Positions 1 through 48,170 of a DNA stretch of 48,170 bases are shown piece by piece (position 1 is the stretch's first letter; the number at the start of each line of letters is the position of its first letter). Below the pieces are notes generated by a model, which saw nothing but the letters and a program-made list of their open reading frames with translations, was not told where the DNA came from and ran no database searches. Made by a program: the position numbers and the translations under genes. Location: NCBI GenBank assembly GCA_903856295.1, contig CAIOBP010000128.1, positions 1 to 48,170 on the forward strand. The letters run 5' to 3'. This DNA comes from an uncultured Rhodospirillales bacterium. Its GTDB lineage: Bacteria > Pseudomonadota > Alphaproteobacteria > Azospirillales > Azospirillaceae.

Positions 1-127
1 ACGCCAGATACGACACCAAGCGACCGCCACCGTCCCGGCTGAACACCCCGAACAGCAAGAGCCCAAGCGCCGAGGCCGCCAGAAAAATGACAGGCAGGGC
101 CGGTGCAATCGTAGGAAGCTGGTTCAT
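1..127 (-). CDS. nuoN: NADH-quinone oxidoreductase subunit N, N-terminal fragment (probable)
   Basis: Only the first 42 codons are in the window; the gene runs off the left edge. The translation begins MNQLPTIAPALPVIFLAASA and continues into a hydrophobic helix followed by GVFSRDGGGRLVSYLA. That pattern (a proline/leucine start, 'LPxIFLAxxAL', then 'GVF.R') resembles the N-terminus of NuoN, an antiporter-like membrane subunit of complex I, and not the usual NuoL ('FLPLLGALIAG') or NuoM starts. The start is supported by AGGAGA seven bases upstream. Because nuoK ends only 190 bases earlier, nuoL and nuoM are not between them. The identity rests on a short segment; NuoL or NuoM with an odd start remains possible. 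Confidence 0.6.
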   Translation of the reverse strand, partial: MNQLPTIAPALPVIFLAASALGLLLFGVFSRDGGGRLVSYLA

Positions 128-281
128 CGTGTTCTCTCCTGACCGGCGTCACCGCGTCGCGGCGACAGGGCCGCCAGCTTCCGCAAGAGCGCTTCGGTAA
201 TTCTCAAAGATGCCCGACCGTCCACCATGACAGCCGCCCCCCGCAGCCGGTTTCGCCGTCAAACCCCGAGTGGAGCCCGCC

Positions 282-304
282 GTGGCCGGAACGACGCCGG
301 CCAC
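282..304 (-). terminator. Hairpin in the nuoK-nuoN gap
   Basis: GTGGCCGG and CCGGCCAC form a perfect 8-bp inverted repeat with a 7-base loop, starting 11 bases after the nuoK stop. There is no T-tract, so it may be an attenuating or RNA-stabilising hairpin rather than a true intrinsic terminator. The rest of the gap (128-315) shows nothing else recognisable apart from the downstream ribosome-binding site. Confidence 0.35.
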
Positions 305-315
305 CCAGCGCCCCC

Positions 316-624
316 TCAGCCCTTCATCATGTTGATGTCTTCAACCGCGATCGTGCCCCGATTACGGTGATAGACGACCAGGATCGCCAGTCCGATCGCC
401 GCCTCGGCCGCCGCCACGGTCAGGATGAACATGGCAAAGATCTGCCCGACCAGATCGTGCAAGTAGACCGAGAACGCGACGAGGTTGATATTGACCGCCA
501 GCAGCATCAACTCGATCGACATCAGGATGGTGATGACGTTCTTTCGATTGATGAAGATGCCAAACACCCCAAGAATGAACAGGGTCGCGGCCAGCGTCAG
601 ATAATGCTCGATGCCGATATGCAT
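316..624 (-). CDS. nuoK: NADH-quinone oxidoreductase subunit K
   Basis: Small membrane subunit of complex I, 102 residues, the usual size. It has three transmembrane helices (about 5-22, 29-52 and 60-87) and the conserved acidic residue in the second helix within '[14 protein letters not shown]', plus '[13 protein letters not shown]' in the third, both part of the membrane proton path. The start codon overlaps the nuoJ stop by one base (TAATG), so the two are translationally coupled. It is the last gene of the uninterrupted nuoA-K run. Confidence 0.96.
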
Positions 625-1235
625 TAGATGCCCTCCCCCGTCTTCACCTGCCGCAACGCCACGACATCTTCAGTCTTGCGATTGACCTGATCCGAGATGT
701 TCTGACGGCGCGTGGACGAATGACCGCGCAGCGTCAAGACGATGGCTCCGATCATCGCGATCAGCAGCACCACCCCCGCGGCCTGGAAGAGATAGACATA
801 TTGGGTGTAGAGGACATGGCCGATGGCATGCGCATTGGTCACCTGATCCACCGGCGGAATCGGCGAATCCGGCTTGGCCAGCGCCACCGGCTTGCCCCAG
901 CGGCTCATCACCATCACCAGTTCCGCCAGCAGCGCCAGCCCGATCATCGCGCCGAGCGGCAGGTAGCGCGAGACGCCCCGGCGCAACTCCGCGGCGGTGA
1001 CGTCGAGCATCATGACCACGAACATGAACAGCACCGCCACCGCGCCGACATAGACGATGACCAGGGTCATCGCCAGGAACTCGGCGCCCAGCAGCACGAA
1101 CAGCCCGGCGGCGACAAAGAAGGCAAAGATCAGGAACAACACGGAATGGACCGGGTTGCGGGCGGAAATCACCATCACGGCTGAAGCCAGCAGGACGGCG
1201 GCGAGCATATAAAACACCAGGCTTTCGACTATCAT
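624..1235 (-). CDS. nuoJ: NADH-quinone oxidoreductase subunit J
   Basis: Membrane subunit of complex I, 203 residues from the ATG at 1235, which has GGGGAGG upstream; a GTG four codons earlier is in frame but lies inside that ribosome-binding site. Five transmembrane helices are visible: about 3-20, 26-48 ('[18 protein letters not shown]'), 52-76 ('[20 protein letters not shown]'), 88-108 and 140-162. The C-terminal 35 residues are charged and cytoplasmic. It is followed without a gap by nuoK and preceded by a 79-base gap after nuoI. Confidence 0.95.
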
Positions 1236-1314
1236 CGTGTTCCCCACCTCCCCAGCCGAGGGTTGAAGACCGCCTGTTCTGGCGCCTCGTGCAACATCGG
1301 ACCCCTCGCTCCCA

Positions 1315-1806
1315 TCACCGGTAGGGCGCGACCTCTGCCAGGTTCGCGGCGATCCGGGCTTCCCAGCGATCTCCGTTGGCCAGCAGCTTTTCCTTGTTAT
1401 AGTAAAGCTCTTCCCGCGTCTCGGTCGAGTACTCGAAGTTCGGCCCTTCGACGATGGCGTCGACCGGGCAAGCCTCCTGACACAGGCCGCAGAAGATGCA
1501 CTTGGTCATATCAAGGTCGTAGCGGGTGGTGCGGCGACTGCCGTCGCTCTCCCGCGGCGCCACCTCGATGGTGATGGCCATCGCCGGACACACCGCCTCG
1601 CAGAGCTTGCAGGCGATGCAGCGCTCTTCCCCCGAGGGATAGCGGCGCAAGGCGTGCTCACCCCGAAACCGGGGGCTCAGCGGCCCTTTTTCATGCGGAT
1701 AGTTGATCGTCACCTTGGGCTTGAACATGGCCCGTAAGGTCGACGCCATGCCGCAGGCGATTTCGCCCAGCAACAGCGCGCGTGCCCAGCGGTCGATAAA
1801 CGCCAT
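1315..1806 (-). CDS. nuoI: NADH-quinone oxidoreductase subunit I (two 4Fe-4S clusters)
   Basis: Peripheral-arm subunit that passes electrons towards cluster N2 in NuoB. It has 163 residues, normal for the alphaproteobacterial and mitochondrial TYKY form. Two ferredoxin motifs are seen, [12 protein letters not shown] (about residues 63-74) and [12 protein letters not shown] (about 102-113), the ligands for N6a and N6b. The N-terminal amphipathic stretch ([15 protein letters not shown]) is the usual membrane-edge helix. It lies 71 bases after nuoH. Confidence 0.97.
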
Positions 1807-1877
1807 GACGTCAAGTCTCCTTTTCCACTCGCCCCGTCACACACACAGCTTTCACACCCACGCCCGACGCCCCGGCC

Positions 1878-2906
1878 TCACAGCCCGGTCTTGGGCAGCC
1901 AGCCAAAAATCTCCAGCACACTCGCGGTCAGGATCAGCCAGAACAGGGTCAACGGCAGAAACACCTTCCAGCCCAGCCGCATCAGCTGATCGTAGCGATA
2001 GCGCGGCAGCGTCGCGCGTGCCCAAATGAAGACGAAGAGCAGCGCGGCGATCTTGATGCCAAACCAGATCGGCCCTGGGACCATCTGAACATACGGCGCG
2101 AAAATCCAGAAGTTGAACGGCGGCAGCCAGCCACCGAGGAACAGGATGCAGGCGACACCGCTCATCATGATCATGTTGGCGTACTCGCCGAGCATGAAGC
2201 ACGCGAAGTTCATCGAGGAATATTCGGTGAAGAAGCCGGCGACGATTTCCGACTCGCCTTCGGGCAAATCGAACGGATGCCGGTTGGTCTCGGCCAAGAT
2301 CGAGATGAAGTAGGTGATGAACATCGGGAACAGCGGCACCGCGAACCACACCGTCCGCTGGGCATCGATGATCTTCGAGAGGTTGAACGAGCCCACGCAC
2401 AGCAGCACGGAGACCATGATCAGTCCCATCGAGACCTCGTAGGACACCATCTGCGCCGCCGAGCGCAAGCCGCCCAGAAAAGCGTAGCGCGAGTTCGAGG
2501 CCCAGCCCGACATGATCAGGCCATAAACACCCAGCGAGGAAATCGCGTAGAGATAGAGCAGGCCGACATTGATGTCCGCGAGCACCAGCTTGGCGCTGAA
2601 CGGAATCACCGCCCAGGCGACCAGACTGAGGAAAAAGGTCAGGAACGGCGCGAAAATGAACACCACCGGGTTGGCGCCCGAAGGAATGATCCACTCCTTG
2701 CCGAGCAGCTTGAGCCCGTCGGCGATCGGTTGCAGCAATCCGAACGGGCCGACCAGCGCCGGTCCTTGCCGCCGCTGCATCGCGCTCATCACCTTGCGTT
2801 CATAATAGGTGAGATAGGCGACGCCAAGCAGAACCGGGACGATGATCGCCACGACACCGAGCAGGATCCAGATCAGCGGCCACAGATAGGTGATGATATC
2901 AGCCAT
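1878..2906 (-). CDS. nuoH: NADH-quinone oxidoreductase subunit H
   Basis: Membrane subunit at the junction of the two arms of complex I, forming much of the quinone pocket. It has 342 residues and about eight transmembrane helices. Hallmarks are '[19 protein letters not shown]' near residue 31, '[19 protein letters not shown]' near 210 and '[18 protein letters not shown]' just after, the quinone-site loop. Its start overlaps the end of nuoG by 8 bases, so the two are translationally coupled. Confidence 0.97.
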
Positions 2907-4962
2907 GGGTTCCGGTCTTCCCCTCGCGGCTCAGCACAAAAGCTTCGGTGCACTTCGCCATCGTCACCGACGCCCGGCTGATTGGGTCCGTCATGTAGAA
3001 ATTCTCGATCACTGGCGCGAACGGCGCGGCCGTCACCTCGCCGGTCACGCCAAACGAACGCCACGCCGCCGCCTTCAGCCCCTCGCCCCCGGCAAACACC
3101 GGGCTGAGCGCGGCCATGCGCTCGCGCAGCCGGGCCAGATTGTCGAAGGGCAGCGTGTGACCCAGCCGCTCGGAGAGCGCCCGCACGATCTTCCAATCCT
3201 CGCGCGCCTCGCCCACCGGGAACACCGCCTGCCGGCCGCGCTGAACCCGGCCCTCGGTGTTGACATAGGTGGCGTTCTTCTCGGTATAGGCCGCCCCGGG
3301 CAGCACGACGTCGGCGCGATGGGCGCCCCGGTCGCCATGATGGCCCTGATAGATCACGAAGGCCTTGCCCAGCCGGCTGGCATCGATTTCGTCGGCGCCC
3401 AGCAGGTAGACCACCTCGATCTCACCCTTCTGCGCCCCCTCGAGGATCGCCCGGGTGTCGCGCCCGCCCGCGCCGGGCAGAAACCCGATGTCGAGGCCGC
3501 CGACCCGCGCCGCCGCCAACTGCAGAACATTGAAGCCGTTCCAGCCTTCGCGGATCAGGCCGTTGACCTCCGCGACCCGCCGCGCCAGCGCCTGCAACGC
3601 CGCGCCATCGCCCCGCGCCAGCGCCCCGGCCCCCAAAATCAGCACCGGATGCTTGGCCGCCTTGAGCACCGCCGCGAAAGGATGGCTGCCGTCGGCCAGA
3701 CCGGACAGCGCCTCCGGCCCCTCGCCCAGATGCTGGTAGGAATAGGTGAGATCGACCGGCTGGCCGATCAACGCCACCTGCAGATTGCTCTCGCGATAGC
3801 GCTTGCGGATACGGGCGTTGACGATCGGCGCCTCGATCCGGGGATTGGTGCCGACCAGCAGCAGCGCGTCGGCCTGCTCCAGCCCGGCGATGGTGGTGTT
3901 GAACAGGTAGCCGGCGCGCTCCGTCGTATCGAAACGCGCGCCGTCCTGGCGGCAATCGAGATTGGGCGAGCCCAGCGACGCCATCAGCTCCTTCAGCGCC
4001 GTCATCGCCTCGACATCGACCAGATCGCCAGCCAGCGCCGCGACCCGCGAGGCCGGCACGCTCTTGAGCTTGGCGACGATCGCCCCGAACGCCTCGTCCC
4101 AGCTCGCCGGCTGCAACCTGCCATCGCGCCGCACATAGGGACGGTCGACGCGCTGACGCTTCAAGCCGTCGATGGCATAGCGGGTCTTGTCGCCGATCCA
4201 CTCCTCGTTGACGTCCTCGTTGAGACGCGGCAACACCCGCAGCACCTCGGAGCCCCGGACATCAACCCGAATATTGGAGCCGACGGCGTCGAGCACGTCG
4301 ACGCTCTCGGTCTTGCGCAGCTCCCAGGGCCGGGCCGTGAAGGCGTAGGGCTTCGAGGTCAGCGCGCCCACCGGGCAAACGTCGGGCAGGTTGCCCGATA
4401 GCTCCGACTCGATCGCCGCCCCGACATAGGTCGTGACCTCGGAATGCATGCCGCGGCCAACCGCGCCCAGCACCGAAACCCCGGCGATCTCCTCGCAGAA
4501 ACGGACGCAGCGGGTGCAGAGGATGCAGCGGGTCATCTCGGTCTTGACCAGCGGCCCCAGATCCTTGTTGGTCACCGCCCGGCGCTCTTCGACCGAGCGG
4601 GTGTGCTCGCCGCCGTAGGCCACCGCCTGATCCTGGAGATCGCATTCGCCGCCCTGGTCGCAGATCGGGCAATCGAGCGGATGATTGAGCAGAATCAGCT
4701 CCATCACCCCCTTGCGGGCGTTCTTGACGGTGTCGGAATTGGTCCGGATCACCATGCCATCGGCGCAGGGCATGGCGCAGCTGGCGATCGGCTTGGGCGA
4801 ACGCTCCATCTCGACCAGGCACATCCGGCAGTTGGCCGCCACCGACAGGCGCTCATGATAGCAGAATCGGGGTATCTCGATGCCGAGCTTCTCACAAGCC
4901 TGGAGCACCGACGTCCCATGATCGACTACGACTTCCAAACCGTCGATGGTCAGCTTCGGCAT
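2899..4962 (-). CDS. nuoG: NADH-quinone oxidoreductase subunit G
   Basis: Largest peripheral subunit of complex I (687 residues, the 75-kDa type). The N-terminal [2Fe-2S] ferredoxin domain carries [15 protein letters not shown] (about 34-48) and a fourth cysteine near 68. The His-Cys3 motif [14 protein letters not shown] (about 94-107) binds N5, and [11 protein letters not shown] with a later CPVGAL binds N4. The C-terminal half (about 220-670) is a molybdopterin-oxidoreductase-like fold without cofactor ligands, as in mitochondria. It starts 34 bases after nuoF and its end overlaps nuoH. Confidence 0.97.
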
Positions 4963-4996
4963 TCGACCCTCTTGCCTTTCAGGAGCGGCGATTCGG

Positions 4997-6274
4997 TTAC
5001 GCGGCGGCGGTCTTGCGAGCCGCCATCAGGCGGCGCTCGACGTCCGGGCGGAAGTGGCGGAACAAACCCTGGATCGGCCAAGCCGCGGCGTCGGCGAGCG
5101 CGCAGATGGTGCGCCCCTCGATCTGCCGGCTGACATCCAGCAACATGTCGATTTCCTCGACGCGGGCGGTGCCGTCGACAATCCGGTCCATGATTTTGGC
5201 CATCCAGGGCGTGCCCTCGCGGCAGGGCGTGCACTGGCCGCAGCTCTCATGCGCATAGAAGTGCGCGAGGCGGCCGATCGCCCGGACCAGATCCGTGCTC
5301 TTGTCCATCACGATCAGGGCGCCACTGCCCAGACCGGACTTCACGGCCGCCAGACTGTCATAGTCCATCAGCACCTTTTCACAGACGTCCTTGGGCAGCA
5401 TCGGCGTCGACGACCCGCCGGGGATCACCGCCAGCAGATTGTCCCAGCCGCCGCGCACCCCGCCGGCATGCTTTTCGATCATCTCGCGCATCGAAATGCC
5501 GAGTTCCTCTTCGACATTGCACGGCGTGTTGACGTGGCCCGAGATGCAGAAAATCTTGGGACCGGCATTCTTCGGGCGGCCGATGCCGGAGAACCAACTG
5601 GCGCCCCGCCGCAAAATCGTCGCGACGTCGGCGATGCTCTCGACATTGTTGACCGTGGTCGGCCGCGAATACAGGCCGATCTGGGCCGGGAACGGCGGCT
5701 TGGCGCGCGGCTGGCCCTTCTTGCCCTCCAGGCTCTCGATCAGCGCCGATTCCTCGCCGCAGATGTAGGCGCCGGCGCCGGTGTGGACATAAACCTCGAT
5801 GGAATGGTCGGTGCCGCAGGCGTTCTTGCCGATCAGCCCGGCCTCATAGGCCTCGGCGACCGCCCGTTCCAGGGCCTGGATTTCGCGCTTGAACTCGCCG
5901 CGCACATAAACATAGGCGGCGGTGGCGCCGATGCCGACCGAGGCGTAGAGAATGCCCTCCACCAGCTTGTGCGACTCGTGGCGTAGAATATCGCGGTCCT
6001 TGCAGGTACCCGGTTCGCCTTCGTCGGCGTTGACCACCAGATACACCGGCCCCTGGACATTCTTGGGCATGAACGACCATTTGAGACCGGTCGAGAACCC
6101 GGCGCCGCCACGACCGCGCAGGCCGGCGTCCTTGATCTCGTTGACGATCCAGTCCCGCCCCTTGAGGATGATCTCCCGCGCGCCGTCCCAATCGCCGCGC
6201 GCGCGCGCGGACTTCAGGTCCGTGCCCTCAAAGCCGTAGAGATTGGTGTAAATGCGGTCTTCGTCGCGCAGCAT
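4997..6274 (-). CDS. nuoF: NADH-quinone oxidoreductase subunit F (NADH/FMN site)
   Basis: Flavoprotein subunit that binds NADH and FMN and carries cluster N3; 425 residues, typical. The glycine-rich loop '[16 protein letters not shown]' (about 53-68) is the FMN/NADH site, followed by '[14 protein letters not shown]'. Near the C-terminus '[12 protein letters not shown]' plus a later cysteine in '[13 protein letters not shown]' are the N3 ligands. It sits 21 bases after nuoE and 34 bases before nuoG in the usual E-F-G order. Confidence 0.97.
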
Positions 6275-6295
6275 TTCGACCTTCCCCTTAGGCGA

Positions 6296-6928
6296 TCAAT
6301 CGTCGGAACCGGGGGCAGCGCCGGTCCCCGACTTGGTGGTGAGAGAGGTCGGCCCGGTGGCCGGGCAGGAACCGCGACGGCCGATCTGCGAGCCCGGAGT
6401 CGGCGTCTCGCCGCGCTCCAGCTGATCGATGACCGCCACGATCGCCGGCCCGTCCAGGTCCTCGTAATAATCGTCGCCGATGGCGACCACCGGCGCGTTG
6501 ACGCAGGCCCCGGCGCACTCGACCTCGACCAGCGTGAAGGTGCCGTCCGGAGTCGTCTCGCCGACCTCGATGCCGAGTCGGCGCTTGCACGCCCCCAGCA
6601 CCTCGTCGGAGCCGCGCAGCCAGCAGGGGGTGGTGGTGCAGACCTCGATCAGGTGCTTGCCCACCGGCTTGTGATTATACATGGTGTAGAAGGTCGCGAC
6701 CTCGTACACCCGAATGCGCGCCATGCCCAGCATGTCGGCGACGACATCCATCGCCACCCGCGGCAGCCAGTTGTCGTTCTGGCGCTGCGCCAGATGCAAC
6801 AGCGGAATCACGGCGCTGGCTTTCCGGTCCGCCGGATAGCGGGCGAGGATTTTCTCCGCCTTGGCCAGGGACTCCGGCGTGAAGGCGAAACTATCGGGCT
6901 GGGCCGCGACCGAGGCGGGCGTGCTCAT
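6296..6928 (-). CDS. nuoE: NADH-quinone oxidoreductase subunit E (2Fe-2S)
   Basis: 24-kDa-type thioredoxin-fold subunit with cluster N1a. The ATG at 6928 overlaps the nuoD stop (ATGA), giving 210 residues ([10 protein letters not shown]...). The four cluster ligands are in [13 protein letters not shown] and, about 35 residues on, [10 protein letters not shown]. The last 25 or so residues, from about 185, are rich in G, S, T and P and look like a disordered tail of the kind often seen on alphaproteobacterial NuoE. Longer upstream reading is possible in this frame but would run inside nuoD and lacks family similarity. Confidence 0.96.
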
Positions 6929-8121
6929 CGATCGATTTCTCCGAAAACGATGTCGAGAGAGGCGATGTTCGCCACGGCGTCGGCGAGCATGTGATGCCGT
7001 GACAGCGTATCGAGAAGCGCCAGATGGGAGAAGCCCGGCGCCCGGATCCGGCAGCGATACGGACGGCTGGTGCCATCGGACACGATATATAGGGCGAACT
7101 CGCCCTTGGGTCCCTCGATCGCCGTGTAGGTCTCGCCGGCCGGAACGTGGAAGCCCTCGGTGTAGAGCTTGAAGTGGTGAATCAGCGCTTCCATCGAGCG
7201 CTTCATCTCGGCGCGCGGCGGCGGTGTGACCTTGTGGTCCTGGAGCCGCACCGGCCCCTGGGGCATCTTCTCCAGGCACTGCTTGATCAGCCGGATGGTC
7301 TGGCGCATCTCCGCCACGCGCACCAGATAGCGGGCGTAGCAGTCGCCGGTCTTGCCAACCGGAATGTCGAACTCGAGCTGGTCGTAGATTTCGTAGGGCT
7401 GAGCCTTGCGCAAATCCCACGCGACACCGGACGCGCGCAGCATCGGCCCGGAGCAGCCCCAGTCCAGCGCCTGCTCCATCGTCAGCACGCCGACATCGAC
7501 GGTGCGCTGCTTGAAGACCCGGTTGCCGGTGACCAACCCTTCCATATCGTCCAGGAACGCGGGCAGGGTCTCCATATACTCGAAGATGTCCTCGGCCAGC
7601 CCGGCGGGCAGATCCATCGCGACGCCGCCGACCCGGTAGTAGTTGGCGTGGAGTCGGGCGCCGCAGGCGCGCTCATGGAACTCCATCAGCTTTTCGCGCT
7701 CTTCGAAGGCCCACAGGGCGGGCGTGGTCGCGCCGACGTCGAGAATGCCGGTGGTGACCGTGAAGAGATGGTTGAGCAGGCGGGTGATTTCCGCGAACAG
7801 CACCCGGACGTACTGGCCGCGCGGCGGCGGCTTGATCCCCAGCAGCTTTTCCACCGCCAGCACGAAGCAATGCTCCTGGGCCATCGGCGACACATAGTCG
7901 AGCCGGTCCATGTAGGGCATGGCCTGGAGATAGGTCTTGTACTCGATCAGCTTCTCGGTGCCGCGATGCAGCAGGCCGATGTGCGGATCGCAGCGCTGCA
8001 CCACCTCGCCACTCATCTCGACCACCAGGCGCAACACGCCGTGGGCGGCCGGATGCTGCGGCCCGAGATTGATGGTGTAGGTGTTGGGCTTGTCTTCAAT
8101 AGCCTCGAGCTGAGCGACCAT
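6925..8121 (-). CDS. nuoD: NADH-quinone oxidoreductase subunit D
   Basis: 49-kDa-type subunit lining the quinone cavity, separate from NuoC here (398 residues). The conserved N-terminal loop [18 protein letters not shown] (about 15-32) contains the quinone-contacting histidine; '[20 protein letters not shown]' follows around residue 50, and the C-terminus ends '...[14 protein letters not shown]', the canonical ending with the conserved D and R. It overlaps nuoC by one base (TGATG) and nuoE by four. Confidence 0.97.
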
Positions 8122-8750
8122 CAGGCTTTGCTCCCCGTCTTGGCGGCCCCGGCCTTCTCATCGCCGGGCAGCATGACGTTGGTCAGCCCCTCCCACGGGC
8201 TGAGAAAATCGAAGGTGCGGAAATCCTGGGGCAGCTTCACCGGTTCATAGACCACGCGCTTCAGCTCGTCGTCGTAGCGCACTTCGGTATAGCCGGTGAG
8301 CGGGAAATCCTTGCGCAGCGGATGGCCGTCGAAGCCGTAATCGGTCAGGATGCGGCGCAGGTCCGGATGACCGTCGAAGCGCACGCCGTACATGTCCCAA
8401 ACCTCCCGCTCGTACCAGTTGGCCGAGCTGAACAGCCCGGTCGCCGAAGGAACCACGATCCCCTCGCGGGTGGTCAGCTTCAGCCGGATGCGGACGTTGT
8501 GCTTGAGGCTCAGCAGATTGTAGACCACCTCCAGCCGCTCTTCCCGGCTCGGCCAGTCGACGCCGCAGACATCGACCAGCAGCTTGAACAGGAAGCGCGG
8601 ATCATCGCGCAGCACCGCCAGCACCTTGAGAATGCCGTCCCGGCGCACGCGCACCGCCAGCTCGCCGTTCTTGATCACGGTGTCCAGAACATCGTCGCCG
8701 AGCGTCGCCGCGACGGCGTCCCCCAGGTCCTTGAGCGCTTGATCGGTCAT
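8121..8750 (-). CDS. nuoC: NADH-quinone oxidoreductase subunit C
   Basis: 30-kDa-type peripheral subunit with no cofactor, which packs against NuoD. It has 209 residues. The family signature is clear: '[20 protein letters not shown]' (about 75-94), then '[17 protein letters not shown]' and '[18 protein letters not shown]' around 130-165, where the conserved E, R and D residues lie. The stop overlaps the nuoD start by one base. The gap to nuoB is 59 bases. Confidence 0.97.
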
Positions 8751-8809
8751 GGTCTTCTGCTGCCGTTGGGCGGGTGAGGTGGCCTAGCCTGCTCTTGAAG
8801 TCGGGTCGC

Positions 8810-9370
8810 TTAGCGGTCGATGCGCCTGCCGCCGTTCCTGATTTTGGTCTGGAGCTGCAACAGCGCGTAAACCAGCGCCTCGGCGGTCGGCGGACAGCCC
8901 GGAACATAGATATCGACCGGAACGATTCGGTCGCAGCCCCGCACCACCGAGTAGGAATAGTGATAATAGCCGCCGCCATTGGCGCAGCTGCCCATCGAGA
9001 TCACCCAGCGCGGCTCGGGCATCTGGTCATAGACCTTGCGCAGAGCCGGGGCCATCTTGTTGGTCAGGGTACCGGCAACGATCATGACGTCGGACTGGCG
9101 GGGACTCGGACGCGGGATCATGCCCATGCGATCGAGATCGTAGCGCGCCATGTAGGCGTGGATCATCTCCACCGCGCAGCAGGCCAGACCAAAGGTCATC
9201 GGCCACATCGACCCGGCCCGCGCCCAGTTAAGCACCGAGTCGAGCTGGGTCAACAGGAACCCCTTCTGCTCCACCTCGTCGGACACCGCGCGGAACAACG
9301 CTTCCTGGGCTGGCGTGGCGCCGCCGCCGATCGGCGAGGCGGGCACCGTATTTGCCGGACTCACTCCCAT
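8810..9370 (-). CDS. nuoB: NADH-quinone oxidoreductase subunit B (cluster N2)
   Basis: PSST-type subunit holding cluster N2, the last iron-sulfur centre before quinone. Ligands are visible as '[10 protein letters not shown]' (the tandem cysteines), '[15 protein letters not shown]' and '[11 protein letters not shown]'. The ATG at 9370 (MGVSPANTV...) gives 186 residues and overlaps the end of nuoA by 10 bases; another in-frame start seven codons upstream would lie deeper inside nuoA. The first 25 residues before '[19 protein letters not shown]' are low in conservation and probably flexible. Confidence 0.96.
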
Positions 9371-9729
9371 TCCAGCGCTCCCTTCTTCCACTCGTAGATG
9401 AAGCCGATGGTCAGAACGGCCAGGAAGATCATCATCGACCAGAAGCCGAACATTCCGATGTCGCCCAGTGAGACCGCCCAGGGAAACAGGAAGGTTACTT
9501 CAAGATCGAAGATGATGAACAGGATGGAGACGAGATAATAGCGGACGTCGAACTTGTTGCGGGAGTCGGAAAACGGCTCGAACCCGCACTCGTAGGGCGA
9601 AAGCTTTTCACTATCCGGCTTGTGCCGCGCGGCCAGATACGAGGCCACCAGCATTCCTGCGGAGACAACCGCGGCGATGCCCAGAAAAACGAGAATTGGG
9701 AAGTATTTGTAAACCAGGGGGTTGTCCAT
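9361..9729 (-). CDS. nuoA: NADH-quinone oxidoreductase subunit A
   Basis: First gene of the complex I operon. The product (122 residues from the ATG at 9729, with GAGGGA upstream) has three transmembrane helices (about 9-30, 62-84 and 90-110). The conserved loop '[20 protein letters not shown]' (about 40-59) carries the cysteine that becomes exposed in deactive complex I in mitochondria, followed by '[19 protein letters not shown]'. A GTG one codon upstream is in frame but closer to the ribosome-binding site. Confidence 0.96.
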
Positions 9730-9885
9730 CACGTCCCTCGTACGGCTGTGGCAACATGCCTTCGCCCACCCACAATCTCACCAGACTTACCCTGAACCCC
9801 TGCCCGTCACTCGATCAACCTATCAACCTTCACAGGGTGCCCGGCCAGGAAGGCTTCCGCTGCACTCTCCCACACAAGCCAGTCG

Positions 9886-9913
9886 ATTATAATCAACCGC
9901 TGATCACGAGCAA
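9886..9913 (-). promoter_or_regulatory. Candidate promoter of the nuo operon
   Basis: On the minus strand TTGCTC (9908-9913), 16 bases, then a perfect TATAAT (9886-9891). It lies about 155 bases upstream of nuoA and between nuoA and tRNA-Asp, so it would drive the nuo genes with a leader of roughly 150 bases. The rest of the 9730-9989 gap shows no gene. Confidence 0.5.
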
Positions 9914-9989
9914 AGCGGTTTCGCCTCTGCAACCGAAATATTTCAGCGGCCACAGTACAATACCGTATCGATCTGAATATTGAAAAGAA

Positions 9990-10066
<77 letters not shown>

Positions 10067-10236
10067 ATTAATGTCCCGGTCCATGACCGGGCCTTTAAGT
10101 CGCCCCCACCAACCGGCTCGCAGCGCCGTGTGGAGGCGAGGGGGGTTCTATCTGACGCACCGCCCCCTGTCAATGCGGAGTTCACGAAAAAAACGCAGCC
10201 CTCCCGATCATTCCCGACGGTGCTGATGGCGCGGCC

Positions 10237-10638
10237 CTAACGGCGCTGATGGCGCAGCTCGTCAAGCCGCTCATAGGCGCGGGTCATGCCCGCCGGAACA
10301 TCGCGCAATTCCGTGGCCCCGGGGCCGCCGAAGCTGGTCATCGCGGACTCGAACGCCCGCTCGAGCAGCTCCGCGACCTCGAGATTGCCCTGATCGAGGG
10401 CGAGATGGAGCGCCGTGAGGATGCGGTCGCCCAGTCGCCGCTCATCGGCGAGCATGCACACCAGGGCCGCCAGTTCGTCCCCCGACGCCGAGTCCGTGCT
10501 GATATCCGAGTCGTCGGCCAGCGCCGCCGCCCGCTCGACCGCCTGCCGCACCCCCGCGATCACCTCGGCATCGCCACGGCGAATCGCCGCCAGCAACACC
10601 AGCAGGGCCTGATCATCCAGCCGCCAGCCGTCCGTCAC
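10237..10638 (-). CDS. Hypothetical helical protein between two tRNA genes
   Basis: No family recognised. Starting from the GTG at 10638, which has GGGAGG seven bases upstream, the product has 133 residues (MTDGWRLDDQALLVLLAAIR...). It is soluble, acidic in the middle and predicted almost wholly helical, with repeated patterns such as 'LAALVCMLADERRLGDRILTALHLAL'. The open frame extends upstream to 10785 but would then overlap tRNA-Val and read through an 8-bp tandem repeat, so that extension is unlikely. It sits alone between tRNA-Asp and tRNA-Val. It could be a small cytoplasmic scaffold or regulator, but nothing in it shows a function. Confidence 0.65.
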   Translation of the reverse strand: MTDGWRLDDQALLVLLAAIRRGDAEVIAGVRQAVERAAALADDSDISTDSASGDELAALVCMLADERRLGDRILTALHLALDQGNLEVAELLERAFESAMTSFGGPGATELRDVPAGMTRAYERLDELRHQRR

Positions 10639-10651
10639 CCGCGCCTCCCAC

Positions 10652-10675
10652 TTTCTTGATTTCTTGATTTCTTGA
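10652..10675. repeat. Three tandem copies of TTTCTTGA
   Basis: Perfect 8-bp units at 10652-10659, 10660-10667 and 10668-10675, followed by TTT. They lie immediately upstream of the hypothetical gene at 10237-10638, in its leader. Confidence 0.95.
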
Positions 10676-10752
10676 TTTGCTGGTTTGTCGAGTCCGACGG
10701 GCCGACGGATCTCCGGTGAAGCAACCGGCCCCCGGTCCGCCCCGGCCAAGCG

Positions 10753-10827
10753 TGGTGGGCGATGACGGGATCGAACCGCCGACATTCTCGGTGTAAACGA
10801 GACGCTCTACCGCTGAGCTAATCGCCC
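10753..10827 (-). tRNA. tRNA-Val (TAC)
   Basis: Minus strand: acceptor GGGCGAT pairs with ATCGCCC, D-arm GCTCAGCGGTAGAGC, anticodon stem TCTCG/CGAGA with loop TTTACAC and anticodon TAC, T-arm GGCGGTTCGATCCCGTC. The discriminator is A and CCA is encoded at 10753-10755. Length 75 including CCA. Confidence 0.96.
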
Positions 10828-10925
10828 GTACTGGGTGGCCGCTCCGCCGGCCAGGGATCGCGCGACCACGCGCTACGATCCCAGACACCGGAGTGGCGCG
10901 CCATGCCGCCTGCCGCCGAACCCGC

Positions 10926-11198
10926 TCAGTTCAGGGAGTCGCGCAGGGTCTTGCCGGGCTTGAACTTCGGCTGCTTGGAAGCCGGAATATCAATTTCCGC
11001 ACCGGTCCGGGGATTCCGGCCCTTGGACGCCGCCCGCGCCGCGACCGCGAAGGTGCCAAAACCGACCAGACGAACCTCATCGCCCTTCTGAAGAGAGATG
11101 GTGATGCCGTCAAAGACCGCATCGACCGCCTTGGCGGCATCATTTTTCGACAAACCCGCCACGTCCGCCACGTGAGCGACAAGATCATTCTTGTTCAC
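10926..11198 (-). CDS. hup: DNA-binding protein HU
   Basis: Nucleoid protein that bends and compacts DNA as a dimer. From the GTG at 11198 (GGGGG five bases upstream) it has exactly 90 residues, starting with the classic NKNDLVAHVADVAGLSK. The DNA-binding arm is 'GFGTFAVAARAASKGRNPRT', followed by 'GAEIDIPASKQPKFKPGKTL'. Its position directly downstream of lon is the conserved alphaproteobacterial arrangement. An upstream ATG (11210) would add four residues but lacks a ribosome-binding site. HU rather than IHF is favoured by the sequence of the arm. Confidence 0.95.
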   Translation of the reverse strand: MNKNDLVAHVADVAGLSKNDAAKAVDAVFDGITISLQKGDEVRLVGFGTFAVAARAASKGRNPRTGAEIDIPASKQPKFKPGKTLRDSLN

Positions 11199-11349
11199 TA
11201 TAGCCCCCATCCAATATTCATACGCGGCGGTTCGGTTAACGCGCCCCCCCACCAGCATTGGCTGAGAGACTAAGCACAGACCGGATCAGCCGTCAATTCC
11301 CACGGAAGCGGCCGCAGGCGCGACATATCGCGGCCTTTTGCGCCCGCCC

Positions 11350-13758
11350 TCAGTGCCGGATCACCTCCTCGTGATCCGCCTCGACGGTCTTGGCCGCCAC
11401 GGCATCCAGTTCAACCGGCTCCGACCATTCGATCGGAACCAGCGGCCGGGCCAGGGCGTTGCGCAGCACGTCGTCGACAGTATTGACCGGGACGATGGTC
11501 ATGCCGCGCTTGACGTTGTCCGGAATCTCCGCAAGGTCTTTCTCATTATCCTTGGGAATCAGCACGGTCTTGAGACCGCCGCGCAGCGCCGCCAGCAACT
11601 TCTCCTTGAGACCGCCGATCGGCAACACCCGGCCGCGCAAGGTGATCTCACCGGTCATTGCCACATCCTTACGCACCGGAATGCCGGTGAGCACCGAAAC
11701 GATCGAGGTGCACATGGCCACGCCCGCCGACGGCCCGTCCTTGGGCGTCGCGCCCTCGGGCACGTGGACGTGGATGTCCTTCTTTTCGAACACCGTCGGC
11801 TTGATGCCGAACTCGGTGGCCCGCGATTTGACGTAGCTTTCCGCCGCCTGGACCGATTCCTTCATCACCTCGCCGAGCTTGCCGGTGGTGGTGATTCGCC
11901 CCTTGCCGCGCAGGGAGACCGCCTCGATCGACAGAATCTCGCCGCCGACCTCGGTCCAGGCCAAGCCGGTGGTGACCCCGACCAGATCCTGCAACTCGGC
12001 CTCGCCGAAGTGGAACCGGCGCACGCCGGCATACTTGTCAAGGTTGCGCCGGGTGATGTGGACCTTATCCAGGCCCTTCATCAGGATATCCTTGATCGCC
12101 TTGCGGGCCAGATTAGCGATTTCGCGTTCCAGATTGCGCACGCCGGCTTCCCGCGTATAGTAGCGGATGATATCGCGCAGGGCGTCGTCCGAAATGGCGA
12201 ATTCGTTCTTCTTGAGACCGTGCTGCTTGACCTGCTTGTCCAGCAGATGCCGGCGGGCGATCTCGATCTTCTCGTCCTCGGTGTAGCCCGCGACTCGGAT
12301 GATTTCCATCCGGTCGAGCAGCGGCTGGGGCATGCGCAGGGTGTTGGCGGTGCACACGAACATCACGTCGGACAGGTCGTAGTCGACCTCGAGATAATGG
12401 TCGTTGAAGGTCGCGTTCTGCTCCGGATCCAGCACCTCCAGCAGCGCCGAAGAGGGGTCGCCGCGCCAGTCGGCGCCCAGCTTGTCGACCTCGTCGAGCA
12501 GGAACAGCGGATTCGAGGCCTTGGCCTTCTTCATGCCCTGGACGACCTTGCCCGGCATCGAGCCGATATAGGTCCGGCGATGGCCGCGAATCTCGGCCTC
12601 GTCGCGCACGCCGCCCAGCGACATGCGCACGAAGTTGCGTCCGGTGGCCCGGGCGATCGACTTGCCCAGCGAGGTCTTGCCGACACCCGGCGGCCCGACC
12701 AGACAGAGGATCGGCCCCTTGACCTTGGCCATGCGGTGCTGAACCGCGAGATATTCAAGAATACGCTCCTTGACCTTCTCCAAACCGAAATGATCGGCAT
12801 TGAGAATCGTCTCGGCTTCCTTGATGTCCTTCTTGACCTTGGTGCGTTTTTTCCACGGGATGTTGAGCATCCAGTCGAGATAATTGCGAACCACCGTCGC
12901 TTCGGCCGACATCGGGCTCATGGTCCGCAGCTTCTTGAGTTCGGCCAGCGCCTTCTCGCGCGCCTCCTTCGAGAAGCGGGTCTTGTTGATCTTTTCCTCG
13001 ATCTCCGCCGATTCGTCGCGGCCGTCCTCCGATTCGCCCAGCTCCTTCTGAATCGCCTTCATCTGTTCGTTGAGGTAGTACTCGCGCTGGGTCTTTTCCA
13101 TCTGCCGCTTGACGCGGTTGCGGATGCGCTTTTCCACCTGAAGCACGCCGATCTCGCCTTCCATGAAGGCGTAGACCCGCTCCAGCCGCTCCGAGACCAC
13201 CGCGGTCTCGAGCAGCTGCTGCTTTTCCGGAATCTTGAGGGCGAGATGGGAGGCCACGGTGTCGGCGAGCTTGCCCGCCTCCTCGATCTGATTGATCGAG
13301 ACCAGCACCTCGGGCGGAATCTTTTTGTTGAGCTTGATGTACTGCTCGAACTGGGAGACCACGGCGCGCGACAGCGCCTCCAGCTCCTGGGGCTCACCGG
13401 CCTTTTCCTCGATCAGGTCGGCGGTGGCCTGGAAGAAATCCTCGTTTTCGGTGTAGCGGGTGATCACCGCGCGCTGGCCGCCCTCGACCAGCACCTTGAC
13501 CGTGCCATCGGGCAGCTTCAGCAGCTGCAACACCGTGCCCACGGTGCCGACACTGAAAATGTCGGCGGGCTGAGGATCGTCCTGCGACGCGTTCTTCTGG
13601 GTGACCAGCAGAATCTGCTTGTCGTCCTTCATCACGTCTTCGAGCGCCCGCACCGACTTTTCCCGCCCGACGAACAGCGGCACAATCATGTGCGGAAACA
13701 CGACGATGTCGCGAAGCGGCAGGACCGGATAAAGAACGCCACGAGAAACTTCGAACAT
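11350..13758 (-). CDS. lon: ATP-dependent protease La (Lon)
   Basis: Cytoplasmic hexameric AAA+ serine protease that degrades misfolded and regulatory proteins; 802 residues from the ATG at 13758 (AGAGG upstream). The N-terminal substrate domain begins '[19 protein letters not shown]'. Walker A is [15 protein letters not shown] (about 354-368) and Walker B '[11 protein letters not shown]'. The proteolytic Ser-Lys dyad is seen as '[12 protein letters not shown]' and '[14 protein letters not shown]'. It follows clpX with a 238-base gap that contains a palindromic repeat, and is followed by hup. Confidence 0.97.
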
Positions 13759-13850
13759 GAGCACACGCCTCTTGGGTGAAATGCCGCCGGCAGGGTCAAA
13801 CCTGGAAGAATGTTCCGACCGGGACTGATCGAAATACGCTCCAACTCTTG

Positions 13851-13909
13851 ACTTTAGAGCTGATTCACGCTGCGAACCGATACCGCTCCCGCGCGATCCA
13901 CTCTAAAGT
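13851..13909. repeat. 59-bp imperfect palindromic element, copy 1
   Basis: Ends in perfect 9-bp inverted arms, ACTTTAGAG (13851-13859) and CTCTAAAGT (13901-13909). The interior contains TTCACGCTGCG and CGCGATCC, which recur in a second copy at 23311-23354. It sits between clpX and lon. It resembles the short intergenic palindromic repeats scattered in alphaproteobacterial genomes; function unknown. The remainder of the 13759-13996 gap shows no gene. Confidence 0.7.
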
Positions 13910-13996
13910 GGCACACCCCCCCGGGGTCTTCAAGGGCGACCCGGGCACAAATCCGGACGCCGCCGTCCTCGTCTCCAGGGCAACCGCCCTCTGCGG

Positions 13997-15262
13997 TCAG
14001 GCGCCCGAGGAAGCCTCGCCGCGCCGGTCCGAATAAATGTAGAGCGGCTGGGTCCGCCCCTCGACGACATCCTTGTTGATCACGATCTGATCGACGCCCT
14101 GCAGGCCGGGCAATTCGAACATCGGCTCGAGCAGGATCGCCTCCATGATCGAGCGCAAGCCACGCGCGCCGGTCTTGCGGGCGATCGCCCTGTGGGCGAT
14201 GCCCTTCATGGCATCCTCGGCGAACTCGAGTCGAACGTCTTCCATCTCGAACAGGCGCTGGTATTGCTTGACCAGGGCGTTCTTCGGCTTGGTCAGAATC
14301 TCGATCAGCGCCGCCTCGTCGAGATCGGTCAGGGTGGCCACCACCGGCAACCGGCCGACGAACTCGGGAATCAGGCCGAACTTCAGCAGGTCTTCCGGCT
14401 CGCAATCGCGCAGAATCTCGCCGGTCTGGCGCTCGTCGGGGCCGCGGACGTCGGCGCCGAAGCCGATCGAGGTGCCCCGGCCGCGCTGGGCGATGATCTT
14501 CTCGAGTCCGGCGAAAGCGCCGCCGCAAATGAACAGAATGTTGGTGGTGTCGACCTGGAGGAATTCCTGCTGGGGGTGCTTGCGCCCGCCCTGGGGCGGC
14601 ACCGAGGCCACCGTGCCTTCCATGATCTTGAGCAGCGCCTGCTGCACGCCCTCGCCCGAGACGTCGCGGGTGATCGAGGGATTGTCGGACTTGCGGCTGA
14701 TCTTGTCGACCTCGTCGATGTAGACGATGCCGCGCTGCGCCCGCTCGACATTGTAGTCGGCGGCCTGGAGCAGCTTGAGAATGATGTTCTCGACATCCTC
14801 GCCGACATAGCCGGCCTCGGTCAGGGTCGTGGCGTCGGCCATGGTGAAGGGCACGTCGATGATCCGCGCCAGGGTCTGGGCCAGCAGCGTCTTGCCGCAA
14901 CCGGTCGGCCCGACCAGCAGAATGTTCGACTTGGCCAGCTCGACGTCGCTGTGCTTGTTGCCGTTGGCCAGACGCTTGTAGTGGTTATGGACCGCGACCG
15001 AAAGCACGCGCTTGGCGTGGAACTGCCCGATCACGTAATCGTCGAGAACCGCGTTGATGTCCTTGGGGGTCGGCACGCCATCGCGCGACTTCACAAGGGT
15101 GGTCTTGTTTTCCTCGCGGATAATGTCCATGCACAGCTCGACGCATTCATCACAGATGAACACGGTCGGACCGGCGATGAGCTTGCGCACTTCGTGCTGG
15201 CTCTTGCCGCAGAAGGAGCAGTAAAGCGTATTCTTCGAATCGCTGCTGCTTGATTTGCTCAT
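13997..15262 (-). CDS. clpX: ATP-dependent Clp protease ATP-binding subunit ClpX
   Basis: AAA+ unfoldase that feeds substrates to ClpP; 421 residues from the ATG at 15262 (GGAG six bases upstream). The N-terminal zinc-binding domain has [14 protein letters not shown] and, later, '[10 protein letters not shown]' (four cysteines). Walker A is GPTGCGKT (about 118-125), Walker B '[10 protein letters not shown]', and the sensor region '[18 protein letters not shown]' lies near 335. The gene follows clpP after 167 bases. Confidence 0.98.
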
Positions 15263-15429
15263 CTCGACTCCGTAACCCCCCGCCTGGCGCAGGGCCATCA
15301 AACACCACGAACCACCATCCCGGGCCGGCGCATGCCGATGTGCCCCAGGTGTCGTGGCGCTCAGCCATTCAACACCAATTTCACAACCCCATTCAATATC
15401 TAGTTCGCATGGGGCGCAGAAGGAGTCGG

Positions 15430-16056
15430 TCAGACATCGTTCGAAGGATTGGGCCTTTTGGCCACGACCTCATCGATGATGCCGAAGGTCTTGGCCTCTT
15501 CAGGCGACATGTAGCGGTCACGCTCCATGGTCTCCTCAATGACATCAAGGCTTTGCCCGGTGTGGGCGGCATAGATGTCGTTGAGGCGGGAGCGCAGGGT
15601 GAGGATTTCCCGGGCCTGGATCTCGATGTCCGCCGCCTGTCCCTGGGTGCCGCCCGAGGGCTGATGAACCATGATTCGGGCGTTGGGCAGGCTGAAGCGC
15701 TTGCCCGGAGCCCCGGCGGCCAGCAGCAGCGCCCCCATCGAAGCGGCCTGACCAACGCACACGGTCGAGACCTCGGGGCGGATGTACTGCATGGTGTCGT
15801 AGATCGCCAACCCCGACGTGACGATGCCCCCCGGCGAATTGATATAGAAGGCGATGTCCTTGTTGGGGTTCTCGGACTCGAGATACAGCAGCTGGGCGCA
15901 GATCAGGCTGGCGACGGCGTCGTTGACGCCGCCGATCAGGAAGATGATCCGTTCCTTCAGCAGGCGGGAATAGATATCGAAAGCCCGCTCGCCCCGGGTG
16001 GTCTGCTCGATGACCATCGGGACGAGGGCGTTCATCTGTGTCTCAAGGGAATACAT
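15430..16056 (-). CDS. clpP: ATP-dependent Clp protease proteolytic subunit ClpP
   Basis: Serine peptidase forming the 14-mer proteolytic chamber; 208 residues. The catalytic serine is in '[14 protein letters not shown]' (about 98), the histidine in '[10 protein letters not shown]' (about 123) and the downstream aspartate in the '[11 protein letters not shown]' region. The first residues, [18 protein letters not shown], match the extended alphaproteobacterial form; an internal ATG at 16035 would also give an active-length protein. It lies 37 bases after tig in the conserved tig-clpP-clpX order. Confidence 0.97.
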
Positions 16057-16093
16057 ACCTGTCTACACTCCCGCCCGTGTCGGCATCTCGCGC

Positions 16094-17431
16094 TTAGACG
16101 ACTTCATCTTCATCATCCGGATCCTTGCGCAGCTCCTCGATCGAAACGACGCGGTCGGTGATCCGGACCAGTTCGAGAATGAAGTCGATGGTCTTTTCCT
16201 CATAGATCGGGGCGCGCAGCCGCTCCACCGCATCTTCGTTCTTCCGGAAGAGATCCAGGACCTCGCGCTCGTGACCCGGATAGCGCTTCGCCTCGGCGAC
16301 CAGCGCCCGGTTGAGCTCTTCCTGGGTCACCTTGATGTTGTTGCGCCGGCCGACCTCGGAGAGCAGCAGCCCCAGCCGCACCCGCCGCTCGGCGATGCTG
16401 CGGTATTCGGCCTTGACCTCCTCCTCGGGACGGGAGGCTTCCTTCTCGCCGATTCGGCCCGCCTGCTTTTCCGACTGCCACTGAGTCCACACCGCCTCGA
16501 ACTCGATGTCGACCATCGCGGCCGGCACCGGAAAGCTGTAAAGATCGGCCAGCTTATCGAGCAGCGCGCGCTTGACCCGGCGCCGGCTCATGGTGGTGTA
16601 CTCGGCGGTCAGGCGGGTGCGCGCCGAATCCTGAAGCCCCGCCAAATTCTCAAGCCCGAAGCGCTGGGCCAAGGCATCGTCGATCGCCGCCGGCACCGGA
16701 CGCCGCAGCTCCTTGACGTCGATCTCGAACACCGCGACCTTGCCGGCCAGCTCCGCCGCCTGATAATTCCCGGGGAAGCCGACCTCGAGCCGGCGATGCT
16801 CGCCGGCCTTGGCGCCGACCAGGCCAGTCTCGAAGTCGGGCAGGAAGGTCTTGCTGCCCAGCTCCAGCTCGTGGCCCTCGGCCTTCATGCCCTCATGGGC
16901 GACACCGTCGACGGTGCCGTCGAAATCGATCACCAGAATGTCGCCCTCGGCGGCGCCGCGATCCTCGGTCAGCGGCTCGCTGGACTTGGCGTAGTTCGCC
17001 AGCCCGGAGAGCATGGCCGCGATGGCGGCCTCGTCAACCTCGGTCACCGGCCGCTCCAGCTCGATGGCGCTGAAATCGCCGGGCTCGATGTCGGGCATAA
17101 CCTCGACGCTGAGGGTGAATTCCAGGTCCTTGCCGTCGACGAAGGGCGGAACCTCGAAATCCGGCTGCACCGCCGGACGCAAACCGCGCTCGGCGGTGGC
17201 CCGGCGCGCGCTCTCGTTGATCTCGTGCTCGACCACGTCCTGGAGGACGGAGGCGCGGTAGCGCTGGGCCACGACCTTGGCCGGCACCTTGCCCGGACGG
17301 AACCCCGGCAGCTTCATGGTGCGGCAAAGCTCGTCGAGCTTGACCTGGACCTTGGCGTCGATCTCCTGGGCGGCGATGACGATCTTGAATTCGCGCTTGA
17401 GGCCGTCGGCGCTGGTCTCGGTAATCTGCAT
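16094..17431 (-). CDS. tig: Trigger factor
   Basis: Ribosome-associated chaperone and peptidyl-prolyl isomerase; 445 residues, normal. The ribosome-binding domain has the signature 'LPGFRPGKVPAKVV' (about 41-54; the family G-F-R-x-G-K motif). The FKBP-like domain (about 150-245) shows 'GDILVIDFDGTVDG' and 'LPDFETGLVGAKAGEHR'. The helical C-terminal chaperone arms follow, ending in an acidic tail (DPDDEDEVV). It is the first gene of the tig-clpP-clpX group and lies just downstream of tRNA-Leu. Confidence 0.97.
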   Translation of the reverse strand: MQITETSADGLKREFKIVIAAQEIDAKVQVKLDELCRTMKLPGFRPGKVPAKVVAQRYRASVLQDVVEHEINESARRATAERGLRPAVQPDFEVPPFVDGKDLEFTLSVEVMPDIEPGDFSAIELERPVTEVDEAAIAAMLSGLANYAKSSEPLTEDRGAAEGDILVIDFDGTVDGVAHEGMKAEGHELELGSKTFLPDFETGLVGAKAGEHRRLEVGFPGNYQAAELAGKVAVFEIDVKELRRPVPAAIDDALAQRFGLENLAGLQDSARTRLTAEYTTMSRRRVKRALLDKLADLYSFPVPAAMVDIEFEAVWTQWQSEKQAGRIGEKEASRPEEEVKAEYRSIAERRVRLGLLLSEVGRRNNIKVTQEELNRALVAEAKRYPGHEREVLDLFRKNEDAVERLRAPIYEEKTIDFILELVRITDRVVSIEELRKDPDDEDEVV

Positions 17432-17528
17432 GTCGGTGAAAACCTATTCGAAGAGAAGTCCATTCCAAGCCAGTCCCGCCCCCTCCCGCGAGGAGGAGCC
17501 GGAAAGCGGCCATCTTCGGAGCCGAGGT

Positions 17529-17613
<85 letters not shown>

Positions 17614-17741
17614 GTCCCCGCCCGGCGCTGGCAGCCAGTGCACAACGCCGGTCACCCGCCGGCCGCCCGGCGCGGCAGTGTCTATAGCATATCGATTCTG
17701 CCGCAAACAGGTTAATTCGGAAAAACGCGCGCGCCGACGGC

Positions 17742-17984
17742 TCAGCTCGCCGGCCGCGGCGTGAACATCTCCCGGAACGCCAGCAGCGCCAGGGTCCGCT
17801 GGGCATCCGGCGAGCCGGTGCGCTCGTGGTGGACCAGATAGCGGACATGGGGAATGCCGGCGGAATCCCGGTACAGCGCCAGCACCTCGACGGTTTCCAT
17901 CAGCAGGCCATTGGCCATCCGCTGATAAACCTCGCCGGCAACCACCTCGGCACTCTTGCTCGCCCTCGCGGACCCGAACAACAT
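17742..17984 (-). CDS. Small hypothetical cytoplasmic protein
   Basis: Product of 80 residues from the ATG at 17984, with AAGGA nine bases upstream (a GTG two codons earlier is too close to it). No family is recognised. It is soluble, with a predicted helix ('SAEVVAGEVYQRMANGLLME'), then a strand-rich segment 'TVEVLALYRDSAGIPHVRYLVHHE' and a C-terminal helix 'DAQRTLALLAFREMF'. It stands between tRNA-Leu and nnr and has codon use like its neighbours. It could be a small conserved protein of the order, but nothing indicates its role. Confidence 0.6.
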   Translation of the reverse strand: MLFGSARASKSAEVVAGEVYQRMANGLLMETVEVLALYRDSAGIPHVRYLVHHERTGSPDAQRTLALLAFREMFTPRPAS

Positions 17985-18108
17985 CACCACTCATCCTTCG
18001 CCATAACACGCCGCAACGCCCCGCGTCCGCAGGTTGACCACCCGCCCGCTGCCAGAGACTTAGCGCCCGGCCCCCACTTCACCCATGCGTCGAAACGTCG
18101 CGATCCGG

Positions 18109-19641
18109 TCATGGGCCGGCGGCTTGGTCATATTGGTCACGCTCGAGCCGGCCGGGCCCGCGCAGCCACTTGAGCAACGGCGGCAGCGCCCCGGGCAGAT
18201 CGTCGGCGATCAGGCCCGGCCCCAGCGAGCGCGCCGCCGCGCCGTGCAGCCAGGCCGCCGCCGCCGCCGCCTCGAAGGCCGGCAGGCCCTGGGCGATCAG
18301 CCCGGCCGCCAGCCCGGCCAGGACATCGCCGGAGCCGGCGGTGGCCAGCTCGGGCGGGGCGTTGTGGTTGATCACCAACCGACCGTCGGGCGCGGCGATC
18401 ACGGTGTCGGCGCCCTTCAGCAGCACCACGGCCCCCGAACGCGCCGCCGCCGCCCGCGCCCGCGCCGGCTTTCCCGTCAGCGCCGCCTCGTCCGGAAACA
18501 GCCGCGCGACTTCACCATCATGGGGAGTCAGCAGGCAGCCGCCGTTCAGAGCCTGGAACAGCGGCTCGGGGTCAGTGGCGAAGGCGGTCAGGGCGTCGGC
18601 GTCGAGCACCGCCGGCAGTCCCGCTTTCAGCACCGTCAGCACCCGCTGCCGCAGCTCGGGCGAGACGCCGTTGCCGGGGCCGAGCAGCACGGCGTTGCGC
18701 CGGCCGCCGCCGAGCAGAGCCGCGAACGCGTCGGCGCCCTCCACCGGCTCGACCAGCAGCGCCGCCGCCGCCAGAGCGTAAACCAGCCGGGCCTCGGGCG
18801 GACAGGCGATGGTGACCATCCCGGCCCCGACCCGCAACGCCGCCAGCGCCGCCAGCCGCGCCGCCCCGGTCATGTGGCCGCCGCCGCCGATCAGCACATG
18901 GCCGCGCTGGTATTTGTGACCATCGAGGCGGGGCTCCGGCCAGTGGGACAGCCAGAGCGCCGGATGATTCGCCGCCGCCGCCGGCTGGATTTCGTCAAGC
19001 ACCGTCGCCGGAAGGCCGATCTCCACCGACTCGACCCGGCCGCACTGAGCGCGCCCCGGCAGCAGCAGATGCCCCGGCTTGCGGCGGAAGAAGGTGACGG
19101 TCAACGCCGCCCGGAACGCCCCGCCCAGCACCGCCCCGGTATCGCCATCGACGCCGCTCGGGACATCGACCGCCACCACGGTCAGCCGCCGCGCCGTCAC
19201 CGCCCTGACCACCGCCAGCGCCACGCCGTCCAGCGGCCGGGACAGGCCGGCGCCGAACAGCGCGTCGACCACCAACGGCTCGCCTTCGAGTCCCTCGCCA
19301 TCCAGCACGGCGACCAGCGGCTCGACCGGCCCGGTCCAGCGCGCCGCCGCCAGCGCCGCGTCACCCTTGAGCGCCGCGCCCTCGCCGAGCAGAAACAGCC
19401 GCACCGGCCAGCCGGCGTCGGCAAGCAGGCGCGCGGCCACGAAGCCGTCGCCGCCATTGTTGCCGGGACCGCAGAGCACCAGCAGCGGCCGCGTTTGCCA
19501 GCGTGTCCGGATCGCCACCGCCACCGCCGCCCCCGCCGCCTCCATCAGCGCGATGCCCGGCACACCGCAGGCAATGGCCAAAGCATCCGCGCGCCCCATC
19601 TCGGCCACCGTGAGCAAGGCATGGGAAAAACCAACGGTCAT
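18109..19641 (-). CDS. nnr: Bifunctional NAD(P)H-hydrate epimerase / ADP-dependent dehydratase
   Basis: Metabolite-repair enzyme that restores damaged NAD(P)HX; 510 residues with both domains. The N-terminal YjeF epimerase domain (about 1-210) contains 'LLVLCGPGNNGGDGFVAARL' and 'DVPSGVDGDTG'. The C-terminal ribokinase-like dehydratase domain (about 225-500) contains 'HVLIGGGGHMTGAARLAALA', 'LLTPHDGEVARLFP' and the nucleotide-site motif 'TAGSGDVLAGLAAGL'. It lies 15 bases downstream of the aldolase gene and is probably co-transcribed with it. Its interior is very GC-rich. Confidence 0.95.
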   Translation of the reverse strand: MTVGFSHALLTVAEMGRADALAIACGVPGIALMEAAGAAVAVAIRTRWQTRPLLVLCGPGNNGGDGFVAARLLADAGWPVRLFLLGEGAALKGDAALAAARWTGPVEPLVAVLDGEGLEGEPLVVDALFGAGLSRPLDGVALAVVRAVTARRLTVVAVDVPSGVDGDTGAVLGGAFRAALTVTFFRRKPGHLLLPGRAQCGRVESVEIGLPATVLDEIQPAAAANHPALWLSHWPEPRLDGHKYQRGHVLIGGGGHMTGAARLAALAALRVGAGMVTIACPPEARLVYALAAAALLVEPVEGADAFAALLGGGRRNAVLLGPGNGVSPELRQRVLTVLKAGLPAVLDADALTAFATDPEPLFQALNGGCLLTPHDGEVARLFPDEAALTGKPARARAAAARSGAVVLLKGADTVIAAPDGRLVINHNAPPELATAGSGDVLAGLAAGLIAQGLPAFEAAAAAAWLHGAAARSLGPGLIADDLPGALPPLLKWLRGPGRLERDQYDQAAGP

Positions 19642-19656
19642 GGCGTGAACACCAAG

Positions 19657-20472
19657 TCAGAGGGGTCTGGGGCCCAGGGGCAAGGCCCCTTGGTCGCCGA
19701 AGGCCAGGGCGCGGAACGCCGCGACCTCGGCCTGGGCGCCCCGGCGCACGAAGCTGGTGTCGCAGCCGGCGAGCACGAAGCGGCAGCCGGCTTCCAGCAA
19801 CTGGGCGGTGGTGCGCAACGGACTGGGCACGGTGCCGTAGATCAGGCCGCTGTCGAGGATCGCCCGTTCGGCGCGGTCGGTCAGCGCCCGCACCTCGGGG
19901 TCGTCGAAACGGCCGAGCTTGCCGATGCTGCCCGAGAGATCGTAGGGGCCGAGAAACAGCACGTCGATCCCCGGCACCGCCGCGATCTCGGGCACCGCCT
20001 CTACCCCGGCCGCGCTCTCGATCTGACAGATCACCAGCAGATTGCCGGCGGCGGTGTCGCGGTAGTGCTCGCCGCGCAGGCCATAATCGGAGGCGCGCAC
20101 CGAGCCATAGGCCGAGCCCCGGATGCCGACCGGCGGATAGCGGCAGGCCGCCACCGCCGCCCGCGCCTCGGCGGCCGAACTCACCGACGGCACCATCAGC
20201 CCCTCGACCCCGGCATCGAGCGCCCGCTTGATGTAAACCGCGTCGTTCCAGGGCACCCGCATCAAGGGCGAGGCGCCGCTGGCCGCCACCGCCTGCATGA
20301 TCCCGACCGCGTCGAGCAGCGAGCCCGGCCCGTGCTCATGGTCGATCATCACGCAATCGTAGCCGGCAAGGCCAACCACCTCGGCAGCGATCGGCGACGC
20401 CATGGTCAGCCAGCACCCAAGGGCGCTGCCGCCCGCCGCCAGCCGCTTTTTCACCGGATTCTCTCGGTACAC
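19657..20472 (-). CDS. HpcH/HpaI-family aldolase
   Basis: Class II, metal-dependent aldolase of 2-keto-3-deoxy sugar acids or 4-hydroxy-2-oxoacids. From the GTG at 20472 (GGGAGGG seven bases upstream) it has 271 residues. Family marks are 'GYDCVMIDHEHGP' (catalytic histidine), 'MVPSVSSAAEARAAV', 'VICQIESAAGVEAV' (metal-binding glutamate) and 'IDVLFLGPYDLSGSIG' (metal-binding aspartate). The open frame reaches upstream to 20604 but those residues do not fit the family. The exact substrate cannot be told; 2-dehydro-3-deoxy-galactarate, rhamnonate and 4-hydroxy-2-oxoheptanedioate aldolases all look like this. Confidence 0.88.
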   Translation of the reverse strand: MYRENPVKKRLAAGGSALGCWLTMASPIAAEVVGLAGYDCVMIDHEHGPGSLLDAVGIMQAVAASGASPLMRVPWNDAVYIKRALDAGVEGLMVPSVSSAAEARAAVAACRYPPVGIRGSAYGSVRASDYGLRGEHYRDTAAGNLLVICQIESAAGVEAVPEIAAVPGIDVLFLGPYDLSGSIGKLGRFDDPEVRALTDRAERAILDSGLIYGTVPSPLRTTAQLLEAGCRFVLAGCDTSFVRRGAQAEVAAFRALAFGDQGALPLGPRPL

Positions 20473-20563
20473 CGCCCTGCCCTCCCGTCTGACCACCGGG
20501 CCATGGTAGAGCCGACCGGCTCCGGTCTTCAATGCCGGCATGGAGGTCCGCACGGGCTGGCAG

Positions 20564-20590
20564 TTGCGCCCGGCGTCCCCAGGGTATAAT
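20564..20590 (+). promoter_or_regulatory. Candidate promoter of the EAL-like gene
   Basis: TTGCGC (20564-20569), 15 bases, then perfect TATAAT (20585-20590), about 75 bases before the ATG at 20667. The spacing is shorter than optimal. The 20473-20666 gap separates divergent genes and shows nothing else. Confidence 0.4.
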
Positions 20591-20666
20591 CTTGCTGTCG
20601 CCAAGCAAACCGGCCTGCGGTCGCCGCCGGCCCCGGCACAGAATGTGCCCTCGGGGGTAGACAGAC

Positions 20667-21878
20667 ATGGAATCCGAGGAAGGCTTCAATCTCGCGATCC
20701 GGCGCATGCTGAGAACATCGAGCACCTATTACGTGCTCCACGTCGCCTATAGCGCCTTCGGCTTCCTGCGCAACAACCCGGACTTGTTACAGCTCCTGCA
20801 AAATACCACTGAAGACACGGTTCAGCCCCATGGCGGCGCGATTTATCAGATGCGCCGGGGCGATCAATTCGTGGTGTTCAACGAGTCGGCCGGCTCGAAG
20901 GTCGCGACCATGGCCGACAACATCACCGCCGCCGCCTTTCCCGACCGCAAGGCCGGCGACGCCGATGCCGACAAGATACTGGCCCGGGTGTTCCACATCC
21001 CGCAGGACTATCTGGACCTGCGGCGGGCCGCCAGCGTCTATCTCGACGCCACCGGCGCACCGACCATGCTCGCCCCCGCTCCCGCCGCCGGCCCCGAGAT
21101 CCGGGCGCCGCAGCCCGACCTCGAGGGTCCCCTGACGGCGGAGGCGCTCCATCGCATCGAGACCGGGCTCGCGGAGACCGACATCACGCCCTACATCCGC
21201 TCCCAGACCATCTACGAGCTGGATGCCCAGAACCAGTGGCAGCCGCTGTTCGAGGAGTATTACACCAGCATCGCCGAGCTTCAGCGCGACAAGTTTCCCA
21301 GGATGGTCCTGCGCCCCGGCGACCGGATGTTCATGGAGCTGTGCCGGGTGCTCGACCGCCGCAGCGTCCCCGAGATCATCCGCCGCCATCGTGGCAGGCC
21401 GGTCGACCGGATCAGCCTCAACCTCTCGCTCAGCGCCTTCAGCAGCCCCATCTTCACCAAGTATATCAAGGACACCCCGGAGTACGAGCGCGAGACCATG
21501 ATTCTCGAGATCAACCGCTCCGATCTGCTGCACCACCCGCGCGACACCGTCAAGGCGCTGCGGGCGATGCGCGAGGCCAGCTTCGGCATCGCCCTCGACG
21601 GCATCACGCTGGACTTGCTGGCGCTGACCAATCTGCACCGGGTCGACTTCGATTATATCAAGATCGCCATCACCCCCTCGACCATGTGGCTGCTCAAGGA
21701 CGGCGATTGCGTGGCGTCGCTGAAAAAACTGCCCCGGGAAAAGATCATTCTCTGCCGCTGCGAGAAGGACTCGGCGCTGACCGTCGGTCAGGCCTTCCAT
21801 ATGAACAAGTACCAGGGCTGGGTGATCGACCGGCTGGCCGCTGGCAAGGGCGCGGCCGAAGACCCGGTGCACTCATGA
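20667..21878 (+). CDS. Degenerate EAL-domain protein (probably non-catalytic)
   Basis: Product of 403 residues, cytoplasmic, with no membrane segment. The C-terminal half (about 150-390) has the outline of an EAL cyclic-di-GMP phosphodiesterase: 'DRISLNLSLSAFSSPIF' (as the N-site strand), 'TMILEINRSDLL' (where active enzymes have EITE), 'FGIALDGITLD' (for FGxDDFGTG) and 'RVDFDYIKI' (for DxxKID). The EAL triplet itself and the double-aspartate metal site are missing, so hydrolysis of c-di-GMP is unlikely. The N-terminal 130 residues ('MLRTSSTYYVLHVAYSAFGF...') are unrecognised and end in a proline/alanine linker. Its stop overlaps the start of the next gene (ATGA). Likely a c-di-GMP receptor or scaffold; this role is inferred. 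Confidence 0.72.
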   Translation: MESEEGFNLAIRRMLRTSSTYYVLHVAYSAFGFLRNNPDLLQLLQNTTEDTVQPHGGAIYQMRRGDQFVVFNESAGSKVATMADNITAAAFPDRKAGDADADKILARVFHIPQDYLDLRRAASVYLDATGAPTMLAPAPAAGPEIRAPQPDLEGPLTAEALHRIETGLAETDITPYIRSQTIYELDAQNQWQPLFEEYYTSIAELQRDKFPRMVLRPGDRMFMELCRVLDRRSVPEIIRRHRGRPVDRISLNLSLSAFSSPIFTKYIKDTPEYERETMILEINRSDLLHHPRDTVKALRAMREASFGIALDGITLDLLALTNLHRVDFDYIKIAITPSTMWLLKDGDCVASLKKLPREKIILCRCEKDSALTVGQAFHMNKYQGWVIDRLAAGKGAAEDPVHS

Positions 21879-22333
21879 GCAAACCCGCCGCCGTCCGGAC
21901 CGCCCTTGCCCTCGCGCTGTTTGTGGCCACGAGCGCCGCCCCGTCCGCGGACGGCGCCCGGGCGCAGCTCTTCGACCCCTACATCATCGGCATGATGGCC
22001 GGGCCGGTCAGCGACGGCCCGTCGGTGCTGCTGCTGAAGAAGCGCGAAGACAAGTTCATGAGCGGCGATACCCTGATCATCGCGTGCAGCGCCGGGGCGG
22101 CTTCCGGCGTGGTCGCCCACAGCCTGCCCGCCCTGGCCGCCCTCGCCACGGGCATCGGCGCGCCGCTGGGCGCCACCGCGCTGCTCGGGACCGGCCTCTT
22201 CGGCTGCGTGATCGGCGCCGGGGCCGGCGCCACCGCCATCGGCACCCAATGGCTGCTCAATCTGCGCCGCCGGGTCTTCTTGGGGGCCGCCCCGGCCGCT
22301 CAGCCCCCGGAGCGCGCCCCGGCCGGGCCATAG
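21875..22333 (+). CDS. Small secreted/membrane hypothetical protein
   Basis: Product of 152 residues. It has a signal peptide (about 1-30, 'TALALALFVATSAAPSADGA') and a hydrophobic, glycine/alanine-rich region from about 68 to 130 that could form two helices ('GVVAHSLPALAALATGIGAPLGATALL', split by glycines, and 'GCVIGAGAGATAIGTQWLL'). It ends in a short basic then proline-rich tail. The start overlaps the EAL-like gene by four bases, so the two are coupled. The last 34 bases overlap the end of the opposite lipoprotein gene. A protein of similar design is encoded at 31011-31391. Function unknown. Confidence 0.7.
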   Translation: MSKPAAVRTALALALFVATSAAPSADGARAQLFDPYIIGMMAGPVSDGPSVLLLKKREDKFMSGDTLIIACSAGAASGVVAHSLPALAALATGIGAPLGATALLGTGLFGCVIGAGAGATAIGTQWLLNLRRRVFLGAAPAAQPPERAPAGP

Positions 22334-22707
22334 ACCGGCGCGGTATAGGCCGGCACCGTCACCACCGGCGGCGTCACCGGAAAGAACGACCACGGCGCCG
22401 GAGGAGCGGTGCCGCCACCCGGCGGCGCCCCCAGACCGGTGAGCTGACCGAGCGGCATCCCCGGCGTCGGAGCCTGGGGCGGCGGAATCGTCACCGCGAC
22501 ATAGGGGGAAAGCCCCCGGCCGCCGCCACGCCCCTCGCCGCTGGCGAAAGGCGGTGCCGGTGCCGGCCGGACATAGGCCACCGGATTGGGCGCGACCTTG
22601 GCCGAGGCCGGATATTCGCAGCCGCCCAGCCCGCCCGTCGCCAAGACCAGCGCCAGCAGCCGCTTCAAGCAAGGCAGCCGCTTCAAGCAAGAAGGAGTAT
22701 CGGTCAA
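22300..22707 (-). CDS. Small proline/glycine-rich lipoprotein (TTG start)
   Basis: Product of 135 residues. The start is a TTG at 22707 with GGGAGGG eight bases upstream, overlapping the stop of the preceding gene (TTGA). A lipoprotein signal peptide is seen, ending in the lipobox-like 'GGLGGC' near residue 30. The mature part is low-complexity, rich in P, G and A, with no recognisable domain. The n-region contains a perfect 18-bp tandem duplication (22656-22691) that repeats CLKRL. It is co-transcribed with the gene upstream; both products are probably outer-membrane or periplasmic lipoproteins. Confidence 0.6.
   Translation of the reverse strand: MTDTPSCLKRLPCLKRLLALVLATGGLGGCEYPASAKVAPNPVAYVRPAPAPPFASGEGRGGGRGLSPYVAVTIPPPQAPTPGMPLGQLTGLGAPPGGGTAPPAPWSFFPVTPPVVTVPAYTAPVYGPAGARSGG
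22656..22691. repeat. 18-bp perfect tandem duplication inside a signal-peptide coding region
   Basis: GCAGCCGCTTCAAGCAAG occurs twice, at 22656-22673 and 22674-22691. It keeps the frame and doubles the basic n-region of the lipoprotein signal peptide. Confidence 0.95.
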
Positions 22708-23237
22708 TGGTCGGGCCCTCCCGGTTCATGGGGCCGGTCGCTGAACGACGGCTCCGACTTGGATGGCGCGGGCGGCGCCGGCGGCTCGGGCGGCTTCGGC
22801 CTCGGCGCGGTGATGATGCCCGAGGAGTGGACCACCCGCGGCATCACGGTGACCCGCTGCACCGGCTGTTCGATCACCGAGGAGTACCAGCGGTTGGTGC
22901 GGCTGCCCATGCTGGCGAGCTGCCCGGCCCGCGAGAAGAACAAATGAATGGTATCGACCATCTCGGCGCGGGTGGTGCCGTTGGGAAACCGGGTCTCGGC
23001 TTGAATCACCGGGATGGGGTAGGAATAAACCAGCTCGTAGGTCTGGGTCAGCATGTCGAATCGCGGTCCGATCGCCGGCCAGCCGAGCATCGCCACCACG
23101 TCGTCCTGATGAACGCCGAGGGAAAAGATGTAGGCCGGCTCGATGGTCACGTGTTCGCCACGTTCGGAGGCGGGCACGCACCCGGCCAGCACCGGAGCCA
23201 GCAGCGCCATCAACCCGATCAGCCGTCGCATCGCCAT
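22704..23237 (-). CDS. BamE/SmpA-like lipoprotein (fold inferred)
   Basis: Product of 177 residues from the ATG at 23237 (GGGAGC upstream). The signal peptide MAMRRLIGLMALLAPVLAGC ends in a clear lipobox (LAGC). The following 'YIFSLGVHQDDVVAMLGWPA' resembles the 'G.s..eV..llG.P' turn of the BamE/SmpA fold, and 'ELVYSYPIPVIQAETRFPNG' the next strands. The C-terminal 35 residues are proline-rich. It precedes the small lipoprotein gene with a 4-base overlap. It is probably a periplasmic or outer-membrane lipoprotein, but not the housekeeping BamE itself. Confidence 0.65.
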   Translation of the reverse strand: MAMRRLIGLMALLAPVLAGCVPASERGEHVTIEPAYIFSLGVHQDDVVAMLGWPAIGPRFDMLTQTYELVYSYPIPVIQAETRFPNGTTRAEMVDTIHLFFSRAGQLASMGSRTNRWYSSVIEQPVQRVTVMPRVVHSSGIITAPRPKPPEPPAPPAPSKSEPSFSDRPHEPGGPDH

Positions 23238-23310
23238 CGCACGTGCTCCCATCAGCGCCAGTGTTCCGCTCTGCCCGATGGCCATTCAAGAATCGCGCCA
23301 CCTTCACCAC

Positions 23311-23354
23311 AGAGCGGCTTCACGCTGCGGGATGCCCCCTTCGCGACCCGCTCT
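23311..23354. repeat. 44-bp imperfect palindromic element, copy 2
   Basis: Inverted ends AGAGCGG (23311-23317) and CCGCTCT (23348-23354), interior TTCACGCTGCG shared with copy 1 at 13851-13909. Its right arm runs into the stop codon of gpsA (TAG on the minus strand at 23353-23355), so it forms the gene's 3' end. Confidence 0.65.
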
Positions 23355-24357
23355 ATTCGCCCCGGAACGGCCGGGCGAGCAATCCCTCGATGACCTCGCC
23401 GATCTGCGCGCCCCGGTTCAGGATGGCATCGACCGCGGCGCAGATCGGCATATCGACTCCGATCCGCTCGGCCAGCGCCACCACCGCCGCGGCGCTGTGA
23501 ACCCCTTCGGCGACGGTCTGGCGCTCGCCGAGAATATCAGCCAGCGGCCGGCCCTCGCCCAGCGCCACCCCCAGGGAATTGTTGCGCGATTGCCGGCTGG
23601 TGCAGGTGAGGGTCAGATCGCCCAGCCCCGAAAGGCCCATCAGGGTCTCGGCCCGGCCGCCCAGCGCCACCCCGAGCCGCACCATCTCGGCCAGACCGCG
23701 GGTGATCAGGGCGGCGCGGGCATTGTCGCCGAAGCGCCGCCCCTCGACCACGCCGCAGGCGATGGCCAGCACGTTCTTGACCGCGCCGCCGATCTGGGCG
23801 CCGACGGTGTCGTCGGAGAGATAGGGCCGGAACATCCGCCCGCCCAGCGCCGCGACCAGCCGCCCGCCGAGCGCGGTGTCGGCACAAGCCAGCGTCACCG
23901 CCGTCGGCAGCCCCTGCGCCACCTCCGCCGCGAAGGTCGGCCCCGAGAGCACGGCCAGCGGCGCGTCGGGCAGCACCGCGCCCACGACCTCGCTCATCAA
24001 GGCCGAGGTCCCGAGTTCGATGCCCTTGGCGCAAATCACCAGCGGCGTGCCGGCGGCGAGAAACGGCGCCAGCGCCCGCCCGACCGCCTGGAGATGCTGG
24101 GCCGGCGCCACCAGCAGCACGGCGTCGGTCCCGGCCACCTCCGCCAGCCGGCCGGTGGCGCGGATGGCCGGATCCAGCGGCACGCCGGCCAGAAACCGGC
24201 AGTTCTCATGCCGCTGATTGACGGTGTCCACGACGTCGGACTCGCGCGCCCACAGCACCACCGGCCGGCCGGCCCGCGCCGCCGCCTGCGCCAAGGCGGT
24301 GCCCCAAGCACCGCCGCCGACCACCCCGACCCGCCCGATCTCCGTCGAAACCACCAC
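23353..24357 (-). CDS. gpsA: Glycerol-3-phosphate dehydrogenase [NAD(P)+]
   Basis: Reduces dihydroxyacetone phosphate to sn-glycerol-3-phosphate for phospholipid synthesis; cytoplasmic. From the GTG at 24357 (GGGGGG six bases upstream) it has 334 residues. The Rossmann loop 'VGVVGGGAWGTALAQAAARA' is at the N-terminus. Family marks follow: 'LSGPTFAAEVAQGLPTAV', 'GGAVKNVLAIACGVVEG' (catalytic lysine) and 'GLSGLGDLTLTCTSRQSRN'. A second in-frame GTG directly follows the first. It is divergent from the lysR gene. Confidence 0.96.
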   Translation of the reverse strand: MVVSTEIGRVGVVGGGAWGTALAQAAARAGRPVVLWARESDVVDTVNQRHENCRFLAGVPLDPAIRATGRLAEVAGTDAVLLVAPAQHLQAVGRALAPFLAAGTPLVICAKGIELGTSALMSEVVGAVLPDAPLAVLSGPTFAAEVAQGLPTAVTLACADTALGGRLVAALGGRMFRPYLSDDTVGAQIGGAVKNVLAIACGVVEGRRFGDNARAALITRGLAEMVRLGVALGGRAETLMGLSGLGDLTLTCTSRQSRNNSLGVALGEGRPLADILGERQTVAEGVHSAAAVVALAERIGVDMPICAAVDAILNRGAQIGEVIEGLLARPFRGE

Positions 24358-24531
24358 CGTCCGCCCCCCTGCCACACCACGCGATCGGCCAGTCTCGCAA
24401 ACCCCGCGAACGGAGACAAGGGGCACTCCGTCACAATCCCCCGATGAGCCCTGTGCTTTCCTGTTGCCCTGCGGTATATTCTTGATCAAACTGCAAATCC
24501 GCCAAACTGAGACTTCGAGAACGAGGACGCG

Positions 24532-25422
24532 ATGGACTGGGACAAACTGCGGGTCTTCCACGCGGTGGCCGAAGCGGGAAGCTTCACCCACGCCGGCGAA
24601 TCCCTCAACCTCAGCCAATCGGCGGTCAGCCGCCAGATCAGCGCCCTTGAGGAGAGCCTGAGCGTGCCGCTCTTCCACCGGCACGCCCGCGGCCTGATCC
24701 TGACCGAGCAGGGTGAACTGCTGTTCCGCACCGCCCGCGACGTCTTCGCCAAGCTGTCGATGACCGAGGCCATGCTCTCGGACAGCCGCGAACAGCCCAA
24801 GGGACCGCTGAAGGTCACCACCACCGTCGCCTTCGGCACCACGTGGCTGGCGCCGCGCATCCGCGAGTTCCTGGAACTCTATCCCGACATCCAGCTGACC
24901 CTGCTGGTCGACGACAACGAACTGGATCTGGCCATGCGCGAGGCCGACATCGCCATCCGCATGAACACCCCGCGCCAGCCCGACCTGATCCAGCGCCACC
25001 TGATGACCCTGCGCTTCCACGTCTTCGCGCACATCAACTACCTCAAGCGGCGCGGCACGCCCAAAACCGCCGCCGAACTGGACCAGCACGACATCATCAC
25101 CTTCACCGACGACAACCGGCCGCTGATCACCGGCATCAACCTGCTGATGGAATCCGGCAGCGGCGGCCAGACGGCACGCAAGCCGGTGCTGCGGGTCAAC
25201 AACATGCACGCGATCTTCCGCGCCGTCGAAAGCGGCCTCGGCATCGCCGTGCTGCCCGACTACATGGTCGAGGGCCTGCCGGAAATCGTCAAGATTCTGC
25301 CCGAGGTCGAAACGCCCAAACTTGAGTCGTTCTTCGTCTATGCCGAGGAACTCCGCCAATCCAAACGCATCGCCGTCTTCCGCGACTTCCTGGTGCGCAA
25401 GGTCGCGGAGTCGGTGTTCTGA
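24532..25422 (+). CDS. LysR-family transcriptional regulator
   Basis: DNA-binding regulator of 296 residues. The winged helix-turn-helix (about 1-60) reads 'MDWDKLRVFHAVAEAGSFTH' and 'LSQSAVSRQISALEESLSV'. The C-terminal LysR substrate-binding domain (about 90-290) has the standard opening 'GPLKVTTTVAFGTTWLAPRI'. It is divergent from gpsA and 29 bases upstream of a hemerythrin gene, with which it may be co-transcribed. The ligand is unknown. TATATT at 24475-24480 could be part of its promoter. Confidence 0.93.
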   Translation: MDWDKLRVFHAVAEAGSFTHAGESLNLSQSAVSRQISALEESLSVPLFHRHARGLILTEQGELLFRTARDVFAKLSMTEAMLSDSREQPKGPLKVTTTVAFGTTWLAPRIREFLELYPDIQLTLLVDDNELDLAMREADIAIRMNTPRQPDLIQRHLMTLRFHVFAHINYLKRRGTPKTAAELDQHDIITFTDDNRPLITGINLLMESGSGGQTARKPVLRVNNMHAIFRAVESGLGIAVLPDYMVEGLPEIVKILPEVETPKLESFFVYAEELRQSKRIAVFRDFLVRKVAESVF

Positions 25423-25451
25423 TCACCTCTGCTCATTGAAGAAACCCGCAC

Positions 25452-25910
25452 ATGATCGAATGGCGCGATACGATGGAAATTGGCGTCTCGGCAATCGATG
25501 CCGAGCACAGACATTTAATCGAATTCGCCAATCTGGTTGCAAGACTGCCTAAAGGCCGCAGCCAGCGGCTTGCCACGATGAATTTGTTGTCCGATCTGCG
25601 CGAACTCTTCCGCCAGCATTTCGAGCAGGAAGAGGATTTGATGTTCCGGGTTGAATATCCGAAGGTCGACAAGCATCTGCTGATGCATTGCACGATGATG
25701 ACCCAGTTCGATATGTGCCTGCAAAACTCCGAGCACGACAGTTCCGTGCTGGACACGCTGGCGCTGGTAACCGACTGGATCGTCAACCATATCAAAACCG
25801 AGGATACCAGCCTGGCATCCTTCATCTTTCAAAGGCGGCAGGCCGTGGCCCTGGCGAAGGCCAAGACCAAGCCCAAAGCCGCCCCCAAACAGGTCGCCGG
25901 CAAGCGATAG
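25452..25910 (+). CDS. Bacteriohemerythrin-like protein
   Basis: Oxygen-binding or oxygen-sensing di-iron four-helix bundle, 152 residues, cytoplasmic. The iron ligands are visible: 'SAIDAEHRHLIEF' (helix A histidine), 'FRQHFEQEEDLM' (H and E), 'HLLMHCTMM' (HxxxH) and 'NHIKTEDTSL' (HxxxxD type). The C-terminus is a lysine/alanine tail (KAKTKPKAAPKQVAGKR). Its codon use is noticeably less GC-rich than the neighbours. It follows the LysR gene by 29 bases, which suggests joint expression. Such proteins in related bacteria bind or deliver O2. Confidence 0.88.
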   Translation: MIEWRDTMEIGVSAIDAEHRHLIEFANLVARLPKGRSQRLATMNLLSDLRELFRQHFEQEEDLMFRVEYPKVDKHLLMHCTMMTQFDMCLQNSEHDSSVLDTLALVTDWIVNHIKTEDTSLASFIFQRRQAVALAKAKTKPKAAPKQVAGKR

Positions 25911-25933
25911 CCCCCCACCGCCGGACGCGGCGG

Positions 25934-26275
25934 CTACTTGACGACCGTGACCTTGTAGAATTCGTCGGCGTCGCCCATCACATTGCCCTCGCCGTCGACG
26001 GCCTTGCTCTTCCGGACCCGGACGCTGACCTTGACGCCGACGAATTGCGCTGGCATCGCCTGATGTTCGGCCCAGGGGCGGCAAATATCGCTGGCGCACA
26101 GGGCGGAATGCTCCGCGCCCTTGGCGTCCTTGATCGTCAGCCAGCAATTGTCGCCGCAGTCGAAGCGCTGAATCCGTCCGTCCAGCGACGCGTCGGCGGT
26201 CCCGGCGAAGGCGGCCGCCTGCATGACCAGCGGCAGAACCAACCCGGCGACCCCGAGCCTGACAAGGCTTCCCAT
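25934..26275 (-). CDS. Secreted hypothetical protein with two cysteine pairs
   Basis: Product of 113 residues from the ATG at 26275; an in-frame ATG at 26296 is also possible. The signal peptide is 'MGSLVRLGVAGLVLPLVMQA' with cleavage likely after AFAG or nearby. The mature part has four cysteines, in 'RFDCGDNCWLTIKD' and 'SALCASDICRPW', suited to two disulfides, and a strand-rich C-terminal half ('FVGVKVSVRVRKS', 'FYKVTVVK') that would fit a small OB-like fold. No family is recognised. It converges on the hemerythrin gene. Confidence 0.6.
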   Translation of the reverse strand: MGSLVRLGVAGLVLPLVMQAAAFAGTADASLDGRIQRFDCGDNCWLTIKDAKGAEHSALCASDICRPWAEHQAMPAQFVGVKVSVRVRKSKAVDGEGNVMGDADEFYKVTVVK

Positions 26276-26382
26276 ATCCTGTGCTCCCGTCCGCATGCCG
26301 GCGCTCCCGGCCAGTGGCATAACTCCACAAGCGGGCGCGCAAACCAACAAGTTTTATGGCCTTTCCCGACCAACCGCCCGCC

Positions 26383-26410
26383 TTGACAACACGGTGGCGT
26401 CCTTTAAGAT
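26383..26410 (+). promoter_or_regulatory. Sigma-70-type promoter of the response regulator operon
   Basis: TTGACA (26383-26388, perfect consensus), 16 bases, TAAGAT (26405-26410). It lies 64 bases before the ATG at 26474. A CtrA-type box follows at once, so the expected start point would be inside or just after that box. Confidence 0.6.
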
Positions 26411-26426
26411 GTTAAGCGGATGTTAA
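26411..26426. promoter_or_regulatory. CtrA-type box (TTAA-N7-TTAAC)
   Basis: GTTAAGCGGATGTTAA on the plus strand, which is TTAACATCCGCTTAAC on the minus strand: a perfect match to the known CtrA consensus TTAA-N7-TTAAC. It directly follows the -10 element of the promoter at 26383-26410. A third TTAA lies at 26404-26407. Placement over the start point would suit repression, or activation of another start site. Confidence 0.6.
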
Positions 26427-26473
26427 TGGAGCGGGGCCGTCGGCGCCCCGTATTTGGTGTCGAGGACAGGACG

Positions 26474-26851
26474 ATGAATGGCGACGAGACTTTTCTGATC
26501 GTCGACGACGCGCGGCTCGCGCGCAAGATGGTGCGATCATTTGTGGCCAAGGCGCGTCCCGACCTCACGATCTTCGAGGCGGGGGATGGCGAGGAGGCGC
26601 TGAAGGTTTTGAGTGGAATCAAGGAGCTTCATTACGCCACCATCGACTACAACATGCCCGGCATGAACGGCATCGACCTTGCGAAGATCGTCAAGGAGCG
26701 CTGCCCGACGGCCCGGATCGCCCTGCTGACCGCCAATGTCCAGGCGCCCCTGCGCAAGCGGGCGGCCGACATCGCGGTCGGCTTCATCGACAAGCCGATC
26801 AACGAGGCCAAGATCGCCGCCTTCGTCACCCAGACGGCCACGATCCCATGA
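26474..26851 (+). CDS. Single-domain response regulator (CheY-like)
   Basis: Receiver-only protein of 125 residues. The ATG at 26474 has GAGGACAGG upstream; earlier in-frame codons precede the ribosome-binding site. Acidic pocket 'LIVDDARLA' (D11, D12), phospho-acceptor D58 in 'TIDYNMPGMNG', switch threonine in 'ALLTANV' and lysine in 'FIDKPIN' (about K107) are all intact, so it should be phosphorylated. It has no output domain. Its stop overlaps the cheC start (ATGA). Likely the phosphate carrier or sink between the kinase and CheC encoded next. Confidence 0.92.
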   Translation: MNGDETFLIVDDARLARKMVRSFVAKARPDLTIFEAGDGEEALKVLSGIKELHYATIDYNMPGMNGIDLAKIVKERCPTARIALLTANVQAPLRKRAADIAVGFIDKPINEAKIAAFVTQTATIP

Positions 26852-27477
26852 GCGGCGTCTTCCACCTGCGCCCCGAGGTCCGCGACGCGCTGACCGAGAT
26901 TTTCAACATCGGAATCGGCCATGCCGCCGGCGTCCTCAGCGAACTGGTCAACGATGAAATCCTGCTGACCGTTCCGGAACTCGGCCTGACCCGGCACACC
27001 GACTTCGCCGCCATCGCCGGCAAGCTGTGGCACGAGCCGGCGAGCATCGTCCGCCAGTCCTTTCAGGGGCCGTTCCGGGGCGATGCGCTACTGATCTTTC
27101 CCGCCCGCGAGAGCCTGGAGCTGGTGCGGATTCTGCTGGCCGAGCCGACACCCATCGAGTCGATGACCGAGCTGGAGCGGGAAGCCCTGCTCGAGGTCGG
27201 CAACATCATCCTCAATGCCTGCCTGTCCTGCATCGCCGATCTGCTGGAACAGGAAATCACCAACGCCCTGCCGCTGTATCTCGAATCGGATCCCGGCAGC
27301 CTGGTCAATTCGCTGATCGCCGACCCCGACTGGTATGTGATCTTCATCCGCATCGATTTCACGGTCAAACGTCACAACATGCGCGGCAACATCCTGTTCG
27401 TGCTCGACGTTCCGGCGGCGGACGCCTTCAGCGCGGCGGTGGAAAAGCTGGTGGATCATTTCGAGTCGGAGCCATGA
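26848..27477 (+). CDS. CheC-type phosphatase of response regulators
   Basis: Product of 209 residues, the normal length for CheC. Both family active-site copies with the E-x-x-N pattern are present: 'LTEIFNIGIGHAAGVLSELV' (E17, N20) and 'REALLEVGNIILNACLSCIA' (E116, N119). CheC proteins dephosphorylate CheY-P. Here the CheY partner is presumably the receiver protein encoded just upstream, which overlaps by four bases; the kinase gene downstream overlaps likewise. No methyl-accepting protein, CheA or CheW gene is nearby, so this looks like a CheC used outside a classical chemotaxis cluster. Confidence 0.85.
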   Translation: MSGVFHLRPEVRDALTEIFNIGIGHAAGVLSELVNDEILLTVPELGLTRHTDFAAIAGKLWHEPASIVRQSFQGPFRGDALLIFPARESLELVRILLAEPTPIESMTELEREALLEVGNIILNACLSCIADLLEQEITNALPLYLESDPGSLVNSLIADPDWYVIFIRIDFTVKRHNMRGNILFVLDVPAADAFSAAVEKLVDHFESEP

Positions 27478-29150
27478 CCTCACTGCCGCCTCCGGCCGGC
27501 ACGTCCAAAGGCGGGATCGGCGCTTGGTTGCTGGCGGGGGTCGACCTCGCCGACAATGGCATCGTCGTTCTCGACCGGAGCGGCGCCGTGGTGTGCTGGA
27601 ACGCCTGGATGGTCCGGCACTCGGGGGTTCCGGCCGTGCGGGCCGTGGGGCGGACGCCGCGGGAGCTGTTCGGCGACTCGCTGGCGCTGCGGGTGGTCAA
27701 GGCGATTGAGGATTGTCTGGCCAACTGCCGCGCCCACATCCTCTCGCACTCCCTCAACCGCCGGCCGTTTCCGCTGGTCGCGCTGGAGGAAACGCCGGGC
27801 GCGGGCGGCGGCGGCGGCATCGACCAGAGCGTCACCCTCAAGCCGATTTCCGGCGTCAATGGCGAGCGGCATTGCCTGATCCAGATCAGCGACGTCACCT
27901 CGGCCACCCGGCGCGAACGCTTCCTGCGCCAGCAGACCAACGAGCTGTCGCGCGCCGTCGAGGAGTTGCAGACCGCCAAAGACCTCGCCACCCGCGCCAA
28001 CGTCGCCAAGTCGGAATTCCTCACCGACATGAGCCACGAACTGCGCTCACCGCTCAACGCCATCATCGGCTTTTCACAATTGCTGGAGCGGGATCAGGTC
28101 GGCAAACTGGCGGAAGAGCAGCACGAGTTCGTCACCTACATCCACAAGGCCGGCGACCATCTGCTGAAGATGATCACCGACATCCTCGATCTGTCCAAGA
28201 TCGAGGCCAAGCGCCTGACCCTGGGCACCGAGGAAATCGATGCCGAGCGCTTCGTGCTCGACGCCATCAAGGGCGTGCGCGGCCTCTCCCATGCCCGGTC
28301 GATCTCGGTGCGCCACGAGCCCGGTGAACAGCGCGGCCTGAGCATCCGGGCCGATCGCACCCGGCTGGCCCAAATCGTGATGAACCTGCTGTCCAACGCC
28401 ATCAAATACAACCGCGCCAAGGGCAGCGTCACGGTCGGGCTGGAAACGCCGGCGCCGGGCTGGGTGCGGGTCTCGGTGGCCGACACCGGCCCGGGCATTC
28501 CCCTGGAGCGCCAGGGCGAGCTGTTCCAGAGCTTCAACCGCCTGGGCGCCGAGTTCGGCGAAATCGAGGGCGCCGGCATCGGCCTTGCCCTGTCGCGCAA
28601 GCTCGCCGAGCTGATGGGCGGCGTCGTCGGTTTTCGCAGCCGGCCCAACGAAGGCTCGGTGTTCTGGGTCGACATGCCCGGCGCCGGGGAGACGCTCGGC
28701 GATTCCGACGCTCCGGGTGAGGAGGAGGCCAGTTCCGCCCTGCCGGTGCTGCCGCCGCTCTCGATTCTCTATGTCGAAGATAACCCGGTGGATTTGCGGC
28801 TGGTCGAGGCGCTGTTCGCCCCCATGCCGGCGGTGCGGCTGCTCACCGCCCGCAATGGCGAGGAGGGGGTGCGGCTGGCCCGCGAGCGCCGGCCCGACAT
28901 CATCCTGATGGACATCTTCCTGCCCGGCTTCAACGGCTTCGAGGTGTTCGCCCGCCTGCGGGCCGACGAGAGGACCCGGAGCATTCCGGTGCTGGCGCTC
29001 AGCGCCTCGGCCCTGCCCGCCGACATGGCGCGCGGACTGGCCGCCGGGTTTCATAAATGGCTGACCAAACCCCTGGATATCGCCGAACTGCTGACCGCGC
29101 TCGCGCATCTGGTCAAGACCTGCCCCCCCGTCCCGCCCAAGGACCGCTGA
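27474..29150 (+). CDS. Hybrid sensor histidine kinase (PAS-HisKA-HATPase-REC)
   Basis: Cytoplasmic kinase of 558 residues without membrane segments. A PAS-like sensor (about 18-142, 'GIVVLDRSGAVVCWNAWM') is followed by a coiled coil, the H-box 'DMSHELRSPLNAIIGFSQ' (H188), the N-box 'NLLSNAIKYN', G1 'VADTGPGIPLE' and G2 'GAGIGLALS'. The C-terminal receiver (about 428-545) has 'LYVEDNPVD', phospho-acceptor D480 in 'ILMDIFLPG' and 'LTKPLD'. The ATG at 27474 overlaps the cheC stop, and its own stop overlaps the ccmC start. The signal is unknown; the PAS domain may sense redox state or a cofactor, by inference only. Confidence 0.93.
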   Translation: MTSLPPPAGTSKGGIGAWLLAGVDLADNGIVVLDRSGAVVCWNAWMVRHSGVPAVRAVGRTPRELFGDSLALRVVKAIEDCLANCRAHILSHSLNRRPFPLVALEETPGAGGGGGIDQSVTLKPISGVNGERHCLIQISDVTSATRRERFLRQQTNELSRAVEELQTAKDLATRANVAKSEFLTDMSHELRSPLNAIIGFSQLLERDQVGKLAEEQHEFVTYIHKAGDHLLKMITDILDLSKIEAKRLTLGTEEIDAERFVLDAIKGVRGLSHARSISVRHEPGEQRGLSIRADRTRLAQIVMNLLSNAIKYNRAKGSVTVGLETPAPGWVRVSVADTGPGIPLERQGELFQSFNRLGAEFGEIEGAGIGLALSRKLAELMGGVVGFRSRPNEGSVFWVDMPGAGETLGDSDAPGEEEASSALPVLPPLSILYVEDNPVDLRLVEALFAPMPAVRLLTARNGEEGVRLARERRPDIILMDIFLPGFNGFEVFARLRADERTRSIPVLALSASALPADMARGLAAGFHKWLTKPLDIAELLTALAHLVKTCPPVPPKDR

Positions 29151-29869
29151 TGGACCGCTTCGCGAACCCCACCCGTTTTTTGCGTCTGGCGAGCGCCATC
29201 ATGCCCTGGAGCGCCGGCCTGACCGTGCTCTCGCTCGGGGCCGGCTTCGTGCTGGCGCTGCTGGTGTCGCCGCCCGATTATCAGCAGGGCGAAGCGGTGC
29301 GCATCATGTATGTCCACGTGCCGGCGGCCTGGATGGCCATGTTCGTCTACGGCAACATGGCCCTGGCCGCCGTGTCCGGGCTGGTGTGGAAGCATCCGCT
29401 GGCCGATCTGTTTTCCCGGGCGGCGGCGCCGGTCGGGGCCGGCTTCACCGCCGTCTGCCTGATCACCGGCAGCCTGTGGGGCGCGCCGATGTGGGGCACC
29501 TGGTGGGTGTGGGATGCCCGGCTGACCAGCGTGCTGATCCTGTTTTTCCTTTACCTCGGCTACATCGCCCTGGTGAACGCCTTCGACGATCCCAATCGCG
29601 GCAGCGCCGCGGGCAACGTGCTGCTGCTGGTCGGCGCGGTCAATATTCCGGTCATCAAATTCTCGGTCGACTGGTGGAACACCCTGCATCAGCCGGCCAG
29701 CGTCGTCCGGCTCGGCGGCCCGGCACTCGCCGGCTCGATGCTCTGGCCGCTGCTGGTGATGGCGCTCGGCTTCACCGCCTATTTCGTCACCGTGGTGCTG
29801 CTGCGGCTGCGCAGCGAAATTCTCGGACGCAAGATCCAGTCGATCCGCTTTTCCGAGCCGCCGGTCTGA
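29150..29869 (+). CDS. ccmC: Heme exporter / heme-handling protein CcmC
   Basis: Inner-membrane protein of cytochrome c maturation system I that presents heme to CcmE; 239 residues with six transmembrane helices. The tryptophan-rich WWD motif is 'GAPMWGTWWVWDARLTS' (about 114-130). The flanking heme-ligand histidines are in 'MYVHVPAAWMAM' (about 62) and 'WWNTLHQPASV' (about 181). Its ATG overlaps the kinase stop by one base, so it is translationally coupled to it. The usual partners ccmA, ccmB, ccmD and ccmE are not adjacent; the 220 bases after it hold no gene. Confidence 0.95.
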   Translation: MDRFANPTRFLRLASAIMPWSAGLTVLSLGAGFVLALLVSPPDYQQGEAVRIMYVHVPAAWMAMFVYGNMALAAVSGLVWKHPLADLFSRAAAPVGAGFTAVCLITGSLWGAPMWGTWWVWDARLTSVLILFFLYLGYIALVNAFDDPNRGSAAGNVLLLVGAVNIPVIKFSVDWWNTLHQPASVVRLGGPALAGSMLWPLLVMALGFTAYFVTVVLLRLRSEILGRKIQSIRFSEPPV

Positions 29870-29957
29870 CCCGGATAACGCACCGGCACAATTTTCAGCG
29901 CGAAATCGACCGACCGGCAGAATTTGCCGGGTCCCCATACGGATAACTACGGAGCCC

Positions 29958-29991
29958 TCGTGGAATCACATGGGTATTTCGTGGAATCACA
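29958..29991. repeat. Two 13-bp direct repeats, 21-bp period
   Basis: TCGTGGAATCACA at 29958-29970 and 29979-29991. The 21-bp period equals two turns of the DNA helix, as expected of tandem regulator sites. They lie 100-133 bases upstream of the EF-hand gene. The rest of the 29870-30090 gap shows no gene. Confidence 0.6.
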
Positions 29992-30090
29992 AAGGCCTGT
30001 CCGGCCCGGCGTCTGGCTTGTCTCTTGCTGAGAGCGAGGTGGAGGACTTTCACACCAAGTCCTCGCAATCCCTCCAGCAGGAGACAGCGC

Positions 30091-30945
30091 ATGAGTTATT
30101 CGTCCGGCATCTCGGGAGGATCGAACCTCTACGAGATGCTCAGATATCGGCAGGCCATGGCCGGTCAGCAAGCCAGCGCCGCCAGCGGGCAACCGCCCTG
30201 GGCCAATTTCAGCCAAGGGGCGTCGACCACCGCCTCGTCCCTGACCTCGGCCTCCCAGACTGCGGCCGCGCAGACCGCGGCGAGCACCACCAGCCAGAGC
30301 GGCACTCAGAGCGGAGCGGCAACCGCCAAGCCCGGCTCCGGCGCCTCCCTGACCAGCCAGCTGTCCAACCTGCTCATGGAGTTCCAGCAGGTGCTCGGTC
30401 AGATGGGGCAAGACCCCAACGGTCAGGACGGCGCCACCGGCTCGGGCATCGGCGCAACCTCGACCGATGCCGCCAGCGACACCAGCCAAACGACGGCGGC
30501 CCAAACGGCGGCGGCCCAGACCGCTCCGACGCAGCCCCGCCATCGTCACCACCACCACCAATCCGACTCCCAGTCCACCGCCGCCACCGACGGCAGCGGC
30601 TCGAATCCGCCGCCAGCCGACCCGGCGGAACAGTTGCTCGGAACCACCGCCAGCACCAGCGACGGCACGATCACCCAATCGGCTTTCGAACAAGCCTTCG
30701 CCAACGGTGCCGACACCAGCGGGGCGGATAAAATCTTCGCCAAGCTCGACAAGAATGGCGACGGGACCATCGACCAATCAGAGGCGCAGAATGCCCTCAA
30801 GCAGCTTCACCAGCCGCGGAACGCGGCGGGAATGCAGTCGCCGTCCGGCACCCGGACTGGCGGCCAGGGTAATTCGTCTCAAGGGGGCTGGCTAAGCGGC
30901 TCCAACCTGCTGTTCTCGGCCCAGCAAATGGGTCAGGCGGCTTGA
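30091..30945 (+). CDS. EF-hand calcium-binding protein, low-complexity
   Basis: Product of 284 residues from the ATG at 30091 (GGAGA upstream). One canonical EF-hand loop is seen, DKNGDGTIDQSE (about 220-231), preceded by a degenerate one, 'STSDGTITQSAFEQ'. The first 140 residues are rich in S, T, Q, A and G with almost no hydrophobic core, followed by a histidine cluster (PRHRHHHHQSD, about 150) that could bind metal. There is no obvious signal peptide. Similar proteins are known as XopAW-like EF-hand proteins. Expression is isolated: the gene has its own upstream repeats and a strong downstream hairpin. Confidence 0.8.
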   Translation: MSYSSGISGGSNLYEMLRYRQAMAGQQASAASGQPPWANFSQGASTTASSLTSASQTAAAQTAASTTSQSGTQSGAATAKPGSGASLTSQLSNLLMEFQQVLGQMGQDPNGQDGATGSGIGATSTDAASDTSQTTAAQTAAAQTAPTQPRHRHHHHQSDSQSTAATDGSGSNPPPADPAEQLLGTTASTSDGTITQSAFEQAFANGADTSGADKIFAKLDKNGDGTIDQSEAQNALKQLHQPRNAAGMQSPSGTRTGGQGNSSQGGWLSGSNLLFSAQQMGQAA

Positions 30946-30959
30946 TCCGGTCTTCGTCG

Positions 30960-30997
30960 CGGCGGCCGGGGGCGCAGAATGCCGCCCCCGGCCGCCG
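30960..30997. terminator. Bidirectional hairpin terminator
   Basis: CGGCGGCCGGGGGCG (30960-30974) pairs perfectly with CGCCCCCGGCCGCCG (30983-30997): 15-bp stem, 8-base loop, followed by TTATA on the plus strand. It separates the convergent genes at 30091-30945 and 31011-31391. Confidence 0.75.
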
Positions 30998-31010
30998 TTA
31001 TACCTGGGCC

Positions 31011-31391
31011 TCAGTGCCTGAGCGAACCGTTCATCAGCATGGCGTTGGTCTGGCCGTCGAACGGGCTGGGCGGCGGCGGCATGGGCAGCATGGACATCAG
31101 GTTCTGCCCGACATAACTGCTGATCACACCGATGCCGCAGCCGTAGATCGCCTCGTGCAGCAGCGCGAAGGTGGTCATGGTGGTCAACGCCACCGTCACC
31201 GGCTTCAAAACACCGGTGGCCGCGGCCGCCGAAAACAGGACGCCGCTGACCGTGCAGTCCATCACGATCTGTTCGGGGGTGAGCGGCGGCACCTGGACGC
31301 TCTGGGCCGCCTGTCTCTGGCCCGCGCAGGCTTGTCCAGCCGTCATCGCCAGCACCACCACCACACCAAACGCGGTCACGAGCCGTCTCAT
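31011..31391 (-). CDS. Small secreted/membrane hypothetical protein
   Basis: Product of 126 residues with a signal peptide (MRRLVTAFGVVVVLAMTAGQ, then ACA-G cleavage site). The mature part has a hydrophobic stretch 'SGVLFSAAAATGVLKPVTVA' and a second 'ALLHEAIYGCGIGVISSYVG', ending in a methionine/proline-rich tail. The layout (signal peptide, 'xxIVMDCxxxG', hydrophobic region, 'GCxIG') is like that of the protein at 21875-22333, suggesting a distant shared family. Function unknown. It reads away from the long AT-rich gap. Confidence 0.65.
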   Translation of the reverse strand: MRRLVTAFGVVVVLAMTAGQACAGQRQAAQSVQVPPLTPEQIVMDCTVSGVLFSAAAATGVLKPVTVALTTMTTFALLHEAIYGCGIGVISSYVGQNLMSMLPMPPPPSPFDGQTNAMLMNGSLRH

Positions 31392-31758
31392 GCTTCAAGC
31401 CTCACCCGGAAAAACAGACGGACAGCGCCTAACGCACCGTCCGACGCCTCGCACCATAGCTGATTTCGCAGCCACGAAAAAGGGGGGTTCCACCGCCACC
31501 GGCCAGCCCGGCCGCGCTCCCTGGAAGTCTTAAAAAAATTAAGGACTTCCCACGCCGCACCCGCCGCGCCCGGCCGTCCGGAGCGCCGCGGAATTAAGAT
31601 AAAATATGAGAAATGCAAGCTAACTTACTGTGATTTCACGGTCACAGCGAGCGGGCGCCCGGCGCAGGGTGCGACAATTTGTCTTGCCCCCCACCGGCGC
31701 TGTGTTAACGTTGGCTTAACGAACTGAGCAACACCGAACCAAACACCAGGAGGGTACC
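31392..31758. other. AT-rich intergenic region with hairpins
   Basis: No gene is visible. It holds an imperfect hairpin at 31523-31550 (GGAAGTCTTAA / TTAAGGACTTCC with one bulged base and an A-rich loop), an inverted repeat CTGTGA-N8-TCACAG at 31628-31647, and a CtrA-type box at 31704-31720. The stretch 31525-31640 is much lower in GC than the rest of the window. It carries the control signals of the divergent genes on each side. Confidence 0.7.
31704..31720. promoter_or_regulatory. CtrA-type box (TTAA-N7-TTAAC, palindromic)
   Basis: GTTAACGTTGGCTTAAC reads TTAA-N7-TTAAC on both strands, the full CtrA consensus. It ends 38 bases before the ATG of the 56-residue gene at 31759 and shares TTAACnnnnGCTTAAC with the box at 26411-26426. 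Confidence 0.65.
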
Positions 31759-31929
31759 ATGTCCATCTTCGAACTTTCAGACGACGCGGTCCGCGCTGAA
31801 GTCTATCGCCGGGCGATCCGGGCCCGCCGCAACGGCGCCTCTTCCTGGCAGCAATGCCTGAACGGCGCCTCCGATATGGTCCAGGTGGAAATGGGCATCT
31901 GGCTGATGGCCCCCGGTGCCGCACGGTAA
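31759..31929 (+). CDS. 56-residue hypothetical protein behind a CtrA-type box
   Basis: A short gene with an excellent ribosome-binding site (AGGAGGGTACC before the ATG). The product starts MSIFELSDDAVRAEVYRRAI and is basic in its first half (RRAIRARRNG), with a possible second helix 'SDMVQVEMGIWLMA'. It is not a recognised family. GC content and codon use are normal. The strong initiation signal and the CtrA-type box just upstream argue that it is real. It could be a small regulator or membrane-associated peptide; nothing proves either. Confidence 0.6.
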   Translation: MSIFELSDDAVRAEVYRRAIRARRNGASSWQQCLNGASDMVQVEMGIWLMAPGAAR

Positions 31930-32106
31930 CCGGCCCGCCGAAACCGGCGGCCACCATCTCGGGGCGGGAGCGCGATGACGTTCCCGCCCCGATTGCGTTG
32001 CGGGCTCCGATTGCGCTGCGGGTACCTCCCCCGGCTTGCGCCGCCCGCCCGCCCCGGCCTATAAGAAGGGCCAGCGGGTTCCATCTATCCAGGGGGCGAA
32101 CGGGCC

Positions 32107-33093
32107 ATGATCGTGGTTACCGGCGGGGCCGGGTTCATCGGCTCCAATCTGGTCGCGGGGCTGGAGCGGCGGGGCGAAACCTCGATCGCCGTCTGCGACC
32201 GCTTCGGCACCGACGACAAGTGGCGCAATCTGGCCAAACGCGAGTTGCGGGCGCTGGTGCCGCCCGAGCGCCTGTTCGAATTTCTCGACACCAACGCCGG
32301 CAAGATCGAGATGATCTACCATCTCGGCGCCATCTCGGCGACCACCGAGCGCGATGTCGACCTGATCGTCGAAACCAACTTCAATCTTTCGGTGTCGCTC
32401 TGGCAGTGGTGCGCCCGGCGGAGCATCCGGTTCGTCTACGCCTCCTCGGCCGCGACCTACGGCGACGGCGCCCAGGGCTTCGACGATGACGGCGCGCTCG
32501 CCCACCTCGCCACCTTGCGCCCGCTCAACCCCTATGGCTGGAGCAAGCACGCCTTCGACCGCTTCGTCGCCCGCTCGCTGACCGGCGGCGAACGCACGCC
32601 GCCCCAGTGGGCCGGGCTGAAATTCTTCAACGTTTACGGCCCCAACGAGTATCACAAGGGCGACATGGCCTCGGTGATCTCGAAGCTCCACCCCCGGATC
32701 GTCGCCGGCGAACCGGCGCGGCTGTTCAAGTCCCACCGCCCCGACTATGCCGACGGCGGCCAGAGCCGCGATTTCATCTGGGTCGGCGACTGCGTGTCGG
32801 TGATGCTGTGGCTGGGCAGCCAGCCCAGGGTCAGCGGCCTGTTCAATGTCGGCACCGGGGTCGCCCGCAGCTTCAAGGATCTGGCGCTGGCCACCTTCGC
32901 CGCCGCCGGGATCGAGGCGAAGCTGGACTATTTCGACATGCCCGAGGGGCTGCGCGACCGCTACCAGTACTTCACCCAGGCGCACATGGACCGGCTGCGC
33001 AACGCCGGCTACACCGCGCCGTTCACCTCCCTCGAGGAGGGCGTCAGGGCCTACGTCCAGGGCCATCTCGGCACCCCCGACCCTTATCTCTAA
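32107..33093 (+). CDS. hldD: ADP-L-glycero-D-manno-heptose-6-epimerase
   Basis: Last step of ADP-heptose synthesis for the inner core of lipopolysaccharide; cytoplasmic short-chain dehydrogenase fold, 328 residues. The NAD(P)-binding loop is 'MIVVTGGAGFIGSNLVAGLE', and the catalytic parts are 'FVYASSAATYGDG' and 'NPYGWSKHAFD' (Tyr-x3-Lys). 'FKSHRPDYADGGQSRDFIWV' is characteristic of HldD, distinguishing it from UDP-sugar epimerases. It lies 11 bases before lgt, with which it forms an operon. Confidence 0.95.
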   Translation: MIVVTGGAGFIGSNLVAGLERRGETSIAVCDRFGTDDKWRNLAKRELRALVPPERLFEFLDTNAGKIEMIYHLGAISATTERDVDLIVETNFNLSVSLWQWCARRSIRFVYASSAATYGDGAQGFDDDGALAHLATLRPLNPYGWSKHAFDRFVARSLTGGERTPPQWAGLKFFNVYGPNEYHKGDMASVISKLHPRIVAGEPARLFKSHRPDYADGGQSRDFIWVGDCVSVMLWLGSQPRVSGLFNVGTGVARSFKDLALATFAAAGIEAKLDYFDMPEGLRDRYQYFTQAHMDRLRNAGYTAPFTSLEEGVRAYVQGHLGTPDPYL

Positions 33094-33104
33094 GGCCGCT
33101 CCCG

Positions 33105-33911
33105 ATGTTTTATGTCCTGCCCTTCCCCGGTATCGATCCGGTGGCCCTGGCCGTCGGGCCGCTGGTGATCCGTTGGTACGCCCTGGCCTATCTCGCCGGC
33201 TTGCTGCTCGGCATCCGCTATGCCATGGCCATGGCCAAGCGCAATCCCGGGCCGCCCCAGCCCGCCGATTACGACGACTTCCTGGTCTGGGCGGTGCTGG
33301 GCGTGGTGCTGGGCGGCCGCACCGGCTACGTGCTGTTCTACCAGTTCGATCTCTACCTCAGCGACCCCACGGAAATCTTCAAACTCTGGCACGGCGGCAT
33401 GTCGTTCCATGGCGGCTTTCTCGGTGTCGTCCTGGCCGGCATTCTGTTTTCGCGGGCGCGGGGCTTCTCGCCGCTGGCCTTCGGCGACCTGATCGCCTGC
33501 TGCGCGCCGATCGGCCTGTTTTTCGGCCGCATCGCCAACTTCATCAATGGCGAGTTGTATGGCCGGGTCAGCGACGCCTATTTCACCATGGTCTTTCCGC
33601 GCGGCGGGCCGCTGCCCCGCCACCCGAGCCAGCTTTACGAAGCGGCGCTCGAGGGGCTGGTGCTCGGCCTGACGCTGCATGTTTTGTGGCGAATGCCCGG
33701 CGTGCGCGGCAAGCCGGGAACGCTGCTCGGGGCCTTCTTCATCGGCTACGGGCTGGCCCGCAGCATCGTCGAGCTGTTCCGCGAGCCCGACGCCCAGCTC
33801 GGCTTCCTGATCGGCGGCTTCACCATGGGCCAGTTGCTCTCCCTGCCGATGATCGCCATCGGCGCCGGCCTGATTCTCTACGCCCGCCGCACGGCCCAGA
33901 CGGCACCGTGA
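33105..33911 (+). CDS. lgt: Prolipoprotein diacylglyceryl transferase
   Basis: Inner-membrane enzyme that attaches diacylglycerol to the lipobox cysteine of prelipoproteins; 268 residues and about seven transmembrane helices. The Lgt signature is 'FGRIANFINGELYGR' (about 141-155), with 'HGGMSFHGGFLGV' before it (active-site histidine) and 'RHPSQLYEAALEGL' after. Its stop overlaps the midA start (GTGA). It would process the lipoproteins encoded in this window (LptE, DUF3576 and the two at 22.3-23.2 kb). Confidence 0.97.
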   Translation: MFYVLPFPGIDPVALAVGPLVIRWYALAYLAGLLLGIRYAMAMAKRNPGPPQPADYDDFLVWAVLGVVLGGRTGYVLFYQFDLYLSDPTEIFKLWHGGMSFHGGFLGVVLAGILFSRARGFSPLAFGDLIACCAPIGLFFGRIANFINGELYGRVSDAYFTMVFPRGGPLPRHPSQLYEAALEGLVLGLTLHVLWRMPGVRGKPGTLLGAFFIGYGLARSIVELFREPDAQLGFLIGGFTMGQLLSLPMIAIGAGLILYARRTAQTAP

Positions 33912-35032
33912 CGCCGCTGTTCCGCCATCTCGCGCGGCGCATCCAGCATCAGGGGCCGCTCACCGTCGCCGACTTCATGGCCGAGGCGCTGGGCAACCCC
34001 AAACACGGCTATTACATGACCGCCGACCGCTTCGGCGCCGCCGGCGATTTCGTCACCGCTCCGGAAATCAGCCAGATGTTCGGCGAGCTGATCGGGCTGT
34101 GGTGCGCCGATTGCTGGGACCGGCTCGGCCGTCCGGCGCCGTTCGCCCTGGTCGAACTCGGCCCCGGACGCGGCACCCTGATGGCCGACGCCCTGCGCGC
34201 GATGTCGGGGCTCCTGCCGGACTTCACCGCCGCCGCCCGCCTCCATCTGGTCGAGACCAGCCCGGTGCTGCGCCGCCGCCAGCACGAGGCGCTGACCCGC
34301 TGGCAGCCGCTCTGGCACGATCATCTCGCCGGGGTGCCCGAAGGGCTGCCGCTGCTGCTGGTGGCCAACGAGTTCTTCGACGCCCTGCCGGTGCGCCAGT
34401 TCCAGCTGACCGAACAGGGCTGGGCCGAGCGCATGGTCGGCCTCGCGCCCGATGGCAAGGCGCTGCGGTTCGCCCTCGGCAGCCCCGGCGGCCTGACCTC
34501 CCTGATGCTGCCGCCGCGCCTGCGGGCCGCCGCCATCGCCCCCGGCACGGTGATCGACCTCGCCGCCGCCGGCCAGTCGGTCGCCCTGGAGCTGGGACGG
34601 CGCCTGAAAGCCGATCGCGGCGCGGCACTGATCATCGATTATGGCCACACCGCCCTGGTGCCCACCGACACCCTCCAGGCGGTGCGGCGCCACAAGCCAG
34701 TGCCGGTGCTCGACAATCCGGGCGAGGCCGACCTGACCACCCACGTCGATTTCACCGCCCTCGCCGAAGCCGCCCGGCGCGGCGGCGCCCTGGCCCACGG
34801 CCCGGTGGGCCAGGGCGACCTGCTGCGCGCCCTCGGCATCGAAACCCGCGCCGCCACCCTGCGCCGTGCCGCCACCCCCGAACAGTCCCAGGATATCGAC
34901 GCCGCCCTCAACCGTCTGACCACCCCCGAGGACATGGGCACCCTGTTCAAAGCCCTGGCGATGACCGGGCCGGACGGGCCGGTGCCGGCGGGATTCGCCG
35001 ACACGCGAGACTCGCCGTCCAACGCCAAGTGA
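33908..35032 (+). CDS. MidA/NDUFAF7-family SAM-dependent methyltransferase
   Basis: Product of 374 residues starting at the GTG at 33908, which overlaps the lgt stop. Opening signature 'GPLTVADFMAEALGNPKHGY' and 'GDFVTAPEISQMFGELIGLW' are typical, then the SAM-binding loop 'ALVELGPGRGTLMADAL' (about 80-96), 'VANEFFDALPVRQF' and 'DYGHTAL'. The mitochondrial homologue NDUFAF7 dimethylates an arginine of the complex I subunit equivalent to NuoD; whether this bacterial protein does so is inference, though interesting given the nuo operon in the same window. The lgt-midA-pgeF order is common in this bacterial group. Confidence 0.92.
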   Translation: MTPLFRHLARRIQHQGPLTVADFMAEALGNPKHGYYMTADRFGAAGDFVTAPEISQMFGELIGLWCADCWDRLGRPAPFALVELGPGRGTLMADALRAMSGLLPDFTAAARLHLVETSPVLRRRQHEALTRWQPLWHDHLAGVPEGLPLLLVANEFFDALPVRQFQLTEQGWAERMVGLAPDGKALRFALGSPGGLTSLMLPPRLRAAAIAPGTVIDLAAAGQSVALELGRRLKADRGAALIIDYGHTALVPTDTLQAVRRHKPVPVLDNPGEADLTTHVDFTALAEAARRGGALAHGPVGQGDLLRALGIETRAATLRRAATPEQSQDIDAALNRLTTPEDMGTLFKALAMTGPDGPVPAGFADTRDSPSNAK

Positions 35033-35066
35033 GCTATGATCGGTGCGCGAGGACGCAGGAGCGATC

Positions 35067-35399
35067 ATGAACAGCGAAACCGACGCGCGGCTCGGGCGGA
35101 TGGAACAGGACATCGCCGAGCTCAAAGGCTCCGTCGCCGAGCTCAGGGGCTCCGTCGCCGAGATCAAGGGTACAGTCTCCGACATCAAGGGCACCCTGGC
35201 CCAGATGATGCCGCTGTTGATTCGGCTCGCCGAAGGGCAAGCGCGGGTTGAAGGGCGCGTCGCCCACCAGCCTCGCCCACCAGCCTCGTCCTGCGGATTT
35301 TTACGAGCTGCGCGGCCGGGTCGAGGAGATCAGCCGGCTCCTGCCGACCGCCCACGCCTATCAGCAACCGCCCCAGCGCCAGAGCTGATCGCCCCGTGA
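35067..35399 (+). pseudogene. Coiled-coil protein gene frameshifted by a 13-bp tandem duplication
   Basis: The ATG at 35067 opens a coiled-coil protein with four near-identical heptad-like units (IAELKGSVAELRGSVAEIKG..., about residues 12-45) followed by 'LLIRLAEGQARVEGRVAHQP'. The frame as read runs to 35399 (110 residues) with an R/P/A-rich tail of a type usual for out-of-frame GC-rich DNA. Removing one copy of the 13-bp repeat at 35262-35287 restores a tail 'ADFYELRGRVEEISRLLP' that continues the coiled coil and stops at 35388, giving 102 residues and a clean 7-base gap before pgeF. The gene may therefore be broken or the assembly may be wrong here. Confidence 0.75.
35262..35287. repeat. 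Perfect 13-bp tandem duplication
   Basis: GCCCACCAGCCTC at 35262-35274 and 35275-35287. Because 13 is not a multiple of three, it shifts the frame of the coiled-coil gene. Confidence 0.97.
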
Positions 35400-36154
35400 T
35401 CACTCTCGACGCTTTCAAAGACCTGTCCGGCATCCGCCACGGCTTCTTCACCCGCGAGGGCGGGGTGAGCGGCGGGCTGTACACCTCGCTCAACTGCGGC
35501 TTCGGCTCGGGCGACGAACCGGCGCGGGTGGCCGAGAACCGGGCGCGCATCGCGGCGCGGCTCGCGGTGCCCGCCGGGCAGCTGGTCACGGTCTATCAGA
35601 TTCACAGTCCCGACGTGGTGGTGGCCAAGCAGCCCTGGCAGCCCGGCGACGCCCCCCAGGCCGACGCCATGGTCACCAACCGGCCCGGCATCGCGCTGGG
35701 CATTCTCACCGCCGATTGCGTGCCGGTGCTGTTCGCGGACCCGGCGGCCAGGGTGATCGGCGCCGCCCATGCCGGTTGGAAGGGCGCGCTCGGCGGCGTG
35801 GTCGCGGCCACCGTCGCGGCGATGGTCAAGCTCGGGGCGAACCCGGCGCGGATGGTCGCGGCGATCGGCCCGTGCATCGCCCAGGGCTCCTACGAGGTCG
35901 GCCCCGAGTTCCCCGGCCAGTTCGAGGCCGGAGATTCCGCTTTCTTCACGCCCTCGGTCAAACCCGGCCACTTCATGTTCGACATCGGCGGGCTGGTGAC
36001 CAACCGGCTGGTGGAGCAGAACATCGGCACCATCCAGCGCTGCGCCAACGACACCGCCAGCGAGGAAGCGCGCTTCTTCAGCTACCGCCGAGCCACCCTG
36101 CGCGGAGAACCGGTCTATGGACGCGGCCTGTCTGCCATCGTTCTCGAACCCTGA
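35396..36154 (+). CDS. pgeF: Purine nucleoside phosphorylase / multicopper-polyphenol-oxidase-like protein (YfiH family)
   Basis: Product of 252 residues from a GTG at 35396. The YfiH/DUF152 fold is recognised by 'VYQIHSPDVVV' (about 66-76), 'GILTADCVPVLFAD' (about 101-114), 'AAHAGWKGALGGVV' (about 122-135) and 'AAIGPCIAQGSYEVG' (about 156-170); these supply the histidines and cysteine of the zinc site. Members act on purine nucleosides or edit peptidoglycan precursors. It overlaps the next gene by 38 bases, an unusually long overlap. Confidence 0.93.
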   Translation: MITLDAFKDLSGIRHGFFTREGGVSGGLYTSLNCGFGSGDEPARVAENRARIAARLAVPAGQLVTVYQIHSPDVVVAKQPWQPGDAPQADAMVTNRPGIALGILTADCVPVLFADPAARVIGAAHAGWKGALGGVVAATVAAMVKLGANPARMVAAIGPCIAQGSYEVGPEFPGQFEAGDSAFFTPSVKPGHFMFDIGGLVTNRLVEQNIGTIQRCANDTASEEARFFSYRRATLRGEPVYGRGLSAIVLEP

Positions 36155-37007
36155 GCCACCCGCCCCGGAGCCGCCGTTCCCGGAGCCGGTGCTCGCCTGC
36201 GAGGACAACCGGCGCTTTCTCGCCCGGCTGCCGACGGGCGGCGTCAAACTGGTGGTAACCTCGCCGCCCTACAATATCGGCAAGTCCTATGAGCGCCGGG
36301 CCTCCCTCGAGAGTTATCTGGACGAGCAGGCGAAGGTAATCGCCGAATGCGCGCGGCTGCTCCATCCCCGGGGCTCGCTGTGCTGGCAGGTCGGCAATCA
36401 CGTCGCCGAGGGCGAGATCGTGCCCCTCGACACCGTGCTCTACCCGATCTTCAAGGCGCTGGGCTTGCGGCTGCGCAACCGCATCGTCTGGCATTTCGAA
36501 CACGGGCTGCACTGTTCCAACCGGCTGTCGGGGCGCTACGAGACCATCAGCTGGTTCACCCCCGGCGACGACTACACCTTTCATCTCGATCCGATTCGGG
36601 TGCCCCAGAAATATCCGGGCAAGCGGCATTACAAAGGCCCCAACCTCGGGAAGCTGTCCGGCAATCCCCTGGGCAAGAACCCCGGCGATCTCTGGATTTT
36701 TCCCAACGTCAAGAGCAACCATGTCGAGAAGACCTGCCACCCCTGCCAGTTCCCGGTCGAGCTGGTGGAACGGCTGGTGCTCGCCCTCACCGATCCCGGC
36801 GACACCGTGCTCGACCCCTATATGGGCGTCGGCAGTTCGGTGGTCGCGGCGGCCAAACACCGCCGACTCGGACTCGGCTGCGAGGTGGTTCCCGAGTATG
36901 TCGAGGTGGCGCGACAGCGGCTGGCTGCCCTTCGCGCAGGCACTTTGCGCACCCGGCCGATGGATCGGCCGGTCTGGGACCCGGAAAATGGCGCCACTGG
37001 CCCCTGA
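36117..37007 (+). CDS. Solitary DNA methyltransferase (N4-cytosine/N6-adenine type)
   Basis: Product of 296 residues from the ATG at 36117 (GGAG nine bases upstream). A GTG at 36189 with GGAG next to it would drop the proline-rich first 24 residues and the overlap with pgeF. Motif IV is TSPPYN (residues 48-53); SPPY rather than DPPY is more often found in N4-cytosine enzymes. The SAM-binding motif I comes near the C-terminus, 'VLDPYMGVGSSVVAAAK' (about 230-247), so the order is beta-class. No restriction endonuclease gene is adjacent. It lacks the features of the cell-cycle enzyme CcrM (DPPYN). Confidence 0.88.
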   Translation: MDAACLPSFSNPEPPAPEPPFPEPVLACEDNRRFLARLPTGGVKLVVTSPPYNIGKSYERRASLESYLDEQAKVIAECARLLHPRGSLCWQVGNHVAEGEIVPLDTVLYPIFKALGLRLRNRIVWHFEHGLHCSNRLSGRYETISWFTPGDDYTFHLDPIRVPQKYPGKRHYKGPNLGKLSGNPLGKNPGDLWIFPNVKSNHVEKTCHPCQFPVELVERLVLALTDPGDTVLDPYMGVGSSVVAAAKHRRLGLGCEVVPEYVEVARQRLAALRAGTLRTRPMDRPVWDPENGATGP

Positions 37008-37095
37008 GCCGTCCCCCGCGACGTTCCGGCCATTTACCAACCACGCGCCACAGTTTATTAATTGCGTCGCAGGCAGGCTGAGGAGATACGGGTTT

Positions 37096-38247
37096 ATGGG
37101 CGGATCGATGAACGGGTGGCTGAGAGTTGGCATTGCGTCGCTGACGCTGTGGGTGATCGCCGCTTTCCTTGGGAGTCCGGCTCTGGCCCAGGCCACGCCG
37201 CCGCTCGACGTCCTGCGCGATCAGATGACCCGCGATCTGCCGGCGCTCTGGAAGCTCGAGGCCTTCTCTCCGGGACCGGCCCAGCCCACCGACCCCGCCG
37301 CCCGGGACGCCGCCGAACGCCCGGTGGTGCAAACCTTTACCGCCGTGGTCAGTCTCACCGCCTCGACCTTCACCGCCGATTCCCAGCGCGGCCCCTACAC
37401 CCTGCTGCGCCCGGTCGCCGAGCAGGGCACGCGCAAGACCCTCTCGGGCCTGATCAAATCGACCCGCCGCGATACCGGTGGCTGGACGGTGCGGGTCGGC
37501 GTGCAGAACATTTATATTCTCGACAACATCGGCCAGCCCGCCGACCGCTTCCAGGGCCGCACCGCCATCATCGGCTCGCCCGAGGCGACCAAGCTGCTGA
37601 CCGAACTCGATCAGACCGCCAAGCAGCAGAACGAAGCCGAGGCCCAGCGCCAGCGCCGCCAGCAGGAGCAACTCGACACCCAGCTCTCGGTGGTCAAGGC
37701 CGAGGCCCAGCGCATCGCCGCCGATCACGCGCTGATCGACCAGCGCGCCGCCTTCCTGGCCCAGGTCAGGCGCCAGCTGATGGAGGGCGAGCGGCCGACC
37801 CGCATCGCCGCCTTCGAGGCCGCGCTCAAGTCCGACGATGTCTCGCAGCGGGTGATGGCGCTGTCGACCGCGCTGGTCGGCCGCGATGCCGTGGTGGCCA
37901 ATCTGGCGCTGCGCACCTTTCTCGCCGGCAAGAAAAGCCTGCCGGTGCAGCTGTTCGCCACCCGGGAAAGCAAGGACAGCGAGACCGTGGTCAACAATCT
38001 CGGCCCGCTGACCCTGACCATCGACCGCTTCGACACCACCACCGGCACTCTCGAAGGCAAGATGGGCGCGCCGGGCTATTCCATCGCCCTGCCGGGCAGC
38101 GCGTTCGGCTATCTCGCCCAGACCGAACTGACCATCAACAGCTATGGCTGCTCGCTGCAATTGAGGCTTTCGGAGGTCGAGACCCTCGACGGCGTCTTCC
38201 GCTGCCAGACTCTGCCGCCCCTGATCGCCCGCATCACCCTCGATTGA
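37096..38247 (+). CDS. Periplasmic hypothetical protein with central coiled coil
   Basis: Product of 383 residues from the ATG at 37096 (AGGAG 10-11 bases upstream; an internal ATG at 37108 is possible). The signal peptide ends near 'SPALAQA'. A first domain (about 40-150) is strand-rich ('PVVQTFTAVVSLTASTFTAD'). A glutamine/arginine-rich coiled coil spans about 172-215 ('QNEAEAQRQRRQQEQLDTQL'). A C-terminal strand-rich domain follows (about 285-383), with one cysteine pair ('SYGCSLQL', 'FRCQTL'). No family is recognised. It lies 25 bases before the SH3-domain gene and probably shares its transcript. Confidence 0.75.
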   Translation: MGGSMNGWLRVGIASLTLWVIAAFLGSPALAQATPPLDVLRDQMTRDLPALWKLEAFSPGPAQPTDPAARDAAERPVVQTFTAVVSLTASTFTADSQRGPYTLLRPVAEQGTRKTLSGLIKSTRRDTGGWTVRVGVQNIYILDNIGQPADRFQGRTAIIGSPEATKLLTELDQTAKQQNEAEAQRQRRQQEQLDTQLSVVKAEAQRIAADHALIDQRAAFLAQVRRQLMEGERPTRIAAFEAALKSDDVSQRVMALSTALVGRDAVVANLALRTFLAGKKSLPVQLFATRESKDSETVVNNLGPLTLTIDRFDTTTGTLEGKMGAPGYSIALPGSAFGYLAQTELTINSYGCSLQLRLSEVETLDGVFRCQTLPPLIARITLD

Positions 38248-38272
38248 GAGCCTCCGTCCGGAAAGTCAGCCC

Positions 38273-39184
38273 ATGGCTCCCAATCTGATCAGCCCCCTCG
38301 CCGTTTTCGTCCTGCTGGCCGTCGCCGCCGGGGCCGGTGCCGCCGAAGCGCCCGAGAAGCTGACGCCCCGCCCGCCGCCGACGCCGCTCCTCCAGAGCTG
38401 GGCCACGCTGTCCGCGCCCAAGACCGATGAAAAGCCGCCGCCGGCGCGGATGCCGGTCATCGCCGTGCCGCCGCCCCAACCGGCGCCGCCCTTCTCGCCA
38501 CCGTCCCAGAGAGCGACTCCGGCCGACACCATCGTGCCCACGGCGGTAAACGCCAAGGGCAAGACGCCGCCGGCCAAGGCCGACACCACGCTGCCCGCGC
38601 CGCGCACGGCAACCGCACCAATGCTCACCGTGCCGACGGCGCCCGTGATGGTGGCTCCGGTGGTGGTGGTGGCTCCGGTGGTGACGCCGGCACCGCCCGT
38701 GGCAACCGCACCCGTGATTGCACCCGCCAAGACGGCGGCGCCTGTGATGCCGGCACCGTCCGTGGCAACGGCTCCCGCGCCGACGCCCGCCAAAACGGCG
38801 GCGCCCGCGGCAACCGCGCCCGCCAAGGCGGCGGCCCCCACGGTGACGGCGGCCAGGACGCCGCCGGCCAAGGCCGATTCACCGCCGCCCCCGCACACCC
38901 CCGCCCAGCGGGTCGTCCCGCCGCCGCAGACGACGGCGAAGCCGCCGGTTCCGGCGCAACAAGGCAAGGGCGAGCGGGTCATCCGCTATGCCAGCACCGA
39001 GGTCAACATCCGCCTGCGTCCCGACATCAACGCCCGCCGCATCGACATCATCGACGAGGGCAAGACGCTGGAGGTCATCGGCCCGCTGATCGATGGCAAA
39101 TGGGTGAAGGTGGCGCGCCATGGCGAAGTGCTCGGCTACGCCGCCGCCGAGTTCCTGCTGACCCACCCGCCCGCGCCGCACTGA
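38273..39184 (+). CDS. Periplasmic bacterial SH3-domain protein with Pro/Ala-rich linker
   Basis: Product of 303 residues. The signal peptide (about 1-24) ends 'AAGAGAAEA'. Residues about 25-225 are an extended linker dominated by P, A, T and V with repeated short units such as 'APAKTAAP' and 'PPAKAD', of the kind that spans periplasm or peptidoglycan. The C-terminal 65 residues form a bacterial SH3 (SH3b) domain: 'STEVNIRLRPDINARRID' and 'GKWVKVARHGEVLGYAAAEF', expected to bind cell-wall peptides. It forms an operon with the upstream periplasmic protein. Confidence 0.82.
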   Translation: MAPNLISPLAVFVLLAVAAGAGAAEAPEKLTPRPPPTPLLQSWATLSAPKTDEKPPPARMPVIAVPPPQPAPPFSPPSQRATPADTIVPTAVNAKGKTPPAKADTTLPAPRTATAPMLTVPTAPVMVAPVVVVAPVVTPAPPVATAPVIAPAKTAAPVMPAPSVATAPAPTPAKTAAPAATAPAKAAAPTVTAARTPPAKADSPPPPHTPAQRVVPPPQTTAKPPVPAQQGKGERVIRYASTEVNIRLRPDINARRIDIIDEGKTLEVIGPLIDGKWVKVARHGEVLGYAAAEFLLTHPPAPH

Positions 39185-39213
39185 ACGGTCATCGGCGAAC
39201 GGCCTGCTGCGCC

Positions 39214-39232
39214 CCGGGGCCGATGGCCCCGG
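39214..39232. terminator. Hairpin between convergent genes
   Basis: CCGGGGCC-GAT-GGCCCCGG is a perfect 8-bp stem with a 3-base loop, between the stop codons of the SH3 gene and holA. There is no T-tract on either side, so termination efficiency is uncertain. Confidence 0.4.
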
Positions 39233-39238
39233 CCGCCG

Positions 39239-40291
39239 CTACGCCCGGCGCACCCGCGCCATGGCCGCCAATTGAAACAGAACCCGCGCGGTCAGGGTTT
39301 CGTCGGGCATGCCGGTCCGCTTGCATTCGGCCTCGGCCTCGACCAACCGCTCCAGCGCCTGACGCAATTGAGCCGGCGGCCACTGGCGGATTTGGCCGGT
39401 AAATACCGTCTGCATCTTGAAGAACACCGGCGGCTTGAGCGCCTTGACCGCCGACTCGGTGTTGGCCCCGGCCGCGATTTCCGCCTGAACCCAGTGCAGA
39501 CGCTGAAAATGGCGCTGGGTGGCACGCAGGATCGCCACCGCCGCCATGCCCTCGGCGAACAACCGGCCCAGCGCCCGGTCGAGGGTCGAGAAATCGCCGG
39601 ACGCCGCCGCCCAGGCGGGATCATCAAGGGAGAGCAGCGAGGCGCTGTCGCCGATCGCCGCCTGCACGTCCTCAAGCCCGACCCGGCGTTCGCCGGCCTT
39701 GCCGGGTCCGGCATCCATGTAGAGCGCGAGCTTCTCGATCTCGCTGCGCGCCATCATCCGGTCGCCGACCAGATTGGCGGCAAGAAAGACCTGGGCGTCG
39801 GGATCGAGCACCAGCCCGGACGCCGCCGCCAATTCGACCATCACCCGGCGCAACGACGATTCGTCCTCGGTGTAACAGGGCAGCGCGGCGCCGGTCGCCG
39901 CCGCCTCGAACGCGAGACGCAGCTTGGAGCGCGACCCGAGATCACCGGCCTCGACCACCACCAGACTGTCGCCGCCCGGCGTGGCGGCAAACAGCGCCGC
40001 GAAGGCCGCCGTCACCCCGTCGTCGGCCTCGCGCAGCCGGATCAGCCGGCGCCCGCCGATCAGCGATTGCGCCGCCACCTCGTCGGCCAGCCGGGCGGGA
40101 TCGCCGGCCACGCCCTTCGCCGTCAATTCGGCAACCCGGAACGGATCGGTCAGGTCAGCGATCACCGTCCGGGATAGCGTGTCGGCACGGTCGCGCACCA
40201 AGCCGGCGTCCGGACCATAGACCAGCACCGCCCGGACCTTGGCATCGGGCCGGGCGAGAAACCCCTCGATCGCCTTGCCCTGGAGCTTCAC
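39239..40291 (-). CDS. holA: DNA polymerase III subunit delta
   Basis: Clamp-loader subunit that opens the beta sliding clamp; 350 residues. The N-terminal domain begins 'VRAVLVYGPDAGLVRDRADT', with 'PARLADEVAAQSLIGGRRLI' and 'SLVVVEAGDLGSRSKLRLAF' as in the family; the C-terminal part is helical ('ILRATQRHFQRLHWVQAEI'). It lacks a functional Walker A, as expected for delta. Its start overlaps the end of lptE by four bases (ATGA), the standard leuS-lptE-holA arrangement. Confidence 0.94.
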   Translation of the reverse strand: MKLQGKAIEGFLARPDAKVRAVLVYGPDAGLVRDRADTLSRTVIADLTDPFRVAELTAKGVAGDPARLADEVAAQSLIGGRRLIRLREADDGVTAAFAALFAATPGGDSLVVVEAGDLGSRSKLRLAFEAAATGAALPCYTEDESSLRRVMVELAAASGLVLDPDAQVFLAANLVGDRMMARSEIEKLALYMDAGPGKAGERRVGLEDVQAAIGDSASLLSLDDPAWAAASGDFSTLDRALGRLFAEGMAAVAILRATQRHFQRLHWVQAEIAAGANTESAVKALKPPVFFKMQTVFTGQIRQWPPAQLRQALERLVEAEAECKRTGMPDETLTARVLFQLAAMARVRRA

Positions 40292-40836
40292 GGCCGCGAC
40301 GCTTTGGCCGGGCCGCCGGTCAGCGCCGGCCGCTGGTCGGGATCGCGGGCGAAGTAGAGCGCGACCCGGGTCCTGATCTCATCGCTGATATAGTCGATGC
40401 CGCGATCAAGCGCATTCTCCTGGGACACGAACGACGCCCACTGATAATAGGAGACGTTATAACCCGGCACCGCCCGTGAATTGCCCTGAAGCACCACCTT
40501 ACCGGTGGGAATATGGACCAGACGATAGGTGGCGGTGGCGGTCCACTGCACGCGGGAGGCGCTGGCGTCCTTCTCGATGGCCAGCGACTGCTCGCCGGTG
40601 GTCAAAACCACATCGAGCCGGTATTCGGCCGAGGACGGCCGGCGGTCCTGGTAGAAGCGGTCGATCAGCAGATTGCGCATCTTCTGGCCCGACCGATCCT
40701 TGATCTCGGCGACCTCGACCGTGGCCATTTTGCCGGCGACGGCCCCATCGGTGCTATCGCCGCCCATCATCGGCCGGAAGCCGCAGGCTCCGAGCAGCAG
40801 CACCAGACCCAGCGCCCCGCAGGATAAGCCGCGCAT
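40288..40836 (-). CDS. lptE: LPS-assembly lipoprotein LptE
   Basis: Outer-membrane lipoprotein that plugs LptD and helps deliver lipopolysaccharide to the cell surface; 182 residues. The signal peptide MRGLSCGALGLVLLLGACGF contains the lipobox LGAC. Then 'VEVAEIKDRSGQKMRNLLID' and 'YRLDVVLTTGEQSLAIEKD' follow the LptE pattern, as does 'WASFVSQENALDRGIDYISD'. It sits between leuS (24-base gap) and holA (overlap), a position diagnostic for this gene. Confidence 0.93.
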   Translation of the reverse strand: MRGLSCGALGLVLLLGACGFRPMMGGDSTDGAVAGKMATVEVAEIKDRSGQKMRNLLIDRFYQDRRPSSAEYRLDVVLTTGEQSLAIEKDASASRVQWTATATYRLVHIPTGKVVLQGNSRAVPGYNVSYYQWASFVSQENALDRGIDYISDEIRTRVALYFARDPDQRPALTGGPAKASRP

Positions 40837-40860
40837 CCGCCGTCCCCCTCCCGTTCAGTG

Positions 40861-43422
40861 TCACGCCACGATGTTGACGATCCGGTTCGGCACCACGATC
40901 ACCTTGCGCACCGCTTTGCCGTCGAGCGCCCGCACCACGCCGGGATCGGCCAGCGCCGCCTTTTCCGCCTCGGCCGCCGGCAAATCCTTGGCCAGGGTCA
41001 GGGTGGCGCGCAGCTTGCCGTTGACCTGCACCGCCACCGTCACCACGTCGTCGGCGACCAGCGCCGGATCGAAGCCGGGCCACGGCCGGTCGGTCAGCGG
41101 CTCGGCGTGACCGAGCTGACTCCACACTTCCTCGGCCAAATGAGGCGTGATCGGGTTGATCAGGCCGACCAGCGTCTCCAGCCCCTCGCGCAGCGCCCAG
41201 GCTTCGCCCTCGCCGGCGCCAAGATCGGCCAGGGTGTTGGCCAGCTCGCGAATCCGCGCCACCGCCTTGTTGAAATGGAATTTCGCCAGATCGTCGGTGA
41301 TCGCGGCCACGGTCTTGTGGGTGGCCCGGCGCGCCGCCCCGGCCTTGGCCGAGAGGGTGGCGGGCAGCGGCGTGCCAGCCGCGGGCAGCGCCACCGCCGG
41401 CTCGGTGGCGATCCGCCACAGCCGGCTGAGAAAACGCCAAGCGCCGTCGATGCCGGACTCGGTCCATTCGAGATCGCGCTCGGGCGGACTGTCGGACATC
41501 AGCAGCAGGCGGGCGGTGTCGGCGCCATAGGCATCGACGACCTTTTCCAGCCCGACGACGTTCTTCTTGGACTTGCTCATCTTCTCGAGCCGGCCCACCG
41601 TCACCGGCGCGCCGTCGCTCATCCGCACCGGCCCGCCCGCCCGTTCCTCGACCTCTTCCGGGTAGAGCCAGCTGCCGGACTCGTCCTTGTAGGTCTGGTG
41701 GGTGACCATGCCCTGGGTCATCAACCCGGCGAACGGCTCGGCGACGCTGAGATAACCGCAGCGCTGCAAGGCCCGGGTGAAGAAGCGGGAATAGAGCAGG
41801 TGCAGCACCGCGTGCTCGATGCCGCCGATATATTGGTCGACCGGCAGCCAGTAGTCGGCGGCCTTGGGGTCGAAGCCGCGCGTGGTCTCGCCCGGCGAGG
41901 TGAAGCGGGCGAAATACCAGGACGACTCGAAGAAGGTGTCGAAGGTGTCGGTCTCGCGCAACGCCGGCTTGCCACAGACCGGGCAGTCGGTGTGCTTCCA
42001 GCTCGGATGATGCTCCAGCGGATTGCCCGGCTTGTCGAAGCTGACATCCTCGGGCAGGCGCACCGGCAACTGATCGTCGGGCACCGGCACGATGCCGCAG
42101 CCCTTGCAGTGGACCACCGGAATCGGACAGCCCCAATAACGCTGGCGCGACACGCCCCAGTCGCGCAGCCGGTACTGGATGGTGCGCCGGCCGATGCCCA
42201 TCCGCTCCAGCCGCTCGCCCGCCGCCTGCTTGGCCGCTTCCACCGCCAGCCCGTCGAGAAAACCGGAATGGCGGAGCGTGCCGGGGCCGGTGTAAGCCTC
42301 GGTGCCGACCTTGAAGGCGTTCGGGTCTTCCCCGTCGGGAATCACCACCTCTCTAACCGGCAGATGGTATTTCCGCGCGAAATCCAGATCGCGCTGGTCG
42401 TGGGCCGGGCAGCCGAAAATGGCGCCGGTGCCGTATTCCATCAGCACGAAGTTGGCCACGTAGACCGGCAGCGTCGCGCCCTCGACGAAGGGATGGCCGA
42501 CCGTCAGGCCCGTGTCGAAGCCCAGCTTCTCGGCGGTCTCGATCGCGGCTTCGCTGGTGCCGGTGCGGTTGCACTCGGCGATGAACGCCGCCAGTTCCGC
42601 CCGCTCCCCGGCCAGCCCGGTCGCCAGCGGATGATTGGGCGAAATGGCCACGAAGGCGGCGCCGAACAGGGTGTCGGGCCGGGTGGTGAAGACCTCGAGC
42701 CCCTCGCCGGAGCTGGTGAGGTTGAAAGTCAGGCGGGCGCCGCTGGAACGGCCGATCCAGTTTTCCTGCATCACCCGCACCTTGTCGGGCCAGCGCTCCA
42801 GGGTCTTGAGCCCGTCCAGCAGGTCTTCGGCGAAGTCGGTGATGCGCAGGAACCATTGGGAGAGCTGGCGCTTCTCGACCAGCGCCCCGGAACGCCAGCC
42901 CCGGCCCTCGATCACCTGCTCGTTGGCCAGCACGGTGTTTTCCACCGGATCCCAGTTGACCCAGCTTTCCTTGCGGTAGGCCAGCCCGGCCTTGAGGAAA
43001 TCCAGGAACATCTTCTGTTCATGGCGATAGTAGCCGGGCGCGCAGGTCGCGACCTCGCGGCTCCAGTCATAGGCCAGCCCCATGACCCGCAGCTGCTCGC
43101 CCATCACCTTGATGTTCTCGTAGGTCCAGGCGGCGGGATGAACCTTGTTGGCGATGGCGGCGTTTTCCGCCGGCAGGCCAAAGGCGTCCCAGCCCATGGG
43201 ATGCAGCACGTTGAAGCCCTGCGCCCGCTTGAAGCGCGCCACCACGTCGCCCAGCGTGTAATTGCGGACATGGCCGATGTGCAGACGCCCCGACGGATAG
43301 GGGAACATCTCCAGCACATAATATTTCGGCCGGTCGGCGCGTTCGACGGCGACGAAACTGCCGCGCCGCTGCCATTCCGCCTGCCACTTCGCCTCGGTTT
43401 CCCTGAAATTATAGCGGGCCAT
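40861..43422 (-). CDS. leuS: Leucyl-tRNA synthetase
   Basis: Class I aminoacyl-tRNA synthetase that charges tRNA-Leu; 853 residues. The ATP-site HIGH motif is in '[15 protein letters not shown]' (about 38-52) and the KMSKS loop in 'EKMSKSKKN' (about 612-620). The editing domain is inserted between, with '[17 protein letters not shown]' and '[20 protein letters not shown]' of the zinc-ribbon region. It heads the leuS-lptE-holA operon. Confidence 0.98.
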
Positions 43423-43486
43423 GTCGGTCGAACTCTGATGTCTCTGAACGGTTGAAACGGGTCCCGGATTAAACGGAACCCCTGAC

Positions 43487-43530
43487 TTAAACGAAACAGG
43501 CCGCGACGGCCTTCCGGCACGGCCGCGGCC
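43487..43530 (-). terminator. Candidate terminator of the DUF3576 gene
   Basis: GGCCGCG (43499-43505) and CGCGGCC (43524-43530) pair around an inner hairpin, and the minus strand continues TGTTTCGTTT. It lies after the stop of the lipoprotein gene and before leuS. The T-tract is interrupted. Confidence 0.5.
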
Positions 43531-43569
43531 CCGTTCCTGGGGACGACTCGACGCCGCAGGGCGGCCGGT

Positions 43570-44115
43570 CTAGTCTTTCTTCGCCTGGGCCATGCGCAGC
43601 TGCCGCGCCCTGGTCAGGATGGTGTCCTCAAGCTGACCGGCGGTGTCGGAGCCGACCTTGGTATCCTGCCAGGCCCCGCCCTTCTGACGGGACTGACGAA
43701 ACACCGTGGCCCGCAGGGCGTCGGCGCGCAACTGCTTGTCGAGAATGTAGACGTTGACCTTGAAGCGGCTGTCCGGAGCCTCGGGGGGCGAATACCAGTC
43801 GGTGAGGATGACGCCGCCGAAGGGATCGGCCGACATGATCGGCATGAACGACAGCGTATCCAGCGTCCCCCGCCACAGGAAGCTGTTGACGCCGAGACCG
43901 CCGCCACCGCCCTGCTCGCCTTCGACCCGCTTGCCCGAGGCCAGCAAATCGAGTCCGCCATCGCCGCCCAGGACGCTGCCATACTTGTACATCTCGCGTC
44001 GCTGGACTTCCTCCTGCGACGGGCCACCGCCGCCGACATAGCTGTCGCAGGCCCCCAGCGCGAGAGTCGAGGCCAGTAGAATGACGTGCGGGACGATCGA
44101 TGTCAGCCGGAACAT
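43570..44115 (-). CDS. DUF3576 family lipoprotein
   Basis: Product of 181 residues from the ATG at 44115. The signal peptide 'FRLTSIVPHVILLASTLALG' ends in the lipobox LGAC. The mature protein shows 'LGVNSFLWRGTLDTLSFMPI' and 'SADPFGGVILTDWYSPPEAP', then 'FKVNVYILDKQLRADALRA', the marks of DUF3576, a family of alphaproteobacterial envelope lipoproteins often found beside leuS. There is a glycine run at about 68-76. Its function is not known; a role in envelope assembly is likely by context. Confidence 0.85.
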   Translation of the reverse strand: MFRLTSIVPHVILLASTLALGACDSYVGGGGPSQEEVQRREMYKYGSVLGGDGGLDLLASGKRVEGEQGGGGGLGVNSFLWRGTLDTLSFMPIMSADPFGGVILTDWYSPPEAPDSRFKVNVYILDKQLRADALRATVFRQSRQKGGAWQDTKVGSDTAGQLEDTILTRARQLRMAQAKKD

Positions 44116-44224
44116 GGCAGGAGCTTCGCGTTGTTCAAACGGGGGACCGCGACGACGGAAAGAAACGGTCTCATCGCGACCGAACAAACCATAAAAGCCG
44201 CGACCCCGCAACAGGATTGGCGCC

Positions 44225-46228
44225 TCACCCGAGCTGCCGCCACATCTCCCGGTAAGCCGCCTCGACGCTCCGGGCGAACGCGGCGGCATCGCACAGGCGG
44301 GACGCCGACAGCCGCGCCCGGAGACCGGCGCGCAAACCGGCCAGCCGCGCCGGATCGCCGGCCAAAGCCGTGGCGATGTCGAGATAGCCCTGGCGGTCGC
44401 GGGCAACCAGCTCCTCGAGTCCCGCTCCGGCGAGCAGGCTGGCGCCGACCCGGCCGGCGTGACGGTCGCCGAGCAGCGTCACCACCGGCACGCCCATCCA
44501 CAACGCCTCGCAGGTGGTGGTGGTGCCGTTATAGGGACAGGGATCGAGCCCGATATCGACCCGGCGATACGCCGCCAGATGGCCGGCGGGGTCGTCGATC
44601 CGGGCCAGCAGCTCGAGCCGCTCGCCGGCAACGCCGCGCCGGGTGAAGCGCTCGCGGGTATGGGCGCAGGCCCCGGCATCGCCAAACGCCTGCCCCTTGA
44701 GCAGCAACCGCGCCCCCGGCAGCCGCAGCAGCAGCGCCGCCCACAGCTCGACGGTGCTTTCGGAGAGCTTGGCTGGGTTGTTGAACGAACCGAAGGTGAC
44801 GGCGCCGCTGTCAAGACCGGGCGGCGGCCCCGGCTCGGGCGCGTCCCCGGGCGGGCCGAAGCACAAAAATCCGCCCTCGAGCCGGACCAACCTCTCGGTG
44901 GCCAGCGCGTCGGCCTCGCCCTCGGGATCGGTGATCGCGTCGACCAACCGGTAATCCAGCGCGCGCAAGCCGGTAGTGTTGGGATAGCCGAGCCACGTCA
45001 CCTGGACCGGCGCCGGCCGGCGCGCGAACACCCGCAGCCGGTTGTGGGCGGTGTGACCGGCGAGATCGACCAGAATGTCGATGCCGTCGGCGCGGATGCG
45101 CCCGGCGAAATCGGCGTCGCCGATGCCGACCGTGCTCAGCCAATGACCGGCATGGGCGCGCAGCCGCCCGGTCATGGCGTCGGGCACCATCACCTCGGCG
45201 TAGCAGAAGCTCTCGACCACCGCCGGGTCATGGGCGGCCAGCAACGGCAAAAAGAACTGACTGACCGCGTGACAGCGGAAATCCGGCGAAACATAGCCGA
45301 CCCGCAGGCGCCGCGCCGGCTCCGGCTGCGCCGCCATGCCGTTTTTTTCGGTGCGCGCCGGCAGCGTCAGCCCGGCGGTCGCCCGCGCTTCGAGATGACC
45401 GCCCAGCCGGAGGTGTTCGGCGAACAACTCCGCGGGCGACAGGCTGTCGCTGCCATTCAGGGTGAACAGGAGGTTGCTGAGCGCGTCGCCGTAATCGGGC
45501 CGCAGGTCCAGGCTGCGCCGATAGTGGGCCAGAGTCTCCTCGAGCCGCCCCTGGTCCTTGAACACCCCGCCGAGATTGTTGTGCGCCGAGGCCGAGCCCG
45601 GATCGGCGCGCAACGCCTCCTGATAACAGGTCACCGCCTCGGCGATCCGCCCCTGGTCCTTGAGGGCGTTGCCCAGATTGGTCAGCGCATCGGCGAATCC
45701 GGGCCGCAGCCGCAAGGCCTGACGGTAAGCCCCGACCGCCGCCTCAAGATCGCCCTGGGCCTGAAGAGCGTTGCCGAGATTGTTGAGCGCCTCGGGATAA
45801 GCCGGGCGAAAGCGCAGCGCCTCGCGATAACGGCCCACCGCCTCGGCCACCCGGCCCAGGGCGTGCAGGGTCAACCCCAGACTGTTGAGCGCGTCGGGAT
45901 AGCCGGGCTGAAGCCGCAGCGCCTGTTCGAAACTGCCGAGCGCCTCGTTCAACCGCCCCTGCGCCCGGCGCGCCATGCCGAGATTGACCAGCGCCTCGGG
46001 AAACTCCGGTCGCACCGCCAGCGCCCGGGCGGCAAAATCCCCGGCCTCGTCACTTTTGCCCTCCTGAAGCGCGATCGCCCCCAGCAGGTGCAAGGCGGCG
46101 TCATGGCGCGGCGCCACCCGAAGAATTTTGCGATAGAGCTGCGCCGCTTGCGCAAGCTCTCCCGCACGATGGTGAGACAGCGCGGCGTTCAGCAGTTTAT
46201 CGAGCTTGCCCCGGTCCGTCTTCGCCAT
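44225..46228 (-). CDS. TPR-repeat SPINDLY/OGT-type glycosyltransferase
   Basis: Product of 667 residues from the ATG at 46228 (GAGAGG upstream). Residues about 5-270 hold roughly seven TPR motifs, many starting 'YPDALNSLGLTLHALGR' or 'FADALTNLGNALKDQGR'. The C-terminal part (about 300-660) is the GT41 catalytic domain, with 'LRVGYVSPDFRCHAVSQFF', 'DILVDLAGHTAHNRLRVFA', 'APVQVTWLGYPNTTGL' and 'TTTTCEALWMGVPVVT', as in O-GlcNAc transferases. It would transfer a sugar from a nucleotide sugar to serine or threonine of a cytoplasmic protein. The target is unknown. A stretch of 109 bases without a gene separates it from the DUF3576 lipoprotein gene. Confidence 0.93.
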   Translation of the reverse strand: MAKTDRGKLDKLLNAALSHHRAGELAQAAQLYRKILRVAPRHDAALHLLGAIALQEGKSDEAGDFAARALAVRPEFPEALVNLGMARRAQGRLNEALGSFEQALRLQPGYPDALNSLGLTLHALGRVAEAVGRYREALRFRPAYPEALNNLGNALQAQGDLEAAVGAYRQALRLRPGFADALTNLGNALKDQGRIAEAVTCYQEALRADPGSASAHNNLGGVFKDQGRLEETLAHYRRSLDLRPDYGDALSNLLFTLNGSDSLSPAELFAEHLRLGGHLEARATAGLTLPARTEKNGMAAQPEPARRLRVGYVSPDFRCHAVSQFFLPLLAAHDPAVVESFCYAEVMVPDAMTGRLRAHAGHWLSTVGIGDADFAGRIRADGIDILVDLAGHTAHNRLRVFARRPAPVQVTWLGYPNTTGLRALDYRLVDAITDPEGEADALATERLVRLEGGFLCFGPPGDAPEPGPPPGLDSGAVTFGSFNNPAKLSESTVELWAALLLRLPGARLLLKGQAFGDAGACAHTRERFTRRGVAGERLELLARIDDPAGHLAAYRRVDIGLDPCPYNGTTTTCEALWMGVPVVTLLGDRHAGRVGASLLAGAGLEELVARDRQGYLDIATALAGDPARLAGLRAGLRARLSASRLCDAAAFARSVEAAYREMWRQLG

Positions 46229-46247
46229 GGCCTCTCTCCCTCTCCCC

Positions 46248-46286
46248 ACAAAAGAAAAACGGCAGCGACCGAAGCCGCTGCCGTTT
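46248..46286 (-). terminator. Rho-independent terminator of the porin gene
   Basis: On the minus strand AAACGGCAGCG pairs with CGCTGCCGTTT around an 8-base loop, and TTTTTCTTTT follows: stem of 11 bp plus T-tract. It lies 48 bases after the porin stop codon and just before the TPR gene. Confidence 0.9.
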
Positions 46287-46333
46287 CCCTTTAGACATGG
46301 TGTTCTCCGCGCGAGCGGGGAACCCCAGAGGCA

Positions 46334-47749
46334 TTAGAAGCTAACGACGCCACGCAGCAGGATCACGTTGCCGGACTGCTTCTTGGAACCATCAACCGTG
46401 TTGGACTGGTTCATGCTGATGTCGCTCTTCGCCTTGAAGTAGGTGTACTCCAGGCCGGTCCGGAGACCGGGGGCCACGGTGTACATGCCACCAACGCCGT
46501 AGGTGTCGAGACGACGGCCACCAGCGATGGTCAGATCGCCCGGGTCGTTCTGCTGCATGTACTTCACACCGACAACCGCGGGGCCGAAGGTGTACTGGGC
46601 GCCGACGTTCCAGGAGGTCATGTCGCTGACATAATCCTTCACCTGGGCCGAGTCCTGCTTACGATAGCCGCTGTTGAAGTTGTTGACGTAACCGCCACCA
46701 ACCACGAGGTCCTGGAAGCCAACCTGCAAGCCGGCCTGGATGGACTTCAGGTCCTGGTACTTGTAGAAGCCGAGAGCGCCGACGTTGTCAGCAGCGGCGC
46801 CGCTCATGGCCTTGCCGCCTTCGTAGCCGATGCTGCCCTTGATCATCAGCCCGCCGAAGTTCTCTTTGTAGTTCGCGGTCAGCTCGTAGACGTCGCGGAA
46901 CGCGGTCTTCTGCTGGCAGCTCGCAGCCTGGAGCAGGCCGCTGTCCGCCGAGCAGGCGGCGACACCGGTGGTGGTGGAACGGCTCACGCCGGTGTTGACG
47001 CTGACGCCGCCGTCGCCGGCAGCAGCCGCACCAACGTGCGGGGTGTAGCTGATCGCACCCTGCAGGCCGGTCTCCGGCTTGGAGCCGCCGAAGCGCGGGG
47101 TGTAGTAGACCAACTTGGTGTCGATGTCATGGGAATGCAGGAGCTGCACGCCTTCCGACGCGACGGTGCCGACGGTGGTGGCGGAACCGGTGCCGAACTG
47201 GCCCCAAGCCATGGCGCCCGTGCCGGCGGCGCCGGCAACCATGCTGCCGGTGGTGCTGACGGTGGTGGCGTTCGCCGCGGTCGCGCCGGTCGTCGGCATG
47301 TAGCCGCGCCAAGCGTCATAGATGCCGAGCATCTGCCAATCCATCGGATAGGCAACGTAGGTGTTGTCGGACGGGCCAGCGGTCACACCGGCCTGCAGGG
47401 AGCCGAAAGCGCCCGTGAAGTAGATGTAGGCCCGGTCGCCGTCAACCGTGCCGGCGCCGCCGTTGGCGCGGATACGGACGTTGGCGCCATAGACCAGACC
47501 GTTGTCGGCCTTGGCTTCCGGATTGACAGTCAGACGGAACCGGTTGGTGAAGTCACCATTGGTCTGGCTGCCCGCGCCGGTGATGCCGGCAGTGTTCTGG
47601 TTCTCGGTCTGCTTGATGTAGCCGCCTTCGAAGTAAGCGTCGCCGCTGATCTTGACGTCAAACTTTCCCGGGGCGCTCTGAGCATTAGCAGCGCCGGCAG
47701 TGAGAGCGAGAGCTACGGCGGACGTTCCCGCCAACAGATACTTTTTCAT
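46334..47749 (-). CDS. Gram-negative outer-membrane porin
   Basis: Product of 471 residues from the ATG at 47749 (GGAGG eight bases upstream). The signal peptide MKKYLLAGTSAVALALTAGA ends at ANAQ. The mature protein begins 'GKFDVKISGDAYFEGGYIKQ' and shows alternating strand patterns ('GDFTNRFRLTVNPEAKAD', 'LQAGVTAGPSDNTYVAYPMD') and a final 'VILLRGVVSF' with terminal phenylalanine, the outer-membrane insertion signal. Large loops rich in G, A, T and S around residues 170-200. It has its own terminator and a long upstream region. Codon use is strongly biased, as in highly expressed genes. Confidence 0.93.
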   Translation of the reverse strand: MKKYLLAGTSAVALALTAGAANAQSAPGKFDVKISGDAYFEGGYIKQTENQNTAGITGAGSQTNGDFTNRFRLTVNPEAKADNGLVYGANVRIRANGGAGTVDGDRAYIYFTGAFGSLQAGVTAGPSDNTYVAYPMDWQMLGIYDAWRGYMPTTGATAANATTVSTTGSMVAGAAGTGAMAWGQFGTGSATTVGTVASEGVQLLHSHDIDTKLVYYTPRFGGSKPETGLQGAISYTPHVGAAAAGDGGVSVNTGVSRSTTTGVAACSADSGLLQAASCQQKTAFRDVYELTANYKENFGGLMIKGSIGYEGGKAMSGAAADNVGALGFYKYQDLKSIQAGLQVGFQDLVVGGGYVNNFNSGYRKQDSAQVKDYVSDMTSWNVGAQYTFGPAVVGVKYMQQNDPGDLTIAGGRRLDTYGVGGMYTVAPGLRTGLEYTYFKAKSDISMNQSNTVDGSKKQSGNVILLRGVVSF

Positions 47750-48033
47750 TTTTAGTGCCTCCATCCTGGCAGTGAAATGTTTGGCTCGTGTCTTTGTCCA
47801 AGCTGATAAAGAGGTAACCAGCCCCGGCCTAAAGTTCAAAGGACATTGTGTGATCCTGCTTTACTCCAACTCATTGTGTGGCTTATCAGGCACACAGCGA
47901 AGGCCGGCCAGAGTGGCAAAGCACCATAATTCTTATTTAGTTTCAATAAGTTGCCCAAACCGGTCTTTTGCAGGTGCGAACGAATCGCCACCGCGCCGCC
48001 CGGCGGGCGCCGCAAGCCGGCGCCGTTTATTTT
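47750..48033. other. Porin upstream region without genes
   Basis: Holds two direct copies of CATTGTGTG (47844-47852 and 47872-47880, 28 bases apart), an inverted repeat CTTATT-N7-AATAAG (47932-47950), and a hairpin at its right end. GC content falls around 47830-47950. It is likely the regulatory region of the porin; no clear -35/-10 pair was found. Confidence 0.55.
48006..48033 (+). terminator. Terminator-like hairpin facing right
   Basis: GGCGCCG-CAAGC-CGGCGCC (7-bp stem, 5-base loop) is followed by GTTTATTTT on the plus strand. No plus-strand gene is seen upstream, so it may end a short transcript or be the remnant of an interrupted neighbour. Confidence 0.4.
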
Positions 48034-48170
48034 GGCTCTGTCAGCGGTGATTGTTGGCGTCCTGCACCGCCCCATATGTAGGGTTGGGAGGGTGGCGCGA
48101 TGCGAGAGATTGATTTCACGGCGGCGATGGCGCGACTGGGCGATCTGACGCCCCGCCAGCGCCGGACGAT
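48034..48170 (+). mobile_element. Possible left end of an insertion sequence
   Basis: GGCTCTGTCAGCGGTGA at 48034-48050 looks like a terminal inverted repeat, starting where the porin region's hairpin and T-tract end and 66 bases before the start codon of a transposase-like gene. The other end is outside the window, so neither the inverted repeat nor a target duplication can be confirmed. Confidence 0.35.
48100..48170 (+). CDS. Partial gene, possibly a transposase N-terminus
   Basis: ATG at 48100 with GGGAGGG upstream. The visible part translates as MREIDFTAAMARLGDLTPRQ and then RRT, and runs off the right edge. An amphipathic helix followed by 'LTPRQRR' is seen at the start of several transposases with a following zinc ribbon (for example IS1595-type), but this short piece does not settle it. 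It reads away from the porin. Confidence 0.4.
   Translation, partial: MREIDFTAAMARLGDLTPRQRRT

Follow-up and report, generated by a model that had tools for sequence, protein, structure and literature searches.

A receiver, a CheC-type phosphatase and a PAS-bearing hybrid kinase encoded in an overlapping gene row with ccmC in an uncultured Rhodospirillales bacterium

Results

Gene row and encoded proteins

The window (the whole stretch of DNA analysed, 48,170 nucleotides from an uncultured Rhodospirillales bacterium) carries four consecutive, overlapping genes, which encode a receiver, a CheC-type phosphatase, a hybrid histidine kinase and the cytochrome c maturation protein CcmC. These genes, the N-terminal domain of the kinase (hereafter HKN) and two signal-like sites upstream lie as follows:

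26383..26410, + strand: promoter-like site, TTGACA-16-TAAGAT, 10/12 consensus match
26431-26451, + strand: terminator-like site (consensus match), between the promoter-like site and the receiver gene
26474..26851, + strand: receiver gene, ATG 26474, stop 26849-26851; single-domain CheY-like protein, 125 aa
26848..27477, + strand: CheC-type phosphatase gene, ATG 26848, stop 27475-27477; 209 aa
27474..29150, + strand: hybrid histidine kinase gene, ATG 27474, stop 29148-29150; 558 aa
27474..27923, + strand: HKN, N-terminal PAS-fold domain of the kinase, residues 1-150
29150..29869, + strand: ccmC, ATG 29150, stop 29867-29869; System I cytochrome c maturation, 239 aa

The original prediction of four real genes overlapping by one or four bases is borne out by the coordinates and the junction letters, which give overlaps of 4, 4 and 1 bases (ATGA between receiver and CheC genes, ATGA between CheC and kinase genes, and TGATG between kinase gene and ccmC). 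The mechanically delimited reading frames begin earlier, at 26420 (receiver), 27027 (kinase) and 29057 (ccmC); for the latter two the early start falls inside the upstream gene, and the later ATGs are our choice. The promoter-like site is the sole + strand match to the promoter consensus within 26300-30150, a region with two matches on both strands together (shuffles: mean 0.5, sd 0.7), and the same scan gave no + strand consensus site for a putative ccmC promoter inside the kinase gene. Seven terminator-like sites were counted in the scan, with a mean of 2.5 in shuffled sequence. As the signals upstream are consensus matches, the single promoter that had been claimed for all four genes is putative.

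The receiver (Pfam Response_reg) has the acidic pair D11/D12, the phospho-acceptor D58, T86 and K107, with no output domain, as in single-domain CheY-like receivers. The kinase matches HisKA, HATPase_c and Response_reg, plus a weak PAS, and has the architecture of a hybrid histidine kinase, with H188 in HisKA, followed by HATPase_c and a C-terminal receiver containing D480; D58, H188 and D480 thus stand at the positions that had been claimed for them. Pfam detected no HPt domain in the four operon proteins, and the phosphorelay that had been named is likewise putative.

For the phosphatase, the Pfam scores are 34.7 bits for CheC (cut-off 22) and 27.9 bits for CheX (cut-off 27). Both active sites that had been predicted are present (ExxN motifs E17/N20 and E116/N119), and D13, E17, N20, E116 and N119 are invariant in 30 aligned CheC rows. 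Profile comparison gave an E-value of 9.8e-27 to Thermotoga maritima CheC (1xkr) and only 0.0033 to CheX, and the much weaker match led us to reject a CheX identity. With the AF2 model (pLDDT 86.4), the best Foldseek E-value was also obtained for 1xkr (TM 0.75); the T. maritima FliY fold matches nearly as well, with a TM-score (0.77) slightly above that of CheC, but a 209 aa protein without a FliN domain (Pfam) is not a FliY. Its two ExxN sites in a CheC-like predicted fold point to a CheC-type phosphatase.

A predicted CheY-CheC switch

Taking these proteins together, we find it rather probable that they form a stand-alone CheY-CheC switch run by the PAS histidine kinase. In such a switch, HKN would take in an intracellular signal, the kinase would autophosphorylate at H188, and the phosphate would pass from there to D58 of the receiver and/or to the kinase's own D480, although the lack of an HPt domain in the operon counts against a relay through D480. 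CheC would hydrolyse receiver-P and, in this proposal, set its lifetime, while the receiver, having no output domain, would act through a binding partner or serve as a sink for phosphate, a role modelled on the proposed action of DifD and DifG on the kinase DifE in Myxococcus.

The module in other genomes

The three-gene order is not unique to this strain; it recurs in many genomes. A receiver gene lies directly upstream of CheC in 51 of 59 CheC rows from Alpha- and Gammaproteobacteria, where L096 and L097, at two contig ends, are the same G003 gene counted twice and the 51 receivers include, as the second L111 row, the end receiver of a kinase; among the eight rows without an upstream receiver, L097 begins at a contig end and L060, L062 and L063 are distant CheC paralogues. 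The plasmid loci L167 and L175 have their receiver downstream of the third gene. The receiver matches of L156 and L157 are probably kinase ends, and the receiver alignment (A2) includes the kinase-end receiver of L111 and the late-start receiver of L058. The two gene callers used are error-prone in high-GC DNA, and for the module genes the first was replaced by another parse. Judged by gene order and sequence, the receiver, CheC and the kinase have been conserved as a unit across genera and classes. The third gene behind the receiver-CheC pair is sometimes not a kinase; it may encode a GGDEF-EAL protein, a GGDEF protein or a chemoreceptor.

Over 27 loci, distances correlate between CheC and HKN (r 0.87), CheC and receiver (r 0.60) and receiver and HKN (r 0.52), and for none of the three pairs did any of 2000 permutations reach the observed value; these values partly reflect common ancestry, and they include four Colwellia rows as well as the downstream receivers of L167 and L175, which may be other orthologs.

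The PAS-fold domain HKN

By these sequence comparisons, HKN occurs almost only beside CheC genes. Every one of the 27 matches with E<1e-8 in 59 genomes begins directly after a CheC gene (scripted comparison); conversely, HKN follows 27 of the 47 CheC places and is missing at this threshold from the other 20, two of the 47 being halves of one gene and some being cut by contig ends. In 289 genomes of the class, seven of the eight strong matches adjoin CheC (compared by eye, among the matches listed), and weak PAS matches (E up to 0.001) occur in at least 96 of the 289. HKN is also present in 25 of 27 further loci (L180-L206), which are the best-scoring ones from the 107 matching genomes among 398, so that this sample favours close kin. 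No recognisable copy occurs in the chemoreceptor-type third genes or in the PAS_3-bearing kinases of several CheA-linked loci. A search of titles and abstract openings, with most subscription journals outside it, returned no description of a CheC-linked PAS domain.

The enzyme part that follows HKN varies (HisKA or HisKA_2 kinase, GGDEF, GGDEF-EAL). That HKN tracks CheC while the outputs differ favours a second explanation, in which the third protein is itself the output: either receiver-P, phosphorylated by a CheA or some other kinase, or a CheC carrying receiver-P would bind HKN and switch the fused enzyme (a kinase here, GGDEF-EAL or GGDEF elsewhere), by analogy with CheC and CheY-P acting on CheD in B. 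subtilis. A precedent exists in the CheC-CheD-CheY-P coupling described for Bacillus (PMC3513319). Against it, 30 of the 34 HKN-bearing third proteins scanned have HATPase_c, and most outputs being kinases fits a phosphate source equally well; the CheC places with no HKN behind them argue in the same direction. (Alignment A5, also with 34 members, takes in six of the 14 third genes from Colwellia, the other 25 PAS-bearing third genes behind the parsed CheC rows and three plasmid ones, and omits L174 and L178, both HKN-bearing.) On balance we regard this explanation as unlikely. We give similarly guarded credence to the suggestion that HKN might be a docking domain of PAS origin reserved for the CheC-receiver pair. 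That pair would be a portable timer, and HKN would read its state and relay it to the fused enzyme, be it a HisKA or HisKA_2 kinase, a diguanylate cyclase or a GGDEF-EAL protein; if true, a single adaptor would bring timing of the chemotaxis type to both kinase and c-di-GMP signalling throughout the Pseudomonadota.

CheA and other chemosensory genes

The CheA-free gene context expected of a class II CheC was found for the window, G013 and G011 (no CheA within 5 to 9 kb per side of the module), and in the window no chemosensory cluster of CheA and receptor surrounds the module (20001-36000 searched). It does not extend to 24 of 70 relatives' loci, in which CheA is nearby, counting tblastn matches anywhere in loci 3.5 to 19.5 kb long and including related strains. 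The proposed absence of CheA therefore stands for this operon and its closest relatives, though not for all loci of the kind, and these CheA neighbours also speak for the third protein as output. The circuit idea is supported in part; a complete circuit needing no CheA is not supported, given that the same pair occurs with non-kinase third genes and with CheA nearby, so the phosphate donor of the receiver may lie elsewhere.

Family searches of the genome itself (CheC, CheW, ccmA, CheD, CheZ) gave 25 CheW-domain matches, 24 of them above cut-off, and four CheD above cut-off, together with CheZ-like genes; cross-talk with the module is thus possible. A CheC serving CheD was considered and set aside, as the operon has no CheD; CheD genes lie at other places in the genome. 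The many Che genes, and the location of some module relatives within cheB-cheR-cheA clusters, would suit a CheC that serves the CheY of one of the cell's chemosensory systems, with the kinase an incidental neighbour. The overlapping genes and the conserved order with a receiver of its own argue against this, as do the CheZ-like genes, which could serve the other systems. In the CheC tree, moreover, CheA-linked rows are clustered (6 label changes vs 18.9 in shuffles, with L172 scored as CheA-less although its annotation shows CheW and CheB alongside) and the window lies outside them. This tree (5 of 14 Colwellia rows taken in, three rows <195 aa dropped) groups the window with its nearest CheC relatives G013 and G011 (support 88/99); the window CheC is a long branch (1.22) outside every strongly supported set, with a warning from the tree program about long branches meeting. 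We hold a chemotaxis role to be improbable, and retain the kinase-run CheY-CheC switch as our preferred reading.

ccmC and its junction with the kinase gene

The fourth gene product matches Cytochrom_C_asm (Pfam) and TIGR01191 (NCBIfam, 270.5 bits, cut-off 186), it is the sole such match in its genome, and the genome also has ccmA-ccmB, as expected of a System I CcmC, though at another place (C208). The continuous kinase-ccmC junction is found in two of five genomes of the genus, with the overlap kept in two species (TGATG in one, ATGA in the other), whereas in G001 and G004, of the same genus, ccmC is present but elsewhere (in G001, with ccmE, ccmF and a DsbE-family gene). The four-gene order that had been put forward was accordingly found in only one other species, a close relative. 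Nucleotide matches between the window and G003 stop at 26480 and 29858, and the G003 flanks (7.2 kb upstream and 4.2 kb downstream) gave no match to any of 17 neighbour proteins from the window (positive controls run). Among 12 ccmC loci in relatives, ccmE and ccmF are present in seven and ccmA and ccmB in four, while four (L116, L119, L120, L121) have none of these genes, L121 showing only a 37% partial CcmA-like match.

In principle the four genes could function as a unit, with ccmC linking the switch to heme or redox state, as had been proposed. The overlap is indeed kept in both species although the G003 flanks share no matched neighbours, and HKN has a conserved Cys (C134). Nevertheless, two sister species amount to one event, ccmC lies elsewhere in G001 and G004, its position is loose in general, and 53 of 59 relatives carry it as a single, ordinary gene. 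We thus consider such a unit very improbable; the locations in the 59 relatives, the junctions in five genomes and the 12 loci led us to reject a heme link via ccmC as a general feature, and the same counts lend no support to the claim that ccmC is part of the switch. The literature search (titles and abstract openings, most subscription journals lying outside) found no report of ccmC with a kinase. In this lineage ccmC is probably on the same transcript as the module and serves cytochrome c maturation as usual. Its position is no evidence for heme sensing by the switch: going by the gene orders compared, ccmC belongs to the row by position and stands outside the recurrent module.

Discussion

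Many receivers are switched off by their own kinase or by themselves, and dedicated receiver phosphatases are best known from chemotaxis. A widespread receiver-CheC pair on PAS kinases and c-di-GMP enzymes would mean that the off-switch of chemotaxis has found a second use as a timer of general purpose, and HKN is a direct handle for testing how the pair communicates with its output. The ccmC linkage is a caution, in that close gene overlap need not imply a common function.

The suggestion that the row is an undescribed system is not supported, since CheC-type phosphatases outside chemotaxis (class II, with two active sites) were reportedly reviewed by Muff and Ordal already in 2008 (Mol Microbiol 70:1054). 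Like class II CheC, which is reported to have two active sites and to act outside chemotaxis, the present protein has both sites; a CheC-tied PAS domain and a ccmC tail are not known from that class. The detachment of ccmC from ccmAB, and its overlap with a signalling gene, likewise differ from the usual System I arrangement.

Three other systems bear comparison. In Myxococcus, the CheY-like DifD is dephosphorylated by the CheC homologue DifG and is likely a phosphate sink of DifE (PMC4671073); the pairing of a single-domain CheY-like receiver with a CheC homologue is the same, but DifE is a CheA-type kinase with an MCP and CheW, in contrast to the PAS-HisKA hybrid kinase found here. The Bacillus and Thermotoga CheC-CheD-CheY systems share the CheC fold, both sites and the coupling of CheC to CheY (PMC3513319; 1xkr, 2f9z), whereas our operon has no CheD and its neighbour is a PAS kinase. 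Finally, Che3 of Rhodospirillum centenum (CheA3, CheS3 and one CheY) also uses hybrid kinases and a CheY to steer a non-chemotaxis output, but it is CheA-based, and the opening of its abstract does not mention CheC (PMC3868531), while the module described here pairs its receiver with a CheC-type phosphatase.

Gene order and promoter-like site

The four overlapping genes of the original prediction are all present, on the same + strand, with overlaps of 4, 4 and 1 bases:

26383-26410, +, promoter-like site (consensus match)
26474-26851, +, receiver, 4-base overlap with CheC
26848-27477, +, CheC, 209 residues, 4-base overlap with hybrid kinase
27474-29150, +, hybrid kinase, 1-base overlap with ccmC
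29150-29869, +, ccmC, above the NCBIfam cut-off

Receiver D58 and kinase H188 and D480 were likewise read at the positions claimed. The N-terminal part of the kinase matches PAS weakly and is followed by HisKA, HATPase_c and, at the C-terminus, a receiver. A consensus scan found no further + strand promoter-like site from 26410 down to 30150, and a terminator-like site sits between the promoter-like site and the receiver; a single promoter for the four genes would fit the one site, which proves nothing. The surroundings hold an upstream bacteriohemerythrin gene (25452-25910, +; unmatched in the flank read in G003, a genome of the same genus), a low-complexity Ala/Thr/Gln-rich protein with EF-hands directly 3' of ccmC (30091-30945, +), and a protein (20667-21878, +) that matches EAL in part (38 bits, over residues 237-334) and may be a degenerate c-di-GMP phosphodiesterase.

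The receiver-CheC module and its relatives

The predicted CheC with both active sites was borne out, since both ExxN sites are present in the 209-residue protein, and D13, E17, N20, E116 and N119 are invariant over 30 aligned rows. In CheX, phosphatase activity requires ExxN, according to the available text of PMC3510030. The profile match is to CheC (1xkr, E 9.8e-27) rather than CheX (0.0033), and a structure search with the AlphaFold2 model (pLDDT 86.4) gave T. maritima CheC the best E-value (TM 0.75), followed by T. maritima FliY (TM 0.77). The CheC match is unique in the window's genome.

The module of receiver, CheC and a third gene is real, widespread and of a known kind. CheC relatives occupy 47 places in 28 of 59 relatives' genomes, and CheC matches turned up in 11 of the 289 class genomes and in 107 of the 398 phylum genomes searched. 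The receiver lies immediately upstream in 51 of the 59 CheC rows parsed (window, relatives and 14 Colwellia loci), a count in which one G003 gene appears twice (L096, L097), one receiver is that of a kinase end (L111), and, of the eight receiver-less rows, one begins at the end of a contig (L097) and three are distant CheC paralogues (L060, L062, L063). Tandem CheC pairs, with a receiver before the first, occur in two genomes outside the class (G330:C30:23266-24628, L185; G484:C66, L192).

As predicted, no CheA was found near the module of the window, nor near those of its two nearest CheC relatives (G013, G011), of the GGDEF-EAL group or of the Colwellia loci, in the DNA read on either side. 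As a general rule the absence fails, CheA being nearby in 24 of 70 module loci of unequal length (3.5 to 19.5 kb), and the window's genome has 25 CheW-domain matches, four CheD above cut-off and CheZ-like genes. One CheA-linked order (Sphingobium, Novosphingobium and Rhizobium plasmids) is cheB-cheR-cheA, small protein, receiver, CheC, kinase. Mapping presence of CheA onto the CheC tree takes 6 label changes, compared with 18.9 for shuffled labels. The window's CheC, itself a long branch, falls with those of G013 and G011 (88/99). The small protein encoded after CheA and before the receiver (about 80 residues; L169:3764-4012, L176:3742-3999, with relatives in other CheA-linked loci) gave no Pfam match in the two tested; it may be STAS-like.

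Position of ccmC

The gene order sought in relatives is shared for the receiver-CheC module, whereas the kinase-ccmC junction is continuous, within the genus, only in the window's genome and G003; the junction query matches only in the ccmC half in G001 and G004, and ccmC was not found in G002. In G003 the four genes are split over two contigs with a common 200-base end at 99%. A search of its flanks (7.2 kb upstream, 4.2 kb downstream) recovered the receiver and CcmC controls but none of the 17 proteins that neighbour the four genes in the window. Four genes together in two species with different flanks point to one lineage-specific event; on that ground a common transcript is likely, the proposed functional coupling of ccmC to the kinase is conjectural, and its coupling to the module is local. 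ccmC gives one match per genome in 53 of 59 relatives; in the window's genome the ccmA-ccmB pair is on another contig, with no ccmC beside it in the 14 kb read. Among 12 ccmC loci of relatives, ccmE and ccmF are found in seven, ccmA and ccmB in four, and none of these in four. The last are same-family loci (L116, L119, L120, L121, in the stretch read); L121 shows no more than a weak match to CcmA, and in L119 putA adjoins ccmC.

A PAS domain behind CheC

Kinase residues 1-150 gave 32 matches in 59 whole genomes, of which 27 (E < 1e-8, the window's own included) each begin 0 to 100 bases downstream of a CheC match; the other five are weak (1e-4 to 7.6e-4) and away from CheC, and 20 of the 47 CheC places have no match to this query. 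A profile built from 31 such domains and searched against 289 class genomes gave eight matches at E <= 2.5e-18, seven right behind a CheC, the next best being 3.8e-11 and then weak PAS matches. The eighth (G243:C1:1215319-1215729) is the sole strong copy among these class genomes not behind a CheC match. Among 27 further phylum loci, the best-scoring among the 107 genomes with a CheC match, 25 have the domain downstream of CheC and 12 a receiver directly upstream. From these searches the PAS domain appears to be tied to CheC, an association for which no description was found in the literature searched (mainly titles and abstract openings). The domain is modelled as a PAS fold (pLDDT 87.3), best matched by LOV and other PAS domains. 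Conserved residues are G29, N43, W45, G85, P100, L101 and C134; the last (27873-27875), a Cys in 90% or more of the aligned PAS domains, is a possible redox or ligand site.

HATPase_c occurs in 30 of 34 PAS-bearing third proteins (HisKA 18, HisKA_2 12), GGDEF in four and EAL in three. A GGDEF-EAL third protein is found in the genus members G001, G002 and G004, whose CheC shares 37-38% identity with that of the window; on a Phytobacter plasmid the order is receiver-CheC-diguanylate cyclase, and GGDEF motifs are present in L194, L197 and L201. A chemoreceptor follows some receiver-CheC pairs, and no third partner was recognised beside those of L048 and L054. The close company that the PAS domain keeps with CheC, and the variety of outputs fused to it, would suit a domain that reads the receiver-CheC state, although we regard this as rather unlikely. 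We favour, with somewhat better than even confidence, the reading that the PAS kinase feeds a switch made of receiver and CheC, and that it would do so by acting on the receiver.

Comparison with known systems

In Myxococcus, the CheY and CheC pair DifD/DifG is likely a phosphate sink of the kinase DifE, as PMC4671073 describes it, and provides a tested precedent for an output-less receiver such as that of the window's module.
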